From NCBI GenBank assembly GCA_017409345.1, contig JAFQSX010000004.1, forward strand, positions 169,870 to 233,869: 64,000 nt of DNA. Reading direction: 5' to 3'. Source of the stretch: Muribaculaceae bacterium (lineage in GTDB: Bacteria; Bacteroidota; Bacteroidia; Bacteroidales; Muribaculaceae). A program made the translations under genes and the position numbers. Shown piece by piece: positions 1 through 64,000 of this stretch (position 1 is its first letter; each line of letters starts with the position of its first letter). The notes beneath the pieces are model-generated. The model was not told the origin of the DNA, searched no databases, and worked only from the letters and a program-made list of their open reading frames with translations.

Positions 1-906
1 CAAAGTTTCTTGTGTAATGCCGGCAGTTTAGTTGGATATTTATTCCCCTACATTTTCACTGCTATCGGCATTGCAAGTGTTGCTGCTGAAGGAGAAATCC
101 CCGATTCTGTTAAATGGTCGTTCTACATTGGCGCAATAATCCTTATATTATGTGTCATTTATACTACTGCAACCGTTAAGGAAATGCCCCCAAAACAATA
201 TGCAGAATATCATGGAATTTCTGAAAGTGACGAAAAAGAGAAAACTAGCATGTTTAAACTACTCGTCAATGCTCCTAAAACATTCTGGACTGTAGGTCTT
301 GTTCAATTTTTCTGTTGGGCCGCATTTATGTATATGTGGACTTACACTAATGGAGCTATTGCTGTGAGCGCTTTTGACACACCAACCATCATTAAAGATG
401 GCGTTGTAGCCCTTGACGTTGCATCTAAACAATATCAAGCAGCAGGCGACTGGGTTGGTGTTCTATTTGCAGTACAAGCAATAGGATCAGTCCTTTGGGC
501 TATTGTAATTCCAATGTTTAAAAATCGCAAATTTATATATGCGTTAAGCCTTATATTAGGTGGTATCGGATTTATTTCAACATACTACATTGCCGATCAA
601 TACATGCTATTTATTTCATATGCATTAATCGGTTGTGCATGGGCTGCAATGTTAGCATTGCCATTTACAATCCTCACAAACTCTTTGTCAGGTAAAAATA
701 TGGGTACATACCTTGGGCTATTTAATGGAACAATCTGTTTGCCACAAATTATTGCAGCATCAATTGGGGGTATCTGTGTCTCGCTTCTCACTCCTGCCGG
801 AGAAATTGCTGCACAAGATAGAATGCTCGTTCTTGCAGGTATTCTTCTCATCGTTGGTGCACTCTCTGTGTTTATTATCAAAGAAACTTCTGCAGAAAAG
901 AAATAA
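1..906 (+). CDS. MFS transporter, C-terminal part (cut by window edge)
   Basis: This is the 3' part of an inner-membrane transporter of the major facilitator superfamily. The reading frame is open from base 1, so the true start lies outside the window. About 300 residues are visible, with at least seven hydrophobic segments separated by short loops. A charged loop (residues about 60-85) fits the central cytoplasmic loop of a 12-helix MFS protein. The style (aromatic-rich helices, QFFCWAAFMYMWTY) resembles the SLC45/GPH-like sugar transporters that Bacteroidota place near glycan genes, but the substrate cannot be read. A hairpin terminator follows it. Confidence 0.8.
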   Translation, partial: QSFLCNAGSLVGYLFPYIFTAIGIASVAAEGEIPDSVKWSFYIGAIILILCVIYTTATVKEMPPKQYAEYHGISESDEKEKTSMFKLLVNAPKTFWTVGLVQFFCWAAFMYMWTYTNGAIAVSAFDTPTIIKDGVVALDVASKQYQAAGDWVGVLFAVQAIGSVLWAIVIPMFKNRKFIYALSLILGGIGFISTYYIADQYMLFISYALIGCAWAAMLALPFTILTNSLSGKNMGTYLGLFNGTICLPQIIAASIGGICVSLLTPAGEIAAQDRMLVLAGILLIVGALSVFIIKETSAEKK

Positions 907-926
907 ACCTCTTATATCTCAACGCT

Positions 927-965
927 CAACCACCATTTCTTTTTTTGAGATGGTGGTTGTTTTAT
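927..965 (+). terminator. Rho-independent terminator after MFS gene
   Basis: A 10-bp stem (927-936 with 950-959, CAACCACCAT/ATGGTGGTTG) is followed by a T-rich run. It separates the transporter from the clpS promoter. Confidence 0.75.
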
Positions 966-973
966 CTCTACTA

Positions 974-1004
974 TTGTCAATACCCAAGATATTCATTAAA
1001 TTTG
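974..1004 (+). promoter_or_regulatory. Promoter of clpS-clpA-aat
   Basis: TTG at 974-976 and the -7 box TAAATTTG at 997-1004 are 20 bases apart, a textbook Bacteroidota promoter. The ATG of clpS begins only 4 bases after the -7 box (TTTGCACTATG), so the mRNA is expected to be leaderless. Confidence 0.7.
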
Positions 1005-1008
1005 CACT

Positions 1009-1314
1009 ATGGAACAACAACAAACATCATCAAAAACATCAACTCGATATCGCATCAAACAGCCTATTCAATATGATGTAATCATTCACAACGATGATTA
1101 TACCACAATGGATTTTGTTGTTATGATTCTTGAATCGATTTTTAACAAAACACCAAATGAAGCAACACAAATAATGTTATTTGTTCATGAACATGGAGAG
1201 GCTGTAGCCGGCACATACATATACGATATAGCACATTCTAAAGCCGATAAGGCTATGGCATTGGCTCGTGCCGAAGGATTTCCTCTTCAATTATCAGTAA
1301 ATCAAAAAATCTAA
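1009..1314 (+). CDS. clpS: ATP-dependent Clp protease adaptor ClpS
   Basis: ClpS recognises proteins carrying N-degron residues (Leu, Phe, Tyr, Trp) and hands them to ClpA for unfolding and degradation by ClpP in the cytoplasm. The 101-residue protein has the family core: a flexible N-terminal tail, then YDVIIHNDDYTTMDFV (residues about 24-39, with the N-D-D loop of the substrate pocket), the VHEHG motif, and a C-terminal AxxEGFPL-type strand. It is the first gene of a module with clpA (23 bases downstream) and aat, so adaptor, unfoldase and tagging enzyme are made together. The start is the only ATG before the conserved core and lies almost on the expected transcription start. Confidence 0.95.
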   Translation: MEQQQTSSKTSTRYRIKQPIQYDVIIHNDDYTTMDFVVMILESIFNKTPNEATQIMLFVHEHGEAVAGTYIYDIAHSKADKAMALARAEGFPLQLSVNQKI

Positions 1315-1337
1315 CACAAAACATATATAATTTAATT

Positions 1338-3584
1338 ATGCCAAACAAATTTGACAATCTCAATCTATCTCCATTTGCGAGAGAAATACTCAATGATGCA
1401 CACCAAATTGCCACTATATTGCGTCATGAATTCATCATGCCTGAGCATTTTATGATGGCAGCAACCAGTCTATGTAACTTATCCAATGAAGGAAATAAAT
1501 TCCATAAAAAATTTGATAAAATTTCCGAAGAAATAAACGAAATTTTAAACACTCACATTCCTCAATTAGAAAATGAAGTTGAGCCGGTATTATCCAACTT
1601 AATGAATAAAGTATTGAAAACGGCTCGCAAAATAATACAACAAGAAAAAGACGTACCTATTCCTGCAACGGCTATTGTGATTGCAATTATGAATACACAA
1701 GAGTGTATCTGCAATCAGATAATAGCCACTCACATCAAAGAAAACGAACTCGCCGATGTTCTCAACTTTATCATGTCATTAGATGGAAAAAGTTTGCGTG
1801 GATTAGACTTGGACAATGAAGATTTTTCATCTTCTCGCCAACAAAATGATTGGGCTAAATATCTCATCGACCTAAACATTTATCGTAGTGATAAATACAT
1901 GGATATCATCGGGCGCAAGAAAGAAATGCAACGATTGGCTCAAATTTTATGTCGTTGTGACAAAAATAACGCCCTTATGGTGGGAGAACCTGGTGTCGGT
2001 AAATCTGCGATTATTAGAGGCTTTGCCGTTCGTCTTGATTTATTCCCAAAAAAGATTGCACAACTACCGATATATGAATTATCAATAACCTCAATCCTTG
2101 CTAATGCACAATATCAAGGAGATGTAGAGCAACGCATTTCTGCAACAATGGAGGGAATAAAGCGATTAGGCGGAGGAATAATCGTAATTGATGATATTCA
2201 TATTCTTGCAGGAAGTAAAGGCGATGCCAATGGTTCACGAGACCTCACCGGAATGTTAATCCCCTATCTTGATGATGACACCTTACGCTTTATTGGAATA
2301 ACTACATTTGAGGATATAACTCGACACCTTGATAGCCACACTCGATTCCTTCGTCGTTTCCGCCGTATCGATATTGACGAACCTTCGCAACAAGAAGCCA
2401 TTGAGATTCTTAATGGAGTTAAACGCAAATATGAAAAATTTCATAACATTCGCATTGCTCCGGGTGTTACCGAACGAGCAGTAAAATTAGGCAAACGATT
2501 TTTATCAAGCAAGGCTCTTCCCGATAGTGCAATTGATATCCTAGATGAAGCAGGTGCATATCGCGAACTTAACCCACTCAAAGGCTACAAAAAGCAAGTG
2601 GTACATAACGAGTTAGTTGATACAATCGTTGCCCAACTTGGTAATGTCGATACAAAAATTATTGACGAAAACGACACTACCCCACTTCGCAATCTTGACA
2701 AAAATATGAAGGACAACATATTTGGCCAAGATGAAGCAATAAAACAAGTTGTTGAAGCCGTGTTAACAGCAAGAGCCGGATTAACCGACGACCACAAACC
2801 TCAAGCAAGCCTCTTGTTTGTTGGTCCTACTGGCGTTGGCAAAACCGAAGTTGCCAAAGTTCTTGCTGAAGAACTTGGAGTAACATTGCACAAATTTGAC
2901 ATGAGCGAATACTCCGAAAGTTATAGCGTATCAAAACTTATTGGTTCATCTCCCGGATATGTTGGATATGAAGAAGGTGGACGTCTCACCGAAGCCGTAC
3001 GCAAAAATCCTCATTGCGTGTTACTACTTGACGAAATCGAAAAAGCCCACGAAAAAGTATATGACTCTCTATTACAAGTTATGGACTATGCGTCATTGAC
3101 CGATAGCCGTGGACGAAAAGTTGACTTCTCGCATGCCATAATTATTATGACATCAAATTCGGGGGCTCAATATGCGAAACAAGCCGGGATTGGGTTTGGT
3201 TCTACAGTAACAACCGGACAAGCGATGCTAACAGAAGTAAAAAAGACATTCAAACCCGAATTTATCAATCGACTATCCGGTATAGTTGTTTTTAATGATA
3301 TGAGTCGAGATATGGCAACTCTCATTCTAAACAAAAAAATCGCAGAGCTAAACTCTCGACTCCGCGAGCGCAATGTTGAAATATCTCTCACACCCGAGGC
3401 TCACAATTGGCTTCTTGAGCATGGTTTCTCTGCCAAATATGGTGCTCGCGAAATAGAGCGCGTAATAACCCACAATCTCAAGCCTCTTCTTGTCAATGAA
3501 ATTCTTTTCGGCAAATTGGCAAAAAAAGGATCTGCCGAAATATCAATTGTAGATGAAAAGTTAACACTTTCCATCAAAAAATAG
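1338..3584 (+). CDS. clpA: Clp protease ATP-binding subunit ClpA
   Basis: Hexameric AAA+ unfoldase that feeds ClpS-bound or tagged proteins into ClpP. The 748 residues show a Clp N-domain (about 1-150, where ClpS docks), D1 with Walker A GEPGVGKS (216-223) and Walker B IIVIDD (281-286), and D2 with Walker A GPTGVGKT (496-503) and Walker B LLLDE (562-566). The IGF loop at 618-620 is the ClpP-docking tripeptide and distinguishes ClpA from ClpB, as does the lack of a long middle coiled coil. One oddity: the D1 Walker B ends Asp-Asp instead of the usual Asp-Glu, a conservative change of the catalytic glutamate. It sits between clpS and aat and is followed after 4 bases by aat. Confidence 0.95.
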   Translation: MPNKFDNLNLSPFAREILNDAHQIATILRHEFIMPEHFMMAATSLCNLSNEGNKFHKKFDKISEEINEILNTHIPQLENEVEPVLSNLMNKVLKTARKIIQQEKDVPIPATAIVIAIMNTQECICNQIIATHIKENELADVLNFIMSLDGKSLRGLDLDNEDFSSSRQQNDWAKYLIDLNIYRSDKYMDIIGRKKEMQRLAQILCRCDKNNALMVGEPGVGKSAIIRGFAVRLDLFPKKIAQLPIYELSITSILANAQYQGDVEQRISATMEGIKRLGGGIIVIDDIHILAGSKGDANGSRDLTGMLIPYLDDDTLRFIGITTFEDITRHLDSHTRFLRRFRRIDIDEPSQQEAIEILNGVKRKYEKFHNIRIAPGVTERAVKLGKRFLSSKALPDSAIDILDEAGAYRELNPLKGYKKQVVHNELVDTIVAQLGNVDTKIIDENDTTPLRNLDKNMKDNIFGQDEAIKQVVEAVLTARAGLTDDHKPQASLLFVGPTGVGKTEVAKVLAEELGVTLHKFDMSEYSESYSVSKLIGSSPGYVGYEEGGRLTEAVRKNPHCVLLLDEIEKAHEKVYDSLLQVMDYASLTDSRGRKVDFSHAIIIMTSNSGAQYAKQAGIGFGSTVTTGQAMLTEVKKTFKPEFINRLSGIVVFNDMSRDMATLILNKKIAELNSRLRERNVEISLTPEAHNWLLEHGFSAKYGAREIERVITHNLKPLLVNEILFGKLAKKGSAEISIVDEKLTLSIKK

Positions 3585-3588
3585 AGCT

Positions 3589-4260
3589 ATGATATTTCAA
3601 TTAAACGACAAATTAATATTTCCCGACCCGTATCTAGGGGAAGAAGATGGCCTGCTTGCTGTCGGTGGAGATTACTCTACCGAGAGATTACTATTAGCCT
3701 ACTCCAATGGCATCTTCCCTTGGTCAGCATTTCGCAACGAACAAAAGTTATGGTTTTGTCCTCTAAAACGATTTGTAATTTTCCCAAACGAAATACATGT
3801 TTCACATTCAATGCGTTCACTCATTCGCAAACAGCAATATGACGTAACAATAAACAAAGACTTTGATGGCGTTATACGTGGATGTGGCGAAGGTCGAAGC
3901 GAGCACCCTGGCGCATGGCTAGGCGACGAAATCATCGAAGCCTACACTCGATTGCACTCTGAAGGTTGGGCAGCCAGCGTTGAAGTTTGGGACAGAAACA
4001 ACCTTGTAGGAGGTCTATATGGAGTACTAATGGGAAACTGCTTTATTGGCGAAAGCATGTTCTCTCGCGTACCTAACGCATCAAAACTCGCATTAATCAC
4101 CCTTGCGCATTGGATGAACGCCAATGGTGGGACACTCATTGATTGCCAATTTGAAACTCCGCATCTCAAATCAATGGGTGGAAGATATATTTCATATGAG
4201 GAATACATGGAATATCTCAACCCTCTTGAAGATTACATTGAGACCGAAGATGAAATTTAA
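3589..4260 (+). CDS. aat: Leucyl/phenylalanyl-tRNA--protein transferase
   Basis: Aat moves Leu or Phe from aminoacyl-tRNA onto the N-terminal Arg or Lys of a protein, creating the N-degron read by ClpS. The 223 residues match the family along their length: FPDPYLGEEDGLLAVGGD near the start, YSNGIFPW, the WFCP stretch, then GLYGV...GESMFSR and a closing DCQF...H..SMGG region typical of the GNAT-like C-terminal lobe. It begins 4 bases after clpA, so the three genes form one operon containing the whole bacterial N-end rule entry route. The original ClpP is not in the window. Confidence 0.95.
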   Translation: MIFQLNDKLIFPDPYLGEEDGLLAVGGDYSTERLLLAYSNGIFPWSAFRNEQKLWFCPLKRFVIFPNEIHVSHSMRSLIRKQQYDVTINKDFDGVIRGCGEGRSEHPGAWLGDEIIEAYTRLHSEGWAASVEVWDRNNLVGGLYGVLMGNCFIGESMFSRVPNASKLALITLAHWMNANGGTLIDCQFETPHLKSMGGRYISYEEYMEYLNPLEDYIETEDEI

Positions 4261-4452
4261 ATTACTCATTCCATCATTCCTATCAAAATACAACACAAAT
4301 ATAACCTTTTATAAAATAGCCTACAAAAAACACACATTTTACATAAAAAATTATTTATTTTCAATCAACACGCAACAATCTAATTTTCAATAGATACCAC
4401 ACAAAATCTCAAATCCCGAACAAAAAAACTTCAAAAAAAGTGCCACATAAAC

Positions 4453-4483
4453 TTGCACATATAAAAAAAAGTGCCTACCTTTG
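4453..4483 (+). promoter_or_regulatory. Promoter of tRNA-Lys
   Basis: TTG at 4453-4455 and TACCTTTG at 4476-4483 are 20 bases apart. The box lies 38 bases upstream of the tRNA 5' end. No ORF lies between. Confidence 0.65.
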
Positions 4484-4521
4484 CATCGCATTTGAGGGAA
4501 AACCTTAGTGCAAATAAGGTA

Positions 4522-4594
4522 GATTCGCTAGCTCAGCAGGTAGAGCACATCCCTTTTAAGGATGGGGTCCTGGGTTCGAGCCCCAGGCGGATCA
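4522..4594 (+). tRNA. tRNA-Lys (anticodon TTT)
   Basis: A 73-base cloverleaf. Acceptor stem GATTCGC pairs with GCGGATC (one T-G wobble), the D arm is GCTC...GAGC, the anticodon stem CATCC/GGATG encloses loop CTTTTAA with anticodon TTT, and the T arm is CTGGG-TTCGAGC-CCCAG. The discriminator is A and the 3' CCA is not encoded. A terminator follows 2 bases later. Confidence 0.95.
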
Positions 4595-4596
4595 CG

Positions 4597-4627
4597 AAGG
4601 AGAGTCATTCGGCTCTCCTTTTTTTAT
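4597..4627 (+). terminator. Terminator after tRNA-Lys
   Basis: An 8-bp stem AAGGAGAG/CTCTCCTT (4597-4604 with 4613-4620) is followed by a run of T. Confidence 0.85.
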
Positions 4628-4804
4628 TGCTATTAGTCAAGCAATTAAACCATAACAAGCTATAATAATCACCCTCTTCCTTCAATCGGCTACAATCTCC
4701 ATGTATTATAATCCTTGACGAGATATTGCCAATATTTGCCCCTTTCTACATACTGTTTATGTACACCTTAGATATTGTTTTTATGCGCTTTATGTTTTAT
4801 TTTG

Positions 4805-4812
4805 TATCTTTG
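4805..4812 (+). promoter_or_regulatory. -7 box of the TerB-nuclease gene
   Basis: TATCTTTG, 16 bases before the ATG at 4829. The -33 element is not clear-cut. Confidence 0.5.
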
Positions 4813-4828
4813 TAGAAATTAAAATTAC

Positions 4829-5488
4829 ATGGAGCAACAAATTTCAATACAAGAGGCTACAAAGTGGATTGCCAAAATGGCGGCAAAAGATGGCGTCATC
4901 TCTCATAATGAGCGCAAACTACTTAAAGAATTTGCCGATAAATACCAGATTGATGCGAACAAGCTCTATCGCTTAGCCTATGCTTTTACCAAAGACGCCC
5001 AACAAGAAGTGGAATTGGCCTCCACAAATGAGATAAAGGGACGACGATTTGAAGAGTTTGTCGTTTCTCTAATTACTGATAAATCTCGATACAGGTTGCT
5101 CGCTTGGCGAAGCGATAAAATCATAGGAAATACTTATGCTGCCGAAAATCTATATCCCGATTTACACCTCCGGCATAAACTATCATCATTTGAAGTGGAA
5201 TATTTCATAGAATGCAAATATCGTTCTTCATGGGGCAATGGCAAAATCAATCTCTCCAAGCAATTTTCTCGATACTGCGATTTTGCCAAAACAAAAAATT
5301 GCCGATTATTTTTTGCATTAGGAATAGGTGGAACGCCATCTAATCCCAATGAATTTTACATCATACCCTCTCACTTGATTAACTCGTCAAAATGCATTAT
5401 CAAAGAGGATATAAATACATGTAGTTGCGACATTTCCCCTGACGCATTTAATCAGCTCATTCAAAATCATTTCTTGGCAACACCATAA
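4829..5488 (+). CDS. TerB-like domain fused to PD-(D/E)XK nuclease-like domain
   Basis: A 219-residue cytoplasmic protein with two parts. Residues about 1-65 look like a TerB/DjlA-type helical domain (MAAKDGVISHNERKLL, an acidic D-G-x-I-S-x-x-E motif). Residues about 70-215 look like a restriction-endonuclease fold: GRRFEEFV (E75), then D111 and IECKY (E128, K130), which supply the D...ExK catalytic set of Mrr-type PD-(D/E)XK nucleases. The gene stands alone behind its own -7 box and just after tRNA-Lys, a common place for acquired genes. A role in DNA cleavage or defence is an inference; no partner methylase or helicase is adjacent. It could also be a repair nuclease. Confidence 0.65.
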   Translation: MEQQISIQEATKWIAKMAAKDGVISHNERKLLKEFADKYQIDANKLYRLAYAFTKDAQQEVELASTNEIKGRRFEEFVVSLITDKSRYRLLAWRSDKIIGNTYAAENLYPDLHLRHKLSSFEVEYFIECKYRSSWGNGKINLSKQFSRYCDFAKTKNCRLFFALGIGGTPSNPNEFYIIPSHLINSSKCIIKEDINTCSCDISPDAFNQLIQNHFLATP

Positions 5489-5573
5489 TTCAGCCAATAT
5501 ACAACAATACTACACAACGCCTCAACACTCTCACATTTAACCTTTTTCATTAGATTTTCCGGAAAATTATTGC

Positions 5574-5581
5574 TACCTTTG
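5574..5581 (+). promoter_or_regulatory. -7 box of the phosphodiester glycosidase gene
   Basis: TACCTTTG, 47 bases upstream of the ATG at 5629. Confidence 0.5.
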
Positions 5582-5628
5582 CACGTTCTTTTTTTGACAA
5601 TCATAATTTTAATCATAATTTCAAATTA

Positions 5629-8325
5629 ATGAAAAAGGTTTACTTAGGTTTGACGGCTATTGCTATGCAATTTAGCGCAATGGCTGCGACATGGACTCTC
5701 AACGGCACAAACTATACCGTTGACGTCACTACGACAAAGACATTGACAACAGGCGTCACTTACCATGCCGCACATGTCTACACCAGTTCGCACAATATGC
5801 GAATTTTCTACACTATTACCGACTTAACAAATGAAGACATTGCTGTGCGCGCAGTGCCTGGTGGTAGCAAGCTCACCAATACTGCTACCGTGAGCACTAT
5901 GGCTGGACGCATCACCGATGCCACTCCTATCGTTGGCACAAACGGCGGTTTCTTCAGCAGCGAAACTCCCGGAGGGTTAACAGTTGTAGATGGTGAAGCT
6001 CGCAAAGGATTTAGTGGCGATGGATATTATGCCATTAGTTTCGATGAAAATAATGTCCCGACAACAGGCTATCTTAACAAAATTACTTGTTGGTGTAGTG
6101 CTGTAAATGGCATTGAAGGTTGGACCGATTTTGCTGCTATCAATACAACTTCTACTGCCGCATCAAATGCCGGTGTTGGCGAACAAATCATTTTCTATAC
6201 CCCCGAAAGCAACAGCTCTACTTCAGGAACTTCTGGTATGGGTGGGTATGCTGTGCAACTCACTCCGGTAAACGGTTCAAAACTCACTCCCGGCAAATAT
6301 TTGAAATACAAAGTGGCAAGCACTCCATCAACCGGAAACGTAACAATTCCTTCAAATGGGATTGTAATGTTTGGTAAAGGCACTCAAAATGGCGCATACG
6401 TAAAAGGTCTTACTGTTGGCACTGAAATCACAGTATATATGAATGCCAACATCAAAGATAACGCCGGTAATATCACTACTCCGGTAGCTTCTCAAGCTCT
6501 TGGTGGCTCTTTGATGATTCTCGACGGCGGCACCCGCATCAGCTCTTATGCCAATGATCTCGGTGCTATTTCAAGCAATCAACCTCGTACGGCCGTTGGT
6601 TACAATGCCGACAAAACAAAACTCATCATGTGTGTTGTCGATGGTCGCAGCTCAGGTTGGAGCACAGGCTGTACAGGTAAAGTTCTCGGTGACATCATGA
6701 AAAATCTTGGCTGTAGCGATGCTATGAACTTCGATGGCGGTGGCTCTTCTCAATTTTGGATTACCGGTAGCGGACTTGTAAACGATGCCAGTACAAACAA
6801 CTCAGGCGGTGGTATTCGTGCTGTTGCCGATGGTTTGTTTGTGGTTAAACTTCCTTCTGCTACACTCACAACAAGCGCTGCCTCATTATCGCTTAGCACT
6901 ACCGACAATGCTCCTGTAACCAAAACATTTACTGTAACAGGTGCAAACTTGCGTGGAGACATCTCTCTCGCGCTCTCAGGCACTAATGCAAACCAATTTA
7001 GCATTTCATCAACTTCAATCAGCCAAAGTGCAGCTTCTGCAACTATCACAGTTACATACAAGCCCACTGCTATTGGCACTCACTCTGCCAATATCACAAT
7101 CTCATCTAAAGGAGCGTCTTCTAAAACTGTAACTCTTACCGGTTCTAACACTGAAACTCCTGAAGATCCCGGAACATCTGATACTCCTGTTGAAATTACC
7201 GGTTACAAACTCACTCAAGATTGGGCTCACACATCAGGACATCTTACTGCCAACACCAACACTCGCTGGGCAACCGGTTTCGGTGGCAAAATCTACATCA
7301 ACGACCACGCAAACTCATTATTATATTATTGGGACGCAAACGGCTTGACTAATACCGGTATCACATCGGCCGGTGGTACTGCAATCACAAGCGATGATGC
7401 CGGTAATATTATAATCCCTACCTCAATGTTTACTGCCGGTTGCACCGCACTTAAAGTGCTTCCTGCAGGAGGAAGCTCATTCCAAGACTTGACTCTAACA
7501 ATGCCCGATGGTGTTTCTGCTAACCAAATGCAATATCTCGGAAAAATTGTGGGTAACATTATGAACGGCGAAGGTGGTATTATGTTTATGTTCCCTAAAG
7601 ATGCTACATCGGTGGCTAAATTCTACATTCAATATGGAGAGCAAAAAGCTCAACGAGGAATTCCTGTTGGCATCACTGCCGATGGTCAATCGTTTGCAAT
7701 GCCTTTGGAAGATAACTTTGGAGACAACTTTGCGGTGAGAGTTCGTGGCAACAAGCACTTCTATCACAATGACGGCACAAGTTTCGTTGCATACCCCGAC
7801 AATGGCATCAACACCACTCAAGGTGGTACATTCTTCACTCTTAATGGCACTCTTTACAATGTACAACCAATAGGGACTGCTTATGTTGACGGTTTCCAAA
7901 TCGTTGACATCACCAACAACAAGGTTGTTGCCACTCACGATGCTCAATTCACTACACAAGCAACTCCTTCGGGAACTCCCAACCCCAACTGCATCATAGC
8001 CGAGGTTGTTGACACATACACTGTTAAGTTATATCAATATGTACCGGGGCAACTTGCTGCTCAATACACCTTCAGCCTTGTTACATCGGGCATTGAAGAT
8101 GTTATGCTTGGCAATGAAGCAAAAATGAGTGTGACGCTTAATGGCAACACTCTCAATATTGCCGGCATCGATGCTGTTTCTACTTCGCTCTACTCTATCA
8201 ATGGTTCAATGGTGGCATACGACACCGACAACACAATTGATGCATCTGGATTAAACGGCGTGTATATCGTAGTAGCAAAAACTGCCGACGGCACTCCTTA
8301 CACTGCTAAAGTGATTGTGAAATAA
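5629..8325 (+). CDS. Secreted phosphodiester glycosidase (NAGPA-like) with T9SS-like tail
   Basis: An 898-residue exported protein. Residues 1-19 form a signal peptide ending in AMA. Residues about 60-400 match the phosphodiester glycosidase fold (NAGPA/DUF2233): NGGFFS near residue 105, PRTAVGYN, and the signature NFDGGGSSQFW near residues 366-376. Members remove an N-acetylglucosamine or similar sugar from a phosphodiester, often of a cell-wall or glycan polymer. Next come an Ig-like beta domain (about 410-510, rich in Thr/Ser), a PEDPG linker, and a beta-propeller-like region (about 520-815). The last 80 residues resemble a type IX secretion sorting tail (GVYIVVAKTADG...KVIVK). I infer action at the cell surface or outside; the natural substrate is not known. 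Confidence 0.75.
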   Translation: MKKVYLGLTAIAMQFSAMAATWTLNGTNYTVDVTTTKTLTTGVTYHAAHVYTSSHNMRIFYTITDLTNEDIAVRAVPGGSKLTNTATVSTMAGRITDATPIVGTNGGFFSSETPGGLTVVDGEARKGFSGDGYYAISFDENNVPTTGYLNKITCWCSAVNGIEGWTDFAAINTTSTAASNAGVGEQIIFYTPESNSSTSGTSGMGGYAVQLTPVNGSKLTPGKYLKYKVASTPSTGNVTIPSNGIVMFGKGTQNGAYVKGLTVGTEITVYMNANIKDNAGNITTPVASQALGGSLMILDGGTRISSYANDLGAISSNQPRTAVGYNADKTKLIMCVVDGRSSGWSTGCTGKVLGDIMKNLGCSDAMNFDGGGSSQFWITGSGLVNDASTNNSGGGIRAVADGLFVVKLPSATLTTSAASLSLSTTDNAPVTKTFTVTGANLRGDISLALSGTNANQFSISSTSISQSAASATITVTYKPTAIGTHSANITISSKGASSKTVTLTGSNTETPEDPGTSDTPVEITGYKLTQDWAHTSGHLTANTNTRWATGFGGKIYINDHANSLLYYWDANGLTNTGITSAGGTAITSDDAGNIIIPTSMFTAGCTALKVLPAGGSSFQDLTLTMPDGVSANQMQYLGKIVGNIMNGEGGIMFMFPKDATSVAKFYIQYGEQKAQRGIPVGITADGQSFAMPLEDNFGDNFAVRVRGNKHFYHNDGTSFVAYPDNGINTTQGGTFFTLNGTLYNVQPIGTAYVDGFQIVDITNNKVVATHDAQFTTQATPSGTPNPNCIIAEVVDTYTVKLYQYVPGQLAAQYTFSLVTSGIEDVMLGNEAKMSVTLNGNTLNIAGIDAVSTSLYSINGSMVAYDTDNTIDASGLNGVYIVVAKTADGTPYTAKVIVK

Positions 8326-8349
8326 TATCATAAATACTCTAATTACAAC

Positions 8350-8379
8350 AAAAGGGTTGCTTCGATGGGCAACCCTTTT
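8350..8379. terminator. Bidirectional terminator between convergent genes
   Basis: An 11-bp perfect stem AAAAGGGTTGC/GCAACCCTTTT (8350-8360 with 8369-8379). A and T tracts on both sides let it serve both the glycosidase and the nucleotidase genes. Confidence 0.7.
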
Positions 8380-8430
8380 GCTTATTATATAGTCTTTCCT
8401 TTATTTTAGCTCAAAAACGCTATAACAACT

Positions 8431-9858
8431 CTATTTAGCGATTTCAGTTACACGAGTAATTCCTTGATAACTTATTGATTTTTGTGCGCGCAAATAATCC
8501 ATCATAAGATCAGAACATGGTTTATAAACATTCTCAAATGGATTTCGATGCTCAAATGTAACCATTGATGAAATATAACTATTCATTGCTACAACATATT
8601 CCTTATTCATGTCTAATTTCTTACCATTTTCATCAAACAGTTTTATACTTATCACTTTTTCAGGATTACTTTTGCTATAAGTTATAGTATATTTAATTCC
8701 AGAAACATAAGCGACTCGCAGTTCGTCAATACGACGACAATCGATCAATAAATCAGCCAATTCTTTGCCATTTAGTTTTACCAATACCGCTTCGTTGCCA
8801 AATGGGTCTAATCTCAATGCATCATCAACAGTCATAGGACCTACCGCCAAACTATCATAACGTACTCCTCCACTATTTTGCAATGCTACATCACACTTTA
8901 ATTGCGCACACAACGCATCGGTCATCATACATCCAAGTTCTTCATATTTAGTAAATGGAGTAGCCACCTGTGTGAGAACCTTTTTCAATTCGGGATTATT
9001 GCTATATTCTTTAACCATCGCAGCAATCTCACTATTTTCTTTATTATAATTTGCCACATTGATGAGTTTTGATGATTTCTCAATCACTTTTCCATTTTCC
9101 ACAACAAAAACCGACAATGTCGCACATTTCAATTTATTTTCGGCTTGCGTAATTAGCACTCCATTATGAATTTGATTATCACCTACTCGAGTATGCGAGT
9201 GTCCTCCGATAATTGCGTCATAATGAGGAAACTTGCGAGCAAAAACTGTATCATTTTCATATCCACAATGAGTTAACAAAATTTCCACATCACAGTGGTC
9301 GCGAAGCCATGAATACTTTGATATCGTTTCTATTTCATCGGGAAAATTTATTCCTTTGACATTGCTTGGATGGGTGTCAGGAACATTATTTGCGCCTGTT
9401 TGAACTATACCTAACACGCCTATTTTCACTCCATCTACTTCAAAAATTTTATATGGATAAGTAAATATTCGAAGAGAATCATGTTTCTCTATATTGGCAC
9501 ATAAATAAGGGAAGTTTGATTGAATTAACTGGGTCCTAAAACCATCTATTTTAGAATCAAATTCATGATTTCCTATTGTTGAAGCATTAAATCCCACAGC
9601 ATTCATCAACTGAGTCATCGGTCGAGATGGTTCGGCATGTTGATCATTTAGAGCATTTCCGGTGCGATTATCCCCTGCAGAAAAAATTAGCAAATCGGGA
9701 TAAACACCCCTCAAACTATCTACAATAGCAGCAAATTTAGGCATTCGCTCTATCGAAGCATGCATATCATTTACCGACAAAATTGCTATACTCTTTTTTT
9801 GCGCCGATACAAATGTCGCTATAAATAACACTAATACAAAAATCGAATATCTTTTCAT
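8431..9858 (-). CDS. Periplasmic 5'-nucleotidase / metallophosphatase (UshA-like)
   Basis: A 475-residue exported two-domain phosphohydrolase. A signal peptide (1-19, ending SAQ) leads into a calcineurin-like metallophosphoesterase domain with NDMH (metal-binding Asp and His), GDNRTGN, GNHEFD, the THCGYEND segment and GGHSHT. Residues about 300-470 form the 5'-nucleotidase C-terminal substrate domain, with LQNSGGVR and DPFGNEAV. Proteins of this kind remove phosphate from nucleotides in the periplasm for salvage. It is a single gene convergent with the glycosidase. The exact substrate is not readable. Confidence 0.88.
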   Translation of the reverse strand: MKRYSIFVLVLFIATFVSAQKKSIAILSVNDMHASIERMPKFAAIVDSLRGVYPDLLIFSAGDNRTGNALNDQHAEPSRPMTQLMNAVGFNASTIGNHEFDSKIDGFRTQLIQSNFPYLCANIEKHDSLRIFTYPYKIFEVDGVKIGVLGIVQTGANNVPDTHPSNVKGINFPDEIETISKYSWLRDHCDVEILLTHCGYENDTVFARKFPHYDAIIGGHSHTRVGDNQIHNGVLITQAENKLKCATLSVFVVENGKVIEKSSKLINVANYNKENSEIAAMVKEYSNNPELKKVLTQVATPFTKYEELGCMMTDALCAQLKCDVALQNSGGVRYDSLAVGPMTVDDALRLDPFGNEAVLVKLNGKELADLLIDCRRIDELRVAYVSGIKYTITYSKSNPEKVISIKLFDENGKKLDMNKEYVVAMNSYISSMVTFEHRNPFENVYKPCSDLMMDYLRAQKSISYQGITRVTEIAK

Positions 9859-10229
9859 ATTAAAAATTAATTTAGTTATACTTAAAGGGTTGAGGCAAAA
9901 TTTAAACTTTATCCTGACAAACGCGTTCCATAATTTTCAGTTTTAACTTCTTGATACGCCATAATGATTAGTTTATATTATTAATATTTAATTACTTTTT
10001 CTGCCTAATAATATCTTTATTTTTACAAATTTAATTCAAAATTTACTCTTTTTTTATCTTATAAGGACAAAATATTATCAAATAAAGACATTTCTAAATA
10101 TTTCAGTTATCAAACACGGACTTTTATTCCTCTCATCCATCTAAATATGAACGATTTACATCTACAAATCTCCTACTCTCATTTTTTTACCAAATTTAGC
10201 ATCACGCATTCTTTATTAATCAAATTTTA
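9859..10229. other. Divergent intergenic region, no gene seen
   Basis: About 370 AT-rich bases lie between the divergent nucleotidase and dipeptidase genes. I see no ORF, RNA or repeat of note, only the dipeptidase promoter at its right end. Confidence 0.6.
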
Positions 10230-10259
10230 TTGACAATTAAATTTTAAATAATACCTTTG
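10230..10259 (+). promoter_or_regulatory. Promoter of the VanX-like gene
   Basis: TTGAC at 10230-10234 and TACCTTTG at 10252-10259. The distance to the two candidate ATGs (10278 and 10302) favours 10302 as the start. Confidence 0.6.
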
Positions 10260-10301
10260 CATATATAATACCCCTTAATGCATATTAATCATTTCATCAT
10301 T

Positions 10302-11060
10302 ATGAATATTTCAAGAATAGCACTCCTTCTTTTACTTTGTTGCTCTATTTCATCAGCCACAAGCTACAGTAACCAACAAAAAGAAGTCAACTCAGCATCA
10401 TCCCCTATCGATACTATTACAAAAGTACAACCCGAAGAAAAAGCCATCACCGCAAGTGAATATGACCAGAAATTCATGGAAATGGGATTCGTCGATGTGC
10501 AGACTCTTGACTCTACAATCCAAGTAGATTTAAAATATTCTTCTACCGACAATTTTATGGGAATAAATATGTATGGCGATCTTCACAAGGCCTACCTTCG
10601 TCCCGAGATTGCCAATATGGTTGTAAAGGCTCAAAAACTCCTCAAAGAGATTAATCCTGAATATTCACTTGTGATATATGATGCTGCCCGCCCGTTGAGC
10701 GCACAACGCATGATGTATAACAAAGTGAAAGGCACTAAATTCAGCAAATATGTTGCAAAACCGGCAAAAGGTGGTGGGTATCACAACTATGGTTGCGCTG
10801 TTGACGTAACAATCATGCACAACGGCACCCCGCTCGACATGGGAGCCGAATTTGACGAATTCTCTACCCTATCCCACATCAACAACGAAAAATCAAACCT
10901 CAAAAAAGGCAAACTAAGCCAAGAAGCCTACGATAACCGCCGACTCCTACGCAAAGTAATGCGCAAAGCCGGCTTCCACACCTACCGCTGTGAATGGTGG
11001 CACTTCCAACACTACACTAAAAAATATATGCGTAGCCACTTCAAGTCGATTGATTTTTAA
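10302..11060 (+). CDS. D-Ala-D-Ala dipeptidase, VanX/DdpX family (M15D)
   Basis: A periplasmic zinc peptidase related to VanX, which splits D-alanyl-D-alanine. From the second ATG the protein opens with a clean signal peptide (MNISRIALLLLLCC...SSA); the upstream ATG at 10278 would add eight residues. The family signature is complete: DLKYSSTDNFMG, YDAARPLSAQ, the zinc motif YHNYGCAVDV (His and Asp ligands) and EWWHF (catalytic Glu and third zinc His) near the C-terminus. With no van genes nearby, I infer a role in recycling D-Ala-D-Ala from peptidoglycan rather than glycopeptide resistance. Confidence 0.88.
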   Translation: MNISRIALLLLLCCSISSATSYSNQQKEVNSASSPIDTITKVQPEEKAITASEYDQKFMEMGFVDVQTLDSTIQVDLKYSSTDNFMGINMYGDLHKAYLRPEIANMVVKAQKLLKEINPEYSLVIYDAARPLSAQRMMYNKVKGTKFSKYVAKPAKGGGYHNYGCAVDVTIMHNGTPLDMGAEFDEFSTLSHINNEKSNLKKGKLSQEAYDNRRLLRKVMRKAGFHTYRCEWWHFQHYTKKYMRSHFKSIDF

Positions 11061-11110
11061 GCGATCACAAACTTTAATCAATAAAAAAAACGAACAAATA
11101 ATTATTAAAA

Positions 11111-11155
11111 CTCTAATGTGCCAACCACGAGGCACAATGAGATTATTGTTTTCAT
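11111..11155 (+). terminator. Terminator after the VanX-like gene
   Basis: An imperfect stem with core TGTGCC/GGCACA and flanking CTC/GAG, followed by ATTATTGTTTT. Confidence 0.5.
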
Positions 11156-11159
11156 AAAA

Positions 11160-11196
11160 AGAATGTTACTATACCACGAAGGTACGGTAACATTCT
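11160..11196 (-). terminator. Terminator of the TerB operon
   Basis: A 10-bp stem AGAATGTTAC/GTAACATTCT with an inner TACC/GGTA pair. On the minus strand it runs into a T tract, just after the end of the gene at 11219. Confidence 0.65.
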
Positions 11197-11218
11197 CTAT
11201 GCGTAAAAGACAAGAAAA

Positions 11219-11623
11219 TTACTTATAATATTCTATATAAGTATTTCTATCAAACATATCTAAACGACATTTGACAATTTCGTCATTTTCTACATATAAT
11301 GTAATTCCATAATCAGACATATCAAAACAACTCCATCCAAAAGGAGTTTGTGCCATAACTTCATATCCTCTAAGTTTTATTTGATTTTCAGCTTTGCAAA
11401 CTACTCTCATCGGTTTTGGGCTCATTTGATAATTATCTCCCCACAATGGGTGATTCCCATCTAAGTTGAGAATTGCGACAATAAAACCGTCTCCGTCTAC
11501 AAGTTTATAACCTTTGCATCCATTAATGTTTTCTTCAATTCTAACGGCACGATTACAAATTTGCAAACCTCTAACAGGCTGCCCATTCTCAAATCTTTGA
11601 TGTGAAGACGATTCAAATATCAT
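11219..11623 (-). CDS. Hypothetical protein (last gene of TerB operon)
   Basis: A 134-residue protein that I do not recognise. No signal peptide or membrane segment is visible. It looks like a compact beta-rich domain with several Cys and Trp residues (LWGDNYQM, FGWSCFDM). It starts 12 bases after the TerB-like gene ends, so the two are co-transcribed. An effector or partner role next to the TerB domain is possible but not shown. Confidence 0.6.
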   Translation of the reverse strand: MIFESSSHQRFENGQPVRGLQICNRAVRIEENINGCKGYKLVDGDGFIVAILNLDGNHPLWGDNYQMSPKPMRVVCKAENQIKLRGYEVMAQTPFGWSCFDMSDYGITLYVENDEIVKCRLDMFDRNTYIEYYK

Positions 11624-11635
11624 AAGAAGAAAGAA

Positions 11636-12007
11636 TTAATGAGAACTCCAATATTCGTTTGCTTCTGCAATTGTCATTGTAGGGAATCCTGCCAATGTAG
11701 AAGTCAGTTGCCACAATTTCATTTCTGATTCGTCAATATCTCCATCACAAACCATTATAGTAGACAAATATCCACAAACAAATTTCTTTTGCTCTTCATT
11801 CATTGCAGATAAGGTTGCCAACATCGTTGTTGGTTCCATTGCATCAGCCAAAGCTAAAATCAACTTTGTTTCATCTCCTACTATCCCAAATTCTTGAAGA
11901 CCTATTGCAATCACTTTTAATTCTTCAGGATCAATTTTTCCATCGGCGGCAGCCATTGCTTTTCCAGCTTTTACTGCAGCCGCAAGTTGTAATCTATTTA
12001 ATTCCAT
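11636..12007 (-). CDS. TerB-family (tellurite-resistance-like) protein
   Basis: A 123-residue all-helical protein. Two acidic loops have the TerB look: AAADGKIDPEELKVI near the N-terminus and VCDGDIDESEMKLW near residues 87-100, each a D-G-x-I-x-x-x-E repeat. TerB domains bind metal ions or act as docking modules in stress and phage-response systems. It is flanked by unknown genes on both sides in one operon (15 and 12 base gaps). No TerC, TerD or TerZ genes are near, so tellurite resistance should not be assumed. Confidence 0.72.
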   Translation of the reverse strand: MELNRLQLAAAVKAGKAMAAADGKIDPEELKVIAIGLQEFGIVGDETKLILALADAMEPTTMLATLSAMNEEQKKFVCGYLSTIMVCDGDIDESEMKLWQLTSTLAGFPTMTIAEANEYWSSH

Positions 12008-12022
12008 AAATAAAAATATTAG

Positions 12023-12478
12023 TTATATTGATAGTTCTATTAATGTTTCTGGTGAGTATACTTTAAAACTCATTTTTACAACCGTCCCATTTTCGGTAAA
12101 CATGCTCATACATAATGGTTCCTTATCCTTGAAATACTTTTCATGGCGAGTATATTGTACTACCATTGGAAAAGTGCTAAACATAATGTCGTTAATATTC
12201 GTTTGCTCAGGTAAAACAACTGCAATATATCTATCATGAAGTGTCATGACCATATCAAATGATGCAGATGAATCTAAAATTTCAGAAAGATTGTTGCATT
12301 CTATAGATACTCGCAAGTTATCTTGAGCAATAGAGTTTTTTTCTATTGCTCTTACTTTAATATTCATAGATGTATGCCCTTTTTTGACAAGTTTCCCACT
12401 TTGGTATATCTCATAGGAATTTGGTGAGAAATCCAAACTTTCTAATAAAAAAACTTGAAAAGGAGTAAGTTGATCCAT
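12023..12478 (-). CDS. Hypothetical protein (first gene of TerB operon)
   Basis: A 151-residue cytoplasmic protein of unknown family. The composition suggests mostly beta strands (alternating hydrophobics such as FDMVMTLHDRYIAVVLP). It has no signal peptide and no recognisable catalytic motif. It is the promoter-proximal gene of a three-gene operon with a TerB-like protein. The promoter in front carries an (AT)9 repeat. Confidence 0.6.
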   Translation of the reverse strand: MDQLTPFQVFLLESLDFSPNSYEIYQSGKLVKKGHTSMNIKVRAIEKNSIAQDNLRVSIECNNLSEILDSSASFDMVMTLHDRYIAVVLPEQTNINDIMFSTFPMVVQYTRHEKYFKDKEPLCMSMFTENGTVVKMSFKVYSPETLIELSI

Positions 12479-12509
12479 TTGATAAATACATGAGTTAATA
12501 TTAAAATTG

Positions 12510-12538
12510 GTGCGAATATATATATATATATATCCAAA
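12510..12538 (-). promoter_or_regulatory. Putative TerB-operon promoter with (AT)9 spacer
   Basis: On the minus strand TTTG (12538-12535) is followed by a 9-unit AT dinucleotide tract (12516-12533) and then TATATTCG (12517-12510), a -7 box with one mismatch to TAnnTTTG. The repeat fills the spacer, so gain or loss of a unit would move the two boxes by 2 bases. Confidence 0.4.
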
Positions 12539-12681
12539 TATTTTGATATGTTTTTAAGCACAAATCCCCAATTAGCCCCAAAATATAAGTTTTACACCAT
12601 TTGTAAAGCACTTATTAAAAATTGATGGAAAGAATAGTTTTTGCAATAGATTTATTTTTATATAAGAATAAATTCCTATAT

Positions 12682-12718
12682 AAAAAAAATCCCACCCTTG
12701 GGAATCAAGAGTGGGATT
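12682..12718 (-). terminator. Terminator of carB
   Basis: An 8-bp stem AATCCCAC/GTGGGATT (12689-12696 with 12711-12718). On the minus strand a run of eight T follows. Confidence 0.8.
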
Positions 12719-12742
12719 TATATTGAATTATTTATTATTCAA

Positions 12743-15700
12743 TTAATATTCGCTCCAGGCGGCGATGTTGATGTCTTCGATTGGTTTGTTGATGAAGGCA
12801 CGGATATATGCGGCGGCAAGGCGGGCGTTGGTCAACAATGGAATGTTGTGGTCGATTGCCGAGCGACGAATGCGATAGCCGTTGGTCAACTCACGTTTGC
12901 TATGGTTCTTAGGAATGTTGATTACCATATCAATGTGGTGGTTGGCAATGAGGTCGAGGATATTTTCACCCTCTTCATCGGGCCAACAAACAGGAGAAAC
13001 TTTCACGCCGTTTGATTCGAGGAATTTGGCTGTTCCTTCGGTTGCATAAAGTTTGTAGCCTGCTTCGTCGAGCATTTGACAGCAGTCGAGCATATCCACT
13101 TTACCACGCACGTCGCCCGATGACACGAGCACCGCTTTATCTTTGCTTGGCACACGATGACCAACCGAAATCATTGCGTTCAACAATGCTTCGTCGAAGT
13201 CGGCGCCCAAGCAACCTACTTCACCTGTCGACGACATATCTACGCCAAGCACAGGGTCGGCTTTGTGGAGACGTGCAAACGAGAATTGCGATGCCTTGAT
13301 GCCGATGTAGTCGATATCGAATGTTGATGTATCGGCTTTTTCTACAGGTTCATTAAGCATGATGCGAGTTGCAGTCTCGATAAAGTTGCGTTTGAGGATT
13401 TTTGAAACGAATGGGAAACTACGTGATGCACGCAAGTTACATTCGATAACTTTCACATCATTGTTTTTAGCAAGGTATTGGATATTGAAAGGACCTGAGA
13501 TGTTGAGTTCTTTCGCAATCTTCTTACTGATGCGCTTGATGCGACGTGCTGTTTCCATATATATCTTTTGAGCAGGGAACACGAGAGTGGCGTCGCCTGA
13601 GTGTACGCCGGCAAACTCGATGTGCTCAGAGATTGCATATTCGATGACTTCGCCATTGCGTGCCACTGCGTCAAATTCGATTTCTTTGGCGTTTTGAAGG
13701 AATTCGGTCACCACAACAGGGAATTCTTTCGACACCTTGGCTGCAGCTCCGAGGAATTGGTGCATTGACTCATAGTCGTAGCACACGTTCATTGCCGCAC
13801 CCGAAAGCACATAACTTGGGCGAATCAATACGGGGAAGCCCACTTCGGCCACAAATTGGTCGATTTCATCAAAGCTGGTCAACTCTTTCCAACGTGGTTG
13901 GTCAATGCCGAGACTATCGAGCATAGCCGAGAATTTGTGACGGTTTTCGGCACGGTCGATGCAGATGGGCGATGTGCCAAGCACAGGCACATGGCGACGA
14001 TAAAGTTTCATCGCAAGGTTGTTAGGAATTTGACCACCTACCGACACGATAACGCCGCGTGGAGTTTCGAGGTCGATAACGTCGAGCACACGTTCGAAGC
14101 TCAACTCGTCGAAGTAGAGACGGTCGCACATGTCATAGTCGGTCGAAACGGTTTCGGGGTTATAGTTAATCATGATTGATTTATAACCGAGCTTGCGACA
14201 AGTGTTCACAGCGTTAACCGAACACCAGTCAAACTCTACCGAACTACCGATGCGATAAGCTCCAGAGCCGAGTACCACAATATTTTTGCCTGAGTTATAA
14301 TCGTAAGGAATTTGGTGAGCATCGGCACCGTATGTTACATATAGGTAATTTGTCAATTCGGGATATTCCGAAGCGACGGTGTTGATGCGACACACTTTAG
14401 GAGTAACATTGAGGTTTTTACGATGTTCACGCACGCGCAACACTTCAGCTTCGTATGTAGAGCTTGGATTTTCTACATAACGAGCGATTTGGAAGTCGCT
14501 AAATCCGAGGCGTTTTGCTTCGGCAAGCACTTCGGCGGGAAGCTCCTCAATCTTTTCATAAGTGCCAAGCACCTTAGTGTAGTCGACGATATTTTTGAGG
14601 CGTGACAAGAACCATGGGTCGATTTTTGTCAATTCTTCAATACGTTCTACAGTATATCCTTGTTCAAGGGCTTGAGCTATTGCAAAAATACGCAAGTCGG
14701 TTGGGTGTGACAAAGCATGGTCGAGGTCGTCAAATTCGATGTCGCGGTTTCCTACAAAACCGTGCATGCCTTGACCTATCATGCGAAGACCCTTTTGAAT
14801 GATTTCTTCGAATGATTTACCAATCGACATGATTTCGCCTACCGACTTCATTGAAGAACCGATTTCGCGATCCACACCTGCAAATTTGGTGAGGTCCCAA
14901 CGAGGAATCTTCACAATCATATAATCAACCGACGGAGCAACGTAAGCCGAGTTTGGTGTACCCATCTCACCGATTTGGTCGAGAGTGTAACCAAGAGCGA
15001 GCTTAGCAGCCACAAATGCCAAAGGATAACCCGATGCTTTAGAAGCCAAAGCCGAGCTACGGCTCAAGCGGGCATTGATTTCGATGATACGATAATCGTT
15101 TGTTTCGGCATTGAATGCATATTGAATGTTACATTCACCCACGATACCAATGTGGCGCACCACTTTGATGGCGATTTCTTGCAACATGCTTATTTGCTCT
15201 TGTGTCAACGACACGATGGGAGCCACCACGATTGATTCACCGGTGTGAATGCCAAGTGGGTCGAAATTTTCCATTGGCACCACTGTGAAGCAATGGTCGT
15301 TTTTATCGCGTATTACTTCAAATTCGATTTCTTTCCAACCTTTCAACGACTCTTCAACAAGAATTTGTTTTGAGTGAGCGAGAGCGCTTTCGCAAAGAGT
15401 GTGAAACTCTTCATCGTTGGCACAGATACCCGAGCCAAGACCACCGAGAGCATAAGCCGAGCGCACCATCACAGGGAAACCGATGCGATGAGCCACCGCC
15501 TTAGCGTCGTCCATTGTCTCTACCGCTTGCGAGATAGGAGTCTTAGCCTCAATCTCATCAAGTTTTTTCACGAAGAGGTCGCGGTCCTCAGTTATCATAA
15601 TAGCCTCAACCGATGTGCCGAGCACCTTCACACCATGGCGTTCGAGAGTGCCATTGAGATAAAGTTCGGTACCGCAGTTCAAAGCAGTTTGACCACCAAA

Positions 15701-15961
15701 TGCCAAAAGAATGCCATCAGGTTTTTCCTTTTTAATCACTTCCTCAACGAAATAAGGAGTAATTGGGAGGAAATAAACTTGATCGGCAACACCTTCCGAT
15801 GTTTGAATCGTAGCAATATTAGGGTTGATAAGCACTGTAGCAATACCCTCTTCGCGGAGAGCCTTTAATGCTTGAGAACCAGAGTAGTCAAATTCGCCGG
15901 CTTGGCCAATTTTCAAGGCACCAGAGCCGAGTAGTAATACTTTTTTAATTCCGTCGATCAT
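12743..15961 (-). CDS. carB: Carbamoyl-phosphate synthase large subunit CarB
   Basis: The 1072-residue synthase makes carbamoyl phosphate from bicarbonate, ATP and ammonia (from CarA) for pyrimidine and arginine synthesis. Both ATP-grasp halves are present: the first opens with KVLLLGSGALKIGQAGEFDYSG, and the second starts near residue 555 with VLGSGAYRIGSSVEFDW. The C-terminal MGS-like allosteric domain (about 935-1060) is intact. The small subunit carA is not adjacent, and carB has its own promoter and terminator, so expression must be matched in trans. GC is clearly higher here than in the flanking unknown operons, which suits a core gene. Confidence 0.97.
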   Translation of the reverse strand: MIDGIKKVLLLGSGALKIGQAGEFDYSGSQALKALREEGIATVLINPNIATIQTSEGVADQVYFLPITPYFVEEVIKKEKPDGILLAFGGQTALNCGTELYLNGTLERHGVKVLGTSVEAIMITEDRDLFVKKLDEIEAKTPISQAVETMDDAKAVAHRIGFPVMVRSAYALGGLGSGICANDEEFHTLCESALAHSKQILVEESLKGWKEIEFEVIRDKNDHCFTVVPMENFDPLGIHTGESIVVAPIVSLTQEQISMLQEIAIKVVRHIGIVGECNIQYAFNAETNDYRIIEINARLSRSSALASKASGYPLAFVAAKLALGYTLDQIGEMGTPNSAYVAPSVDYMIVKIPRWDLTKFAGVDREIGSSMKSVGEIMSIGKSFEEIIQKGLRMIGQGMHGFVGNRDIEFDDLDHALSHPTDLRIFAIAQALEQGYTVERIEELTKIDPWFLSRLKNIVDYTKVLGTYEKIEELPAEVLAEAKRLGFSDFQIARYVENPSSTYEAEVLRVREHRKNLNVTPKVCRINTVASEYPELTNYLYVTYGADAHQIPYDYNSGKNIVVLGSGAYRIGSSVEFDWCSVNAVNTCRKLGYKSIMINYNPETVSTDYDMCDRLYFDELSFERVLDVIDLETPRGVIVSVGGQIPNNLAMKLYRRHVPVLGTSPICIDRAENRHKFSAMLDSLGIDQPRWKELTSFDEIDQFVAEVGFPVLIRPSYVLSGAAMNVCYDYESMHQFLGAAAKVSKEFPVVVTEFLQNAKEIEFDAVARNGEVIEYAISEHIEFAGVHSGDATLVFPAQKIYMETARRIKRISKKIAKELNISGPFNIQYLAKNNDVKVIECNLRASRSFPFVSKILKRNFIETATRIMLNEPVEKADTSTFDIDYIGIKASQFSFARLHKADPVLGVDMSSTGEVGCLGADFDEALLNAMISVGHRVPSKDKAVLVSSGDVRGKVDMLDCCQMLDEAGYKLYATEGTAKFLESNGVKVSPVCWPDEEGENILDLIANHHIDMVINIPKNHSKRELTNGYRIRRSAIDHNIPLLTNARLAAAYIRAFINKPIEDINIAAWSEY

Positions 15962-15980
15962 ATTTTTGCAAAATTTCTTG

Positions 15981-15988
15981 CAAAGGTA
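15981..15988 (-). promoter_or_regulatory. -7 box of carB
   Basis: TACCTTTG on the minus strand, 19 bases before the ATG, giving a very short leader. I see no pyrimidine-sensing RNA. Confidence 0.6.
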
Positions 15989-16189
15989 ATAAATCTCAAG
16001 CGAAAATCACGCAGATAATAGCAACTTTTTACACTACCCTATCACAGTTTTTTCTATATTGTTTAATACGTCTCACATAGACTGTCCTGGATTATTTTAG
16101 ACAGAATGCCAGAATGGAACATAATGACATATAAACATTTATTGTTTTAGAAATTGAGACATAGGTACATAAGCACAGATTTTGATAGT

Positions 16190-16225
16190 CAAAAACAAAA
16201 CCACTCGACTTTAAATGCCGAGTGG
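16190..16225 (-). terminator. Terminator of the 16.3-19.3 kb operon
   Basis: A 7-bp stem CCACTCG/CGAGTGG (16201-16207 with 16219-16225). On the minus strand it is followed by TTTTGTTTTT. The rest of the 15989-16338 gap holds nothing I can identify. Confidence 0.65.
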
Positions 16226-16338
16226 CTATATATGCGGGTTAAAGATGTTTACCGAAGTCGATTGCGACCGACAAAACAACCAAAGCCCATAATCAACGGC
16301 ACATCAAAGTATGTCTATCGTAAAAGATAGTTATGCAA

Positions 16339-17397
16339 TCAATTATCTATTGAGGTAAGTTTCCCGTTTTCAAAATACAAATATGAACCTAATCCATAAA
16401 CCCATTGTTCGTGAACTCCCCAAGAGCCTGTAGATTTATTGATTTCAGTAGGTTTTCCCCAAGCCTCTTCGCACATTTTTTTAGTAAAGCCAATTTTTAC
16501 TCTACCTTCAATAATTAGCTTACCATTAGTTTTTCCATAGGTGCGAATCATCTTTTGTTCCCACTCTTTTTTCTCTTGTTGAGACTTAACAAATTCATCG
16601 TAGTTTTCAAAAGAATTAAGATAATAACTTGTAAAACAATCTGGGATAGAATCAGATGATAATAAATATCCTAAGCCTTTATAGTTCTGACTATCTATTA
16701 GTGTTATATCTTTGATAGTCCAAACTAAGTTTTCAGGAATTGAGGTTAATGGTTCTCCTGAGGAAATATCATAAACTATGTAGTTACCACCAAGAGATTT
16801 ATTTTCAGGGTACTTGTTTACGAGTTTAGTTCCAATGAGTCTTTGCCTACATTTTTCGTAATATCCAAGAATCATAAATTCCATAGTATTATAAAATTCG
16901 GCTCGTCTAATAAGTTTCTTATTAGAGTCATATTCATCGTTGGTTAAAGCAATATCTAAATAATGATTTGTAGGATATTTTTCATTTTTGACAATAAGAT
17001 AGAAATGACCTGTACGATAAGTATAAAAGTCTGAATCAAAAATTGAATCAACACCAACAATATCAAATACTTCATTATCAAATGAACCAAATTTGGAATT
17101 ATATATAGTAAAGCGAGTGTCAGGATTTACAACTTTTTCATTATTAAACATAGTCGAAGGCTTTGAATTGTATAGAGTTGGACCTGTGTCTAACCCTAAA
17201 CTACTTGTTCTTTGCTGTGGTATGATTTGAACCTTTTGACCAACGAGAGATGGCAAATTACTACGAGTTATGTTTTCAAGACTATCATAAGGCATGATTA
17301 CTCGTTCTTCAACCTTTGGAGAAATTGTTAATGTTCCAATTTGAGCAAATGCAGATGAAGTAGTAAATATAAGTAAAAATAAAAACTGAAATCTCAT
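16339..17397 (-). CDS. Exported protein with BamE/SmpA-like C-terminal repeat
   Basis: A 352-residue protein with a signal peptide (1-18, FAQ cleavage site) and no lipobox. The bulk is unknown. The last 60 residues read like a SmpA/OmlA-type module: IGFTKKMCEEAWGKP, then a gap, EQWVYG and YLYFENGKL, the pattern in which a G-x-x-x-x-x-V segment is followed by W-G-x-P and a WxY strand. In BamE this fold works in outer-membrane assembly; here it may only be a shared fold. It is the last gene of a five-gene operon of unknown proteins. Confidence 0.55.
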   Translation of the reverse strand: MRFQFLFLLIFTTSSAFAQIGTLTISPKVEERVIMPYDSLENITRSNLPSLVGQKVQIIPQQRTSSLGLDTGPTLYNSKPSTMFNNEKVVNPDTRFTIYNSKFGSFDNEVFDIVGVDSIFDSDFYTYRTGHFYLIVKNEKYPTNHYLDIALTNDEYDSNKKLIRRAEFYNTMEFMILGYYEKCRQRLIGTKLVNKYPENKSLGGNYIVYDISSGEPLTSIPENLVWTIKDITLIDSQNYKGLGYLLSSDSIPDCFTSYYLNSFENYDEFVKSQQEKKEWEQKMIRTYGKTNGKLIIEGRVKIGFTKKMCEEAWGKPTEINKSTGSWGVHEQWVYGLGSYLYFENGKLTSIDN

Positions 17398-17422
17398 ATT
17401 TTATAAATTAGAATTGTGTTAT

Positions 17423-18109
17423 TTAATCGAAAGTTATTCCATCAGACGTAGAACTACCTTTGGGTCTTAGTCTGATGTGATTGTGAATACCAAAAACATG
17501 TTTAGTGCGAACATCATCTTCGTCGGGTTCAAGATAAATCTCGTAACCGTTTTCTTCTGCATATTCGATTGCATCGCACATTTCAGTCTCATCTATCGGA
17601 GCATCAAAGCCGTGTTCAGCATCAACTCCGTCAGCAATTGTAAACATATAATCCATTTCGGGAGTGCGTTCAATATTTTCATAGTCGCCTTTGTATTCGA
17701 GAAATGCAAGACGATATTCATTGAGAATACGTTTTCCTTTACGATGTTTCATCTGCAAGGAATCAACATGATAGTTTTCCTCAAGCCAAGCAATGAAACG
17801 ATTCTTAAAATCGAAACTACTGCCCGACAAATGATCGAACACTTGAATAAGATGATATAGCAGTGAGTCGGGAATGCCCTCAATGGTTTTCCACCCTTTC
17901 AACCCCATGTGTTCTACCATACCGGCTTTATCCAATGTATAATCCCAGGAAGTAAGACAATTTACCCAATGAATTTCAGCATAACGCAAATAAATTTCCG
18001 TCCATGACAATTCTTCTTCCGACTTATTGATGTAAGTGCAGAAGTCTTGAAGCCAAGGATATTGTTTGAAGCAATCAAATACTGCTTCTTCTTGCGTTTT
18101 TTGAGCCAT
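17423..18109 (-). CDS. Hypothetical protein
   Basis: About 228 residues from the ATG at 18109, which lies 2 bases after the stop of the upstream gene; a longer frame (start 18130) would overlap it. Rich in Trp, Tyr and acidic residues (EELSWTEIYLRYAEIHWVNCLTSW cut here for length). No signal peptide or membrane segment. I do not recognise the family. It is translationally close to its neighbours, so the operon probably encodes one functional set. Confidence 0.6.
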   Translation of the reverse strand: MAQKTQEEAVFDCFKQYPWLQDFCTYINKSEEELSWTEIYLRYAEIHWVNCLTSWDYTLDKAGMVEHMGLKGWKTIEGIPDSLLYHLIQVFDHLSGSSFDFKNRFIAWLEENYHVDSLQMKHRKGKRILNEYRLAFLEYKGDYENIERTPEMDYMFTIADGVDAEHGFDAPIDETEMCDAIEYAEENGYEIYLEPDEDDVRTKHVFGIHNHIRLRPKGSSTSDGITFD

Positions 18110-18111
18110 AG

Positions 18112-18324
18112 TTAAAACCTTTCTTCGCAATCAATACAGCCATATTCGGGGCTTATTTGATTGCCGTTTTCATCAACAGCGATACAGCAACCACCGAGAA
18201 TTACTTTGCCACGGTCAGAGGCTTCAAAGAGTTCTTCAGTTGGTTCGCCGTAAATAATCTTTACGACTTTGCCACCACATTTGGGGCAAATCTTAGGTAC
18301 GGAGTTTTTCTTAAATATGTTCAT
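18112..18324 (-). CDS. Small zinc-ribbon protein
   Basis: 70 residues from the ATG at 18324, which follows the previous stop by 2 bases (a TTG start at 18336 is possible but overlaps). CPKCGG near the N-terminus and CIDCEE at the C-terminus form a likely four-cysteine zinc ribbon, with two further cysteines (GGCC) between. The function is unknown. Confidence 0.6.
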   Translation of the reverse strand: MNIFKKNSVPKICPKCGGKVVKIIYGEPTEELFEASDRGKVILGGCCIAVDENGNQISPEYGCIDCEERF

Positions 18325-18326
18325 AA

Positions 18327-18491
18327 TCAATCCCAATCGTTTAGATTATCGATGTATTCAACATAATTTATTTCTTCGTATGATGTAATTACTTGTAGGT
18401 GTTCGTTCTCACAATCACAACATTGGCATTTGCCGTCATCACAACGCCCACAAGTACAATCCAAGTATTCGTTTAAATCTTCGTTATCCAT
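18327..18491 (-). CDS. Small cysteine-rich acidic protein
   Basis: 54 residues from the ATG at 18491, which overlaps the upstream stop by 8 bases (ATGGATAA), a sign of translational coupling. It has seven cysteines within about 20 residues (CTCGRCDDGKCQCCDCE), suggesting metal binding, and an acidic C-terminus. No known family is recognised. Confidence 0.55.
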   Translation of the reverse strand: MDNEDLNEYLDCTCGRCDDGKCQCCDCENEHLQVITSYEEINYVEYIDNLNDWD

Positions 18492-19332
18492 TTTCTTCAT
18501 CTTCGATTTTTGCATTACGATGATAACCATGTCGGACAAATGAATCTACAAAGATTAACTCTTTATACCATTCTCCTAATTCGTTTTTCTTATTTTGAAG
18601 TCTAAAAAATCCTCGGACAAAAATATCATTGTCGTTAATGATTTTGACAAACCAACGAGAATCCATGATGATAACCTTTTGACCACTCTCATTGCGAACT
18701 TTCTCCTTGTGTTTGTACTCATTAATAGTATCTTCAACTATGGTAATAGTCTTGTTTGGCACAATTATAGTTTCAACTTCAGCATATTTTTTTACTGCAA
18801 GGTAAGTTATCAATAAATTGGCTACGCATTCATACAATTCAAGACGTTCATCCTTTGTTGTGTCGTATAAATCAGGGTCATTTATAAGAGATGGCCAACA
18901 ATAATGATGCCTAACATTATCTTCGGTCGATTCAAAATAGAAATAATCATATAAGACACTTATATCATTGATTGTTTTAAAAAGCCAAACATATAATTTG
19001 TTTTCTCCAAAGCAATAAACAATAGTTCCGAAATCTTTTGCAAGCAATATGCCACACTCATTCTCTTCGTAAAATTCTTGAAAAAGTTGATGATCAATAT
19101 TGAAAAATGACTTGGCACTTTTTTGCATGACTTTTTCAAACGAAGGCATCAATAATTCAGGAAGTCCCCAATCATGTTTATTTCTCACAATTTCCCCTAA
19201 CCATTTAACTCCATTCATCAAATAACCAATATGCTGAATATTTGTAGTCTGAGCAACAGTAATTAGACTTGGATTGAAAACATAGTCTTCTTCCAATAGC
19301 CACGAGATTATAGGTTGCTTACGTATTACCAT
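18484..19332 (-). CDS. Hypothetical protein (first gene of operon)
   Basis: A 282-residue cytoplasmic protein, unknown. It is rich in aromatic residues, with alternating helix and strand character and a final segment RWFVKIINDNDIFVRGFF. It is the first gene of the operon behind a strong promoter about 140 bases upstream, and it overlaps the next small gene. AT content is higher than in carB, consistent with accessory origin. Confidence 0.6.
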   Translation of the reverse strand: MVIRKQPIISWLLEEDYVFNPSLITVAQTTNIQHIGYLMNGVKWLGEIVRNKHDWGLPELLMPSFEKVMQKSAKSFFNIDHQLFQEFYEENECGILLAKDFGTIVYCFGENKLYVWLFKTINDISVLYDYFYFESTEDNVRHHYCWPSLINDPDLYDTTKDERLELYECVANLLITYLAVKKYAEVETIIVPNKTITIVEDTINEYKHKEKVRNESGQKVIIMDSRWFVKIINDNDIFVRGFFRLQNKKNELGEWYKELIFVDSFVRHGYHRNAKIEDEENG

Positions 19333-19473
19333 ATCGTTATTATATAAAAAATAGATTTACTCTATTTAATTCTTTTTCTACTTAATACTACACTAATTTC
19401 TATTTATCATTATTGTAATTGCTCTAATTTTTCATCTAAAATTAGTTCAATACTTTCACGAAGTATTATATAG

Positions 19474-19504
19474 CAAAGGTAATAAAAAATGGTTATAATA
19501 TCAA
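19474..19504 (-). promoter_or_regulatory. Promoter of the 16.3-19.3 kb operon
   Basis: On the minus strand TTGA (19504-19501) and TACCTTTG (19481-19474) are 19 bases apart. A second -7-like TATCTTTG lies at 19518-19511. Confidence 0.6.
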
Positions 19505-19611
19505 CCCTTGCAAAGATAATATTTTGCATGGGCGGGATTTTGATGCATTATGCGTTAGAATTGGTAATTATATGAGAAAAATATCATTGGGATTGTTTGG
19601 GTTGATGCTGT

Positions 19612-19676
19612 GTTGACCACCTCGGCTCGTTGAGCCACTCCTCCTATTTTTCAGCAAAAACAAGAGGAGTGTTGCA
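19612..19676. repeat. Dispersed double-hairpin repeat, copy A
   Basis: ACCACCTCGGCTCGTTGAGC begins a unit with palindrome GGCTC/GAGCC, then ACTCCTCCT...AAGAGGAGTGTTGC forming a second hairpin. The same architecture recurs at 60.05, 60.71 and 63.9 kb. Confidence 0.6.
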
Positions 19677-19722
19677 TACTCTCTAAATGTGGCGTTATAG
19701 GCTTTTTGATGCGTATTTCATT

Positions 19723-19762
19723 ATAGGACAATTTGTTATATATCATTATAGAGATTGTCTAT
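19723..19762. promoter_or_regulatory. Possible OxyR operator upstream of ahpC
   Basis: ATAG-N7-CTAT at 19748-19762 (ATAGAGATTGTCTAT) matches one OxyR half-site of the known ATAGntnnnanCTAT type. A weaker partner, ATAG...TTAT, lies at 19723-19739. The pair sits 30 bases upstream of the ahpC -33 element, the usual place for an activator. Confidence 0.4.
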
Positions 19763-19791
19763 TGGGTTATAAAAACTATCAATCGGAAAAA

Positions 19792-19824
19792 TTGTTATGA
19801 TGTGGGAGGGGGTGTATATCTTTG
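19792..19824 (+). promoter_or_regulatory. Promoter of ahpC
   Basis: TTG at 19792-19794 and TATCTTTG at 19817-19824 (22-base gap). The leader is about 95 bases. Confidence 0.6.
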
Positions 19825-19922
19825 CATCAGAAACGAGGAAGAATCCTCAACAAAATACAATTTTTGAAATTAAAAACATTAAAACGAATACAAATTTATT
19901 AACCATTTAAACAATAAAAATT

Positions 19923-20489
19923 ATGACTCCAATTATCAATTCTCAATTACCCGAATTTAAAGTACAAGCGTATCACAATGGAGAGTTCAAAACTGTGTCA
20001 CACGAAGATGTTTTAGGCAAATGGGCTATCTTCTTTTTCTATCCTGCCGATTTCACTTTTGTATGTCCTACCGAGCTCGTTGACCTCGCTGAAAAATATG
20101 ACCATCTTAAGTCGCTCGGCGTGGAGGTGTACTCTGTAAGCACCGATTCACACTTCGTTCACAAGGCTTGGCACGATGCTTCGGAATCAATCCGCAAAAT
20201 CGGTTACCCAATGCTTGCCGACCCAACAGGTGTGCTCTCTCGCGGTTTTGGTGTGATGATTGAAGATGACGGAATGGCTTATCGCGGCACTTTCGTGGTG
20301 AATCCTGAAGGCAAAATCAAGATTGCCGAAATTCAAGACAACAGCATCGGTCGCAATGCCGACGAACTTGTTCGCAAGGTTGAAGCTGCTCAGTTTGTAG
20401 CTACTCACGACGGCGAAGTTTGCCCTGCCAAGTGGAAACAAGGTGCTGAAACGCTCAAACCAAGCATCGACCTCGTAGGAAAAATCTAG
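19923..20489 (+). CDS. ahpC: Alkyl hydroperoxide reductase subunit C (peroxiredoxin)
   Basis: A 188-residue typical 2-Cys peroxiredoxin that reduces hydrogen peroxide and organic peroxides. The peroxidatic Cys48 lies in DFTFVCPTE and the resolving cysteine in GEVCPAKW near residue 167. The C-terminal ETLKPSIDLVGKI tail matches enteric AhpC. The partner reductase ahpF follows after 285 bases. The upstream OxyR-like site suggests peroxide induction. Confidence 0.97.
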   Translation: MTPIINSQLPEFKVQAYHNGEFKTVSHEDVLGKWAIFFFYPADFTFVCPTELVDLAEKYDHLKSLGVEVYSVSTDSHFVHKAWHDASESIRKIGYPMLADPTGVLSRGFGVMIEDDGMAYRGTFVVNPEGKIKIAEIQDNSIGRNADELVRKVEAAQFVATHDGEVCPAKWKQGAETLKPSIDLVGKI

Positions 20490-20494
20490 GATAA

Positions 20495-20558
20495 TTCATA
20501 ATGCATAGTTCATAATGCATAATGGTTAACCCCTCAGCCGCAAGCGGCAGCTCCCCAC
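20495..20558. repeat. Direct repeat and hairpin unit between ahpC and ahpF
   Basis: TTCATAATGCATA occurs twice (20495-20507 and 20509-20521). It is followed by CCCTCAGCCGCAAGCGGCAG and CTCCCC, a palindromic unit distantly like the dispersed hairpin repeats elsewhere. The rest of the gap to ahpF (to 20774) is simple AT-rich sequence with CAATTTTCAA-type repeats. Confidence 0.45.
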
Positions 20559-20774
20559 TCTGTGGACAATAAAAAGGAAAGAGGAGAATGGAAAGAGGAA
20601 AAATTTCACTCCCCTACACTCCTAAACTCTGCTAGATTACAAAAGAGCAAAGAGGAAAAATAAAACCAACTAAACTAATTTCAAATAAAACTCTTTGCTC
20701 TTTTTATTTCGGACACGGCTTGCCAAGTCCCTACAAAATTCTCAATTTTCAACTTTCAATTCTCAATTTAGCTC

Positions 20775-22337
20775 ATGTTGGACCAAGGTATAAAAGATCA
20801 AGTAAAAGGTGTGTTTCAACTTCTTGACGGAGGTTACACTTTCGAGGTAAAATATAATCCCAATCGCAGTGATGCACAGGAGTTAATCGGCTTCATCAAC
20901 GATGTGGCAGATTGTTCTCCCCTACTCTCGGCGACGTTCACAGAGGTTGCCGACCGCGACGCTCTTGAATTCTCTTTATTGAAAGAGGGAGTCGACACCG
21001 GTGTGAAGTTCCGTGGCATTCCGGGCGGACATGAGTTTACATCGCTATTGCTCGCGGTGCTCAATGCCGACGGCAAAGGGAAGAATTTGCCCGACAGCAC
21101 GATAGTGCGACGCATCAAGGGTATTCAAGGGAAGGTGACTCTGCAATCGTTTGTGTCGTTGAGTTGTACCAATTGCCCCGATGTGGTGCAAACGCTTAAT
21201 ATCTTTGCGTTGCTCAACCCCAACATCACTCACGAAATGGTTGACGGTGCAAGATTTGAAGATGAAGTAAACTCGCTCCATATTCAAGCCGTGCCAACGG
21301 TTTATGCCAACGGCAAAGTGTTTCACACCGGACGTGGCGACATGGCGACATTGCTTCGTAAAATGGAGGACACATTCGACTGCCTATATGACGACAGTTG
21401 CGAGCCTACGGTGAGAGAATTTGATGTTGTGGTAGTGGGCGGTGGCCCTGCCGGCAGTTCGGCAGCCATCTATTCGGCTCGCAAGGGATTAAAAGTGGCG
21501 ATTGTGGCCGAGCGTATGGGAGGACAGGTGAAAGAGACCGTTGGGATTGAAAACCTCATATCGGTGCCTTACACTACCGGCGAGAAACTTGCCGACGACC
21601 TTCAGAAGCATATCGGCGAGTATGCAATCGAAGTGTTTGACCAACGCACTATCGACCGAGTGGACTTGCAAGACAACGTCAAGAAAGTTTATGCCATAGG
21701 TGGCGAAGTGTTCGAAAGTCCGGCACTCATCATTGCCACAGGTGCAAGTTGGCGCAAACTAAATATTCCCGGAGAAGCGGAATACATGGGACGTGGAGTG
21801 GCATTCTGCCCCCACTGCGACGGGCCGTTCTATAAGGGTAAAGATGTGGCAGTGATAGGCGGAGGAAACTCAGGCATCGAAGCGGCTATCGACCTTGCAG
21901 GGATATGCCGAAAAGTTACGGTGGTGGAGTTTGCCTACTCGCTTAAGGCCGACGAGGTGTTACAAAAGAAAGTTGCGAGCCTTGCAAACGTAGAGGTATT
22001 CACATCGTCACAAACTACCGAAGTGATAGGTAATGGTTCAAAGATGACCGCTTTGCGAGTGAAAGACCGCACAACGGGCGAAGAACGAGAAATAGCCCTC
22101 GACGGAGTATTTGTACAGATTGGGTTGGCAGCCAATAGTGCATCGTTTGCCGAGCACCTCGACACCAACGCGATGGGCGAAATAAAGATTGACGAGCGTT
22201 GCCGCACATCAGTTGCCGGAGTATATGCTGCCGGCGATGTATCGACCGTTCCTTACAAACAAATCGTCGTGGCAATGGGCGAAGGTGCCAAAGCCGCCCT
22301 CACAGCCTTCGACGACCGAATAAGAAATAACGCGTAA
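20775..22337 (+). CDS. ahpF: Alkyl hydroperoxide reductase subunit F
   Basis: A 520-residue flavoprotein that passes electrons from NADH to AhpC. The N-terminal double thioredoxin fold carries the CTNC pair (Cys131, Cys134). The thioredoxin-reductase part has the FAD motif VVVGGGPAGSSAAIY (about 216-230), the active disulfide FCPHC (Cys345, Cys348) and the NADH site VIGGGNSGIEAA. The length and order match enteric AhpF. A long gap after ahpC holds repeats, and a separate promoter was not identified. Confidence 0.97.
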   Translation: MLDQGIKDQVKGVFQLLDGGYTFEVKYNPNRSDAQELIGFINDVADCSPLLSATFTEVADRDALEFSLLKEGVDTGVKFRGIPGGHEFTSLLLAVLNADGKGKNLPDSTIVRRIKGIQGKVTLQSFVSLSCTNCPDVVQTLNIFALLNPNITHEMVDGARFEDEVNSLHIQAVPTVYANGKVFHTGRGDMATLLRKMEDTFDCLYDDSCEPTVREFDVVVVGGGPAGSSAAIYSARKGLKVAIVAERMGGQVKETVGIENLISVPYTTGEKLADDLQKHIGEYAIEVFDQRTIDRVDLQDNVKKVYAIGGEVFESPALIIATGASWRKLNIPGEAEYMGRGVAFCPHCDGPFYKGKDVAVIGGGNSGIEAAIDLAGICRKVTVVEFAYSLKADEVLQKKVASLANVEVFTSSQTTEVIGNGSKMTALRVKDRTTGEEREIALDGVFVQIGLAANSASFAEHLDTNAMGEIKIDERCRTSVAGVYAAGDVSTVPYKQIVVAMGEGAKAALTAFDDRIRNNA

Positions 22338-22511
22338 ATTATAGGGACATAATAAGTAATCTATAAAAACATAAAAATAGGTATTAGTTAGATTTCATTC
22401 TATTGACAACACGATAATCCATAAACAAAAACTGACTTTTGAGTAGCCACAAATATCTGCAATGGGGATTTGCAAAAAAAATGTGAATCCCCATATATTT
22501 TTTTATATAAA

Positions 22512-22542
22512 TTGCATCTTTTTTAATTTATCCATATATTTG
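22512..22542 (+). promoter_or_regulatory. Promoter of the GLUG lipoprotein pair
   Basis: TTG at 22512-22514 and TATATTTG at 22535-22542 are 20 bases apart. The ATG is 24 bases downstream. Confidence 0.65.
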
Positions 22543-22566
22543 CAACAATAACCTAAATGATATATT

Positions 22567-25461
22567 ATGAGAATTTTTTATTTTTTAATCATCACTATTA
22601 TAAGTTCATTATTCATTGCTTGTGAAGATGGTTTTAATTATCTAAAACCAATTATTCCTCAAGATGAATTTATTGGCGATTTCAACACCCTTGAATTAGG
22701 AGCAGAAACTGAGAATTTTCACATCAATGACACGGTAACATGTTATATGATTGCGCCTGACAATAGCCAAATCTCGCGAAAATGCCATGTATCAAAAACA
22801 AATGGCAAAACAATAGTAAACTTTGAGCAAGGCCTTGCCGATGGCATTTATCGTTTGCTTTATTTTGAATACCAAATTGAGTCAAATGATAGCACAATCA
22901 CAATGCAATATGGTCTTGGTTGTCGTATTGAAATCTTCAAACAACAAGTCAGTCTATTAGATTCGTTTGATAAAACGATGCAAATGACAGGTAGTGGCAC
23001 TGAGGACGACCCATATATAGTAACCTGTGGTCCACATCTATATAATCTGACATTGGGAGTAAAAGACTTTTATGAATATGACAAATTCAATGGAGCCTAT
23101 TTCAAACAAGTAGCCGACATCTCACTTCATGATGCATCATATTATTGCAAACACGAAAATGGCTGGACTCCTATTGGCGATGTTGCATATCCATTTGTAG
23201 GGACATACGATGGTGGTGGTCATAAAATTACAAATATGTATAGCCACCACGAAGAACTTTGTGGAGTTGGTTTATTTGGGCATATAACTAATTCATCTAT
23301 TCAAAATCTCACAATCGTGAATGCAGATATCTCGGGCCCGGTTGGAGTTGGGGGAATCGCCGGTTGTCTTATGACATTGAGTGGGGAACGCACTACATCT
23401 TCAATTATTAATTGCAAAGTAAAAAACAGCAAAATTAAAGCAAGCGGAGATGGTGTTGCTACCGGTGGCTTAGTGGGAATGATCGACATGCATACAGTGG
23501 GAATGATTGAGCAATGCCAGTCGGAAGGAAATACAATCACGGCCGACTATAATGCCGGAGGTATTGTTGGTAGTAGCAGTGCTTATTCATTGACCTCAAT
23601 CGACTTGTGCAAAAACACAAGTACCGTTACAACCAACTATGCCGGAGCCGGAGGCATTATAGGTGTTGCTGATACGCTGTCGATAACAACAAGTAGCAAC
23701 TCTGGAGCTATAACCGGAGCTATAAAATATACGAGTGACAACGAAAACTCAATGAGTCGAGGCACCGGTGGCATTTGTGGCGGTTCAGGTGTGTCTTGGA
23801 TTTCAGGATGCGAAAATAACGGGACAATTACGGGGTATGACGGCGTAGGTGGAATTATAGGCACTACACGTCTTGCCTACACCGAGAGTAACGGTGCTTT
23901 ATATAACAGCACTTATTTGCGTTATTGCAAAAATACAGGAAACATATCAGCTCGCAATTTACATGCGGGGGGACTTTGTGGCGAGGCTCAATTGGGTTGC
24001 GTTGCATCAATAAACAATGGCACGGTTTCTGCGATGGATCATGTTGGAGGAATTGCCGGACACACTTCATTGTCGGTTATTCACAACTCAATAAGCACCG
24101 GAGCGATTAATGGGCGCAATTATGTAGCAGGCATATCGGCTCTATCCAATTCGGGAGTATATACCAATTGCCAGAACTATGGAATGATAAATGCAACAGG
24201 GTCTCACGCTGCCGGGATAGTCTCTCTATCGGGTAACAACACAATTATTCACTATTGTGGCAATCACAACAAAGTATCGGGTGCAAATTCTCCGGTTGGA
24301 GGTATAGCCGGTGAATTTGGCGACCCACGAGAATGGTCTCCGATAAACATTGCCGAGGTGGTATTTGGCAGTGCCGAAATTGCTCTTGCGTTTCTTGGCC
24401 CCACATTCGCAGTAATAGAACATGCAAAAGATGTAACCGGAACAGCAAAATATATAATGAAAGGGGTTGAATTGGGTATAGAAATGGTAATGAAAGTGCC
24501 ATCAACCACATTATGGGGCTATGGTGTAGATCATTTGGCCAACCCTCATCATATTGAAACGATAGAGACTGATATTAAGGCTGATTTAAACAATCGAGTA
24601 AATAATATCCTCTCTGAAATAAATGATGTTAGGGGTGAAATGCATTTTCAACTTGCCGACACTTTTTCTTCTGATGCATTTATAAATTATTCAAACAACA
24701 CAGTGTCGTTGTCAAATTATTTGATGCCGTTGTCGGGCAATGACGAGACAAATAATGACAATTTCTTTGAAAAAATAAATGACAAGATGAGTGAGCGAGC
24801 CGAGGAAATACACGAAAACAATACGAATAAGGAAATTGTATATACTGTTTTTGGTGCCGCAAGCATTATTGCGACAACCGTATGTGCTATTGGTGCGACT
24901 GTCGCATCAGGAGGTTTAGCAGCCGGATTTATAGTGACCGGCACTGTAGCAGGAGTTGTGGGCGGCATCAACTCAATTTCAAAAGGAGCAGCCGACTACA
25001 CTGACAACGTAGTGATTATTTCCCAATGTGTAAATGCTCATGAAATCTCTTGCAATGATATATCGTCTAATGAGGTAGGTGGTATAGTTGGGCATATCTA
25101 TGATCGTGGTGTGATTAGTGATTGCTTAAATACAGGAAATTTCCCTAATGATGGTGGACATTTAGCGGGAAAAGCCGACAATGAGGTTCAGATATTAAAC
25201 TCATTATCCTTGGTTGATAATTCCGACGCGAGTCTTATTGGGAAATCAGGCACTAATTGCAAAGTAGATTATTTATATTTTTATGACGCAAAAACCAACA
25301 CATTAGATCCTTGCGGAACAGCATTGTCGGCTGATGAGATTTCTGACCCTAATAGCTATGACGGCTGGGACATAGGCACTTCAAATAATCTATGGACTAT
25401 ACCCACTATCAGTTCGGGCAATTCATTCCCTGTTCCGTTCACCTCAGAAATGACAAAATAA
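22567..25461 (+). CDS. Surface lipoprotein with GLUG repeats and a hydrophobic helical insert
   Basis: A 964-residue lipoprotein. The lipobox LFIAC is followed by Glu-Asp, which in Bacteroides favours export to the cell surface. After a 200-residue N-terminal part come many GLUG-type repeats (VGGIAG, AGGIVG, GAGGIIG), each about 25-30 residues, expected to stack as a beta helix. Between about residues 590 and 815 the repeats stop. This insert holds two hydrophobic stretches (near 600-620 and 757-803, rich in Gly and Ala) separated by a long helical region. Repeats resume after it. GLUG proteins are usually adhesins. The insert is unusual and could anchor in a membrane. The next gene is a paralogue 21 bases on. 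Confidence 0.75.
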   Translation: MRIFYFLIITIISSLFIACEDGFNYLKPIIPQDEFIGDFNTLELGAETENFHINDTVTCYMIAPDNSQISRKCHVSKTNGKTIVNFEQGLADGIYRLLYFEYQIESNDSTITMQYGLGCRIEIFKQQVSLLDSFDKTMQMTGSGTEDDPYIVTCGPHLYNLTLGVKDFYEYDKFNGAYFKQVADISLHDASYYCKHENGWTPIGDVAYPFVGTYDGGGHKITNMYSHHEELCGVGLFGHITNSSIQNLTIVNADISGPVGVGGIAGCLMTLSGERTTSSIINCKVKNSKIKASGDGVATGGLVGMIDMHTVGMIEQCQSEGNTITADYNAGGIVGSSSAYSLTSIDLCKNTSTVTTNYAGAGGIIGVADTLSITTSSNSGAITGAIKYTSDNENSMSRGTGGICGGSGVSWISGCENNGTITGYDGVGGIIGTTRLAYTESNGALYNSTYLRYCKNTGNISARNLHAGGLCGEAQLGCVASINNGTVSAMDHVGGIAGHTSLSVIHNSISTGAINGRNYVAGISALSNSGVYTNCQNYGMINATGSHAAGIVSLSGNNTIIHYCGNHNKVSGANSPVGGIAGEFGDPREWSPINIAEVVFGSAEIALAFLGPTFAVIEHAKDVTGTAKYIMKGVELGIEMVMKVPSTTLWGYGVDHLANPHHIETIETDIKADLNNRVNNILSEINDVRGEMHFQLADTFSSDAFINYSNNTVSLSNYLMPLSGNDETNNDNFFEKINDKMSERAEEIHENNTNKEIVYTVFGAASIIATTVCAIGATVASGGLAAGFIVTGTVAGVVGGINSISKGAADYTDNVVIISQCVNAHEISCNDISSNEVGGIVGHIYDRGVISDCLNTGNFPNDGGHLAGKADNEVQILNSLSLVDNSDASLIGKSGTNCKVDYLYFYDAKTNTLDPCGTALSADEISDPNSYDGWDIGTSNNLWTIPTISSGNSFPVPFTSEMTK

Positions 25462-25482
25462 TTAACTAAACCATACTTAAAT

Positions 25483-28407
25483 ATGACTAAGACTTTAAAA
25501 CTATTACTATTGTCAATATTCGTTTTTAGCATTAACTCTTGTGATGATGAGTTTGTTAATATTTATGGGAACTCACGAGTGGAAAAATTTGATTCTCACC
25601 ATTTGAGTGTATTTCGCATACCGCATATATGCTCAACATCTGTCGTTGACAGCGATGTTGACATTATACAAATTAATGGTTATTACGTCGGCCGGCTCCA
25701 TGCCAATATTACACCGGTTAACGACGCAGAGTCGGAAATAGGATTGACAATTCCTATTGAAGCAACTATCCCCGATGGCTCTTATGTAATCAAGGTTGAT
25801 TCAATCTCCAACCGTTACATTGCCCAAATTGAGGATCAATTAATTGTTATCAAAGAGATTAACAACGGTGTTTATTCTGAATATATCGGTTCTCGCTTTA
25901 CCGATGGCTCCAGAAATAATCCATTCATGATTAATAGCAACGACAAATTCAATAAATTCATTTTTGCCCTTAGTAAAGACGAATATCATGGTGCCGGTTT
26001 TTATTTCAAGCAAACTGCTTCTTTTCAATGGTCAAACGATGAACAAAATGATGGAGAAGGATTAGCGTCACAATATTTTGCCGGCAATTACAATGGCGAT
26101 GACTTCTACTTAAGTGATGTTGTAATTAATGGTAAAAATGAAGCAGGAATTTTCAAGCAATTAATAAATGGAGCAACAATTTCAAATCTGAAAATAAACA
26201 ACATTAGCATTAGCAATGGAGAGAATTTAGGTGCAATAGCCGGCTTTGCTAAAAATACGGTAAAATTAAGTCACATTAATATATCCGGGAATATCTCAGG
26301 AAGTAATAACATTGGTGGGCTTATCGGAAGTTGTGCATATGGCTATATTTATATGGATAATATAAATATGGGTGCATCTATTTCCGGAACCAAAAACATT
26401 GGAGGAGCCATAGGTTATCTAAATTGCTATTGTTCTGTAGATAAATTTACGACAAAAAGTAGTTTTAGGGTAGGAAGTGTAAATGCTTCAGTTTCAAATA
26501 ATGCCGAAAATGTAGGTGGAGTTATTGGGTTAATTGACAACCATGAATTTAATATTACAAACACCGAAGTTCTGCACACATCATCAATCGATGACAATGC
26601 TCAGGTCATTACCGGGAATTGTAACGTGGGTGGATTAATCGGCAATATATTGTATTTATGGGAACCTCAAAGCTCCATTGATAATTGTCGAGTAATATCT
26701 CCTCTAAATGCCAATAATTATGGTGGTGGATTTATAGGTTATGCCGATATTGCACATAAACTTTCAATCACTAACAGCCAGTCATGTATAATTACTAAAC
26801 AAGGAAACTATATAGGAGGATTTATTGGCTACCTCAAATATTATAACGATAACGATGACTTGCTTACATTCAGCAACAACAAAGTTGTTGCAAGCGATAA
26901 CAGTGAAATTCAAATTAAAGGAGGAGATTATGTAGGAGGACTATTCGGCTATGTAAACGCAAAATCCCTATCATTGAAAGGCGAGAATTATATTATGGCT
27001 CCAATATCAGGGAACTCCCACGTTGGTGGTTTGGCGGGAGAAATCGAAGAAACAATTTTTAATATTGGCACTCCATTATATGGCAAATCAAGCACTCAAA
27101 TATCAGGATTACCAATCGAAGCCAACTCCATTGTAGGTGGGATTGTGGGATATATGGAGTCATCAACCCTAAAAGGGACTCAATCATTATATCCAACTTC
27201 GGGAATAAATCATTTTGATGACAGCAAAGCATCTGTTATTTGCACAGTTAAAGGCGAAGGTGACAAAGTAGGTGGAGCTGTAGGCTATGCCTATAAATCG
27301 GAAATTGAAGGCCTCGCAGTGAAAGCTACTGTTTCTAACTCAGGAGGAATATACACAGGAGGAATTGTAGGATATTTCGACGATGGAGATCTCGCCGTAA
27401 AGTCATGCTCTTTTTCAGGCATCATAACCGGCAACGATTATACCGGAGGTATTGTCGGCGAAATCAACAAACTCGGACAAATCACCCAATGTGTTAACTA
27501 TGGTGAAATTACCGGTGGACAAAAGACCGGTGGCATCTGTGGAAAAATCAACAATTCAGAAGATGAGCCATGGATTAACGAATGTGCCAATGTAGGGCCC
27601 GTTTCAGGCAAGCATTTTGTAGGGGGTATTGTTGGATACATCTCTGCCGATGGTGAAGGCAAAGACTGGACTAAAATTGCCCGAAGCGGAAATTACGGCA
27701 ACATCACAGCCTCAAGTAGTGATTGGGGGTGTGTAGGAGGCATTGTTGGCAAATGCGATTCCGACAAAATCAGAGTAAACCATTGTGCAAATCATGGAAC
27801 AATTACCGGGAATGGTTATTTCAAAGGGATTGGAGGCATTGCAGGCTCTCTTGGGCAAGATGCCGACGGATTAGAAGAATATGACAATGTCCATGTATAT
27901 AATTGTGCTAATACAGGGACTATTGTTTCAGACCGTTCTTCGAGTGCTCACATGGGGGGGATTGTTGGATATATGGAAGAAGGGAAATGTTTAGCCGAAG
28001 ATTCTCATGTTGAATCATGCTATAATTGTGGCAGTGTTGGTCCTGCAAAAGATGCCACGCATGGTGGCATAATCGGTCATTGCGACTATTATGTTGCATT
28101 GGAATATTGCATAAATTATGGCAATACTCATGACGCCGGAGAATCAATGATAGGAACAGTTGTAACGGGAGGCGTTGTTTATAATAACAACCTATATCAT
28201 CTTAGTGGAACCGGAGACCACTCCGGTCATAGTTGGAGTTCTACATCTTTTTTCGAAGACCAGATGAGCTCACTATCCACATTTGAAGGTTATAGTAGTG
28301 AAGATTGGGTTGTTGATCAGCAATTAAACATGCAAGGCAGTGGTGAAAGTTCTAAATCAAGAGTTATTCTCAAAGATTGCCCGTTCCAAAACATTGTTTA
28401 CAAATAA
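25483..28407 (+). CDS. Surface lipoprotein with GLUG repeats (paralogue)
   Basis: A 974-residue lipoprotein with lipobox SINSC followed by Asp-Asp-Glu, again the acidic signature of surface export. From about residue 220 to 900 it is a long series of GLUG-type repeats (IGGLIG, VGGVIG, TGGIVG and similar) with Asn, Ser and Cys-rich turns, predicted as one continuous beta helix. It lacks the hydrophobic insert of its neighbour. The two genes are co-transcribed and end at a strong terminator. A role in binding host or bacterial surfaces is likely from the family, but the ligand is not known. Confidence 0.75.
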   Translation: MTKTLKLLLLSIFVFSINSCDDEFVNIYGNSRVEKFDSHHLSVFRIPHICSTSVVDSDVDIIQINGYYVGRLHANITPVNDAESEIGLTIPIEATIPDGSYVIKVDSISNRYIAQIEDQLIVIKEINNGVYSEYIGSRFTDGSRNNPFMINSNDKFNKFIFALSKDEYHGAGFYFKQTASFQWSNDEQNDGEGLASQYFAGNYNGDDFYLSDVVINGKNEAGIFKQLINGATISNLKINNISISNGENLGAIAGFAKNTVKLSHINISGNISGSNNIGGLIGSCAYGYIYMDNINMGASISGTKNIGGAIGYLNCYCSVDKFTTKSSFRVGSVNASVSNNAENVGGVIGLIDNHEFNITNTEVLHTSSIDDNAQVITGNCNVGGLIGNILYLWEPQSSIDNCRVISPLNANNYGGGFIGYADIAHKLSITNSQSCIITKQGNYIGGFIGYLKYYNDNDDLLTFSNNKVVASDNSEIQIKGGDYVGGLFGYVNAKSLSLKGENYIMAPISGNSHVGGLAGEIEETIFNIGTPLYGKSSTQISGLPIEANSIVGGIVGYMESSTLKGTQSLYPTSGINHFDDSKASVICTVKGEGDKVGGAVGYAYKSEIEGLAVKATVSNSGGIYTGGIVGYFDDGDLAVKSCSFSGIITGNDYTGGIVGEINKLGQITQCVNYGEITGGQKTGGICGKINNSEDEPWINECANVGPVSGKHFVGGIVGYISADGEGKDWTKIARSGNYGNITASSSDWGCVGGIVGKCDSDKIRVNHCANHGTITGNGYFKGIGGIAGSLGQDADGLEEYDNVHVYNCANTGTIVSDRSSSAHMGGIVGYMEEGKCLAEDSHVESCYNCGSVGPAKDATHGGIIGHCDYYVALEYCINYGNTHDAGESMIGTVVTGGVVYNNNLYHLSGTGDHSGHSWSSTSFFEDQMSSLSTFEGYSSEDWVVDQQLNMQGSGESSKSRVILKDCPFQNIVYK

Positions 28408-28427
28408 TCCCAAATAAAATCATTACG

Positions 28428-28460
28428 AGTGGCAGCGAATTATTCGTTGCCACTTTTTTG
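28428..28460 (+). terminator. Terminator after the GLUG pair
   Basis: A 12-bp stem AGTGGCAGCGAA/TTCGTTGCCACT with one G-T wobble, followed by TTTTTT. Confidence 0.85.
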
Positions 28461-28583
28461 TTTTATTAGTAATTATGACTAATTTTGTGATAGTATATAC
28501 TAACACAAATTACACCTTTAAAGCATATACGATTCAGTAAAGTTATACTTAGCATTTATTTTCAAACCTTAAATATTGAAAAT

Positions 28584-30455
28584 ATGGAACAAGATTACAA
28601 CGCGATTATCGACCAAAAAGTCGCAGATATGATGGACGCGATTAAACGTCGCACCGAGCCCGAGGATATGCAACGCATAAAAGATGCGTTTGAATTAGCT
28701 CGCGAAGCACACAAAACTCAATTCCGCAAATCGGGCGAGCCCTATATCCTCCACCCCATTGCCGTAGCTCGCATTGTGGCCGAGGAATTAGAGCTTGGCG
28801 CCAACCCCATCATCGCGGCATTTCTTCATGATGTGGTTGAAGATACCGACTTCACTCTCGATGATATTCGCAAACGTTTTGGCGACGATGTAGCATTTCT
28901 TGTAGGAGTTGTCACTAAGAAGAAAAAAGACCGTTACGAGCGTTCGAAACAAGTCGACAACTATCAACAAATTCTTGAATCGGTGCAATTTGATGTGAGA
29001 GCATTGCTCATTAAACTTGCCGACCGCTTGCATAATATGCGCACGCTCGACAGCATGCGTCCCGACAAGCAAATGAAGATTGCAGGAGAAACCGACTATT
29101 TCTATGCCCCGCTTGCCAATCGTTTAGGGTTATATCATGTGAAGAGCGAATTGGAAAACCTATCGTTCCGTTATCGCTGTCCGCAAGAATATGCCGAGAT
29201 TGAGGCTCTACTCGCCGAAGAAAAAGAAAGTATCAAAGAGATGACCAAGACATTCCTATCGCGTATTTCCGAGGTATTCACCCGCGAAGGGATAAAGGCC
29301 CGCACCGAAATGCGTTTCCGCCCACCTTTCAGCATTTGGCGCAAGATGAAAAATAAAGGGTGCGATTTCTCTCATGTAACAGGAAAACATTATATCCGTA
29401 TCATATATCCCAATATGACTCAACTATCTGAAAAAGACATGAGTCTTCGCATATATTCAGTGCTTACCGATGTATTTAAAGAGCGTCCCGGTAGTGTTGC
29501 CAATTATATAAATGCTCCAAAAGAAAACGGATATCAAAGTTTTCATGTAAAGTTACTCTCTCCAAGAGGAAAATGGGAAGAAATTCACATTTCATCAGAA
29601 CGAATGGTGCGCAATTCCAGACTAGGATGTACTGCCGAACGCTCTGAAAAAAATATAAAAGCATGGCTTGATAAATTCCGTGAAATTCTAAAAGATATTG
29701 CACACCATAGCAATGAAATAGACTTTATGGAAGGTGTCACTTCTTCATTCTATAATGATGACATCATGGTATTTACCCCTAAAGGGAAAGCCATTATTCT
29801 CCCCAAAAATGCCACTGCCCTTGACTTTGCCTACGAAATTCATAGCCAAGTGGGGCAACATGCTAAATATGCCCGCATAAACGGAAGATTGTCGTCGGTA
29901 AAAACCGTGCTACAACGAGGCGACTGCATAGAAATAGGCACTAACGAAAAGGTTAATCCAAAACCCGATTGGCTTGATCATGTTCTCACATATAAAGCTA
30001 AAAAACAAATCCGCACATTCCTCTCTCATCAAAAACGCGTAAAATATATTCTTTGCCCTAATTGCCACCCCATTCCGGGCGAAGAGGTTATCGGTTTTAA
30101 GAGTTCACGAGGGGAAGTTACACTCCACAAACGTAACTGTAAAAGTGCCATCAGCATGGCTTCGCAACAAGGAGATTCTATTGTAGCAGTAAACTTTGAG
30201 GAAGATCCTGAATTTCTTTATCCAGTAAGATTGATGATCCGAGGCATTGACCGCTATCATTTGCTCAGCGACTTGGTTGATTGCATCACCGAACGTCAAC
30301 GACTATCGATGACCGAACTCTCGACCAACACCATCGACAACATAGCCGAATGTACCATCGACTTCGCAATCCACTCGGTGAAAGAACTTAACGAAACTAT
30401 CGAAAGCATCAATGCGATTGACGGAATCGACGAGGTTTACCGCGTAGAAATCTAA
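28584..30455 (+). CDS. RelA/SpoT family protein with degenerate synthetase domain
   Basis: 623 residues, domain order HD hydrolase, synthetase-like, TGS, zinc-finger-like, ACT. The hydrolase site is intact: H57 in ILHP, H82-D83 in FLHDVVEDT, and D147 in LADRLHNMRTL. The synthetase region (about 240-360) is worn: the catalytic Asp of the DxxAxR motif aligns with Gly267 (GKHYIR), EVQIRT reads EEIHIS, and the AExGxAAHWxYK motif is absent. NGYQSFH is kept. The TGS domain (VFTPKG...ATALDFAYEIH) and a final ACT domain are present. I infer a mainly (p)ppGpp-hydrolysing enzyme; a second Rel protein elsewhere would be the synthetase. Confidence 0.88.
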   Translation: MEQDYNAIIDQKVADMMDAIKRRTEPEDMQRIKDAFELAREAHKTQFRKSGEPYILHPIAVARIVAEELELGANPIIAAFLHDVVEDTDFTLDDIRKRFGDDVAFLVGVVTKKKKDRYERSKQVDNYQQILESVQFDVRALLIKLADRLHNMRTLDSMRPDKQMKIAGETDYFYAPLANRLGLYHVKSELENLSFRYRCPQEYAEIEALLAEEKESIKEMTKTFLSRISEVFTREGIKARTEMRFRPPFSIWRKMKNKGCDFSHVTGKHYIRIIYPNMTQLSEKDMSLRIYSVLTDVFKERPGSVANYINAPKENGYQSFHVKLLSPRGKWEEIHISSERMVRNSRLGCTAERSEKNIKAWLDKFREILKDIAHHSNEIDFMEGVTSSFYNDDIMVFTPKGKAIILPKNATALDFAYEIHSQVGQHAKYARINGRLSSVKTVLQRGDCIEIGTNEKVNPKPDWLDHVLTYKAKKQIRTFLSHQKRVKYILCPNCHPIPGEEVIGFKSSRGEVTLHKRNCKSAISMASQQGDSIVAVNFEEDPEFLYPVRLMIRGIDRYHLLSDLVDCITERQRLSMTELSTNTIDNIAECTIDFAIHSVKELNETIESINAIDGIDEVYRVEI

Positions 30456-30527
30456 TTATTTTGCATCGACAATGCGTTCAAATCCTACTTTTAAGGCTAT
30501 TCAGAGATGATTTTGGAAAAATTTCCA

Positions 30528-30535
30528 TACCTTTG
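30528..30535 (+). promoter_or_regulatory. -7 box of the serine hydrolase gene
   Basis: TACCTTTG, 22 bases before the ATG at 30558. It supports that start over the upstream ATG at 30507. Confidence 0.55.
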
Positions 30536-30557
30536 CAGAAAATTTAGACGAACTTAT

Positions 30558-31829
30558 ATGAAACAATATATATTGATTTTAATTGGAATATTGTGCTTAC
30601 AGTCGTGTGTACTCACAAAAGGAATCAAATATGGAAATGCATCAGTTGATGATTATACGATATTTGATCAAGACACGGTTCACAAAGGTACTAATTCATA
30701 CAATTTCCACGAGAAACGACAGAACATCAATTTGGTAGATACTCTTAAGTTTGAAATTTATCGTTCTAAAGCCGACACTCTTCTCAACTTAACACTCCGA
30801 GATGCGATGGACCATTATGATGTACCATCTGCTGCAATTATCATTCAGAACGACACTATCCTTTTTGAGCATTATAGTGGCGGTTGGGACAGAGATAGCC
30901 AATCCTGCATTTTTTCGGTTACAAAAACTGTTACAAGCTTACTCTGTGGCATAGCCCTTAAAGATGGTTATATAAAGAGTTTAAGTGACCCTGTAACAGA
31001 ATATATTACTGAACTCAAAGATGCAGATCCAATGTTCTCTCAACTTAAGATTAATCATTTGCTTGATATGACTGCGGGGCTCAAATTCAATGAAGATTAT
31101 AGTTGGAATCCATTTTCAAAAATGGCTAAGCTATATATGGGAAACAACACTCTTAAAGTCCTGAAAAGTCTAAAATTTACTAACACTCCTGGTGAAAACT
31201 TTTCATACGACTCTGCCACCACAGCAATACTTGGAATTGTTATCGAGAGAGCAACCGGAAAACCATATGCACAATACCTATCAAAAAAGGTGTGGCAACC
31301 ATTAGGAATGGAGTGTGATGCACTAATTGGACTTGACAGTAAAAAGAGTCATACTGCTAAAAGTTTCGCTGGCTTAACTACGAATGTTAGAGATTTAGCA
31401 AAGATTGGCAAGTTGTTTTTAAATAAAGGTATTTGCGATGGAGTACAAATTGTTGACTCTGCCTTCGTAAAACGCTGTTTAAGTACACATACTGCAGGTA
31501 TATCAGGCAAAGTTCAACGCGAGTATTCATATTCATGGTATTGGGGGATTGCCGATGAAGTAGGTGGCAAACGCAAATTTTTCAATACTCTTGAAGAATT
31601 AGAGCAATATTATAAGAATCACCCTGAGAAGAAGGTTTATCAAATAAAGAAAAACCTAAATAATGGTTATTTTGCGGTATTGCATAATGGAGGTTTCTGG
31701 GGTTATGGACTCTATGGTCAGGTACTATATGTGAACCCAAGCAAAAATATGATTGCAGTATATCTTGGAGCAGACAGACTTAAAGATTTTAGTATACTCT
31801 TTGATCAACTCAGCATTTATTTAGACTAA
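30558..31829 (+). CDS. Beta-lactamase-fold serine hydrolase lipoprotein
   Basis: About 423 residues from the ATG at 30558. The signal ends in a lipobox (CLQSC) with Val-Leu after the cysteine, so it is likely periplasm-facing. The class C beta-lactamase / S12 peptidase fold is shown by the nucleophile motif SVTK (in IFSVTKTVTSLLCG), the Tyr motif YDSATTAILG where most members have YxN, and a late HNGGFWGYG strand in the KTG position. Such proteins hydrolyse peptides or esters of cell-wall type; resistance is not implied. The 3' end abuts the stump of an S41 peptidase gene, a sign of past rearrangement. Confidence 0.82.
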   Translation: MKQYILILIGILCLQSCVLTKGIKYGNASVDDYTIFDQDTVHKGTNSYNFHEKRQNINLVDTLKFEIYRSKADTLLNLTLRDAMDHYDVPSAAIIIQNDTILFEHYSGGWDRDSQSCIFSVTKTVTSLLCGIALKDGYIKSLSDPVTEYITELKDADPMFSQLKINHLLDMTAGLKFNEDYSWNPFSKMAKLYMGNNTLKVLKSLKFTNTPGENFSYDSATTAILGIVIERATGKPYAQYLSKKVWQPLGMECDALIGLDSKKSHTAKSFAGLTTNVRDLAKIGKLFLNKGICDGVQIVDSAFVKRCLSTHTAGISGKVQREYSYSWYWGIADEVGGKRKFFNTLEELEQYYKNHPEKKVYQIKKNLNNGYFAVLHNGGFWGYGLYGQVLYVNPSKNMIAVYLGADRLKDFSILFDQLSIYLD

Positions 31830-32057
31830 CCGAGAAAAAACTGCTGGCGATATAGGGTGTGCTCCTAAGAATTTCACCTCAAAATATGGTATTTGGTTCA
31901 GAATTCCTACTCGTGATCCACACTTCTCTCCTAAAGGCTTTCCTATGGAAGGAGTAAGTATTGAACCGCACCATGAGGTCAAACAAACGGTTATAGACTT
32001 TTTTACGATAAAGACACCGCCATAGAATATGTATTGAATAAATTGATTTATAATTAA
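31825..32057 (+). pseudogene. C-terminal remnant of an S41 (C-terminal processing) peptidase
   Basis: A reading frame starting inside the serine-hydrolase stop codon encodes about 65 residues including TAGDIGCAPKNF and FSPKGFPMEGVSIEPHHEVK, typical of the C-terminal end of S41 peptidases. The frame is broken in a run of six T near 32000. One frame over it resumes as YDKDTAIEYVLNKL, which is the expected ending. One missing T explains the break. No S41 catalytic region is present upstream, so this is a truncated, frameshifted fragment left by recombination. Confidence 0.65.
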
Positions 32058-32088
32058 TAAAGAATAACAGGATTAAGGGCTTAAATAG

Positions 32089-32126
32089 AGAATACGAGAC
32101 TCATTGCGAATCTCGTATTCTTTATT
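32089..32126 (+). terminator. Terminator after the S41 remnant
   Basis: An 11-bp perfect stem AGAATACGAGA/TCTCGTATTCT (32089-32099 with 32111-32121), then TTATTT. Confidence 0.75.
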
Positions 32127-32160
32127 TACGGGACTATCCATAATTTTGTGTAAATAGAGA

Positions 32161-32189
32161 TTACAGGGTTCAAAAAACGAACTCTGTAA
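32161..32189 (-). terminator. Hairpin just after the RT-HD gene
   Basis: An 11-bp stem (TTACAGGGTTC with GAACTCTGTAA, one wobble) lies 4 bases past the RT stop. It lacks a clear T tract on the minus strand, so it may be a weak terminator or a structured 3' end. Confidence 0.45.
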
Positions 32190-32192
32190 ATT

Positions 32193-35100
32193 TTATTCCT
32201 CTAGAAAGTCTTGAACACTATCAAACATATCTGCATCTAACCTTATTTCATCACGATAGTAAATAATAAAGTTAATATTTGTCTTTAACAACGAATTATT
32301 TACCGAATAGAGATAATCATTCAGTGCAATTAATTCTTTGATTAACCAGTCATGCTTCCGCATCATCCAACGACAGATTATAGTACAACATTCTTCTGGA
32401 CACTCATCTAAAGAATCTAAACCACCTACAATTCTAATATGAAGGCAGTCATCCTTCTTTTCGCTTTCTTCTAACTTACACCCATTACATTTCTTTGTAT
32501 TTTTAGACACAGTCAATTGCTTCACATTCAAATGTAGTTCTATGTTTATTTTCTCGGTAATAGGTTTGTCACCCATTTCAGCATTTTCATCGGTGGGATA
32601 ATCTGTTTTTAGTACTATTTTATCTGTCACCAGATGTGATATCCAATGAAACTTTGATGTGGGTGACAAATTTCTCAAATTTTGTTTTAACAAATGATAG
32701 TTTACTCTATCATTCGCCACATCTAGTAAATCAGCCAATCTGATGAGAATCATCAAATATTTCAAACTTACAGTATCATCTTGAGCCCTAGATTTTAGGC
32801 CATAAACATCCATTACATCATATCCATGGCTCTCTGATACTTTAGCCACAAAAGACAATAACGTCGGCTCTAAATAGTTTAATAAAGAATTTGATCGTTC
32901 ACGAATAAACTTGGCACTATCCTTGGCATGGTTATCTCTAACCAAAGCCTCAAAATACCCATACACTTCATTGAACACCTTGATTAAGAAATTACCCGCA
33001 TCTTTATAACGAGAGTCCTTTTTACCAGTATAGTCTATCGAATCAAATTTTTTGACCTCATTTTGCATTTGGCTCATTAAGTCTGAAATCAAAGTCATAT
33101 TCTTTCCATTTTCAGAACTTAACCTACCCAAATCTGGATGAATAACCATACTGATGTCGTGCAAATAGCACGCCAAAAAAAGAATATAATAGTCCACATT
33201 CTTTAGTGCAAAATAGTCTATTCTATTCGTTAGTTCTAACGATTTTGTGATAAGAGTTACTGCATGCTCTTCATTATGGAGCGTATATGAATTTAAAAAT
33301 TTAGAACCATTGTACCACAATCCTTTTGTAAGTCGATGGGTCACAATCAACGAATCCACCCATTCAGGATTACGTACATTCTTGATGAAGATATTCAATA
33401 CTTCAAGCACTCCAATATCAATTCCCATTTGGTTGGAGATGTCTTTTTCATTGATATGTTCTACAAACTCTTCAAATCGCTCTAAATTAAAGTTTTTATT
33501 CCTTAAATAGGCTAATATTCTAAGTTCTACGTACTTAAATCGTCTGGCATTCCTTTTTGATAATGCCAGAGAATCCGAAGGAATTACATCTATGATTTCT
33601 GAATAAAAGACATTCAATATCTTACGCTGATATTCTGTAGAGGCTTTCATCACAAATTTTGTAAATTGTGCCTCTTCAAAACCTTGGTTCTGCATTTTGT
33701 TTATGGATTCCTTGGTTTCTGTGTCTTTGTCCTCCCTCTTTACAATAGACATAAATCCCCGCAACTTGTCCAATTGCTTGTCAGAATCCATAATACATTT
33801 TAGCCCATTAAAGTTCTCTCTGGCCCATCGTATCAGCGAAACATAAGAATCCTGGGGCATCGTTTTTATTATACAAGATGTCTCAACGTCCTTAGCATAG
33901 AACAAGGAATCTTGTTTCCCTTGTATATTTACATTACATTTAGAAAGTAACTGTTTTTCAAATTCAATTATCTTCTCCTTGAAATCATTAGCCTCTTCTT
34001 TCCTAAGATTTTGGATAATAAGACGATATTCCGTTTGGAAGATATCCTCTTCATACTGTTCGAAAAATTTCTCGGGATCAGTAGCTTTCTCTAAGAAACG
34101 TTCTCTGAAGTCGTTTAAATTCGGTTCTCCTTCTTCTCTGATTTTCAATAGTCGATTGCGATAAAGGAAGTACTTCTTAAACCTTCGCAAAAGTTTAAGT
34201 TTAGAAGCGAGCACATCACCGTTCTTTCCTTCTTTTTTTGCTTTATCTTGTTTATCAACCAGTTTGCCTATCTCTCGAGAAACAACTTTGTCAAGAGCTT
34301 CCAATTTCTTTAGAGACACATAATCGTCTATCTCATCCAAATTATACGATAGATCCGAATTCATGTATGTTTCCCGAGATATATTTGCTATTGGCCCATA
34401 TTGGTTGTCTGCATCATCTATATGAATAAAGGTACTTTTCCCTTTTTCGTGGAATTTTATTGTGTAATCTAATTTGTTTTGAAAAGCTAGATAGCCTTCA
34501 TCGATATAATTACTTATTGTGCTTTTATCATTTTTAGCTTTTTCACATTCCTCTTTTAAGCCATCATTAAGTACATCTATTCTTTTCTTAAACTGATCTT
34601 CATCCAATTCAGACTGTATATATATTACTGAGTCATCAACATAGAAATAGGCATCTCCTTTAAAGGTCTTGTCTTGCATCAATAGCCGTTTAACTTCAAT
34701 CATGCAGAGGTTACCAAAAAAGTATGACTGAGGTAATCCCTGTGGTATTCCATAGTTCATATATTGATTTGCACAGGATAACTCAGTGTCTTTAGGATAG
34801 TAATACTGTTTCCATGGTTCTATATTGTTTTTTGATATGTTGAAATATGACAGTTTGGCTACAGCTATACCAAGTGTCTCCTTATCGTCCTCATAAGTTT
34901 TCGATAGTTTACTTGTGATGTAGTCATATAGCATCTTAGGAGATATTGATGGATAGAAATTCTTTATATCCAAACTTACTTCTGTCAGATAGTTATGGCT
35001 CTTTTGGTATGCCCTACAATGTTCTATAATCTCATCGGTATACTCTTTGTATTTTGTCTGCCACTTGTGAAATAAATACTGAACATTCGTACTAGGAATA

Positions 35101-35567
35101 TTCCCATAGAAATTGTGGGGCAGTAACTTGGATAAGTCTGATAGTTTTCTAACCCCTTTATCTAAGTCGTCATCAAACATCAAACAGTTCAAGATACTTA
35201 CCATACAAATCAAATCTATCAGTCTTGCCGTGTGCATCGGACGGAAGTCCAATTTATTATCTTCGTATTTCTTGATTTTGAAATATACTATTATATCAAA
35301 CAAGTTTTTCTTGTCTAACAACACCCATTCCATCTTTTGATGGCAACATTTTATAACCTTAGAAATCAAGTCTATATTATGCTTATCAGCGAGTGCATAA
35401 TATAATTCGAGATCATTGGCTGCAATTGTTTCCTCCACCTTGCCTTCATTATGGAGATATACAGGTTTCGATGTGTCCAATAACCCTTTGTCGAACACAT
35501 ATGATTCCATGCAGAATATCGAATTGAAGATATTCCGTTCGTCTAATATCTTTTCAAACAGTTTCAT
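32193..35567 (-). CDS. Reverse transcriptase fused to C-terminal HD domain
   Basis: A 1124-residue protein. The N-terminal half is a reverse transcriptase: motif A LDIKNFYPSIS (D200), motif B GIPQGLPQS (273-281) and motif C YVDD (309-312), with all three catalytic aspartates. A charged coiled-coil-like linker spans about 415-660. The C-terminal half (about 740-1000) is an HD-type phosphohydrolase: HNEEH (764-768), YLHD (801-804), a DNHAKDS segment (H880), SESHGYD (912-918) and RLADLLD (943-949). Six cysteines in 1027-1061 could bind zinc. It lacks maturase or integrase domains and the SQ motif of diversity-generating RTs. It overlaps the preceding gene by 14 bases. I infer a defence RT whose DNA or RNA product controls the HD effector. 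Confidence 0.85.
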   Translation of the reverse strand: MKLFEKILDERNIFNSIFCMESYVFDKGLLDTSKPVYLHNEGKVEETIAANDLELYYALADKHNIDLISKVIKCCHQKMEWVLLDKKNLFDIIVYFKIKKYEDNKLDFRPMHTARLIDLICMVSILNCLMFDDDLDKGVRKLSDLSKLLPHNFYGNIPSTNVQYLFHKWQTKYKEYTDEIIEHCRAYQKSHNYLTEVSLDIKNFYPSISPKMLYDYITSKLSKTYEDDKETLGIAVAKLSYFNISKNNIEPWKQYYYPKDTELSCANQYMNYGIPQGLPQSYFFGNLCMIEVKRLLMQDKTFKGDAYFYVDDSVIYIQSELDEDQFKKRIDVLNDGLKEECEKAKNDKSTISNYIDEGYLAFQNKLDYTIKFHEKGKSTFIHIDDADNQYGPIANISRETYMNSDLSYNLDEIDDYVSLKKLEALDKVVSREIGKLVDKQDKAKKEGKNGDVLASKLKLLRRFKKYFLYRNRLLKIREEGEPNLNDFRERFLEKATDPEKFFEQYEEDIFQTEYRLIIQNLRKEEANDFKEKIIEFEKQLLSKCNVNIQGKQDSLFYAKDVETSCIIKTMPQDSYVSLIRWARENFNGLKCIMDSDKQLDKLRGFMSIVKREDKDTETKESINKMQNQGFEEAQFTKFVMKASTEYQRKILNVFYSEIIDVIPSDSLALSKRNARRFKYVELRILAYLRNKNFNLERFEEFVEHINEKDISNQMGIDIGVLEVLNIFIKNVRNPEWVDSLIVTHRLTKGLWYNGSKFLNSYTLHNEEHAVTLITKSLELTNRIDYFALKNVDYYILFLACYLHDISMVIHPDLGRLSSENGKNMTLISDLMSQMQNEVKKFDSIDYTGKKDSRYKDAGNFLIKVFNEVYGYFEALVRDNHAKDSAKFIRERSNSLLNYLEPTLLSFVAKVSESHGYDVMDVYGLKSRAQDDTVSLKYLMILIRLADLLDVANDRVNYHLLKQNLRNLSPTSKFHWISHLVTDKIVLKTDYPTDENAEMGDKPITEKINIELHLNVKQLTVSKNTKKCNGCKLEESEKKDDCLHIRIVGGLDSLDECPEECCTIICRWMMRKHDWLIKELIALNDYLYSVNNSLLKTNINFIIYYRDEIRLDADMFDSVQDFLEE

Positions 35568-36243
35568 ATTCTGTATTTTTTTTAGATTCGTTATTTATCA
35601 TATCAAAAACAGAATCTATAAGATTCTTCATATCTGAGGGTGCTTTTCTATTACTGGTCTTTAATAAATTATTCTTGATTTTTACAACGATATTATAATC
35701 GCTCTTAACCATTGCCAAACGATAAAAGTTTTCCCAAAGCAAACGAGACTTCACAAATGGCACTTCACTAGTTAGTTCGACATCCAAGATGTCATGAAAT
35801 ACCACATGAATGTTGTTTCCTGGCCATGATTTACCAGTTAGCAAATTAATGTCAACAAGTACATTATTAAGAAAGCGAATAGAATTAACTAAAAATTCTA
35901 TATAGTTAGTTCTGCATTTCCTCATGTAATTCCATGAATAGTTAAATTGTGGATTTTGAGAAACAAAAAACATGTAACCTGACAATTGTTCGTCACCATC
36001 CACTTTTATTTCAATCGCATTTCTTAACTTCTCGTTACTATTATAGTTCTCTGCTTTGTACAAATCAGCCAAACATAACAACATTTGAACAACAATTAAC
36101 TTCGATTTGTACTCACGATTTGACATGTAGACAGACTCAGGTATTTCAATGCCATCTGTCGAATCTGCTTGTATATCATTAAATAGCATGTCAAAGGTAT
36201 AATTCCCCTTGTCCATAACTGTTTTTATATTACTCTCATCCAT
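35554..36243 (-). CDS. Unknown middle protein of the primase-RT operon
   Basis: About 229 residues from the ATG at 36243, which overlaps the primase stop by 8 bases (ATGGATGA); a longer start at 36291 is unlikely. No signal, membrane segment or catalytic motif is seen. The sequence looks mostly helical, with a basic C-terminal part (KIKNNLLKTSNRKAPSDMK). Its 3' end overlaps the RT start. The double overlap indicates coupled translation, so it probably works in one complex with the primase and RT, perhaps as an adaptor. Confidence 0.65.
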   Translation of the reverse strand: MDESNIKTVMDKGNYTFDMLFNDIQADSTDGIEIPESVYMSNREYKSKLIVVQMLLCLADLYKAENYNSNEKLRNAIEIKVDGDEQLSGYMFFVSQNPQFNYSWNYMRKCRTNYIEFLVNSIRFLNNVLVDINLLTGKSWPGNNIHVVFHDILDVELTSEVPFVKSRLLWENFYRLAMVKSDYNIVVKIKNNLLKTSNRKAPSDMKNLIDSVFDMINNESKKNTEYETV

Positions 36244-37279
36244 TTGTTTCCTGTTTTTTGATATAATAATCGCAATAATCTTTAACACCACTGGGCAAAA
36301 CTTCCGCCCTTACGATTGAATAGTGGTTGATAAAGAAACGCCGTAATGTCATAAAAGCTTTTTCTCCTGCCGAATCTTGATCTGGATACATATGTAATTC
36401 GTAGTTCTTTAACAATATCAAGTCTTCTATCGGTAGGATCGTTGCACTCGGTATTGCCACTGCATTCAAACCATCAGACAACAAAGCCAGACAATCCGTA
36501 ATTCCCTCACTAATATACAGTTTGTCACCTCTACGAAGACTATTTAGAATTGGCAAATTATACAATCTTGTTTTCTGTGATGACATAAACTGAAACCGAG
36601 GAACTTTTTCATTAGTGCCCAAATATCTTGATTGTACTCCTATCAGATTTCCATCCATATCATAGTAGGGCAATAATAAGCACGGTGTGTAGAAGTAAAA
36701 GTATAATCCATCATTACCTCGCCGAACAAGCCCTGTTTTTAAGCAGACATCCTCACCAAACCTCTTGATTAATGCATTTACCATATTCAAAGAATTAACA
36801 ACTGAGCCTATTCGCAGTTTCTTGACAACCCCTTCATCCAAATGTCGTTCATTAAACAGAAACATTTTAGCAGGGTCTAAAAGTGTTGCATTATTGATTA
36901 ACCAAGTATATACCTCTTTATTAAATATAACAGTTTCTTCCTTGTGTTTGGTTAAGTATTTTTGAGTGGATGTTCTTTTAGGGAAATTTCTATTATTTCC
37001 ATCTAGGTACCAAACATTAAATTTTTGACCAAGCCAAATACATGCCTCTTGAAAGTTCCACCCCTCCTTGTCCTGTACCAGTTTAATGGGACCACCACCT
37101 ACTCCACATACCCAACATTTATAAATATTCTTAGACGTCGAGAATGTGATGCTTGGATTGTGGTCGTCATGCTTAAAGCAAAGAGCTTTATGCCTTCTAA
37201 CTTCTATACCAAGTCTGTCTGCGACTTCTTCTATGGGAAGTTCATTTAAACGACTAATAATATTTTGAGGAATATTCAT
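36236..37279 (-). CDS. Short DnaG-like primase (CHC2 zinc finger + TOPRIM)
   Basis: A 347-residue DNA-primase-like protein. The N-terminal zinc finger has ligands C34, H37, C55 and C58 (CFKH...CWVCG) followed by the GGGPIKLV turn of DnaG-type CHC2 domains. The catalytic core ends in a TOPRIM fold with YISEGITD (E258) and MYPDQDSAG (D300, D302) as metal ligands. It is about half the length of housekeeping DnaG and has no helicase-binding C-terminal domain, so it is not the replicative primase. It is the first gene of an overlapping operon with an RT-HD fusion, and it may supply primers for the reverse transcriptase. Confidence 0.85.
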   Translation of the reverse strand: MNIPQNIISRLNELPIEEVADRLGIEVRRHKALCFKHDDHNPSITFSTSKNIYKCWVCGVGGGPIKLVQDKEGWNFQEACIWLGQKFNVWYLDGNNRNFPKRTSTQKYLTKHKEETVIFNKEVYTWLINNATLLDPAKMFLFNERHLDEGVVKKLRIGSVVNSLNMVNALIKRFGEDVCLKTGLVRRGNDGLYFYFYTPCLLLPYYDMDGNLIGVQSRYLGTNEKVPRFQFMSSQKTRLYNLPILNSLRRGDKLYISEGITDCLALLSDGLNAVAIPSATILPIEDLILLKNYELHMYPDQDSAGEKAFMTLRRFFINHYSIVRAEVLPSGVKDYCDYYIKKQETNG

Positions 37280-37362
37280 GTTACTATTTTGCTACTTATC
37301 CTTTAATGTTAATTCTGACATTTATTTATTGGTTCTTAAATTCTTCAAGTCAAATTGTGTAG

Positions 37363-38703
37363 TCATTTTCTCTCCGCCACAAACTTCTTCAACAAAAAAG
37401 TCAAGAAGTAAGGGAAGGTATAGAACTTGCCATTGAAGCCAATATTCTTATATCCCAACTTGATGCCATATTTCACATCAGGATATTTATCTTCTTTCAG
37501 CAAATTATTCAATGATGCTGTTGCGTTATCATTGGATTTTACTTCTACAGGCATAAGGGAATCAGCATCACGTACAAAGAAATCCATTTCAAGAGAAGGT
37601 TTGTCACTGCTGTAGTAATAGAGATTGTAGCCTTGTTTTACAAGCATATCTCCCACTATATTTTCGTATATCGCTCCTTTGTATGTGCCCAGATTCTTAT
37701 TAGCTCTCAAATCCTCCTGAGCTTCTTCATCGAGCGATGCAATTAAGAGTCCAGTATCTTTATAATAAATCTTATATAGTTTAGGATCATAGTTCCCCTT
37801 AAGGGGAAGTTCAGGGAGATTCAGGCAGTAGCAGATGTTTATAACACCGGCATCAGCAAGCCATTCCACACAACCAACATAATCTCTATTACGAGCATTC
37901 TTACCAATCTTGGTTATCTGGAAACGTTTGTTTTCTTTTGCCAAGAATGTAGAGATATGGTTATAAACAGCTTTAACCTTTGCTTTATCCAAACCTTCCA
38001 CATATTTGGTGATATCTTCCTCATAGTCTTTGAGCAATTGTTTCTGTATACCCAAAGTTCCACTGAAGTTCTTGTTCTTAATATATGTATTCACTACCTC
38101 AGGCATACCTCCGATAGTTGCATAATCACGAAACAATTCAAAAAGAACATCCATTTGCAATTTAGCAAGTGGCTTGATTTCCAACATGTGATGATATAGT
38201 CCATCTATAAAATCCTCATTGTAACCTTTAGCCCAAAGGAATTCCTCGAAATCCATGGAATGCATTTCATAATCTTCCTTATAGCCAACACTATTGGATT
38301 CTATCTCCCTATAGTTTATTCCCATCAATGACCCGGAACAGATAACATCGAAGCGTCCATCAAGTTTAAAAAATTTCAATGAAGTAGCACAATTGGGACA
38401 AGCTTGGAGCTCATCAAAAAAGAAAAGAGTTTCACCTGGAACAAACTTGAGCTCAGGATTTAGCAACGATATGTTTTTGAGAATGGTATCAACCTCAAAA
38501 CCATCCTCAAAAATATTCTTATATTTAGGTTGCTCTACAAAATTAATCTGGATAACAGTTTTATAGTTTTGACTGGCAAACCACTCGATAGAGCGTGTTT
38601 TTCCAATCTGACGGGCACCTTTAATAATTAGCGGTTTTCTATCAGGATTGTTTTTCCAAGCCGTCAAATAGCTATCAACCTTTCTTCTAAGCAATTTATC
38701 CAT
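37363..38703 (-). CDS. AAA_14 ATPase with DUF4143 domain
   Basis: A 446-residue ATPase. Walker A is KGARQIGKT (residues about 28-36) and Walker B is LFFFDELQ near 95-102, followed by an SGS sensor segment. The C-terminal part (about 200-420) is the DUF4143 region, which carries a nuclease-like EVKS motif (MPVEVKSND near 390). The family is widespread in Bacteroidota and poorly understood; some members behave as defence or toxin-like factors. It is separated from the primase gene by 83 bases with no clear promoter, so read-through into the RT operon is possible. Four iterons lie in its promoter. Confidence 0.85.
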   Translation of the reverse strand: MDKLLRRKVDSYLTAWKNNPDRKPLIIKGARQIGKTRSIEWFASQNYKTVIQINFVEQPKYKNIFEDGFEVDTILKNISLLNPELKFVPGETLFFFDELQACPNCATSLKFFKLDGRFDVICSGSLMGINYREIESNSVGYKEDYEMHSMDFEEFLWAKGYNEDFIDGLYHHMLEIKPLAKLQMDVLFELFRDYATIGGMPEVVNTYIKNKNFSGTLGIQKQLLKDYEEDITKYVEGLDKAKVKAVYNHISTFLAKENKRFQITKIGKNARNRDYVGCVEWLADAGVINICYCLNLPELPLKGNYDPKLYKIYYKDTGLLIASLDEEAQEDLRANKNLGTYKGAIYENIVGDMLVKQGYNLYYYSSDKPSLEMDFFVRDADSLMPVEVKSNDNATASLNNLLKEDKYPDVKYGIKLGYKNIGFNGKFYTFPYFLTFLLKKFVAERK

Positions 38704-38727
38704 ATCTAAAATCTTTGATTACAAGTG

Positions 38728-38735
38728 CAAAGATA
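38728..38735 (-). promoter_or_regulatory. -7 box of the AAA_14 ATPase gene
   Basis: TATCTTTG on the minus strand, 24 bases upstream of the ATG. The first iteron (38741-38753) falls where the -33 element would be, so a protein bound there should affect transcription. Confidence 0.6.
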
Positions 38736-38740
38736 ATACT

Positions 38741-38851
38741 TTTCACATTATCCAAGCCATAAAATTGCATTTATTTCACATTATCCACTCTTATTCACCT
38801 TATAATTTCACATAATCCCAATTATAATGATGTTATTATTTCACATTTTCC
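38741..38851. repeat. Four 13-bp iterons, TTTCACATTATCC
   Basis: Copies at 38741-38753 (exact), 38774-38786 (exact), 38806-38818 (TTTCACATAATCC) and 38839-38851 (TTTCACATTTTCC). Start-to-start distances are 33, 32 and 33 bp, about three helical turns, so all sites face one side of the DNA. The sequence from 38852 to 39099 holds no gene; only a weak AAAGGAA/TTCCTTT hairpin is seen near 39000. Confidence 0.75.
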
Positions 38852-39099
38852 ATTTTTATAATGGTTACAAACCTCCAAAAACAGATTCTGTTATCGGAGA
38901 TAATAGATAATACGAACCCAAAAACTTAGATGGTGAACAGAAAATTCAGAATGCCACCCAAAATGATACTCAATAGTAATATTTTAATAATAAAGGAACC
39001 AATTATTCCTTTTCTACTCAATTATTATCTATTTTCACTTTTCCCCGAATATACATCATTGCTTTGATTACTCTATTTTCACTTTTAAATTAAAAACAT

Positions 39100-39107
39100 T
39101 ATCTTTG
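39100..39107 (+). promoter_or_regulatory. -7 box of metA
   Basis: TATCTTTG, 26 bases before the ATG. The leader is too short for a SAM riboswitch. Confidence 0.55.
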
Positions 39108-39133
39108 TGGAGTAATTCAAAAAATATATTTTT

Positions 39134-40051
39134 ATGCCAGTTAGAGTTCCGGTATCACTTCCGGCTGTTGAAACGTTAAGATCAGAAAATATTTTTGTCA
39201 TCGATGAGCAACGAGCATCGTCGCAAGACATTCGTCCCTTGCGCATTGCGATACTCAATCTTATGCCGTTGAAAATCATGACCGAAACAGATCTTCTGCG
39301 CCTCATCTCTAACACACCTCTACAAATCGAACTTGATTTTATCGACACCGATAGTCACGTGTCGAAAAACACTCCTCGCGAGCATATCGAAACTTTTTAC
39401 AAAAAATTTGACGACATTAAGCACAACAATTACGACGGTTTGATTATCACCGGAGCACCTGTTGAAAAAGTGGCGTTTGAAGATGTGGATTATTGGCAAG
39501 AATTAACCGAGATTTTTGATTGGGCAAAAAAGCATGTTACTTCTACCCTATACATTTGTTGGGCTGCACTAGCCGGGCTATACCACCATTATGGTGTACC
39601 CAAATATGTGCTCGACCACAAAATATCGGGAGTATTCAAACATCGCATTGACGATGATTTAAATCCTATATTCCGTGGATTTGACGATGAGTTTTATGTC
39701 CCACATAGCCGATATAGCGAAGTTCGACGCGAAGACATTGAAAAGGTTGAAGGTTTAAAAATTATAGCCGAAAGCGCTGAAAGTGGCATATATATGGTAA
39801 TGGCTCGTGGTGGTCGTGAATTTTTCATCACAGGACACTCTGAATATTCGCCAGGCACTCTCGACTTTGAATATCATCGCGATCTCGAAAAAGGTATAAA
39901 ACCAGCAATTCCAGTCAACTACTACCTCAATGACGACCCCACACAGCAACCTATTGTGCGCTGGCGTTCACATGCCAATTTATTATTCTCAAATTGGCTC
40001 AACTATTTCGTATACCAAGAAACTCCTTACGACATTCGCGAGATTAAATAA
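39134..40051 (+). CDS. metA: Homoserine O-acyltransferase MetA (probably acetyl-specific)
   Basis: A 305-residue enzyme that acylates homoserine, the first committed step to methionine. The family pattern is complete: [14 protein letters not shown] near residue 40, the nucleophile cysteine in [10 protein letters not shown] (about residue 142), and the catalytic His and Glu in [11 protein letters not shown] (about 235-245). The residue after TGAPV is Glu (TGAPVEKV). In studied enzymes Glu at this place (residue 111) goes with acetyl-CoA and Gly with succinyl-CoA, so acetyl-CoA is the likely donor. It stands alone, with an acyltransferase-3 gene 28 bases downstream that may share the transcript. 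Confidence 0.93.
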
Positions 40052-40079
40052 ATCTCCAACATTCAACAATTAATAAAAC

Positions 40080-41099
40080 ATGAGGGAAGGAAACCAACCT
40101 ATCACTAAACAACGAATCGGTTACATCGACTCGATGCGAGGATTAATGATGATATTAGTGGTAAGTGTTCATGTTGCGTGGAGTTCGGGATGCAATACAT
40201 TTCCCTATTTCGCATTTTTGGGGTTGTTTCGATTACCTTTATTCTTCTTTATTAGTGGATTTATTTTCTATAAAAAAGAACAGGTTTGGAATTTTTCCAA
40301 TTGTATTAAATTTTTATCTAATAAGTTTTTAGTACAAATTATTCCTACCGCGATTTTCCTCTCTCTTTTCATGTTAATTTTTTCCATTAGCACTATAAAT
40401 GCTAAATATAATGGATTTTGGTTTACTATCGCTTTATTTGAGTATTTTTTTGTTTATGTACTATTCAGCCTCATAATAAAGAAGCAAATTATAAATAATA
40501 TAGTTCTTTTAATCATTGCACTCATTCTCTATATACTCTCTAGCGATGTTAGTGTTTATGAGAAGTACCCATTTATTTATAATGCAATAATATGGAATTT
40601 TGAATTTTTTATCTTCTTTGTTGCAGGCACTCTCACAAAACAATATTTTGATAAAGTCAAAATTATTTTTAACAAAGATATAATAATGACTATTATAATT
40701 ATATCTATGTTTATCGGTGGTTGTTTGTTGCTCAAAAAATATGTTTTTAAGTTAGAACTAAAATTAGCGACATCTATGCTTGGACTATTCTCAATTTTCT
40801 ACTTCTTTATGAAGAATAGTAATTATATAGATAATTCACGTATAGGACGAGTTTTACAATATATAGGACGTCGCACTCTTGACATTTATCTTTTACACAT
40901 TTTCTTTATAACCAACTCTATTTCTTGGGTTAAAGACAATGGGATAGATTCTCCAACTATCATATTTATAATATCAATTGCAACAAGCCTAGTGATTACC
41001 TGGATATGCTTGTTAATTAGTAATATTTTGCGAACAAATCCTATTTTAGGCAAAATATTATTTGGAGCAAAAACGCCCATTAAAACCACTAACGATTAA
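40080..41099 (+). CDS. Membrane acyltransferase, family 3
   Basis: A 339-residue integral membrane protein with about ten hydrophobic segments. The N-terminal motif RIGYIDSMRGLMMILVV followed by HVAW is the signature of acyltransferase-3 proteins, where the His is thought to be catalytic; RLPLFFFISGF follows. Members move acetyl or succinyl groups onto surface sugars, O-antigens or peptidoglycan. The acceptor cannot be read from context. The base composition is lower in GC than metA, suggesting acquisition. Confidence 0.85.
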   Translation: MREGNQPITKQRIGYIDSMRGLMMILVVSVHVAWSSGCNTFPYFAFLGLFRLPLFFFISGFIFYKKEQVWNFSNCIKFLSNKFLVQIIPTAIFLSLFMLIFSISTINAKYNGFWFTIALFEYFFVYVLFSLIIKKQIINNIVLLIIALILYILSSDVSVYEKYPFIYNAIIWNFEFFIFFVAGTLTKQYFDKVKIIFNKDIIMTIIIISMFIGGCLLLKKYVFKLELKLATSMLGLFSIFYFFMKNSNYIDNSRIGRVLQYIGRRTLDIYLLHIFFITNSISWVKDNGIDSPTIIFIISIATSLVITWICLLISNILRTNPILGKILFGAKTPIKTTND

Positions 41100-41111
41100 G
41101 TCGCGTAAACT

Positions 41112-41342
41112 TTCACATTTTGCGAGTTATCCGAAAATCATTACAAGCAGTTGGTTCCAACAGGAGAAGAACTTTATATACTTGTCTCCCAAATACTTGC
41201 GGACGAGATAATTAAAGTAATTTCTATCTAAGAACTCGACTAATTTGGCGAAAACGAATTTGTCTTTATGCATAACGGTCTGATTATGACCGCAAAAGTA
41301 ATTTCAAATCCGTTGACTCAAAAATCTCTTGTAACAAATTAA
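41112..41342 (+). pseudogene. Possible decayed ORF of unknown family
   Basis: One frame reads FCELSENHYKQLVPTGEELY and, after ILVSQILADEIIKVISI, meets two TAA stops at 41226-41228 and 41238-41240. It then continues in the same frame as FGENEFVFMHNGLIMTAKVI up to a stop at 41342. Protein-like sequence on both sides of two in-frame stops suggests a dead gene fragment. The rest of the 41100-41469 gap is plain AT-rich DNA. Confidence 0.35.
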
Positions 41343-41469
41343 ATATCAATTATTTCAAAGAACTATTTCGATTTTTTAGTGAACACTTATGATTTCGTAT
41401 AGTTATTTAGTTATTCAATTTCTAAAGGTCCACAAAATTTAATTATATCACATTTCTACATTCCATATC

Positions 41470-41898
41470 TTAAATTGAAATCAATTCTCTATAGGCCTTG
41501 AGATATTTGCGTAGACGATTAACATCTCTATCGGTCAACTCGTTATAACGACGCACATCCATATTATCCGTAAGGTCATTAATTTTTACCGCCACAGCCA
41601 AAGGATTGGTTTTCACTCGCTCAATGAATTCATCGTAAGGCTCATCATCGGAGATTTTTGTAACACAACGCAATGCATCAATAATTTCGGTTGGGAACCC
41701 TTCTTTAAGTAAAGCCTCAAAAGTCCAATCAGTATCCTCTACTACATCGTGCAAAACACCAACGATTTTCTCCGCTTCGGTTCGCCCTGCCATCATTACG
41801 CGCATCACATGACCAACATAAGGCATTTCCACTTTATCTACTTGATTTTTGTGTGCCTCAAGTGCGATATTTATCGCCTTTGCCAATAACTCATTCAT
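41470..41898 (-). CDS. Small HD-domain hydrolase (alarmone hydrolase-like)
   Basis: About 142 residues from the ATG at 41898 (an upstream start at 41922 would add eight). The sequence is a stand-alone HD phosphohydrolase of the SpoT/MESH1 kind: GHVMRVMMAG, VLHDVVEDTDWTFEAL (metal His-Asp) and VKINDLTDNMD in place of the LADRLHN motif. No synthetase domain is attached. Such proteins can hydrolyse (p)ppGpp or other nucleotides. A -7-like TAATTTTG lies at 41946-41939. Substrate not established. Confidence 0.78.
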   Translation of the reverse strand: MNELLAKAINIALEAHKNQVDKVEMPYVGHVMRVMMAGRTEAEKIVGVLHDVVEDTDWTFEALLKEGFPTEIIDALRCVTKISDDEPYDEFIERVKTNPLAVAVKINDLTDNMDVRRYNELTDRDVNRLRKYLKAYRELISI

Positions 41899-42080
41899 AA
41901 ATTTCAATATTTGTTTTATCATTAAAGGGTTTAGGCTACAAAATTAACCAATTATTATTTAATCAAGACTTTTATTTTCATTATTTCTATTAGACTTATA
42001 ACTTTCTTTTCACTATAGATTAACTTGACTTACACTTTAAATAAAGTCTGCTTTTGTATGTTTATATTTGAAAGAATTAG

Positions 42081-42088
42081 TACCTTTG
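42081..42088 (+). promoter_or_regulatory. -7 box of the U32 gene
   Basis: TACCTTTG, 10 bases before the ATG at 42099. Confidence 0.55.
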
Positions 42089-42098
42089 TCAATGAATT

Positions 42099-43961
42099 AT
42101 GGGGAAAATTTCTAATCAACCACGCAAAATAGAATTATTGGCTCCGGCCCGCGATGCCAACACTGCCATTGAAGCCATCAAGCATGGTGCTGATGCTATA
42201 TATATGGGAGCATCAAGCCATGGAGCAAGAGCCGCCGCAGGCAATTCCCTTGATGATATTACAAAAGTTGTTGAATATGCCCATCAATTTAACGTAAAGG
42301 TATATATCACGCTCAATACAATTATATATAACGATGAATTAGAAACTGTTGAACAACTTATACATAACCTTTATCGCATTGGTGTTGATGCATTGATAGT
42401 GCAAGATATGGGTATTTTGCGAATGAACATCCCCCCTATTGCACTACATGCTAGTACTCAATGTGACACTCGCAATGCCGAGAAAGCCCAATTTCTTGAA
42501 AGCGTGGGATTCTCTCAAATCGTACTCGCTCGCGAATTGTCATTTACCGAAATTGCTGAGATACATAAGAATGTAACAGTTCCTCTTGAGGCATTTGTCC
42601 ATGGTGCATTATGTGTCAGTTATAGCGGTGATTGCCAGGCAAGTTGTGTCTCTACCGGACGAAGTGCAAATCGTGGAGAATGTTCTCAAATGTGTCGATT
42701 ACCATATACTCTCAAAGGTATTGATGGCACAATATACGAACATCATAAATATCTTCTATCATTACGCGACCTCAATCGCATAGCTGATATTGAAGCAATG
42801 CTTGAAGCCGGAGTTTCATCATTTAAAATTGAAGGTAGATTGAAAGATGTCGGATACGTAAAAAATACCGTTGCCGCATATCGTCAGGCAATTGACAAAA
42901 TAATCAATCAATACCCCGAAAAGTATCAAAGAGCTTCATTAGGAACGACGACGCTAACATTTACACCTTCTCTTGCAAAAAGTTTCAATAGAGGTTTTAC
43001 CCGATATTTTGCAGATGAAGTTTCAGCCTTTCGCCCAATGGCTTCATTCAACTCTCCAAAATCAATAGGAGAACCCGTTGCTCGTGTAAAACGCTTCATC
43101 TCTGCAACTTCATTTGATGTAAAAGAACTATCTGCCGAACTTCACAATGGCGATGGATTAGGCTTCTTCTATACAAATGGAGATTTTTATGGTTTCCGTC
43201 TAAATCGTATTGACAAAAATACGATTCATTCTGCTTCAAAAATATATGTTGAACCGGGAATCGTTATATATAGGAATAAAGATAAACAATGGGATGATGA
43301 AATTGCTCGTGATACTGCATCCCGACACATTGACATTGAGATATCTCTACGCATTGCCTCTAACAATATCCTTTTACTCAACATCATTGATCAACGAGGC
43401 AATGATGTAACAACATCATTTACACTAGAAGTACAACAGGCTAAAACTCCTCAAAAAGAGGCTCGACAACGAGTCCTTGAAAAAATTGGAGGGACTATAT
43501 ATCGCATTACAAAAATCAATGATACTGTTGGAAATATTTTTATTCCGGCATCAATCCTTACTGAACTACGTCGCAATGCATTATCTCTACTAGAACAGGC
43601 TCATCGTTTAAGATATACCCGTGAGTATCGTTTACCTGAAGATCAATCTGTTTCAACACCCATGGGAACACATTTGACATATCACGACAATGTGGCTAAT
43701 CGGTTAGCACAACAGTTTTATACCGACCATGGAGTAAAATCAATACGCCCGGCAATTGAGATAAGAAAACCCAATGATGACATTGTAGTAATGACCACTC
43801 GCTATTGTTTGCGACGTGAAATGGGATATTGTCTTAAGACAAATAAAGGGAAGGAACTTCCAGCTCCTCTCTATATTGAATCGGGATGGAATCGATTTCG
43901 CCTTGACTTTGACTGCAAAAATTGCCAAATGAAACTGATTAAAGAGTTTAAAATTCAGTAA
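42099..43961 (+). CDS. U32 peptidase family protein (RlhA/YdcP-like)
   Basis: A 620-residue cytoplasmic protein. The first 300 residues are the U32 core: KIELLAPARDANTAIEAIKH at the start, ALHASTQCDTRNAEKA, and HGALCVSYSGDCQASC followed by NRGECSQMCR, whose cysteines bind an iron-sulfur cluster or metal in this family. A final CKNC pair ends the protein. Although called peptidases, several members (RlhA, TrhP) act in hydroxylation of rRNA or tRNA. The length is close to E. coli RlhA (YdcP), so an RNA-modification role is the best guess; the exact target is not readable. Confidence 0.85.
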   Translation: MGKISNQPRKIELLAPARDANTAIEAIKHGADAIYMGASSHGARAAAGNSLDDITKVVEYAHQFNVKVYITLNTIIYNDELETVEQLIHNLYRIGVDALIVQDMGILRMNIPPIALHASTQCDTRNAEKAQFLESVGFSQIVLARELSFTEIAEIHKNVTVPLEAFVHGALCVSYSGDCQASCVSTGRSANRGECSQMCRLPYTLKGIDGTIYEHHKYLLSLRDLNRIADIEAMLEAGVSSFKIEGRLKDVGYVKNTVAAYRQAIDKIINQYPEKYQRASLGTTTLTFTPSLAKSFNRGFTRYFADEVSAFRPMASFNSPKSIGEPVARVKRFISATSFDVKELSAELHNGDGLGFFYTNGDFYGFRLNRIDKNTIHSASKIYVEPGIVIYRNKDKQWDDEIARDTASRHIDIEISLRIASNNILLLNIIDQRGNDVTTSFTLEVQQAKTPQKEARQRVLEKIGGTIYRITKINDTVGNIFIPASILTELRRNALSLLEQAHRLRYTREYRLPEDQSVSTPMGTHLTYHDNVANRLAQQFYTDHGVKSIRPAIEIRKPNDDIVVMTTRYCLRREMGYCLKTNKGKELPAPLYIESGWNRFRLDFDCKNCQMKLIKEFKIQ

Positions 43962-44071
43962 CAATCTCTAATCTCAAATAGACTTATTAAATTTAACAAT
44001 ATTTACATCCCATCTTTTTACTTATCTCTAAATTTATCAAAAACACACTATTTATTCTCATTTCTTTTCCC

Positions 44072-44079
44072 TATCTTTG
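44072..44079 (+). promoter_or_regulatory. -7 box of galE
   Basis: TATCTTTG, 30 bases upstream of the galE ATG. Confidence 0.6.
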
Positions 44080-44109
44080 TAAGATAATTTTAAATGACGT
44101 ATTTACAGT

Positions 44110-45147
44110 ATGAAAACTGACCGTATATTAGTTACCGGTGGCACCGGTTATATTGGTTCACACACCGTTGTCGAACTACAACAAGCCGGATATAATGTAG
44201 TCATAATTGACAATTTATCAAACAGCAATCGAGATGTACTTGATGGCATTGAGCGCATTACCGGCATTCGTCCCGACTTTATAGAAGCAGATTGTACCGA
44301 CATGAATGCCTTGTCGGATCTTTTCAATCAATACCCCGACATTTCCGGAATCATCAACTTCGCAGCAAGTAAAGCCGTGGGTGAATCTATAGAAAAGCCC
44401 ATTCTCTATTATCGCAACAACCTCAACACCTTGATGAATCTACTTGACCTCATGCCTCAACATGGAGTAAAGGGGATTGTATTTTCTTCATCATGTACTG
44501 TATATGGAGAACCTGACGAAAATCCGGTCACAGAGGCAGCGCCCATCAAAGTTGCAACGTCTCCTTATGGCAATACCAAGCAAATATGTGAAGAAATAAT
44601 ACATGATGTAGTGCGAAGTGGAGCACCTATCAAGAGTGTAATTCTACGATATTTCAATCCTGTAGGAGCACATCCATCAGCCGAAATTGGAGAATTACCA
44701 AATGGAGTTCCTCAAAACCTCATACCATACCTCACTCAAACTGCTATAGGTATTCGCAAAGAATTGAGTGTATTTGGTGATGACTATGACACTCCTGACG
44801 GCTCATGTATTCGCGATTTCATAAATGTTGTAGATTTAGCCAAAGCACATGTTATTGCGGTTGAGCGTATGCTACAAGACAAATGCATCGAGAATGTTGA
44901 GACATTCAATCTTGGTACTGGCATTGGATTATCAGTAAAAGAGTTGATTGCCGCATTTGAGCGTGCAACAAGCGTAAAAGTTCCTCATAAGATTGTCGGT
45001 CGTCGTGCTGGAGATATAGAAAAAGTATGGGCAAATCCTCAATATGCCAACGACGTTCTTGGATGGAAAGCAACAGCCTCTATTGACGACACCATGCGCT
45101 CGGCATGGGCTTGGCAATGTAAACTACGTGAACGTGGCATAATGTAA
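44110..45147 (+). CDS. galE: UDP-glucose 4-epimerase
   Basis: A 345-residue extended short-chain dehydrogenase that interconverts UDP-glucose and UDP-galactose. NAD-binding motif TGGTGYIGSH at the N-terminus, catalytic Ser/Thr region SSSCTVYG (about 124-131) and the YGNTK Tyr-Lys pair (about 150). The length and the RYFNPVGAHPS segment match GalE rather than related dehydratases. It is followed after 12 bases by the DUF4105 gene, so galE, the DUF4105 protein and the phosphatase-fold protein appear to be one operon. Confidence 0.95.
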   Translation: MKTDRILVTGGTGYIGSHTVVELQQAGYNVVIIDNLSNSNRDVLDGIERITGIRPDFIEADCTDMNALSDLFNQYPDISGIINFAASKAVGESIEKPILYYRNNLNTLMNLLDLMPQHGVKGIVFSSSCTVYGEPDENPVTEAAPIKVATSPYGNTKQICEEIIHDVVRSGAPIKSVILRYFNPVGAHPSAEIGELPNGVPQNLIPYLTQTAIGIRKELSVFGDDYDTPDGSCIRDFINVVDLAKAHVIAVERMLQDKCIENVETFNLGTGIGLSVKELIAAFERATSVKVPHKIVGRRAGDIEKVWANPQYANDVLGWKATASIDDTMRSAWAWQCKLRERGIM

Positions 45148-45159
45148 CATTATTTCAAA

Positions 45160-46365
45160 ATGATTAGATTTATTCAAATAGCCTTTTTGTCTTTATTTTG
45201 CATCTTCGGAGCGACAGCACAAGTTGATACAATAAAACCACAACCACCTCGCATCAGTCTTATCACTTGCCATGCAGGCAGTGTGATGTATGAACTTTGT
45301 GGGCATTCAGCCATTCGCATCCAATTAGATGGTCAAGATTGGGTTGTAAACTATGGACTCTTTGAATTTCAATCAAAAAATTTTGCACTTAAATTTCTTA
45401 AAGGCGAAACAGATTATCGTGTAGGAGCATATCCTTTTGACATATTTATGCAACACTACTTAAGCGAAAATCGCCGAGTTGTAGAACAGCAATTAAATCT
45501 CACGCCCTCTCAATCATGGGAATTATTGAGAATACTTGAAGAAAATCTCCGACCCGAAAACTGTGTTTATCGCTATAATTATGTAAAAAATAATTGCGCG
45601 ACAAAACCTATCAATCTCATAGAGAAAGTTGTTAATGATACTATTGCATTCTCTCAGCCCGATATTAAAGGTGCTGAATCATGGACTTTTCGTGATGAAA
45701 TGCGACATTTTCATAGCAACTACGCTTGGTATCAATTCGGAATTGATTTGGCTCTTGGTCCCGGCATTGACTATACATTGCCAACTCGCGAAAAAATGTT
45801 TGCGCCAATGGCACTTGAAAGCATGATAAGAAAAGCCACAATTAACGATTCACTTGGCAACAAAAAACCGATTATACTAAAAGAAACCATTATTAATCAA
45901 GGAGGGCCAGCCCAACTTCCCCCTACTCCATTAATTTTATCTCCTAACTTTATTTTTTCTTTTATTTTTGTATTGATACTCATGTTATCAATCAAAGACA
46001 TAAAGATACGGAAAATTTCACGGTGGATTGACTCTATTATATTTGGTTGCTATGGACTAGCATCATTTCTTTTATGTTTTCTTATTTTTATATCTGTAAA
46101 TGAAGCAACATCCCCCAATTATTTAATATTACTTCTCAATCCTTTGTGTTTTATTCCTGCAATTTGCAATCGAATAAAAAAATGCGCTAAAATAGTTACG
46201 TATTATCACATTCTTAATATAGTGGCACTAATTTTGCTATTAATCATATTGATTAGTGGCATACAAATCGGCAACATAGCCCTTATCCCACTAATCCTAA
46301 CTGGATTGACTCGTTCTGCAACCAACATTTATGTATCACGATGCGCCGTAAAGAAACAAAAATAG
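45160..46365 (+). CDS. DUF4105 protein, Lnb-like (lipoprotein N-acyltransferase candidate)
   Basis: A 401-residue envelope protein. A signal peptide (1-20, TAQ) is followed by the DUF4105 domain with CGHSAIRI (His49) and VKNNCATKP (Cys146), a His/Cys pair as in papain-like or NlpC-type enzymes. The last 140 residues form about four transmembrane helices. In Bacteroides a DUF4105-containing protein named Lnb was reported to add the third acyl chain to lipoproteins; this gene has the same domain layout, but several paralogues are common, so the role is inferred. The gene end overlaps the next gene by 25 bases. Confidence 0.72.
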   Translation: MIRFIQIAFLSLFCIFGATAQVDTIKPQPPRISLITCHAGSVMYELCGHSAIRIQLDGQDWVVNYGLFEFQSKNFALKFLKGETDYRVGAYPFDIFMQHYLSENRRVVEQQLNLTPSQSWELLRILEENLRPENCVYRYNYVKNNCATKPINLIEKVVNDTIAFSQPDIKGAESWTFRDEMRHFHSNYAWYQFGIDLALGPGIDYTLPTREKMFAPMALESMIRKATINDSLGNKKPIILKETIINQGGPAQLPPTPLILSPNFIFSFIFVLILMLSIKDIKIRKISRWIDSIIFGCYGLASFLLCFLIFISVNEATSPNYLILLLNPLCFIPAICNRIKKCAKIVTYYHILNIVALILLLIILISGIQIGNIALIPLILTGLTRSATNIYVSRCAVKKQK

Positions 46366-47942
46366 CACAACGCATTATCCTCTCACTCATTGCCTCAATG
46401 GTAACAATGACGCTTTCGGCTCAGGCCTCGTCAAAGCGTCCTTCGCTCGTTGTAGGCATAATGATTGATGGGTTAAATCAAGAATACATCAGCCAACTTC
46501 GTAATTTATTTGGAAACGATGGATTCAACCGAATTCTCAAAGATGCTGTCATACTTCAAAACGTAGATTATGGCACATCACTTGACAATGCTGCAGCCAC
46601 AGCAGTCATATATTCCGGAGCATCACCTTCGATAAATGGGATTCCGGCTTATGAAGTTTTTGACTCAGAGAAAAGCAAATCACACCCAATCCTCCTTGAC
46701 CCATCAAAAATAGGCAACTATACATCAGAGACCTATTCTCCAACGGCAATATTAGTATCTACACTTTCTGACGAAATCAGAATTGATGGAGACGGATTAA
46801 ACCAAGTTCACTCAATTTCTCCTGATGCCATTCAATCAATTATCATGGCCGGTCATGCTGCGAATTCGGCATTTTGGATTAACGACATCACAGGAAAATG
46901 GGCAACTACTACGCACTACAAAGATGTACCTAATGTAATTTCAAATCGCAACCATCAATCGCCATTATCTACGCGTCTTGATGCTATTTCTTGGGAACCG
47001 ACACTCAACATTCAAAGTTACCCCGATGTACCCGAACACCGTCGCACATATCCATTTCGCTACACATTCCCCAAAAGCGAACGCGACCGATATCGAATGT
47101 ACAAACAATCGGCTTGCGTAAACGAAGAGGTAACTTCTGTTGCTAGTGCATATATTTCTACGTTATCTCTTGGCTCACATAAAGGTATGATAGATATGTT
47201 AAATATCTCATATACCTTAACTCCATATCAATATTCCCGCACCCCCGACTCTCGTGTAGAGACAATGGATGCTTATATAAAACTAGACAACAATCTCGCT
47301 CAACTATTCGCAACCATTGATCGGACTGTCGGGATGGACAATACCCTTGTTTTTATCGCAGGAACCCCTGCTCGCACTCGTTCTCGTCGTGATGATGAGC
47401 GATGGCATATTCCTTATGGAGAATTCTCCACTCGCCGAGCCATTTCGTTACTTAATATGTATTTAATGGCTAAACATGGCAATGGAGAATGGGTTAGTGG
47501 AATCCACAACAACAATTTATACCTCAATCAAAAATTAATTAAAGATAAAAGCATTGATATCACATCTCTTCGACAAGATGCCGCACAATTTTTAATGCGC
47601 ATGAGTGGCATAGCATCGGCTTATACCATTGATGATATTATTGCTGCACGAGTCGGAGAAAATCCGAATGCATTAAAACGAAACACCAATATAAAATACG
47701 CCGGAGACATTGTATTAACTATCACTCCCGGATGGAGTGTTACTGATAATGAAGACAAAGCCAACAATAATATCGTGACTCGCGTTGCATCTCCTTCGGC
47801 ACCTACATATATATTGGCTCCTTCGGTTGCTTCACAAACTATATCTTCTCCGATTGACGCTCGTGCCATTGCTCCGACTATCGCACGATTGCTTCGCATC
47901 CGTTCTCCAAATTCAGCAGCGACAACACCACTGCAATTTTAG
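46341..47942 (+). CDS. Alkaline phosphatase superfamily protein, probable pseudoenzyme
   Basis: A 533-residue exported protein (signal 1-28, SAQ) with the fold of PafA-type phosphodiesterase/phosphatases: VVGIMIDGLNQEYI (one metal Asp kept, D43), GGF-like GNDGFNRIL, YSGASPSINGIP, and ETMDAYIKLDNNLAQLF. The catalytic set is mostly gone: the nucleophile and GH region reads DNAAAT, the S-x-x-D-x-x-G-H ligand motif reads TLTPYQYS, and the ADHG metal motif reads AGTP (340-343). The protein therefore looks unable to bind two zincs. It overlaps the DUF4105 gene, so it may be a structural or regulatory partner of it. Confidence 0.75.
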   Translation: MRRKETKIAQRIILSLIASMVTMTLSAQASSKRPSLVVGIMIDGLNQEYISQLRNLFGNDGFNRILKDAVILQNVDYGTSLDNAAATAVIYSGASPSINGIPAYEVFDSEKSKSHPILLDPSKIGNYTSETYSPTAILVSTLSDEIRIDGDGLNQVHSISPDAIQSIIMAGHAANSAFWINDITGKWATTTHYKDVPNVISNRNHQSPLSTRLDAISWEPTLNIQSYPDVPEHRRTYPFRYTFPKSERDRYRMYKQSACVNEEVTSVASAYISTLSLGSHKGMIDMLNISYTLTPYQYSRTPDSRVETMDAYIKLDNNLAQLFATIDRTVGMDNTLVFIAGTPARTRSRRDDERWHIPYGEFSTRRAISLLNMYLMAKHGNGEWVSGIHNNNLYLNQKLIKDKSIDITSLRQDAAQFLMRMSGIASAYTIDDIIAARVGENPNALKRNTNIKYAGDIVLTITPGWSVTDNEDKANNNIVTRVASPSAPTYILAPSVASQTISSPIDARAIAPTIARLLRIRSPNSAATTPLQF

Positions 47943-47986
47943 TCAAATTCTATATTACAATCTTTCCATTTATAAGTATTTATAAC

Positions 47987-47994
47987 TATCTTTG
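47987..47994 (+). promoter_or_regulatory. -7 box of secA
   Basis: TATCTTTG, leaving a leader of about 90 bases before the ATG at 48092. The leader is AT-rich with no clear hairpin. Confidence 0.55.
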
Positions 47995-48091
47995 CAGTTG
48001 CTAAATTGCAATAGCATATTGTTGCATTATTATATCATCAAAATATGCAACTATTATTCACTTTTGATAATAAATAAAAATAAATATAACA

Positions 48092-51000
48092 ATGTCATTT
48101 ACAAGTTTTTTAAGCAAACTGTTTGGTAATAAATCACAACGTGACCTTAAAGAGATTATGCCTATTGTTGACAAAATTAAGGCATTGGGTCCCGACATGG
48201 AACGTTTGTCTAACGATGAACTTCGCGATATAATTACCAAAGTGCGTCAATCTATTGCTGATAGCATTTCATCATTTGAAGAATCAAACAAAGAATTGCG
48301 CATAAAAGTAGAAGAACTCCCCTTTGATGAACGTCAACCCATTTGGGATGAAATCGACAACAACGAGAAAAAGATTCTTGACATCATCGAAGATCAACTC
48401 AATGAACACCTCCCTACTGTATTTGCTGCTGTAAAGGAAACTGCTGCTCGTTTTGCTAAAAATGAGACTGTTGAAGTTACGGCAACACAACTTGACCGTG
48501 ATCTTGCCGCTGAAGGTCGTGATTTCGTGTCAATTGATGGCGACAAAGCGATTTGGAAAAATCATTGGATTGCAGGTGGTAACGAAATAAAATGGGATAT
48601 GATACACTATGATGTACAACTCATAGGTGGTATCGTACTCCACCAAGGTAAAATTGCCGAAATGGCAACCGGTGAAGGAAAAACCCTTGTAGCAACCCTT
48701 CCCGTTTTCCTTCGTTCTCTCTCAAAACGTGGGGTACATGTAGTAACAGTCAACGATTACCTTTCTAAACGTGACTCTGAATGGATGGGACCACTATATA
48801 TGTTCCATGGTTCAACCGTTGACTGCATTGACAAGCACGAGCCAAACTCAGATGAACGTCGTGATGCATACAACTGCGATATTACATTTGGTACTAACAA
48901 TGAATTTGGTTTTGACTACCTTCGTGACAATATGGCCATGACTGCTCAAGACATGGTACAACGCAAACACTACTACGCTATTGTTGACGAGGTTGACTCG
49001 GTACTTATTGATGATGCTCGTACTCCATTGATCATTTCGGGGCCGGTTCCAAAAGGAGATGACCAACTATTTAACGAATATCGCTCTAATGTTGAAAAAG
49101 TCGTTCAAGCACAACGTCGTCTTGTGACTCAAATTCTCAGTGATGCAAAAACAAAGATTGCATCGGATGATAAAGAGACACGCAAAGAAGGTGCAATATT
49201 ATTGTTCCGTGCATTTAAAGGTCTTCCTAAAAATGGAGCATTAATTAAATTCTTGAGCCAAGAAGGGATGAAAAATCTCTTGCTCGAAACCGAAGCATAT
49301 TATTTGCAAGATAATAGTCGAGAAATGCCTTTCATCACTGACCCACTATACTTTGTCATAGATGAAAAGAATCGTAGCGTTGAACTCACAGATAAAGGTA
49401 TTGATGAATTAACAGGTAAGAGTAACGACCCTCAATTCTTCGTATTGCCTGATATCGCTTCTCAACTTTCAGAACTTGAACACATCACCGACCTTGCCGA
49501 AAAGCAACAACGCAAGGATGACTTGATGCAAAACTATTCTATCAAAGCCGAACGTGTTCACACAGTTTCTCAACTACTCAAAGCATATACCCTCTTTGAA
49601 AAAGATGTGGAATATGTGATAGATGACAATAAGATTAAAATCGTAGACGAACAAACAGGTCGTATTATGGAAGGTCGCCGTTATAGCGATGGCCTTCACC
49701 AAGCGATTGAAGCCAAAGAAGGGGTTAAAGTAGAAGCAGCAACCCAAACATTTGCAACAATTACACTTCAAAACTATTTCCGCATGTATCACAAACTTGC
49801 GGGTATGACCGGTACTGCCGAAACTGAAGCAGGTGAATTATGGGACATTTACAAACTTGATGTTGTAACCATTCCCACAAATCGACCAATTGCGCGTTTT
49901 GACCTTAATGACCGCGTTTATAAGACAAAGAAAGAAAAATATGCGGCAGTAATTGATGAGATCGTACGTCTTAAAGCCGAAGGCCGACCTGTGCTTGTTG
50001 GTACAACATCGGTTGAAATCTCAGAATTACTAAAACGCATGCTTGATATGCGCCACATCCCATGTCAAGTGCTCAACGCAAAACTTCACCAAAAAGAAGC
50101 CGAAGTTGTTGCACTTGCAGGAAAATCAGGTGCAGTAACAATTGCCACCAATATGGCCGGTCGTGGTACCGACATTAAACTTCCTCAAGAAGTAAAAGAT
50201 GCCGGAGGTTTAGCAATCATCGGTACCGAACGCCATGAATCTCGTCGCGTTGACCGTCAGTTGCGAGGTCGTTCCGGTCGTCAAGGAGACCCAGGCTCTT
50301 CAGTATTCTATGTATCATTCGAAGACCAATTGATGCGTTTGTTTGCCACTGACCGTGTCATGAAAATGCTTGATACTCTTGGATTGAAAGAGGGTGAAAT
50401 GATTGAGGCAAAGATGGTAACCAAAGCCATTGAGAATGCACAAAAACGCGTTGAAGAAAACAACTTTGGTATCCGTAAGCGCTTGCTCGAGTATGACGAT
50501 GTAATGAACAAGCAACGCACATATATCTATAATCGTCGCCATCACGCATTACTCGGTGAACGCGTAGGTATTGACATTGCCAATATGCTCTATGACACCA
50601 TCGAAAATCTCGTGAACACTCATGAAGCACCCAACTTCTACGAAGATCTCAAACTTGATGTATTCAAAGTACTCACTATTGAAGTGCCATTTACCGAACA
50701 AGAATATAAAACGCTTGCTAAAAATGAACTTGTTGATCGTTTATATCAAGCTGCAAACGAAGCGCTTGAACGCAAAAGTCAACGCATCATTGAAGTTGCA
50801 CAACCAGTCATCAAAGATTGGGTGGAAAATCGCAATGCACAAGGTAAAATCATGGTACCAATTACCGATGGCAAACGCATATTTAACCTCCGTGTTGACA
50901 TTACTGATGCTTACAATAGTGATTGCAAAGCAATCGTCAAAGAATGGCATAAGGCACTCTTGCTTGTGTCTATCGATGAATTGTGGAAAGAACACCTTCG

Positions 51001-51436
51001 TGAACTAGACCAATTGCGTCAATCAGTTCAAAATGCTTCATACGAACAAAAAGACCCATTGGTAATTTACAAGGTTGAATCGTTCCACCTCTTTGAAAAC
51101 ATGCTAAACAACCTCAACGTAAAAGCAATGTCGGCATTATTGCGTGGTCAAATATTCATTCAACAACGCGAAAGTGTAAACGAAGAGCAACAAGCACAAC
51201 AACGACAACCAGAGGTAAAACAAGCCATGCCTGAACGTCGCAATGACTATTCTCAATATCGTGCATCTAAAGAGGATCTCCCCGGACAAGCAGCGCAACG
51301 CGCTGCGGCTTCGGCACACCAAGGCGAGCGTCCCCGTCCTCAACCTGTTGTAGCAGGTCCAAAGATTGGTCGTAATGATCCTTGTCCATGTGGTAGTGGC
51401 AAAAAATACAAAGCCTGCCATGGCAAAAATGCTTAA
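48092..51436 (+). CDS. secA: Preprotein translocase ATPase SecA
   Basis: A 1114-residue motor that drives unfolded proteins through SecYEG. Walker [20 protein letters not shown], the [19 protein letters not shown] segment, [28 protein letters not shown] and the [15 protein letters not shown] motif are all present. The C-terminal zinc site [14 protein letters not shown] is intact. It is longer than E. coli SecA (901 residues) because of Bacteroidota-typical insertions in the region around residues 330-410. It is a single gene with its own promoter and a strong terminator. Confidence 0.97.
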
Positions 51437-51454
51437 TAAATTACATTCAAATAA

Positions 51455-51487
51455 AAATGCCGTATCATTAGATACGGCATTTTTTTG
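51455..51487 (+). terminator. Terminator of secA
   Basis: A 12-bp perfect stem AAATGCCGTATC/GATACGGCATTT with a 4-base loop, then TTTTT. Confidence 0.9.
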
Positions 51488-51519
51488 TTATAAGGTTATT
51501 TTGTTTCAGTGATAATTAC

Positions 51520-51527
51520 TACCTTTG
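51520..51527 (+). promoter_or_regulatory. -7 box of sufT
   Basis: TACCTTTG only 7 bases before the ATG, so the leader is nearly absent. Confidence 0.55.
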
Positions 51528-51534
51528 TAATATT

Positions 51535-51855
51535 ATGATAGCAGAAGAAAAATTAAAAATAGAAGAAAAGGTTGTAGAAATGATTAAAACCGTCTATGAC
51601 CCGGAAATACCTATTGATGTATATAGTCTTGGCTTAATCTATAAAATAGACCTTGCCGATGATGGTGCGCTAAATATTGATATGACTCTAACCGCGCCCA
51701 ACTGCCCTGCTGCCGATTTTATCGTTGATGATATGCGCATGAAAGTTGAAAGTGTAGAAGGAGTTACAAGTGTAAATATCAACATCGTATTTGAACCCGA
51801 ATGGAATAAAGATATGATGACTGAAGAAGCCAAATTAGAACTCGGTTTTTTATAA
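51535..51855 (+). CDS. SufT/MIP18-family iron-sulfur assembly protein
   Basis: A 106-residue DUF59 domain protein. DPEIPIDVYSLGLIY at residues about 23-37 and TAPNCPAADFI (conserved Cys near 61) are the family marks. SufT-type proteins help mature iron-sulfur enzymes. The usual suf genes are not adjacent. It shares a transcript with lpxH, which starts 23 bases later. Confidence 0.9.
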   Translation: MIAEEKLKIEEKVVEMIKTVYDPEIPIDVYSLGLIYKIDLADDGALNIDMTLTAPNCPAADFIVDDMRMKVESVEGVTSVNINIVFEPEWNKDMMTEEAKLELGFL

Positions 51856-51878
51856 CATTTACCCTTGCTTAATATCTC

Positions 51879-52637
51879 ATGCCACAACGCAACATGACAT
51901 ATTTTATCTCCGATTTACATCTAGGAGCCTCATATCTAAATAATCCTTTAGATTATGAGCGACGTGTGGTGCGTTGGCTGAACACAATCCGACCTTCGGC
52001 AAAGGCCATTTATCTACTTGGAGATATTTTGGACTATTGGTATGAATACCGCAATGTCGTGCCTCGAGGCTTTACACGTTTTTTTGGTACACTTGCATCT
52101 CTTGCTGATGAAGGAGTCGAAATACGTTGGTATATTGGCAACCATGACATTTGGATTTTTGACTATCTTCCAAATGAGATTGGGATGACTGTTGTTGATG
52201 GGTATGAAATACGCGAAATTGATGGGCTCAAATTTTTCCTTTCTCATGGCGATGGCATAGGAAACCTCAAAACCGGTTTTAAATTAATTCGAAGTATATT
52301 CCGTAATCGCGTGTGCCAGAAACTTTTTTCAGGAATACATCCTCGATGGACTATACCATTTGCTCATAGATGGTCATCTCATAGCCGTAATTTCTCGGAA
52401 GAAAAACCTCAATTTTTAGGAGAAGAAAAAGAGCCATTTATCAATTTTGCAAAAAATTGGATTGCCGACCATAAGAACACTACAATTGATTATTTTGTAT
52501 TTGGACATCGCCATATCCTTCTTGATTACAAATTAGATTCCAATTCAAGCGTAATCGTTCTTGGCGATTGGATTCATCATTTCTCATATGCCGCATTTGA
52601 TGGGAATAAACTATCAATTGAGATTTTTAACGGCTGA
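51879..52637 (+). CDS. lpxH: UDP-2,3-diacylglucosamine diphosphatase LpxH
   Basis: A 252-residue metallophosphoesterase that cuts UDP-diacylglucosamine to lipid X in lipid A synthesis at the inner face of the membrane. The metal motifs are in order: SDLHLG, GDILDYW, GNHDIW, SHGDG and GHRH. Basic and aromatic residues in the middle (KTGFKLIRSIFRNRVCQKLF) form the usual membrane-facing cap. An internal ATG at 51894 could also be the start. Confidence 0.92.
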   Translation: MPQRNMTYFISDLHLGASYLNNPLDYERRVVRWLNTIRPSAKAIYLLGDILDYWYEYRNVVPRGFTRFFGTLASLADEGVEIRWYIGNHDIWIFDYLPNEIGMTVVDGYEIREIDGLKFFLSHGDGIGNLKTGFKLIRSIFRNRVCQKLFSGIHPRWTIPFAHRWSSHSRNFSEEKPQFLGEEKEPFINFAKNWIADHKNTTIDYFVFGHRHILLDYKLDSNSSVIVLGDWIHHFSYAAFDGNKLSIEIFNG

Positions 52638-52692
52638 TTCAGAGATAAAAAATACATAAACCACAAAACATGTTTAACAACATATCTTTTTT

Positions 52693-52724
52693 TTTGCTCA
52701 GACAAAAAAAAAGAGTGACCTTTG
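52693..52724 (+). promoter_or_regulatory. Promoter of the candidate small RNA
   Basis: TTTG at 52693-52696 and GACCTTTG at 52717-52724 (one mismatch to TAnnTTTG) are 20 bases apart. No ORF follows. Confidence 0.55.
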
Positions 52725-52729
52725 CATCA

Positions 52730-52820
52730 CAAACCTAAAACAATCTTTTTTACCTTAGAAATTATACCTATTGAAATCATAGGAACAAGCCCACCGTGAA
52801 GTGGGCTTGTTCTTATTTTA
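52730..52820 (+). ncRNA. Candidate small RNA, about 90 nt, with terminator
   Basis: A stand-alone transcription unit: a promoter ends at 52724, and a 12-bp perfect terminator stem lies at 52783-52794 with 52801-52812 (GAACAAGCCCAC/GTGGGCTTGTTC), followed by TTATTTTA. The 55 bases between are AT-rich and contain no start codon in a usable frame, so a protein is unlikely. It may be a trans-acting sRNA or a processed fragment. The rest of the 52638-53035 gap, beyond this and the next terminator, shows nothing I can identify. Confidence 0.5.
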
Positions 52821-52948
52821 TATCATTCATATTATATATGGATACACTACAGTTGAGACGCAATAATAGTATGAATGTTCTCCATAACTATTTTGTTGAT
52901 GCATATAGACACCTATGATACATCCTTCAGAAAATAGGTTTTTTATTA

Positions 52949-52987
52949 ATCAAAAAAATAGCAACATTTCAATTGAAATGTTGCTAT
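52949..52987 (-). terminator. Terminator of the M23 gene (30-bp palindrome)
   Basis: A perfect 30-bp palindrome at 52958-52987 (ATAGCAACATTTCAA and its reverse complement), followed on the minus strand by seven T. Confidence 0.8.
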
Positions 52988-53035
52988 CATATTATTTTAT
53001 CGTATTATTATAGGTTTGTCTCGTTTTATCTATAA

Positions 53036-54007
53036 TTAGCGACGGCTTTTCTTTGACTTTGATTTAGATTTTTTTGTCTTTGAACTAGCAGTTGCTTTTG
53101 ATTTACTCTTTTTAGAAACCTTACTTGCTGATTTTACAGCCGATTTTTTAGCCTTTTTAGAGTAAGATTTTGAGTATCTTGATTTATTTGCTTTTGAAGT
53201 ATATGTCTTTTTAGACTTATATGATTTCTTCACATACGATTTTTGTGCTGCCGCTGGAGAATAGTTGCGAGCATTTTGATATGTAGTCTTGTTAAATGTG
53301 AATACATCGCTATGAACAGTAGCATTTGCAAAGTCAATAATTGCGGCCGGATTAATTGCTACACCCATATAACGAGTTTCGAAATGAAGGTGAGCGCCAA
53401 AACTACGACCGGTATTACCACCTAAGCCAATTGGTTCTCCAGCTTTAACATACTGATTGCGTTTTACTAGATGCTTTGAGAAGTGGCCATAAACTGTTTC
53501 AAGACCATTGTCATGGCGAATAACTACATAGTTACCATAACCTCCGGCTTCGTAGTTAACAATACGCACACGACCATTAAATGCAGCTCTTACAGTATCA
53601 CCTGTGCTCAAACGCATATCTACACCGCGGTGCATGCGACGGAAACGAGGACGATAACCATAGTTAGATGTTACGATACCCGGAACCGGCATATGAAAAC
53701 CTGTAACATCAATCTTAGCTGTAGTAGGAATTTCAATTCCTGCGTAACAATTTACACGAGGGTTATCCCATCCATATTGTTCATCAATTTCACTGATAGA
53801 TATTTCTTCAGTTTCATTTCCGAGAACACCATTTACAAATTTGTTTGTTTCTTCGTTTTTAATTTTGTTGGCATTGTTTCCTACTCCTGCAATGTAATTT
53901 TGATGCATCAACGCATGACGTTTACTTTGTGCTTGAGAAGAAAATGCAACACATAGAGTAATTAAAAATAATGTTGTTGTCTTAATAATCTTATTCAAAT
54001 TCATCAT
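53036..54007 (-). CDS. M23 peptidoglycan endopeptidase with lysine-rich tail
   Basis: A 323-residue exported LytM-family protein. A signal peptide (1-27, AQA) leads to a unique N-terminal part and the M23 domain at about 105-225: HRGVDMR (zinc H126, D130), VYGHFS and HLHFE (H206, H208). These cut peptide cross-links in the cell wall. The last 68 residues (256-323) hold 26 lysines plus many Ser, Ala and Tyr in short YK/SK repeats, giving a strongly basic, probably disordered tail. It could bind anionic wall polymers, LPS or DNA. The -7 box (TACCTTTG, 54104-54097) leaves a 90-base leader. Confidence 0.88.
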   Translation of the reverse strand: MMNLNKIIKTTTLFLITLCVAFSSQAQSKRHALMHQNYIAGVGNNANKIKNEETNKFVNGVLGNETEEISISEIDEQYGWDNPRVNCYAGIEIPTTAKIDVTGFHMPVPGIVTSNYGYRPRFRRMHRGVDMRLSTGDTVRAAFNGRVRIVNYEAGGYGNYVVIRHDNGLETVYGHFSKHLVKRNQYVKAGEPIGLGGNTGRSFGAHLHFETRYMGVAINPAAIIDFANATVHSDVFTFNKTTYQNARNYSPAAAQKSYVKKSYKSKKTYTSKANKSRYSKSYSKKAKKSAVKSASKVSKKSKSKATASSKTKKSKSKSKKSRR

Positions 54008-54096
54008 TCAAAATTTTGACGTCCTATTATTACGTTTTAATTTTAGAGAGAGAAAAGGACGAGTTTAAAATATTTTTACTATTTCTTCAACGGTGG

Positions 54097-54104
54097 CAAA
54101 GGTA
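54097..54104 (-). promoter_or_regulatory. -7 box of the M23 gene
   Basis: TACCTTTG on the minus strand. The remaining sequence to 54307 shows only a weak CACAAA/TTTGTG inverted repeat near 54260. Confidence 0.5.
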
Positions 54105-54307
54105 CAACGATTCGTTTGAGTACCAAAGAATTGCACAAATAAAAAATGTGAATTGAAAAAGATAAATCTTAAAATTATGCGCTAACACACTAATACTCAA
54201 CAAGATAAAAATTAACACTTTTGGCATCATTTTTTTTAATGTAAAATTTGCGTTGCTCACAAAGTGTTAATTTGTGGTTAAAATTTGTATTCAAAACGAC
54301 TAAAATT

Positions 54308-56407
54308 TTAACTTATTAGACTCCAATTGATGTTTTTTGCAAATAATACATTTATTTGATTACGCAAAATTGCATTCTCTTGCAATGATAATTCAGGGTC
54401 AGAATCAAGCACATCCGATGCTGAATTACGTGCCAGTTGAATAATCTGCCCATCGGTAGCCAAATTTGCGATATGCAAATCAAAAGCAATACCACTTTGC
54501 ATTGTACCCTCCAAATCACCAGGTCCACGCATTTTTAAATCAGCCTCAGCGACAATAAATCCGTCAGTAGTAGAAGTCATTATCTCTAACCGCTGGCGAG
54601 TTTCTTTTGCTATCTTAACTTTAGTCATCAATATACAATAACTTTGATCGGCACCTCGTCCCACTCTACCACGCAACTGATGTAATTGTGACAATCCGAA
54701 GCGTTCAGCATTTTCAATAATCATCGTTGTTGCATTAGGAACATTTACGCCAACCTCAATCACAGTTGTCGCCACTAGTATATGAGCCTGACCGGATGCA
54801 AAAAGCGACATTTGATAATCTTTTTCGGCTGGTTTCATTTTTCCATGAACAAAAGCCACCCTATATGAAGGAAATGTTTCACATATCAATTCATATCCCT
54901 CTTCTAAACTTTGCAAATCAAGTTTCTCATTTTCTTGAATAAGAGGATAAACTATATAAACTTGTCTTCCTTGTTTTAGTTGTCGGCCTACTGCTTGATA
55001 TACTTGCATCCTCTGATCACTATTATCTCCATAGCGAAGAAGAGTCTGCACCGGTTTTCTACCCGGAGGCAATTCATCAATAACCGACACATCAAGATCT
55101 CCATAAACCGTCATTGCCAATGTACGAGGGATAGGAGTTGCAGTCATCACAAGCACATGAGGAGGAGTGGAGTTCTTTTTCCACAATCGCGCACGTTGAG
55201 CCACTCCAAATCGATGTTGTTCATCTATTACAACAAACCCTAGATTTTGAAATTGCACATTATCCTCAATTACAGCATGAGTACCTATTAATATATGCAA
55301 TGAGCCATCTTGTAATTGTCCATGAATAATATCACGTTGTTTCTTGCGAGTTGAACCGGTAAGCAATTTCACATTAATACCTATTGGAGCAACTAACTCT
55401 GATATCGTTTCAAAATGTTGTGTTGCCAAAATCTCAGTAGGTGCCATAAGGCAAGCCTGAGTATTATTATCTACAGCAATAAGCATACACAACAATGCCA
55501 CAAGAGTTTTTCCACTCCCTACATCACCTTGTAACAATCGATTCATCTGCTTACCACTCCCCATATCGGCACGAATCTCTTTTATCACTCGTTTTTGAGC
55601 CCCGGTGAGTTCAAATGGTAATTGTTGAGAATAAAATGTATTAAAAAAATGCCCTATTCGAGGAAAATGAAATCCTCTAATTACCGCCGACCGACGTCGA
55701 GTGTAGCGCAAAATATTAAGTTGCATATAAAACAACTCCTCAAATTTGAGTCTAAATCGAGCCTTCTGCAATTGCTCATTATTTTGTGGATTATGAATTG
55801 CCACAATTGCATCTTTTATTGGCATAAGATTTAAGCGAGACAAAATATAAGGAGGTAATGTTTCAGAGATATTGTTTACTACAGACAATGCTGTGTGTAT
55901 ATAATTAAATAATGTGCGTGATGACACACCTCTATTTCGCAATGTTTCGGTCAACGGATATACACCTCTCAATCCTTGCATTGCTCCTGCTGCCACAATG
56001 GAATCAACCTCGGGATGCACCATACTCCATCGGCCATTAAACTCCGTTGGTTTACCAAATAAAATATACTCATTGCCTACTAGATAGGCATCCTTTATTG
56101 ACTTTATGCGCTGAAACCAAACAACTTCAATGGTTCCTGTTCCATCAGTAAATAATCCAACCAAACGACTCTTTGCGCCAGTTCCTTGAACCGAAAATGT
56201 GATAAATCTACCCTTTAATTGAATCGATGGCATATCGCCATGAATATCTCTAATAGTATATATCGACGACCTATCCAGATAATGATTGGGGAAATGATAT
56301 AACAAATCATAATAGGATTTGATGCCAAGTTGTTTTTCTAACAATTCGGCTCGTTTTGGTCCAACACCTTTGAGATATTTTATGTCGAGAGAGCGCAATC
56401 GGTTCAT
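54308..56407 (-). CDS. recG: ATP-dependent DNA helicase RecG
   Basis: A 699-residue helicase that remodels stalled replication forks and Holliday junctions. The N-terminal wedge (LDIKYLKGVGPKRAELL at the start, helix-hairpin-helix and OB-like regions up to about 200) is followed by the motor: Walker A GDVGSGKT (about 292-299), DEQHRFGVAQR (motif II), TATPIPRTL (motif III), VATTVIEVGVNVPNAT and QLRGRVGRG (motif VI). The gene overlaps ispD by 4 bases (ATGA), so the two are co-transcribed. Confidence 0.96.
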   Translation of the reverse strand: MNRLRSLDIKYLKGVGPKRAELLEKQLGIKSYYDLLYHFPNHYLDRSSIYTIRDIHGDMPSIQLKGRFITFSVQGTGAKSRLVGLFTDGTGTIEVVWFQRIKSIKDAYLVGNEYILFGKPTEFNGRWSMVHPEVDSIVAAGAMQGLRGVYPLTETLRNRGVSSRTLFNYIHTALSVVNNISETLPPYILSRLNLMPIKDAIVAIHNPQNNEQLQKARFRLKFEELFYMQLNILRYTRRRSAVIRGFHFPRIGHFFNTFYSQQLPFELTGAQKRVIKEIRADMGSGKQMNRLLQGDVGSGKTLVALLCMLIAVDNNTQACLMAPTEILATQHFETISELVAPIGINVKLLTGSTRKKQRDIIHGQLQDGSLHILIGTHAVIEDNVQFQNLGFVVIDEQHRFGVAQRARLWKKNSTPPHVLVMTATPIPRTLAMTVYGDLDVSVIDELPPGRKPVQTLLRYGDNSDQRMQVYQAVGRQLKQGRQVYIVYPLIQENEKLDLQSLEEGYELICETFPSYRVAFVHGKMKPAEKDYQMSLFASGQAHILVATTVIEVGVNVPNATTMIIENAERFGLSQLHQLRGRVGRGADQSYCILMTKVKIAKETRQRLEIMTSTTDGFIVAEADLKMRGPGDLEGTMQSGIAFDLHIANLATDGQIIQLARNSASDVLDSDPELSLQENAILRNQINVLFAKNINWSLIS

Positions 56408-57081
56408 CGTTGACGAAGGTATAGTTGTGCAATCTCAATGTCGAGAGGGTTTGTTATCTTTATATTATATGTATCCCCTTCTACCAATGCTACCTCATAA
56501 CCCATCGCAGCCATTACGGATGCATCATCAGTAAATGTTGGTGTAAAAGGCAATGAATATGCTTCAATTAGTTTTTCGGCTTGAAATACTTGAGGAGTTT
56601 GCACTGCTTTGTATAAAGCACGATCAACCGGCACTGACCCTTGTTCATTTAGTTGACGCAATGAATCGGTTACCGAAACAACCGGTATTGCTCCGGGTGC
56701 ATCATTAAGAGCGGCTATCAATCGCTCAACCATCATTCGATCCACGATGGGGCGTGCTCCGTCATGAACTGTTATCACTTCGGCATCATCGGGGATTGTA
56801 TCAATGGCATTCTTCACCGATTGCCATCGGCTATCACCACCCACCACAATACATGGGGACTCAAATGAATACTGCTCACACAACTCTGCCCAATAATCAA
56901 CAAAATCCTTATTTAACACCAATACGATATGCGAATCGGGCAAAGCCACTCGCATATTCTCTATCGTGTACATCAATACCGGACGGCCATTCATAAGACA
57001 ATATTGTTTAGGCAACGCGGCACCAAATCGGCTACCGCTACCGGCTGCTACTATTATATTATATATGTGTTGAGCATTCAT
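56404..57081 (-). CDS. ispD: 2-C-methyl-D-erythritol 4-phosphate cytidylyltransferase IspD
   Basis: A 225-residue cytidylyltransferase of the MEP isoprenoid pathway. It has the nucleotide loop AAGSGSRFGAALPKQY with the catalytic Arg and Lys, VHDGARPIV, KAVQTPQVF and a C-terminal NIKITNPLDIEIA. It is the first gene of an operon with recG. The -7 box ends 5 bases before the ATG, so the message is expected to lack a leader. Confidence 0.95.
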   Translation of the reverse strand: MNAQHIYNIIVAAGSGSRFGAALPKQYCLMNGRPVLMYTIENMRVALPDSHIVLVLNKDFVDYWAELCEQYSFESPCIVVGGDSRWQSVKNAIDTIPDDAEVITVHDGARPIVDRMMVERLIAALNDAPGAIPVVSVTDSLRQLNEQGSVPVDRALYKAVQTPQVFQAEKLIEAYSLPFTPTFTDDASVMAAMGYEVALVEGDTYNIKITNPLDIEIAQLYLRQR

Positions 57082-57086
57082 ATATG

Positions 57087-57094
57087 CAAAGATA
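57087..57094 (-). promoter_or_regulatory. -7 box of ispD-recG (leaderless)
   Basis: TATCTTTG followed by CATAT and then the ATG of ispD. Confidence 0.6.
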
Positions 57095-57110
57095 ATTAAT
57101 TTTCGCCAAC

Positions 57111-58274
57111 CTAAAACAACACTCTTGTTGATATATTCAATGTCAATGAATGGGTTGTTTTGTCAATGGCTGTGGGTGTGGCTATTCCATATGTGGCATT
57201 AGGGGATAATCTATATTCAGCATCAGCTATTTCGTAGCCCAAAGTGGTCCCAACACTCATATTATCGTTTAATCGATAGGTGGAACCGGCTGCAATGCGT
57301 GCGTTCACAAATCCTTCGTTTGTTTCTATCGCTCTATCTATTGATTTGAGCGAAAAATTACGATAATAACCACAAGCCACTTCGGCATTAAAAGAAAAAC
57401 GACTGCTCAACTGCTTGCGATAATATGGTGACAGTTCTACCCCAACTGCATTTTCGGGTGCTACAAAAGTGCGCTCACACGTTGCCGACTCATAGAAGAT
57501 GGGAGTAGAACGCATAATCGCTCCAACCGATGCGCCCCAATGGTCACCAAACGGCATACCGAAACGCAATCCCACATTGAGCGACGGCTCTCGCGAAATC
57601 TTATATCCTTGCGACTTGAAACTTCCGAGATTAAAACTCATTCCGGTTTCAAGAGACAAAAAGGATTGGTTTTCATCTTCAACCGACAGCTTATTATATC
57701 TGTTTTGTAGTTGTTTTTCACCAAAAATTTTGTCACCAATAAAATATCCCAAGTGACCGGTCACAACTCCTATCAATGCACCACCGGCCACATCGACCGG
57801 AAAATGTCGACAATCAACCACCCTCTGCATCGCAATTGCCGAGGCAAAGGTATAACCTCCAAACGTGTACCATGGCGAGCGCCAGCCAAGTTCTCGTTCT
57901 ATCATCGTTGCTCCAAGAAAACACCATGCAGTGTGTCCGGATGGAAATGAACGATCGTTTGTAGCATCAGGACGAATCTCCCCTACTTCTCGTTTCAACC
58001 AATCAACACTTCCAGCCATCATCACCACACCAAGACCTTGCGATACAGCCATGCGCCCCCACCCCGACCGGGTAGGCTGCCCCACCGCCTTCATTGCCCA
58101 TGGCAATACCAACGAAACATACTGCGCACCATCAACAATCAATCCATTGTCACCATCTTGCGCCTCCCATGTAGGCGTCCAATCGGCACGTAACGATAAC
58201 GGCTCAGCCTCACTTTGGGCATATCCACCAAAGACTGAACAAAACAACGTGATTATCGCAACAAATTTCTTCAT
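57111..58274 (-). CDS. PAP2 phosphatase fused to outer-membrane beta-barrel
   Basis: A 387-residue envelope protein. After a signal peptide (1-19) comes a PAP2 acid-phosphatase domain: KREVGEIRPD, SFPSGHTA and RVVDCRHFPVDVAGG, the three motifs of lipid phosphatases, with hydrophobic helices around them. From about residue 200 the sequence changes to alternating strands (YRLNDNMSVGTTLGYEI) ending in a phenylalanine, as in outer-membrane barrels. The fusion would put a phosphatase at the inner leaflet of the outer membrane. Lipid A or undecaprenyl pyrophosphate are plausible substrates, but that is inference. Confidence 0.85.
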   Translation of the reverse strand: MKKFVAIITLFCSVFGGYAQSEAEPLSLRADWTPTWEAQDGDNGLIVDGAQYVSLVLPWAMKAVGQPTRSGWGRMAVSQGLGVVMMAGSVDWLKREVGEIRPDATNDRSFPSGHTAWCFLGATMIERELGWRSPWYTFGGYTFASAIAMQRVVDCRHFPVDVAGGALIGVVTGHLGYFIGDKIFGEKQLQNRYNKLSVEDENQSFLSLETGMSFNLGSFKSQGYKISREPSLNVGLRFGMPFGDHWGASVGAIMRSTPIFYESATCERTFVAPENAVGVELSPYYRKQLSSRFSFNAEVACGYYRNFSLKSIDRAIETNEGFVNARIAAGSTYRLNDNMSVGTTLGYEIADAEYRLSPNATYGIATPTAIDKTTHSLTLNISTRVLF

Positions 58275-58278
58275 AGTG

Positions 58279-58286
58279 CAAATATA
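58279..58286 (-). promoter_or_regulatory. -7 box of the PAP2 gene (leaderless)
   Basis: TATATTTG followed by CACT and the ATG. The 11-base string TTTGCACTATG is identical to that at clpS. Confidence 0.6.
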
Positions 58287-58301
58287 CCTATTTTAGAGTA
58301 G

Positions 58302-58339
58302 ATAAAAAACAATGAGGACCGACAAAACGCCGATCCTCA
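58302..58339 (-). terminator. Terminator of gdhA
   Basis: A 9-bp stem TGAGGATCG/CGGTCCTCA on the minus strand (one U-G wobble), then a TTGTTTTTT tract. Confidence 0.8.
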
Positions 58340-58366
58340 CATATATTTGATCTAATTTACTATATA

Positions 58367-59704
58367 TTAAATGATACCTTGAGCCATCATTGCGCGAGCC
58401 ACTTTCATGAAGCCGGCAACGTTTGCACCCTTAACATAGTTGATATATCCATCTTCCTCTTTACCATAGATAGTACATTGTTTGTGGATTTCAGCCATGA
58501 TACCTTTGAGTTTAGCGTCAACTTCTTCAGCACTCCAGTTGAGTTTTTGTGAGTTTTGAGCCATTTCAAGACCTGATACTGACACACCACCTGCGTTTGC
58601 AGCCTTACCGGGAGCATAAAGAATCTTAGCGTTGAGGAATTCTTTGATTGCATCGGGAGTTGAAGGCATGTTAGCACCTTCCGACACTGCGAAACAGCCG
58701 TTAGCAAGGAGTGCGCGAGCATCGTCACCATCAAGTTCGTTTTGAGTTGCCGATGGCATTGCGATATCACAAACAGCGTGTTGCCATGGACGTTCGCCTT
58801 CGAAATATTGACAATCATATTCTTCGGCAAACTCTTTGATGCGACCACGATAAACGTTTTTGAGTTTGAAGATATAGTCGAGTTGTTCTTGTGAGATACC
58901 TTCGGGCACATAGATTGAACCGTTAGAATCGCTCATTGACACAACTTTCGCACCAAGTTCGAGAAGTTTTTTAGCTGTATATGTAGCCACATTACCTGAA
59001 CCTGAGATAGCAACTTTCTTATCTTTGATGTCAATACCTTTTGTTGCAAGCATGTTCAACAAGAAGTAAACGTTACCATAACCTGTTGCTTCGGGACGCA
59101 CGAGTGAACCGCCAAAGTCAAGACCTTTACCGGTGAATGTACCTGTGAATTCACGAGCCATTTTCTTGTACATACCATACATGTACCCTACTTCGCGAGC
59201 ACCTACACCTATATCACCTGCAGGAACGTCGGTATCGGGACCGATGTGACGCCACAATTCAGCGATAAATGCTTGGCAGAAACGCATCACTTCCATGTCG
59301 CTCTTGCCACGTGGAGAGAAGTCGGAACCACCTTTACCACCACCCATAGCGAGTGTTGTGAGTGAGTTTTTGAATGTTTGCTCAAATGCGAGGAATTTCA
59401 AGATTGACAAGTTAACCGATGAGTGGAAACGGATACCACCTTTGTATGGACCAATAGCATTGTTATGTTGCACACGGTAACCCATGTTGTTTTGTACATT
59501 TCCTTTATCATCTACCCACGAAATGCGGAATGTGAACACGCGATCGGGAATGCAAAGGCGTTCAATCAAGTTGTAGCGTTCAAATTCGGGGTGTTCGTTG
59601 TAAACATCTTCGATTGTAGATAAAACTTCTTCTACTGCCTGAATATATTCAGGTTCATTTGGAAAACGACATTTCAATTTGTCGATTACTTCAACTGCTT
59701 TCAT
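58367..59704 (-). CDS. gdhA: NADP-type glutamate dehydrogenase
   Basis: A 445-residue hexameric enzyme that makes glutamate from 2-oxoglutarate and ammonium, a main ammonium-assimilation route in Bacteroidales. It shows the glutamate-binding Lys region MGGGKGGSDF, the PAGDIGVG loop and the nucleotide fold VAISGSGNVATY. Its length fits the small bacterial type. It stands alone. The leader of about 80 bases contains a hairpin (ATGATGC/GCATCAT, 59760-59779), possibly regulatory. Confidence 0.96.
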   Translation of the reverse strand: MKAVEVIDKLKCRFPNEPEYIQAVEEVLSTIEDVYNEHPEFERYNLIERLCIPDRVFTFRISWVDDKGNVQNNMGYRVQHNNAIGPYKGGIRFHSSVNLSILKFLAFEQTFKNSLTTLAMGGGKGGSDFSPRGKSDMEVMRFCQAFIAELWRHIGPDTDVPAGDIGVGAREVGYMYGMYKKMAREFTGTFTGKGLDFGGSLVRPEATGYGNVYFLLNMLATKGIDIKDKKVAISGSGNVATYTAKKLLELGAKVVSMSDSNGSIYVPEGISQEQLDYIFKLKNVYRGRIKEFAEEYDCQYFEGERPWQHAVCDIAMPSATQNELDGDDARALLANGCFAVSEGANMPSTPDAIKEFLNAKILYAPGKAANAGGVSVSGLEMAQNSQKLNWSAEEVDAKLKGIMAEIHKQCTIYGKEEDGYINYVKGANVAGFMKVARAMMAQGII

Positions 59705-59788
59705 AAATTTCTTTCTTTAATGAAGTATTATGTGTATGTAAATATAATCTAAAACAATCATGATGCTCTTTCGCATCATTTACGGCTA

Positions 59789-59796
59789 CAAAGATA
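59789..59796 (-). promoter_or_regulatory. -7 box of gdhA
   Basis: TATCTTTG on the minus strand. Between here and 60050 I see no gene or RNA. Confidence 0.55.
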
Positions 59797-60050
59797 TAAC
59801 CTTTTATCGTATTATCCTAACATTTTGTAAATTTTTTCTTGAAAAATGTAAACTTTTTCTATTTTTCTTCATTTTGCAAAGATTTTTGCAACCTCAACCA
59901 ACACAAAAATAGCAAAAAGCAAGCAAATAGAACTAATAAATTGAAAGTTGAGAGTTAATTCTTCCTTAATGCATTTTTCTTGTTTTCCGAAGCGCAGCAA
60001 CAATCTCCTGCCCACGCAGGGGATAGAAGGAGAGTTTTGGCCAACGTACG

Positions 60051-60269
60051 TTCTGACCACCTCCCGGCTTCGCCGTACTCCTCCTAAAATTTCTTTCGTA
60101 AATTTCAAGGGGAGAGTTGCTTATGTTATTGGTATTTTAACCGTCCACTTATTTGAACTGCAATCAAGGGGAGAGATACTTTGTCATTTATTTCATTGCG
60201 TCAGCCAAGCTGTCCCCTTGTTTTTCGCAGAAAAAGAGGGGGACGAGGTGCCTGCACCGGAGGGGGTTA
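60051..60269. repeat. Dispersed hairpin repeats upstream of the DUF559 gene (copy B)
   Basis: 60051-60120 holds ACCACCTCCCGGCTTCGCCG then TACTCCTCCT...CAAGGGGAGAGTTGC, two consecutive hairpins. A second AAGGGGAGAG lies at 60166-60175. CTGTCCCCTTGTTTTTC...GAAAAAGAGGGGGA at 60210-60243 forms a third hairpin. Related units lie at 19.6, 60.7 and 63.9 kb. Confidence 0.65.
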
Positions 60270-60328
60270 AATCTCACAAAACACCAATTCTCTCACAATA
60301 TTTACAAGTTGGGAAACGTAATATAATC

Positions 60329-60688
60329 ATGAAACTAACCAATAAGCCCGAACTAAAAACCATTCGTCAAAGCTTACGCACTAATGGCACCCCGGCAGAA
60401 GCAACCTTATGGCGAATACTAAAAAACAAACAATTTGATGGTTGGAGATGGAGAAGACAACATTCCATTGGAAACATCATTTTAGATTTTTATTGCCCTA
60501 AAGCTAAATTAGGTATTGAATTAGATGGAAATCATCACTTTTCTTCTGGTGGGCAGATTGCAGACGATATTAAAACTGAAATACTACATGATTTTGGGAT
60601 AAAAGTAATCCATATCGAAAACAATCAGCTATGGAAAATGCCTGATGCTATATTAGAACTTATCAAACAAGAATTAGAGTCAAAATAA
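60329..60688 (+). CDS. DUF559 endonuclease-like protein
   Basis: A 119-residue protein of the DUF559 group, related in fold to very-short-patch (Vsr-like) endonucleases. RTNGTPAEATLWRILKNKQ is followed by GWRWRRQHSIGN, then the core LDFYCPKAKLGIELDGNHH (an Asp and Glu-x-Asp with His) and KVIHIENNQLW. The frame is open upstream to 59948, but the conserved domain starts at this ATG and the upstream part is repeat sequence. The gene is enclosed by hairpin repeats on both sides and has no housekeeping neighbours on its strand, which suggests a small selfish or repeat-associated element. Confidence 0.8.
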   Translation: MKLTNKPELKTIRQSLRTNGTPAEATLWRILKNKQFDGWRWRRQHSIGNIILDFYCPKAKLGIELDGNHHFSSGGQIADDIKTEILHDFGIKVIHIENNQLWKMPDAILELIKQELESK

Positions 60689-60780
60689 ACGGCTTCGCTG
60701 TACTAAGATTATGCAACACTCCCTCGGCTCTTCGAGCCACTCCCCCTAAATTTTATTCTAAAATTCAAGGGGAGAGCTAC
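60689..60780. repeat. Dispersed hairpin repeat downstream of the DUF559 gene (copy C)
   Basis: CGGCTTCGCTGTACT right after the stop codon echoes CGGCTTCGCCGTACT of the upstream copy. A full unit follows at 60713-60780: CACTCCCTCGGCTCTTCGAG, then CCACTCCCCCT...AAGGGGAGAGC, giving palindrome GGCTC/GAGCC and a second, AT-rich hairpin. Confidence 0.65.
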
Positions 60781-60811
60781 TTTTGCATATTACTTTTTTT
60801 GCGTTTGCATC

Positions 60812-60877
60812 GCATAATAAATAATTCCCTAAATAGGGTGTGCGGAGCCACCCTATTTAGGGAATTATTATTTATGC
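60812..60877 (-). terminator. Very long hairpin downstream of the VWA-SUMF1 gene
   Basis: Arms 60812-60840 and 60849-60877 are 29 bases each and pair with only a small slip near the outer end; the inner part AATTCCCTAAATAGGGTG is perfect. Loop of 8 bases. It starts about 40 bases after the stop of the gene at 60919. It may be a terminator, though it is far longer than needed. Confidence 0.6.
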
Positions 60878-60918
60878 TCTGAATGTTTTTAGCTTAGAAA
60901 TAGAGCGAATGCCCAAAC

Positions 60919-62967
60919 CTATAGACTTGCACACACTAAGCGAAATCCGAGATCGTAGTAACGATAGTCGGGATCGCCGCTGCCACGACACGATACCAAA
61001 CAGCCCTGCGCATAGTAGTTCCAACCGCCACCTCGATACACGCGGTAAGAGCCTGAGGTGGGCCCGGTGGGATTAGTTGATGGGCTTGATGAGTAATAGC
61101 TACTACTATACCAATCACTGCACCATTCACACACATTGCCACTCATATCATATAGGCCTAATTCATTTGGTGCTTTGGTGCCTACTTGGTGGGTTTTTAT
61201 TGAATTATAATAATACCACGCCACATCGTCTATGTTATTACTTCCCGAGCATATATACCCTTGACTCTTATTCCCACCACGAGCTGCATATTCCCATTCG
61301 GCCTCGGTGGGGAGTCGGAAGGTCTTGCCGGTTATCTTGTTCAAACGAGGTATAAAGATATTGACTATATCTTCCCAACTCACATAATAAGCAGGATAGT
61401 AATTCCCCACTCCATAACTTGACGATGGATTTGAGCCTAACCATACATCAGAGCCATAAGCACTCATCGTTGAGCCATCGGCTGCTGTGCCACTATATTT
61501 CATAACATATTCCCACAATTGCTGAGTTACTTCATATTTTCCAATATAAAAATCACTTAATGTTACTTGATGTGTTGGACGTTCATCACTATCATAATCA
61601 CTACCTTGCTCTGCGGTTGCTCCCATAGTGAAGGTGCCGCCTTTTACAAAAACCATCTCGTCTTTCTCAAGAGTTGAAAAAATGTCGGTGTCAATTAATG
61701 ATATATCAATAGAACTAAATCCTTCATCGTTACCATAACCGGCAAGGGTGCCGATAAAGTTGTTAGCTTGAGTTTTTACTGTGCTAAATTGACTACCCAA
61801 CGAACTACTACAGTCCAATACCAACATTATCAATGCACTTTTGCGTGTTACTTCCATTTTTGTATCACTTTCGGGGGTAAACTCTGAGTTGATTTGCCAA
61901 TTTCCCGATGATGCTACATAGCTCCATTGATCAATATTGCTCGCACTGATAGTGCGTGATGTTAGGCTTTTTACTTCTTCAAAGGTAAAAGTAATAAATA
62001 TCCCATCTTGTTCGCCTACAATTACATTTCCGCTGCTACATGATACCCCATGATAGGTTACATCTACTAATGCTCTATCACTCAATCTAAATGTGCCCTC
62101 GATATACATGGTTGAATTAGTGGCATTGCTCACATTGTCGAAAGTGAAGCGTATTTTCGTGCCATCACTTTGTCCGGGAATGGTCAAGCCTACTGTATTT
62201 GAGAAACTCTCATTATACACATCGTTGGCTATCTCTTGAAATTTTGCATTTACTTCCGAAATATCACTTACTTCTACTGCATTTTCCTCGCTACTGGCAA
62301 GATACTGCAAATTCTTTTGAAATTGGGCGACATCGGTAACGTCATTGCCGCGTAAGCCGATTGAATAGGCATTGATTGAGACGTTTTGTTTCTTTTCATT
62401 TTTAATGCGGTTATTTAATGCTGACAAATACGCATCATTGTCAGTATAGTTGGACTGCATCATGAATGAGCCTTGGTCAAGTCCATCGGTAAAGGTTACT
62501 AATGTTACATTTAACAAATCTTCGGGAACAACGGCTGTTTTAAGTGCATCAAGTGCATTTTCTACTCCATAATAGAGCAATGTACCTTTGCTTGATGTGA
62601 GGTTATTAACAAATGAGGTGTAACTGCTTTTTGTGGTTGATGACAATGAACCGATTGATTTTGTATAGAGTTCTGAGTTAAAACCCATTACTCCCATATA
62701 GATGCCGCTTGGCAATACTTCTCCTCCAACTCTAAACTCATCAATATTGGCAATGTTTCCCACTCTATGTTTGCGGCCTTTGTTATACAAGTCCATATAA
62801 CTTCCGGCTATTGTTTCATCTATCAACATACTATCAATCGACGATAGAAGATAGGATTTTTCTCTTGTGCCTCCTTTATAGATGTGTAAATATTGCTCTT
62901 GTGCCACCATTGGCAACAACATCACAATAGCGATGGCTGATATTACTATTCTTTTTATTGTTTTCAT
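60919..62967 (-). CDS. Secreted VWA-like protein with C-terminal SUMF1/FGE domain
   Basis: A 682-residue exported protein (signal 1-22). An N-terminal part shares the pattern HIYKGGTREKSYLLSSID with the neighbouring gene. Then come VWA-like segments (VTFTDGLDQG, and near residue 383 the MIDAS-like DCSSS) with beta-sandwich regions between. From about 437 to the end is a formylglycine-generating-enzyme / C-lectin fold (VKGGTFTMGA, YEVTQQLWEYVM, RLPTEAEWEYAARGG, GLYDMSGNVCEW). The final stretch, from RGGGWNYY to GFRLV, sits where DGR target proteins carry their variable region. Likely a surface or secreted binding protein; the enzymatic FGE role is doubtful. Confidence 0.78.
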   Translation of the reverse strand: MKTIKRIVISAIAIVMLLPMVAQEQYLHIYKGGTREKSYLLSSIDSMLIDETIAGSYMDLYNKGRKHRVGNIANIDEFRVGGEVLPSGIYMGVMGFNSELYTKSIGSLSSTTKSSYTSFVNNLTSSKGTLLYYGVENALDALKTAVVPEDLLNVTLVTFTDGLDQGSFMMQSNYTDNDAYLSALNNRIKNEKKQNVSINAYSIGLRGNDVTDVAQFQKNLQYLASSEENAVEVSDISEVNAKFQEIANDVYNESFSNTVGLTIPGQSDGTKIRFTFDNVSNATNSTMYIEGTFRLSDRALVDVTYHGVSCSSGNVIVGEQDGIFITFTFEEVKSLTSRTISASNIDQWSYVASSGNWQINSEFTPESDTKMEVTRKSALIMLVLDCSSSLGSQFSTVKTQANNFIGTLAGYGNDEGFSSIDISLIDTDIFSTLEKDEMVFVKGGTFTMGATAEQGSDYDSDERPTHQVTLSDFYIGKYEVTQQLWEYVMKYSGTAADGSTMSAYGSDVWLGSNPSSSYGVGNYYPAYYVSWEDIVNIFIPRLNKITGKTFRLPTEAEWEYAARGGNKSQGYICSGSNNIDDVAWYYYNSIKTHQVGTKAPNELGLYDMSGNVCEWCSDWYSSSYYSSSPSTNPTGPTSGSYRVYRGGGWNYYAQGCLVSCRGSGDPDYRYYDLGFRLVCASL

Positions 62968-62985
62968 ATTCTATATAGGATTAGA

Positions 62986-63483
62986 TTAGTGTTTGACAAT
63001 TTTTTGTGTTTGGGTGGCTGTTGCTGTTACTGCTTTTACCACATACATGCCCGATGCGTAGTCGGCAAGGGAAACGGTGGCTTCGGTGGTCATGGGCGTT
63101 AACATTTCTACCACCATGCCATTGAGGTTGCACACCACAATGGCTGTGATTTCTTGTGATGATGATACCATGATTTCTTGTGAGCCGGAATTATAAGCTA
63201 CTGACAATTCATTATTATCTGCCATCACCCCTTCGACTCCCGAGGGTTCCACCTCGAAAATTCCTTTCTCAAATGTGGAATAAGGATAGTTGTCAACAGT
63301 GGTTTTACTTTTTTGATAAACTTCAAGATTGTTGGCGGTTTGTTTGCCAAAAGTAATCTTGCGAATGTTGGAAATTGAATAAGATTCAACTTTCCCTCCG
63401 GCGTGAAGCGTGAGATACTTTGGCGTGTCGGCCATTACAACAATGGCGACAAGCATCATAATAGGAGTAACAATTCTTCGCAT
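62986..63483 (-). CDS. Small secreted protein with T9SS-like tail
   Basis: A 165-residue exported protein (signal 1-18). Its N-terminus (LTLHAGGKVESYSISNIRKI) resembles the start of the VWA-SUMF1 protein that follows 18 bases later. The last 70 residues have the shape of a Por-secretion (type IX) sorting tail: VCNLNGMVVEML...YASGMYVVKAV...QKIVKH. It is the first gene of a two-gene operon behind a 320-base structured leader. Function unknown; co-secretion with its neighbour is likely. Confidence 0.65.
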   Translation of the reverse strand: MRRIVTPIMMLVAIVVMADTPKYLTLHAGGKVESYSISNIRKITFGKQTANNLEVYQKSKTTVDNYPYSTFEKGIFEVEPSGVEGVMADNNELSVAYNSGSQEIMVSSSQEITAIVVCNLNGMVVEMLTPMTTEATVSLADYASGMYVVKAVTATATQTQKIVKH

Positions 63484-63802
63484 AAGCTTTTATTTTTGTG
63501 TGCCTATAGAGTCTCCAAATTCGGCGTTTTTCAAAATGTATAAAAAGAAAGACGTGAGACTTTGTCAGTTTATTTATTCGAAGGCATCGCCAAACGCCCG
63601 ACACGAAATAAACAGTCCACTCCCACGCCTTATCGAATATCTCGAACCCCTTGCCGGGGAGTGGATATGCGACAAGAGAGAGCATTTTCACTGCTTATCC
63701 TTCGTGTCAAAATTTTGGCGAATTTTCGAATAAGGATAAAGCTGAAACGCTTTCACAAATATGTCTCCCATGGGGAGGGCAACACTCTGCCACCCATAAG
63801 AT
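63484..63802 (-). ncRNA. Long structured 5' leader RNA
   Basis: About 320 bases between a good promoter and the ATG at 63483. Visible helices: CCACTCCC/GGGAGTGG (63617-63624 with 63657-63664); TTATCCTT/AAGGATAA (63695-63702 with 63732-63739) enclosing an AAAATT/AATTTT hairpin; and CTCCC/GGGAG near 63765-63777. GC is higher than in surrounding spacers. Open frames across it on both strands have no start context or protein-like pattern. It could be a riboswitch-like or protein-binding leader, or a conserved mobile RNA. Confidence 0.5.
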
Positions 63803-63807
63803 TGATG

Positions 63808-63838
63808 CAAAGATAGTGCAAGCTGAGTGCAAATGCAA
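63808..63838 (-). promoter_or_regulatory. Promoter of the leader RNA and secreted-protein operon
   Basis: On the minus strand TTGC (63838-63835) and TATCTTTG (63815-63808) are 19 bases apart. Confidence 0.65.
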
Positions 63839-63896
63839 GAAAAAAACGAAGTTTTTAATTTTGGGGACTATAACTTTGTTGGCACAAAGTTTATCT

Positions 63897-64000
63897 TACC
63901 CCCTCCCGGCTACGCCGTACTCCCCCTAAATTTTACTACGCAAAATTCAGAGGGAGAGCTATTGATGCTTTTGCTAATGTAACTGTCCCCTTGTTTTTCA
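63897..64000. repeat. Dispersed hairpin repeat, copy D (runs off the window)
   Basis: TTACCCCCTCCCGGCTACGC opens the unit, followed by CGTACTCCCCCT...GAGGGAGAGC with two hairpins. At 63982-63998 CTGTCCCCTTGTTTTTC repeats the string found at 60210-60226 just before the DUF559 gene. The order of parts is the same as there, so another DUF559-type element may begin beyond the window. Confidence 0.6.

Follow-up and report, generated by a model that had tools for sequence, protein, structure and literature searches.

The reverse transcriptases (RTs) of the UG/Abi family are said to have been classified by Mestre et al. in 2022. Class 3 of the family, as defined in the available parts of two accounts, joins an RT to a nitrilase or a phosphohydrolase (PMC13275509, PMC12489045). 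DRT1, which is the nearest characterised relative of UG24 by domain plan, is described in the accessible text of one of them as protein-primed at S402 and template-free, with DNA synthesis activating a fused nitrilase; its DNA adducts are there reported to set that nitrilase and to drive dormant filaments, and the system is called a minimal retron (PMC13275509). Two further groups bear comparison: UG10/DRT7, given in excerpts as a primase-polymerase fusion with an RT (PMC8934634, PMC13213688), and UG17/DRT10, a class 2 system that the accessible part of its source describes as a non-coding RNA (ncRNA) plus a SLATT protein (PMC12632851).

We analysed a stretch of 64,000 nt (the window) of contig JAFQSX010000004.1 from a Muribaculaceae bacterium, in which three overlapping open reading frames (ORFs) occupy positions 32193–37279 of the minus strand: a primase, a middle gene (MID) and an RT fused to an HD domain (RT-HD). 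The primase and MID overlap by 8 nt (36236–36243), and MID and RT-HD by 14 nt (35554–35567), so that the ORF coordinates bear out the gene count and overlaps given in an initial annotation of this DNA; the motif residues that it quoted are likewise present at their positions and conserved in our alignments, with the exception of a variable IPQG. The features are as follows.

36236..37279, minus strand: gene 1, DnaG-type primase, 347 aa (Pfam, NCBIfam, PADLOC RTasDnaG-like)
37106..37180, minus strand: zinc ligands C34, H37, C55 and C58 of the primase, identical in 6/6 aligned rows
36266..36517, minus strand: TOPRIM part of the primase, residues 255–338, with E258, D300 and D302 (Pfam Toprim_2)
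35554..36243, minus strand: gene 2, MID, 229 aa counted from its ATG, a fast-evolving partner of no known family
32193..35567, minus strand: gene 3, 1124-aa protein that joins a UG24 reverse transcriptase to an HD-CE domain (PADLOC RT_UG24)
34467..35078, minus strand: RT core, residues 164–367, with D200, IPQG and YVDD; cross-matches to other UG groups fall here
34632..34643, minus strand: YVDD catalytic motif, residues 309–312, identical in 10/10 RTs
32601..33290, minus strand: HD-CE domain, residues 760–989, with H764, H768, H803-D804 and D946 (Pfam PF24391, 2.4e-26)
32352..32405, minus strand: possible C-terminal metal site, C1061, C1065 and H1072, identical in 9/9
32085..32192, minus strand: two hairpins directly after the RT gene (fold z -7.1)

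Sequence matches identify the operon as UG24, a catalogued but little-studied group of presumed antiviral RTs in the UG/Abi family. The third protein matches the RT_UG24 model at 1197.4 bits (E=0), residues 2–1123 aligning with positions 3–1035 of 1036, and its HD part alone (residues 701–1124) scores 544.5 bits on positions 642–1035; the primase matches RTasDnaG-like at 363.7 bits (E=4e-109). Matches to both models were repeated for the UG24 loci L022, L028, L029 and L039. The initial annotation had proposed a candidate new defence system, recalling no described group with a separate primase and an HD domain. A defence-associated RT operon is very probably what the locus is, but its novelty beyond described groups is not supported, because the RT_UG24 match is full-length, the primase matches RTasDnaG-like and the class 3 definition includes RT-phosphohydrolase proteins, of which the HD-CE match makes this one. 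PADLOC-DB 2.0.0 lists both RT_UG24 (HD included) and RTasDnaG-like under DRT, and by these models the RT largely belongs, MID apart, to a DRT type that already has a name and equal partners. What our analysis adds is the primase, MID and RT-HD as a recurring three-gene unit, the MID family, and the absence of a conserved flank in the window's clade. The literature that we searched, an incomplete set, yielded no DRT number, phage assay or mechanism for UG24.

The RT call rests on PADLOC and on the catalytic motifs, since no Pfam RT model matched the protein at E<=1. Across ten aligned RTs, D200 is identical in all, while the IPQG motif reads IPQG in four, IAQG in five and VAQG in one. All nine RTs that reach the HD domain share H764, H768, H803, D804 and D946 (these counts leave out L024, which is broken ahead of the domain), and when the RT is divided into five segments, residues 701–1000 are the most identical in 4/4 comparisons, as expected of an effector. 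Further towards the C terminus, C1061, C1065 and H1072 may bind metal; the nearby C1056 and C1030 are kept in 7/9 RTs. A comparison of the HD region with solved structures returned no HD protein (best E 0.15, to a protein of another kind), and literature searches found no paper linking HD-CE with reverse transcriptase and, under 'conflict', none on HD-CE by title.

The primase consists of a zinc domain and a TOPRIM core without the C-terminal helicase-binding part, and because that part is absent the enzyme is more likely to work for the RT than for the replisome. The protein matches positions 31–344 of 414 in the NCBIfam dnaG model, Zn_ribbon_DnaG (2e-12) and Toprim_2 (3e-5) in Pfam, and DNAG_N at 2e-5 and 25.2 bits, slightly below the cut-off of 26; the nearest solved chain is that of the DNA primase 2au3 (E 3e-22). 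In an eight-row alignment E258, D300 and D302 are identical throughout; L029 also carries the zinc ligands, and L028 lacks the whole zinc part. The RTasDnaG-like model also picks up housekeeping DnaG (11/14 control genomes), but the operon primases are set apart, at 352.7–371.1 bits against 94.7–144.3 bits for housekeeping DnaG in four UG24-bearing genomes. At L004, MID and RT-HD are intact with no primase alongside, and the one RTasDnaG-model match in that genome scores at the housekeeping level; together with the zinc-less primase of L028, this suggests that the primase may be dispensable. A viral collection scanned with the primase alignment gave 75 pattern stretches and no relative among them.

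MID, which the ORF list begins at an upstream GTG (245 aa), has no usable match in Pfam, PADLOC, NCBIfam or PHROGs and none in the PDB, and its structure as predicted from four sequences (pLDDT 54.8) was too poor for a structure search. A MID profile finds homologues at the equivalent place in L028, L029, L039 and L040; L024, L038 and L022 score 5.1, 3.6 and -1.3 bits, respectively, and between MID types A and B BLASTP finds nothing and profile-profile comparison gives a weak E of 0.088. Among 198 family genomes MID is present only in the window's own, and 9 of 13 UG24-bearing genomes or records have one match each, every one at the UG24 locus. Seen only beside this RT, and with no family name yet, MID looks like a dedicated partner of the UG24 RT.

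The three-gene order, which the initial annotation had proposed to look for elsewhere, recurs in other, divergent genomes: the primase and then MID lie ahead of the RT in 11/12 loci having upstream sequence, at RT identities as low as 34–44%, and the RT and primase trees agree in grouping the window with L003, L022 with L038 and L024, and L028 with L029. This recurrence and the dN/dS of close pairs (RT 0.13–0.23, primase 0.16, MID 0.38–0.48) indicate that the operon is more than chance. An AAA_14/DUF4143 gene upstream (37363–38703) was rejected as a part of it, being absent from L003 and L005 despite the three genes common to both. The hairpins at 32085–32192 probably reflect transcription termination and lie outside the mobile unit; a terminator-like site occurs at 32161–32189 on the plus strand, in a scan that found sites of this kind no more often than in shuffled sequence, and positions 32083–32129 are kept at 87% in the sister genome G829 and absent from other UG24 loci. 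Promoter-like sites were fewer than in shuffles.

Within the window's clade (the window, L002, L003, L004 and L005) the conserved unit is the three genes, with no recombinase or origin, and DNA similarity stops no more than 9 nt outside them, also in genes that are 97.6% identical; this speaks against a conserved ncRNA in the flanks. Rfam gave no match in 30400–39200 up to E=1, and nine comparisons showed no RNA-like codon conservation. On these three results we rejected templating by an overlooked ncRNA, as in UG17/DRT10, with the HD domain as effector; no SLATT gene adjoins the RT in the loci read (Pfam names for part of the loci), and this reading seems decidedly improbable even with the evidence on its side, namely a window RT core that scores slightly better on UG17 than on DRT1 (not so in L022, L028, L029 and L039) and flanks common to L022/L038 on both sides and to L039/L040/L023 over ~265 nt beyond the RT stop. 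Because of these shared flanks, an ncRNA could exist in those two groups of loci. Also quite unlikely is a retron-like toxin-antitoxin, in which the RT's DNA product would hold the HD domain off until phage nucleases or recombinases removed it: the adduct-driven filaments and minimal-retron label of DRT1 in the accessible text (PMC13275509) speak for it, but we found no msr-msd-like RNA, and the retron_St85 model scores 23.9 bits, far below its cut-off of 235. Identity as a retron was rejected on that score and the Rfam result, and identity as a group II intron on the same Rfam result and because, at E<=1, Pfam recognises neither RVT_1 nor GIIM in the RT.

UG24 is patchily distributed, occurring in 2/393, 1/395 and 4/198 genomes (own included), and two different RT queries at E<=1e-5 found it in 0/72,556 plasmids and 0/50,697 phage records. 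G829 retains only a 60-codon primase stub and G879 has an empty site, a turnover expected of defence genes. An AbiGi gene overlaps the RT in L022 and L038, a DUF1016 nuclease gene precedes the primase in L003 and L005, and integrase genes neighbour L024 and L029. Several loci thus have mobile or defence-type neighbours, in a tally without a background control. A module for repair or replication could also be imagined, or else a mobile-element remnant, from two replication-type enzymes and from L028 and L029, which lie on viral-collection contigs beside integrase or transposase-type genes; against this non-defence origin, which we regard as highly improbable, stand the plasmid and phage counts, a conserved unit without recombinase or origin, and an RT without a group II intron maturase domain (Pfam). 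A defence function is likely.

How might the three proteins act together? The best overall explanation, to which we assign a probability of roughly 40%, is an abortive system resembling class 3, with its HD phosphohydrolase under the control of primed DNA synthesis. In the functional steps that we infer, the primase would lay a short primer, or cap single-stranded DNA (replication intermediates of phages, for example); the RT core would elongate the primer into DNA and need no ncRNA devoted to templating; and the small, fast-evolving MID would act as an adaptor holding primase and RT-HD, perhaps with a phage-sensing surface. By analogy with the DRT1 nitrilase, DNA synthesis, or DNA within the complex, would govern the HD phosphohydrolase that is fused to the RT, and infection would release this enzyme or switch it on, so that nucleotides are hydrolysed and cell and phage stop together. 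The initial annotation's logic, from primase to RT-made DNA to a product gating the HD hydrolase, is plausible on the same analogy. DRT1 itself, being protein-primed, needs no primase, an observation that runs against a primed model.

HD domains often hydrolyse nucleotides, which would also suit an unlikely division of roles in which the DNA product, made by primase and RT on infection, is the toxin and the HD domain a brake, clearing dNTPs or precursors of the product as long as the cell is uninfected. DRT4 and DRT9, which belong to other groups, make DNA that is itself toxic according to the available part of one source (PMC13213688), but the HD region is conserved above the RT core, and in the class 3 relative DRT1 the accessible text makes the fused enzyme the effector (PMC13275509). 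A bolder form of the primed class-3-like reading, speculative and somewhat unlikely as a whole, would make UG24 the first defence RT primed by a dedicated DnaG-type enzyme, with RNA-primed DNA on phage single strands as the alarm, MID as the specificity factor, the HD phosphohydrolase as the killer, and three genes that move gene-precisely without an ncRNA.

The UG24 loci supply a minimal unit (primase, MID, RT-HD), residues for mutation, and natural variants with no primase (L004), no zinc part (L028) or an added AbiGi (L022, L038), making it testable whether a defence RT uses a separate primase and whether its DNA product gates an HD enzyme. Set beside known systems, the window's operon agrees with PADLOC's UG24 in its full-length RT, HD included, and in its primase, and differs in MID, for which PADLOC has no model. 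The RT_UG29 model (2280 positions, compared by model alone) starts with a DnaG-like part that matches the window primase at 1.3e-29, but holds in one model the primase and RT that are separate genes here; no UG29 match at E<=1e-60 was found in 198 genomes. UG10/DRT7 likewise pairs a primase function with an RT, as a fusion rather than through a separate DnaG/TOPRIM enzyme, and there is no cross-match. UG17/DRT10 (class 2) cross-matches the window RT core at 41.8 bits, against 40.5 for DRT1 (UG1, class 3), but neither its ncRNA nor its SLATT protein was found here; with cross-matches divided in this way between two classes, membership of class 3 by RT descent is tentative. DRT1 shares the plan of an RT with a C-terminal small-molecule enzyme; where it carries a nitrilase, a domain with no Pfam or PADLOC match in the window RT, the UG24 protein has an HD domain instead, together with a separate primase and MID.

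The initial annotation described three overlapping genes, encoding a primase, an unknown protein and a reverse transcriptase (RT) fused to an HD domain, as a candidate new defence system. Its reading frames, overlaps and motifs were all borne out by ORF reading and by residue checks in alignments, with the RT as the last gene:

36236-37279, minus strand: primase gene
35554-36243, minus strand: middle gene (229 aa)
32193-35567, minus strand: RT-HD gene (1124 aa)

The operon is real and well-formed. Its claimed novelty does not hold: the RT matches the PADLOC model RT_UG24 over its full length (E=0, 1197 bits), making the operon a member of UG24, a catalogued group of UG/Abi defence RTs, and the next best PADLOC groups score far lower (UG17, 41.8; Drt1a, 40.5; UG6, 25.0 bits). 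Searched alone, the HD part matches the end of the same model (544.5 bits), indicating that the RT-HD fusion is part of UG24 as modelled. The primase matches PADLOC RTasDnaG-like (E=4e-109), a model that also matched ordinary DnaG in 11 of 14 control genomes; across the four genomes searched, the operon primases of loci L003 and L005 scored 371.1 and 352.7 bits, and no other match exceeded 144.3 bits. Literature searching returned UG24 in a table row of one relevant article, with no other relevant mention among the matches listed. The window operon is probably defensive.

We read RT homologues in 14 loci (the window, L002, L003, L004, L005, L008, L022, L023, L024, L028, L029, L038, L039 and L040), among which L023, L039 and L040 are not independent (96-98% alike where they overlap); RT identity to the window is 97% in L002 and otherwise 91-34%. 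L002 begins within the middle gene and L023 within the RT, leaving 12 loci with sequence upstream of the middle gene. The gene order, whose recurrence the initial annotation had left to be checked, does recur: a primase gene precedes the middle gene in 11 of these 12, counting a primase cut by the contig end (L040) and one without the zinc part (L028). The exception is L004, whose similarity to the window at the DNA level starts precisely with the start codon of the middle gene. The exact place of the primase in related loci (L004:3978-6844) is taken there by a pair of radical-SAM genes and, after them, a short His/Ser-rich ORF, a cluster that resembles a His-Xaa-Ser peptide system. A middle gene is present in 13/13 loci with sequence at that place and is of the window type in ten, by direct similarity or, in L028, L029, L039 and L040, by profiles (A4 profile E=1.7e-12, 1.9e-6, 3e-11 and 2.2e-11, respectively); L022, L024 and L038 instead encode a 280-294 aa protein that may or may not be kin to it.

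The unit has sharp limits. Among the window, L002, L003, L004 and L005, DNA similarity stops 1-7 nt past the RT stop and, where both sides have a primase, 0-9 nt before its start, limits that hold in the window's clade even at 97.6% identity; a DUF1016 nuclease gene lying directly upstream forms a further, separate block of similarity common to L003 and L005. Similarity extends about 265 nt beyond the RT in L039/L040/L023, and in L022/L038 about 290 nt beyond an AbiGi-family gene that overlaps the RT end (by 17 nt at L022:12342-13067 and 8 nt at L038:9866-10585), possibly a fourth component in this subgroup. Folding was no better than in shuffles for the gap before the window primase or for 141 nt of the stretch that L039 shares, and identical-codon runs were no longer than in shuffles (nine comparisons; the observed value was equalled or exceeded in 43 to 439 of 500 shuffles). 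With larger distances saturated, dN/dS was 0.13-0.23 for the RT (pairs with dS <0.5), 0.16 for the primase (one pair with dS <1) and 0.38-0.48 for the middle gene. RT residues 701-1000, on the HD side, are the most identical of five RT segments in every comparison (L003, 98.3; L004, 95.0; L005, 87.7; L008, 85.3%).

With the window's own genome counted, matches to RT_UG24 or to the RT protein occurred in 1/395 genomes of the phylum, 3/395 of the class (two being weak HD-only matches), 2/393 of the order, 4/198 of the family, 6/111 of one genus and 1/15 of the family of genome G111; a genome-contig scan with the RT gave four loci. Plasmid and phage records held no RT match, and a viral collection yielded none with the RT alone and L028 and L029 with an RT alignment, the later scans giving these two again; these two aside, named records with UG24 are Bacteroidales. 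In a set of 12 genomes of the window's genus, the 11 besides the window's own have no RT match, and the site was read in four of these: G829 keeps the neighbours and a primase reduced to 60 codons (L062, near 7149-7330, minus strand), the middle gene and RT being gone; in G879, 71 nt separate the two flanking genes and all of 30.5-39.1 kb is missing; G905 shows no similarity across a gap of 620 nt; and G313 matches on one side only.

As raw occurrences without background control, DUF1016 nuclease genes lie near UG24 in L003, L004, L005 and L029, SLFN_AlbA_2 genes in L003, L004 and L039, an integrase in L024 and L029, and an AAA_14/DUF4143 gene in L028 and the window (an ATPase, 37363-38703, just upstream); all these families, like AbiGi, are common. 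L008 adjoins what look by sequence like sugar-modification-type genes, and a 431-aa gene without Pfam or PADLOC match (L008:5656-6951) begins 2 nt past its RT stop. Elsewhere in the window (22567-28407), two long genes are neighbours: the first (964 aa) has no Pfam match, and visual inspection shows many repeated GG-containing motifs in the second (974 aa).

From the domain plan and by analogy with DRT1, the RT-nitrilase system, the primase would prime DNA synthesis by the RT, which may gate an HD part acting on nucleotides; the strongest points against this mechanism are that L004 has no primase gene beside its middle gene, that DRT1 does without a primase, and that the class of the RT is undecided. 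In the classification after Mestre et al. 2022, as given in passages of later articles (PMC13275509, PMC12489045, PMC13174585), UG/Abi class 3 comprises RTs with a nitrilase or phosphohydrolase. To these catalogued systems our analysis adds, for UG24, a dedicated middle gene, an exact three-gene unit and its natural variants.
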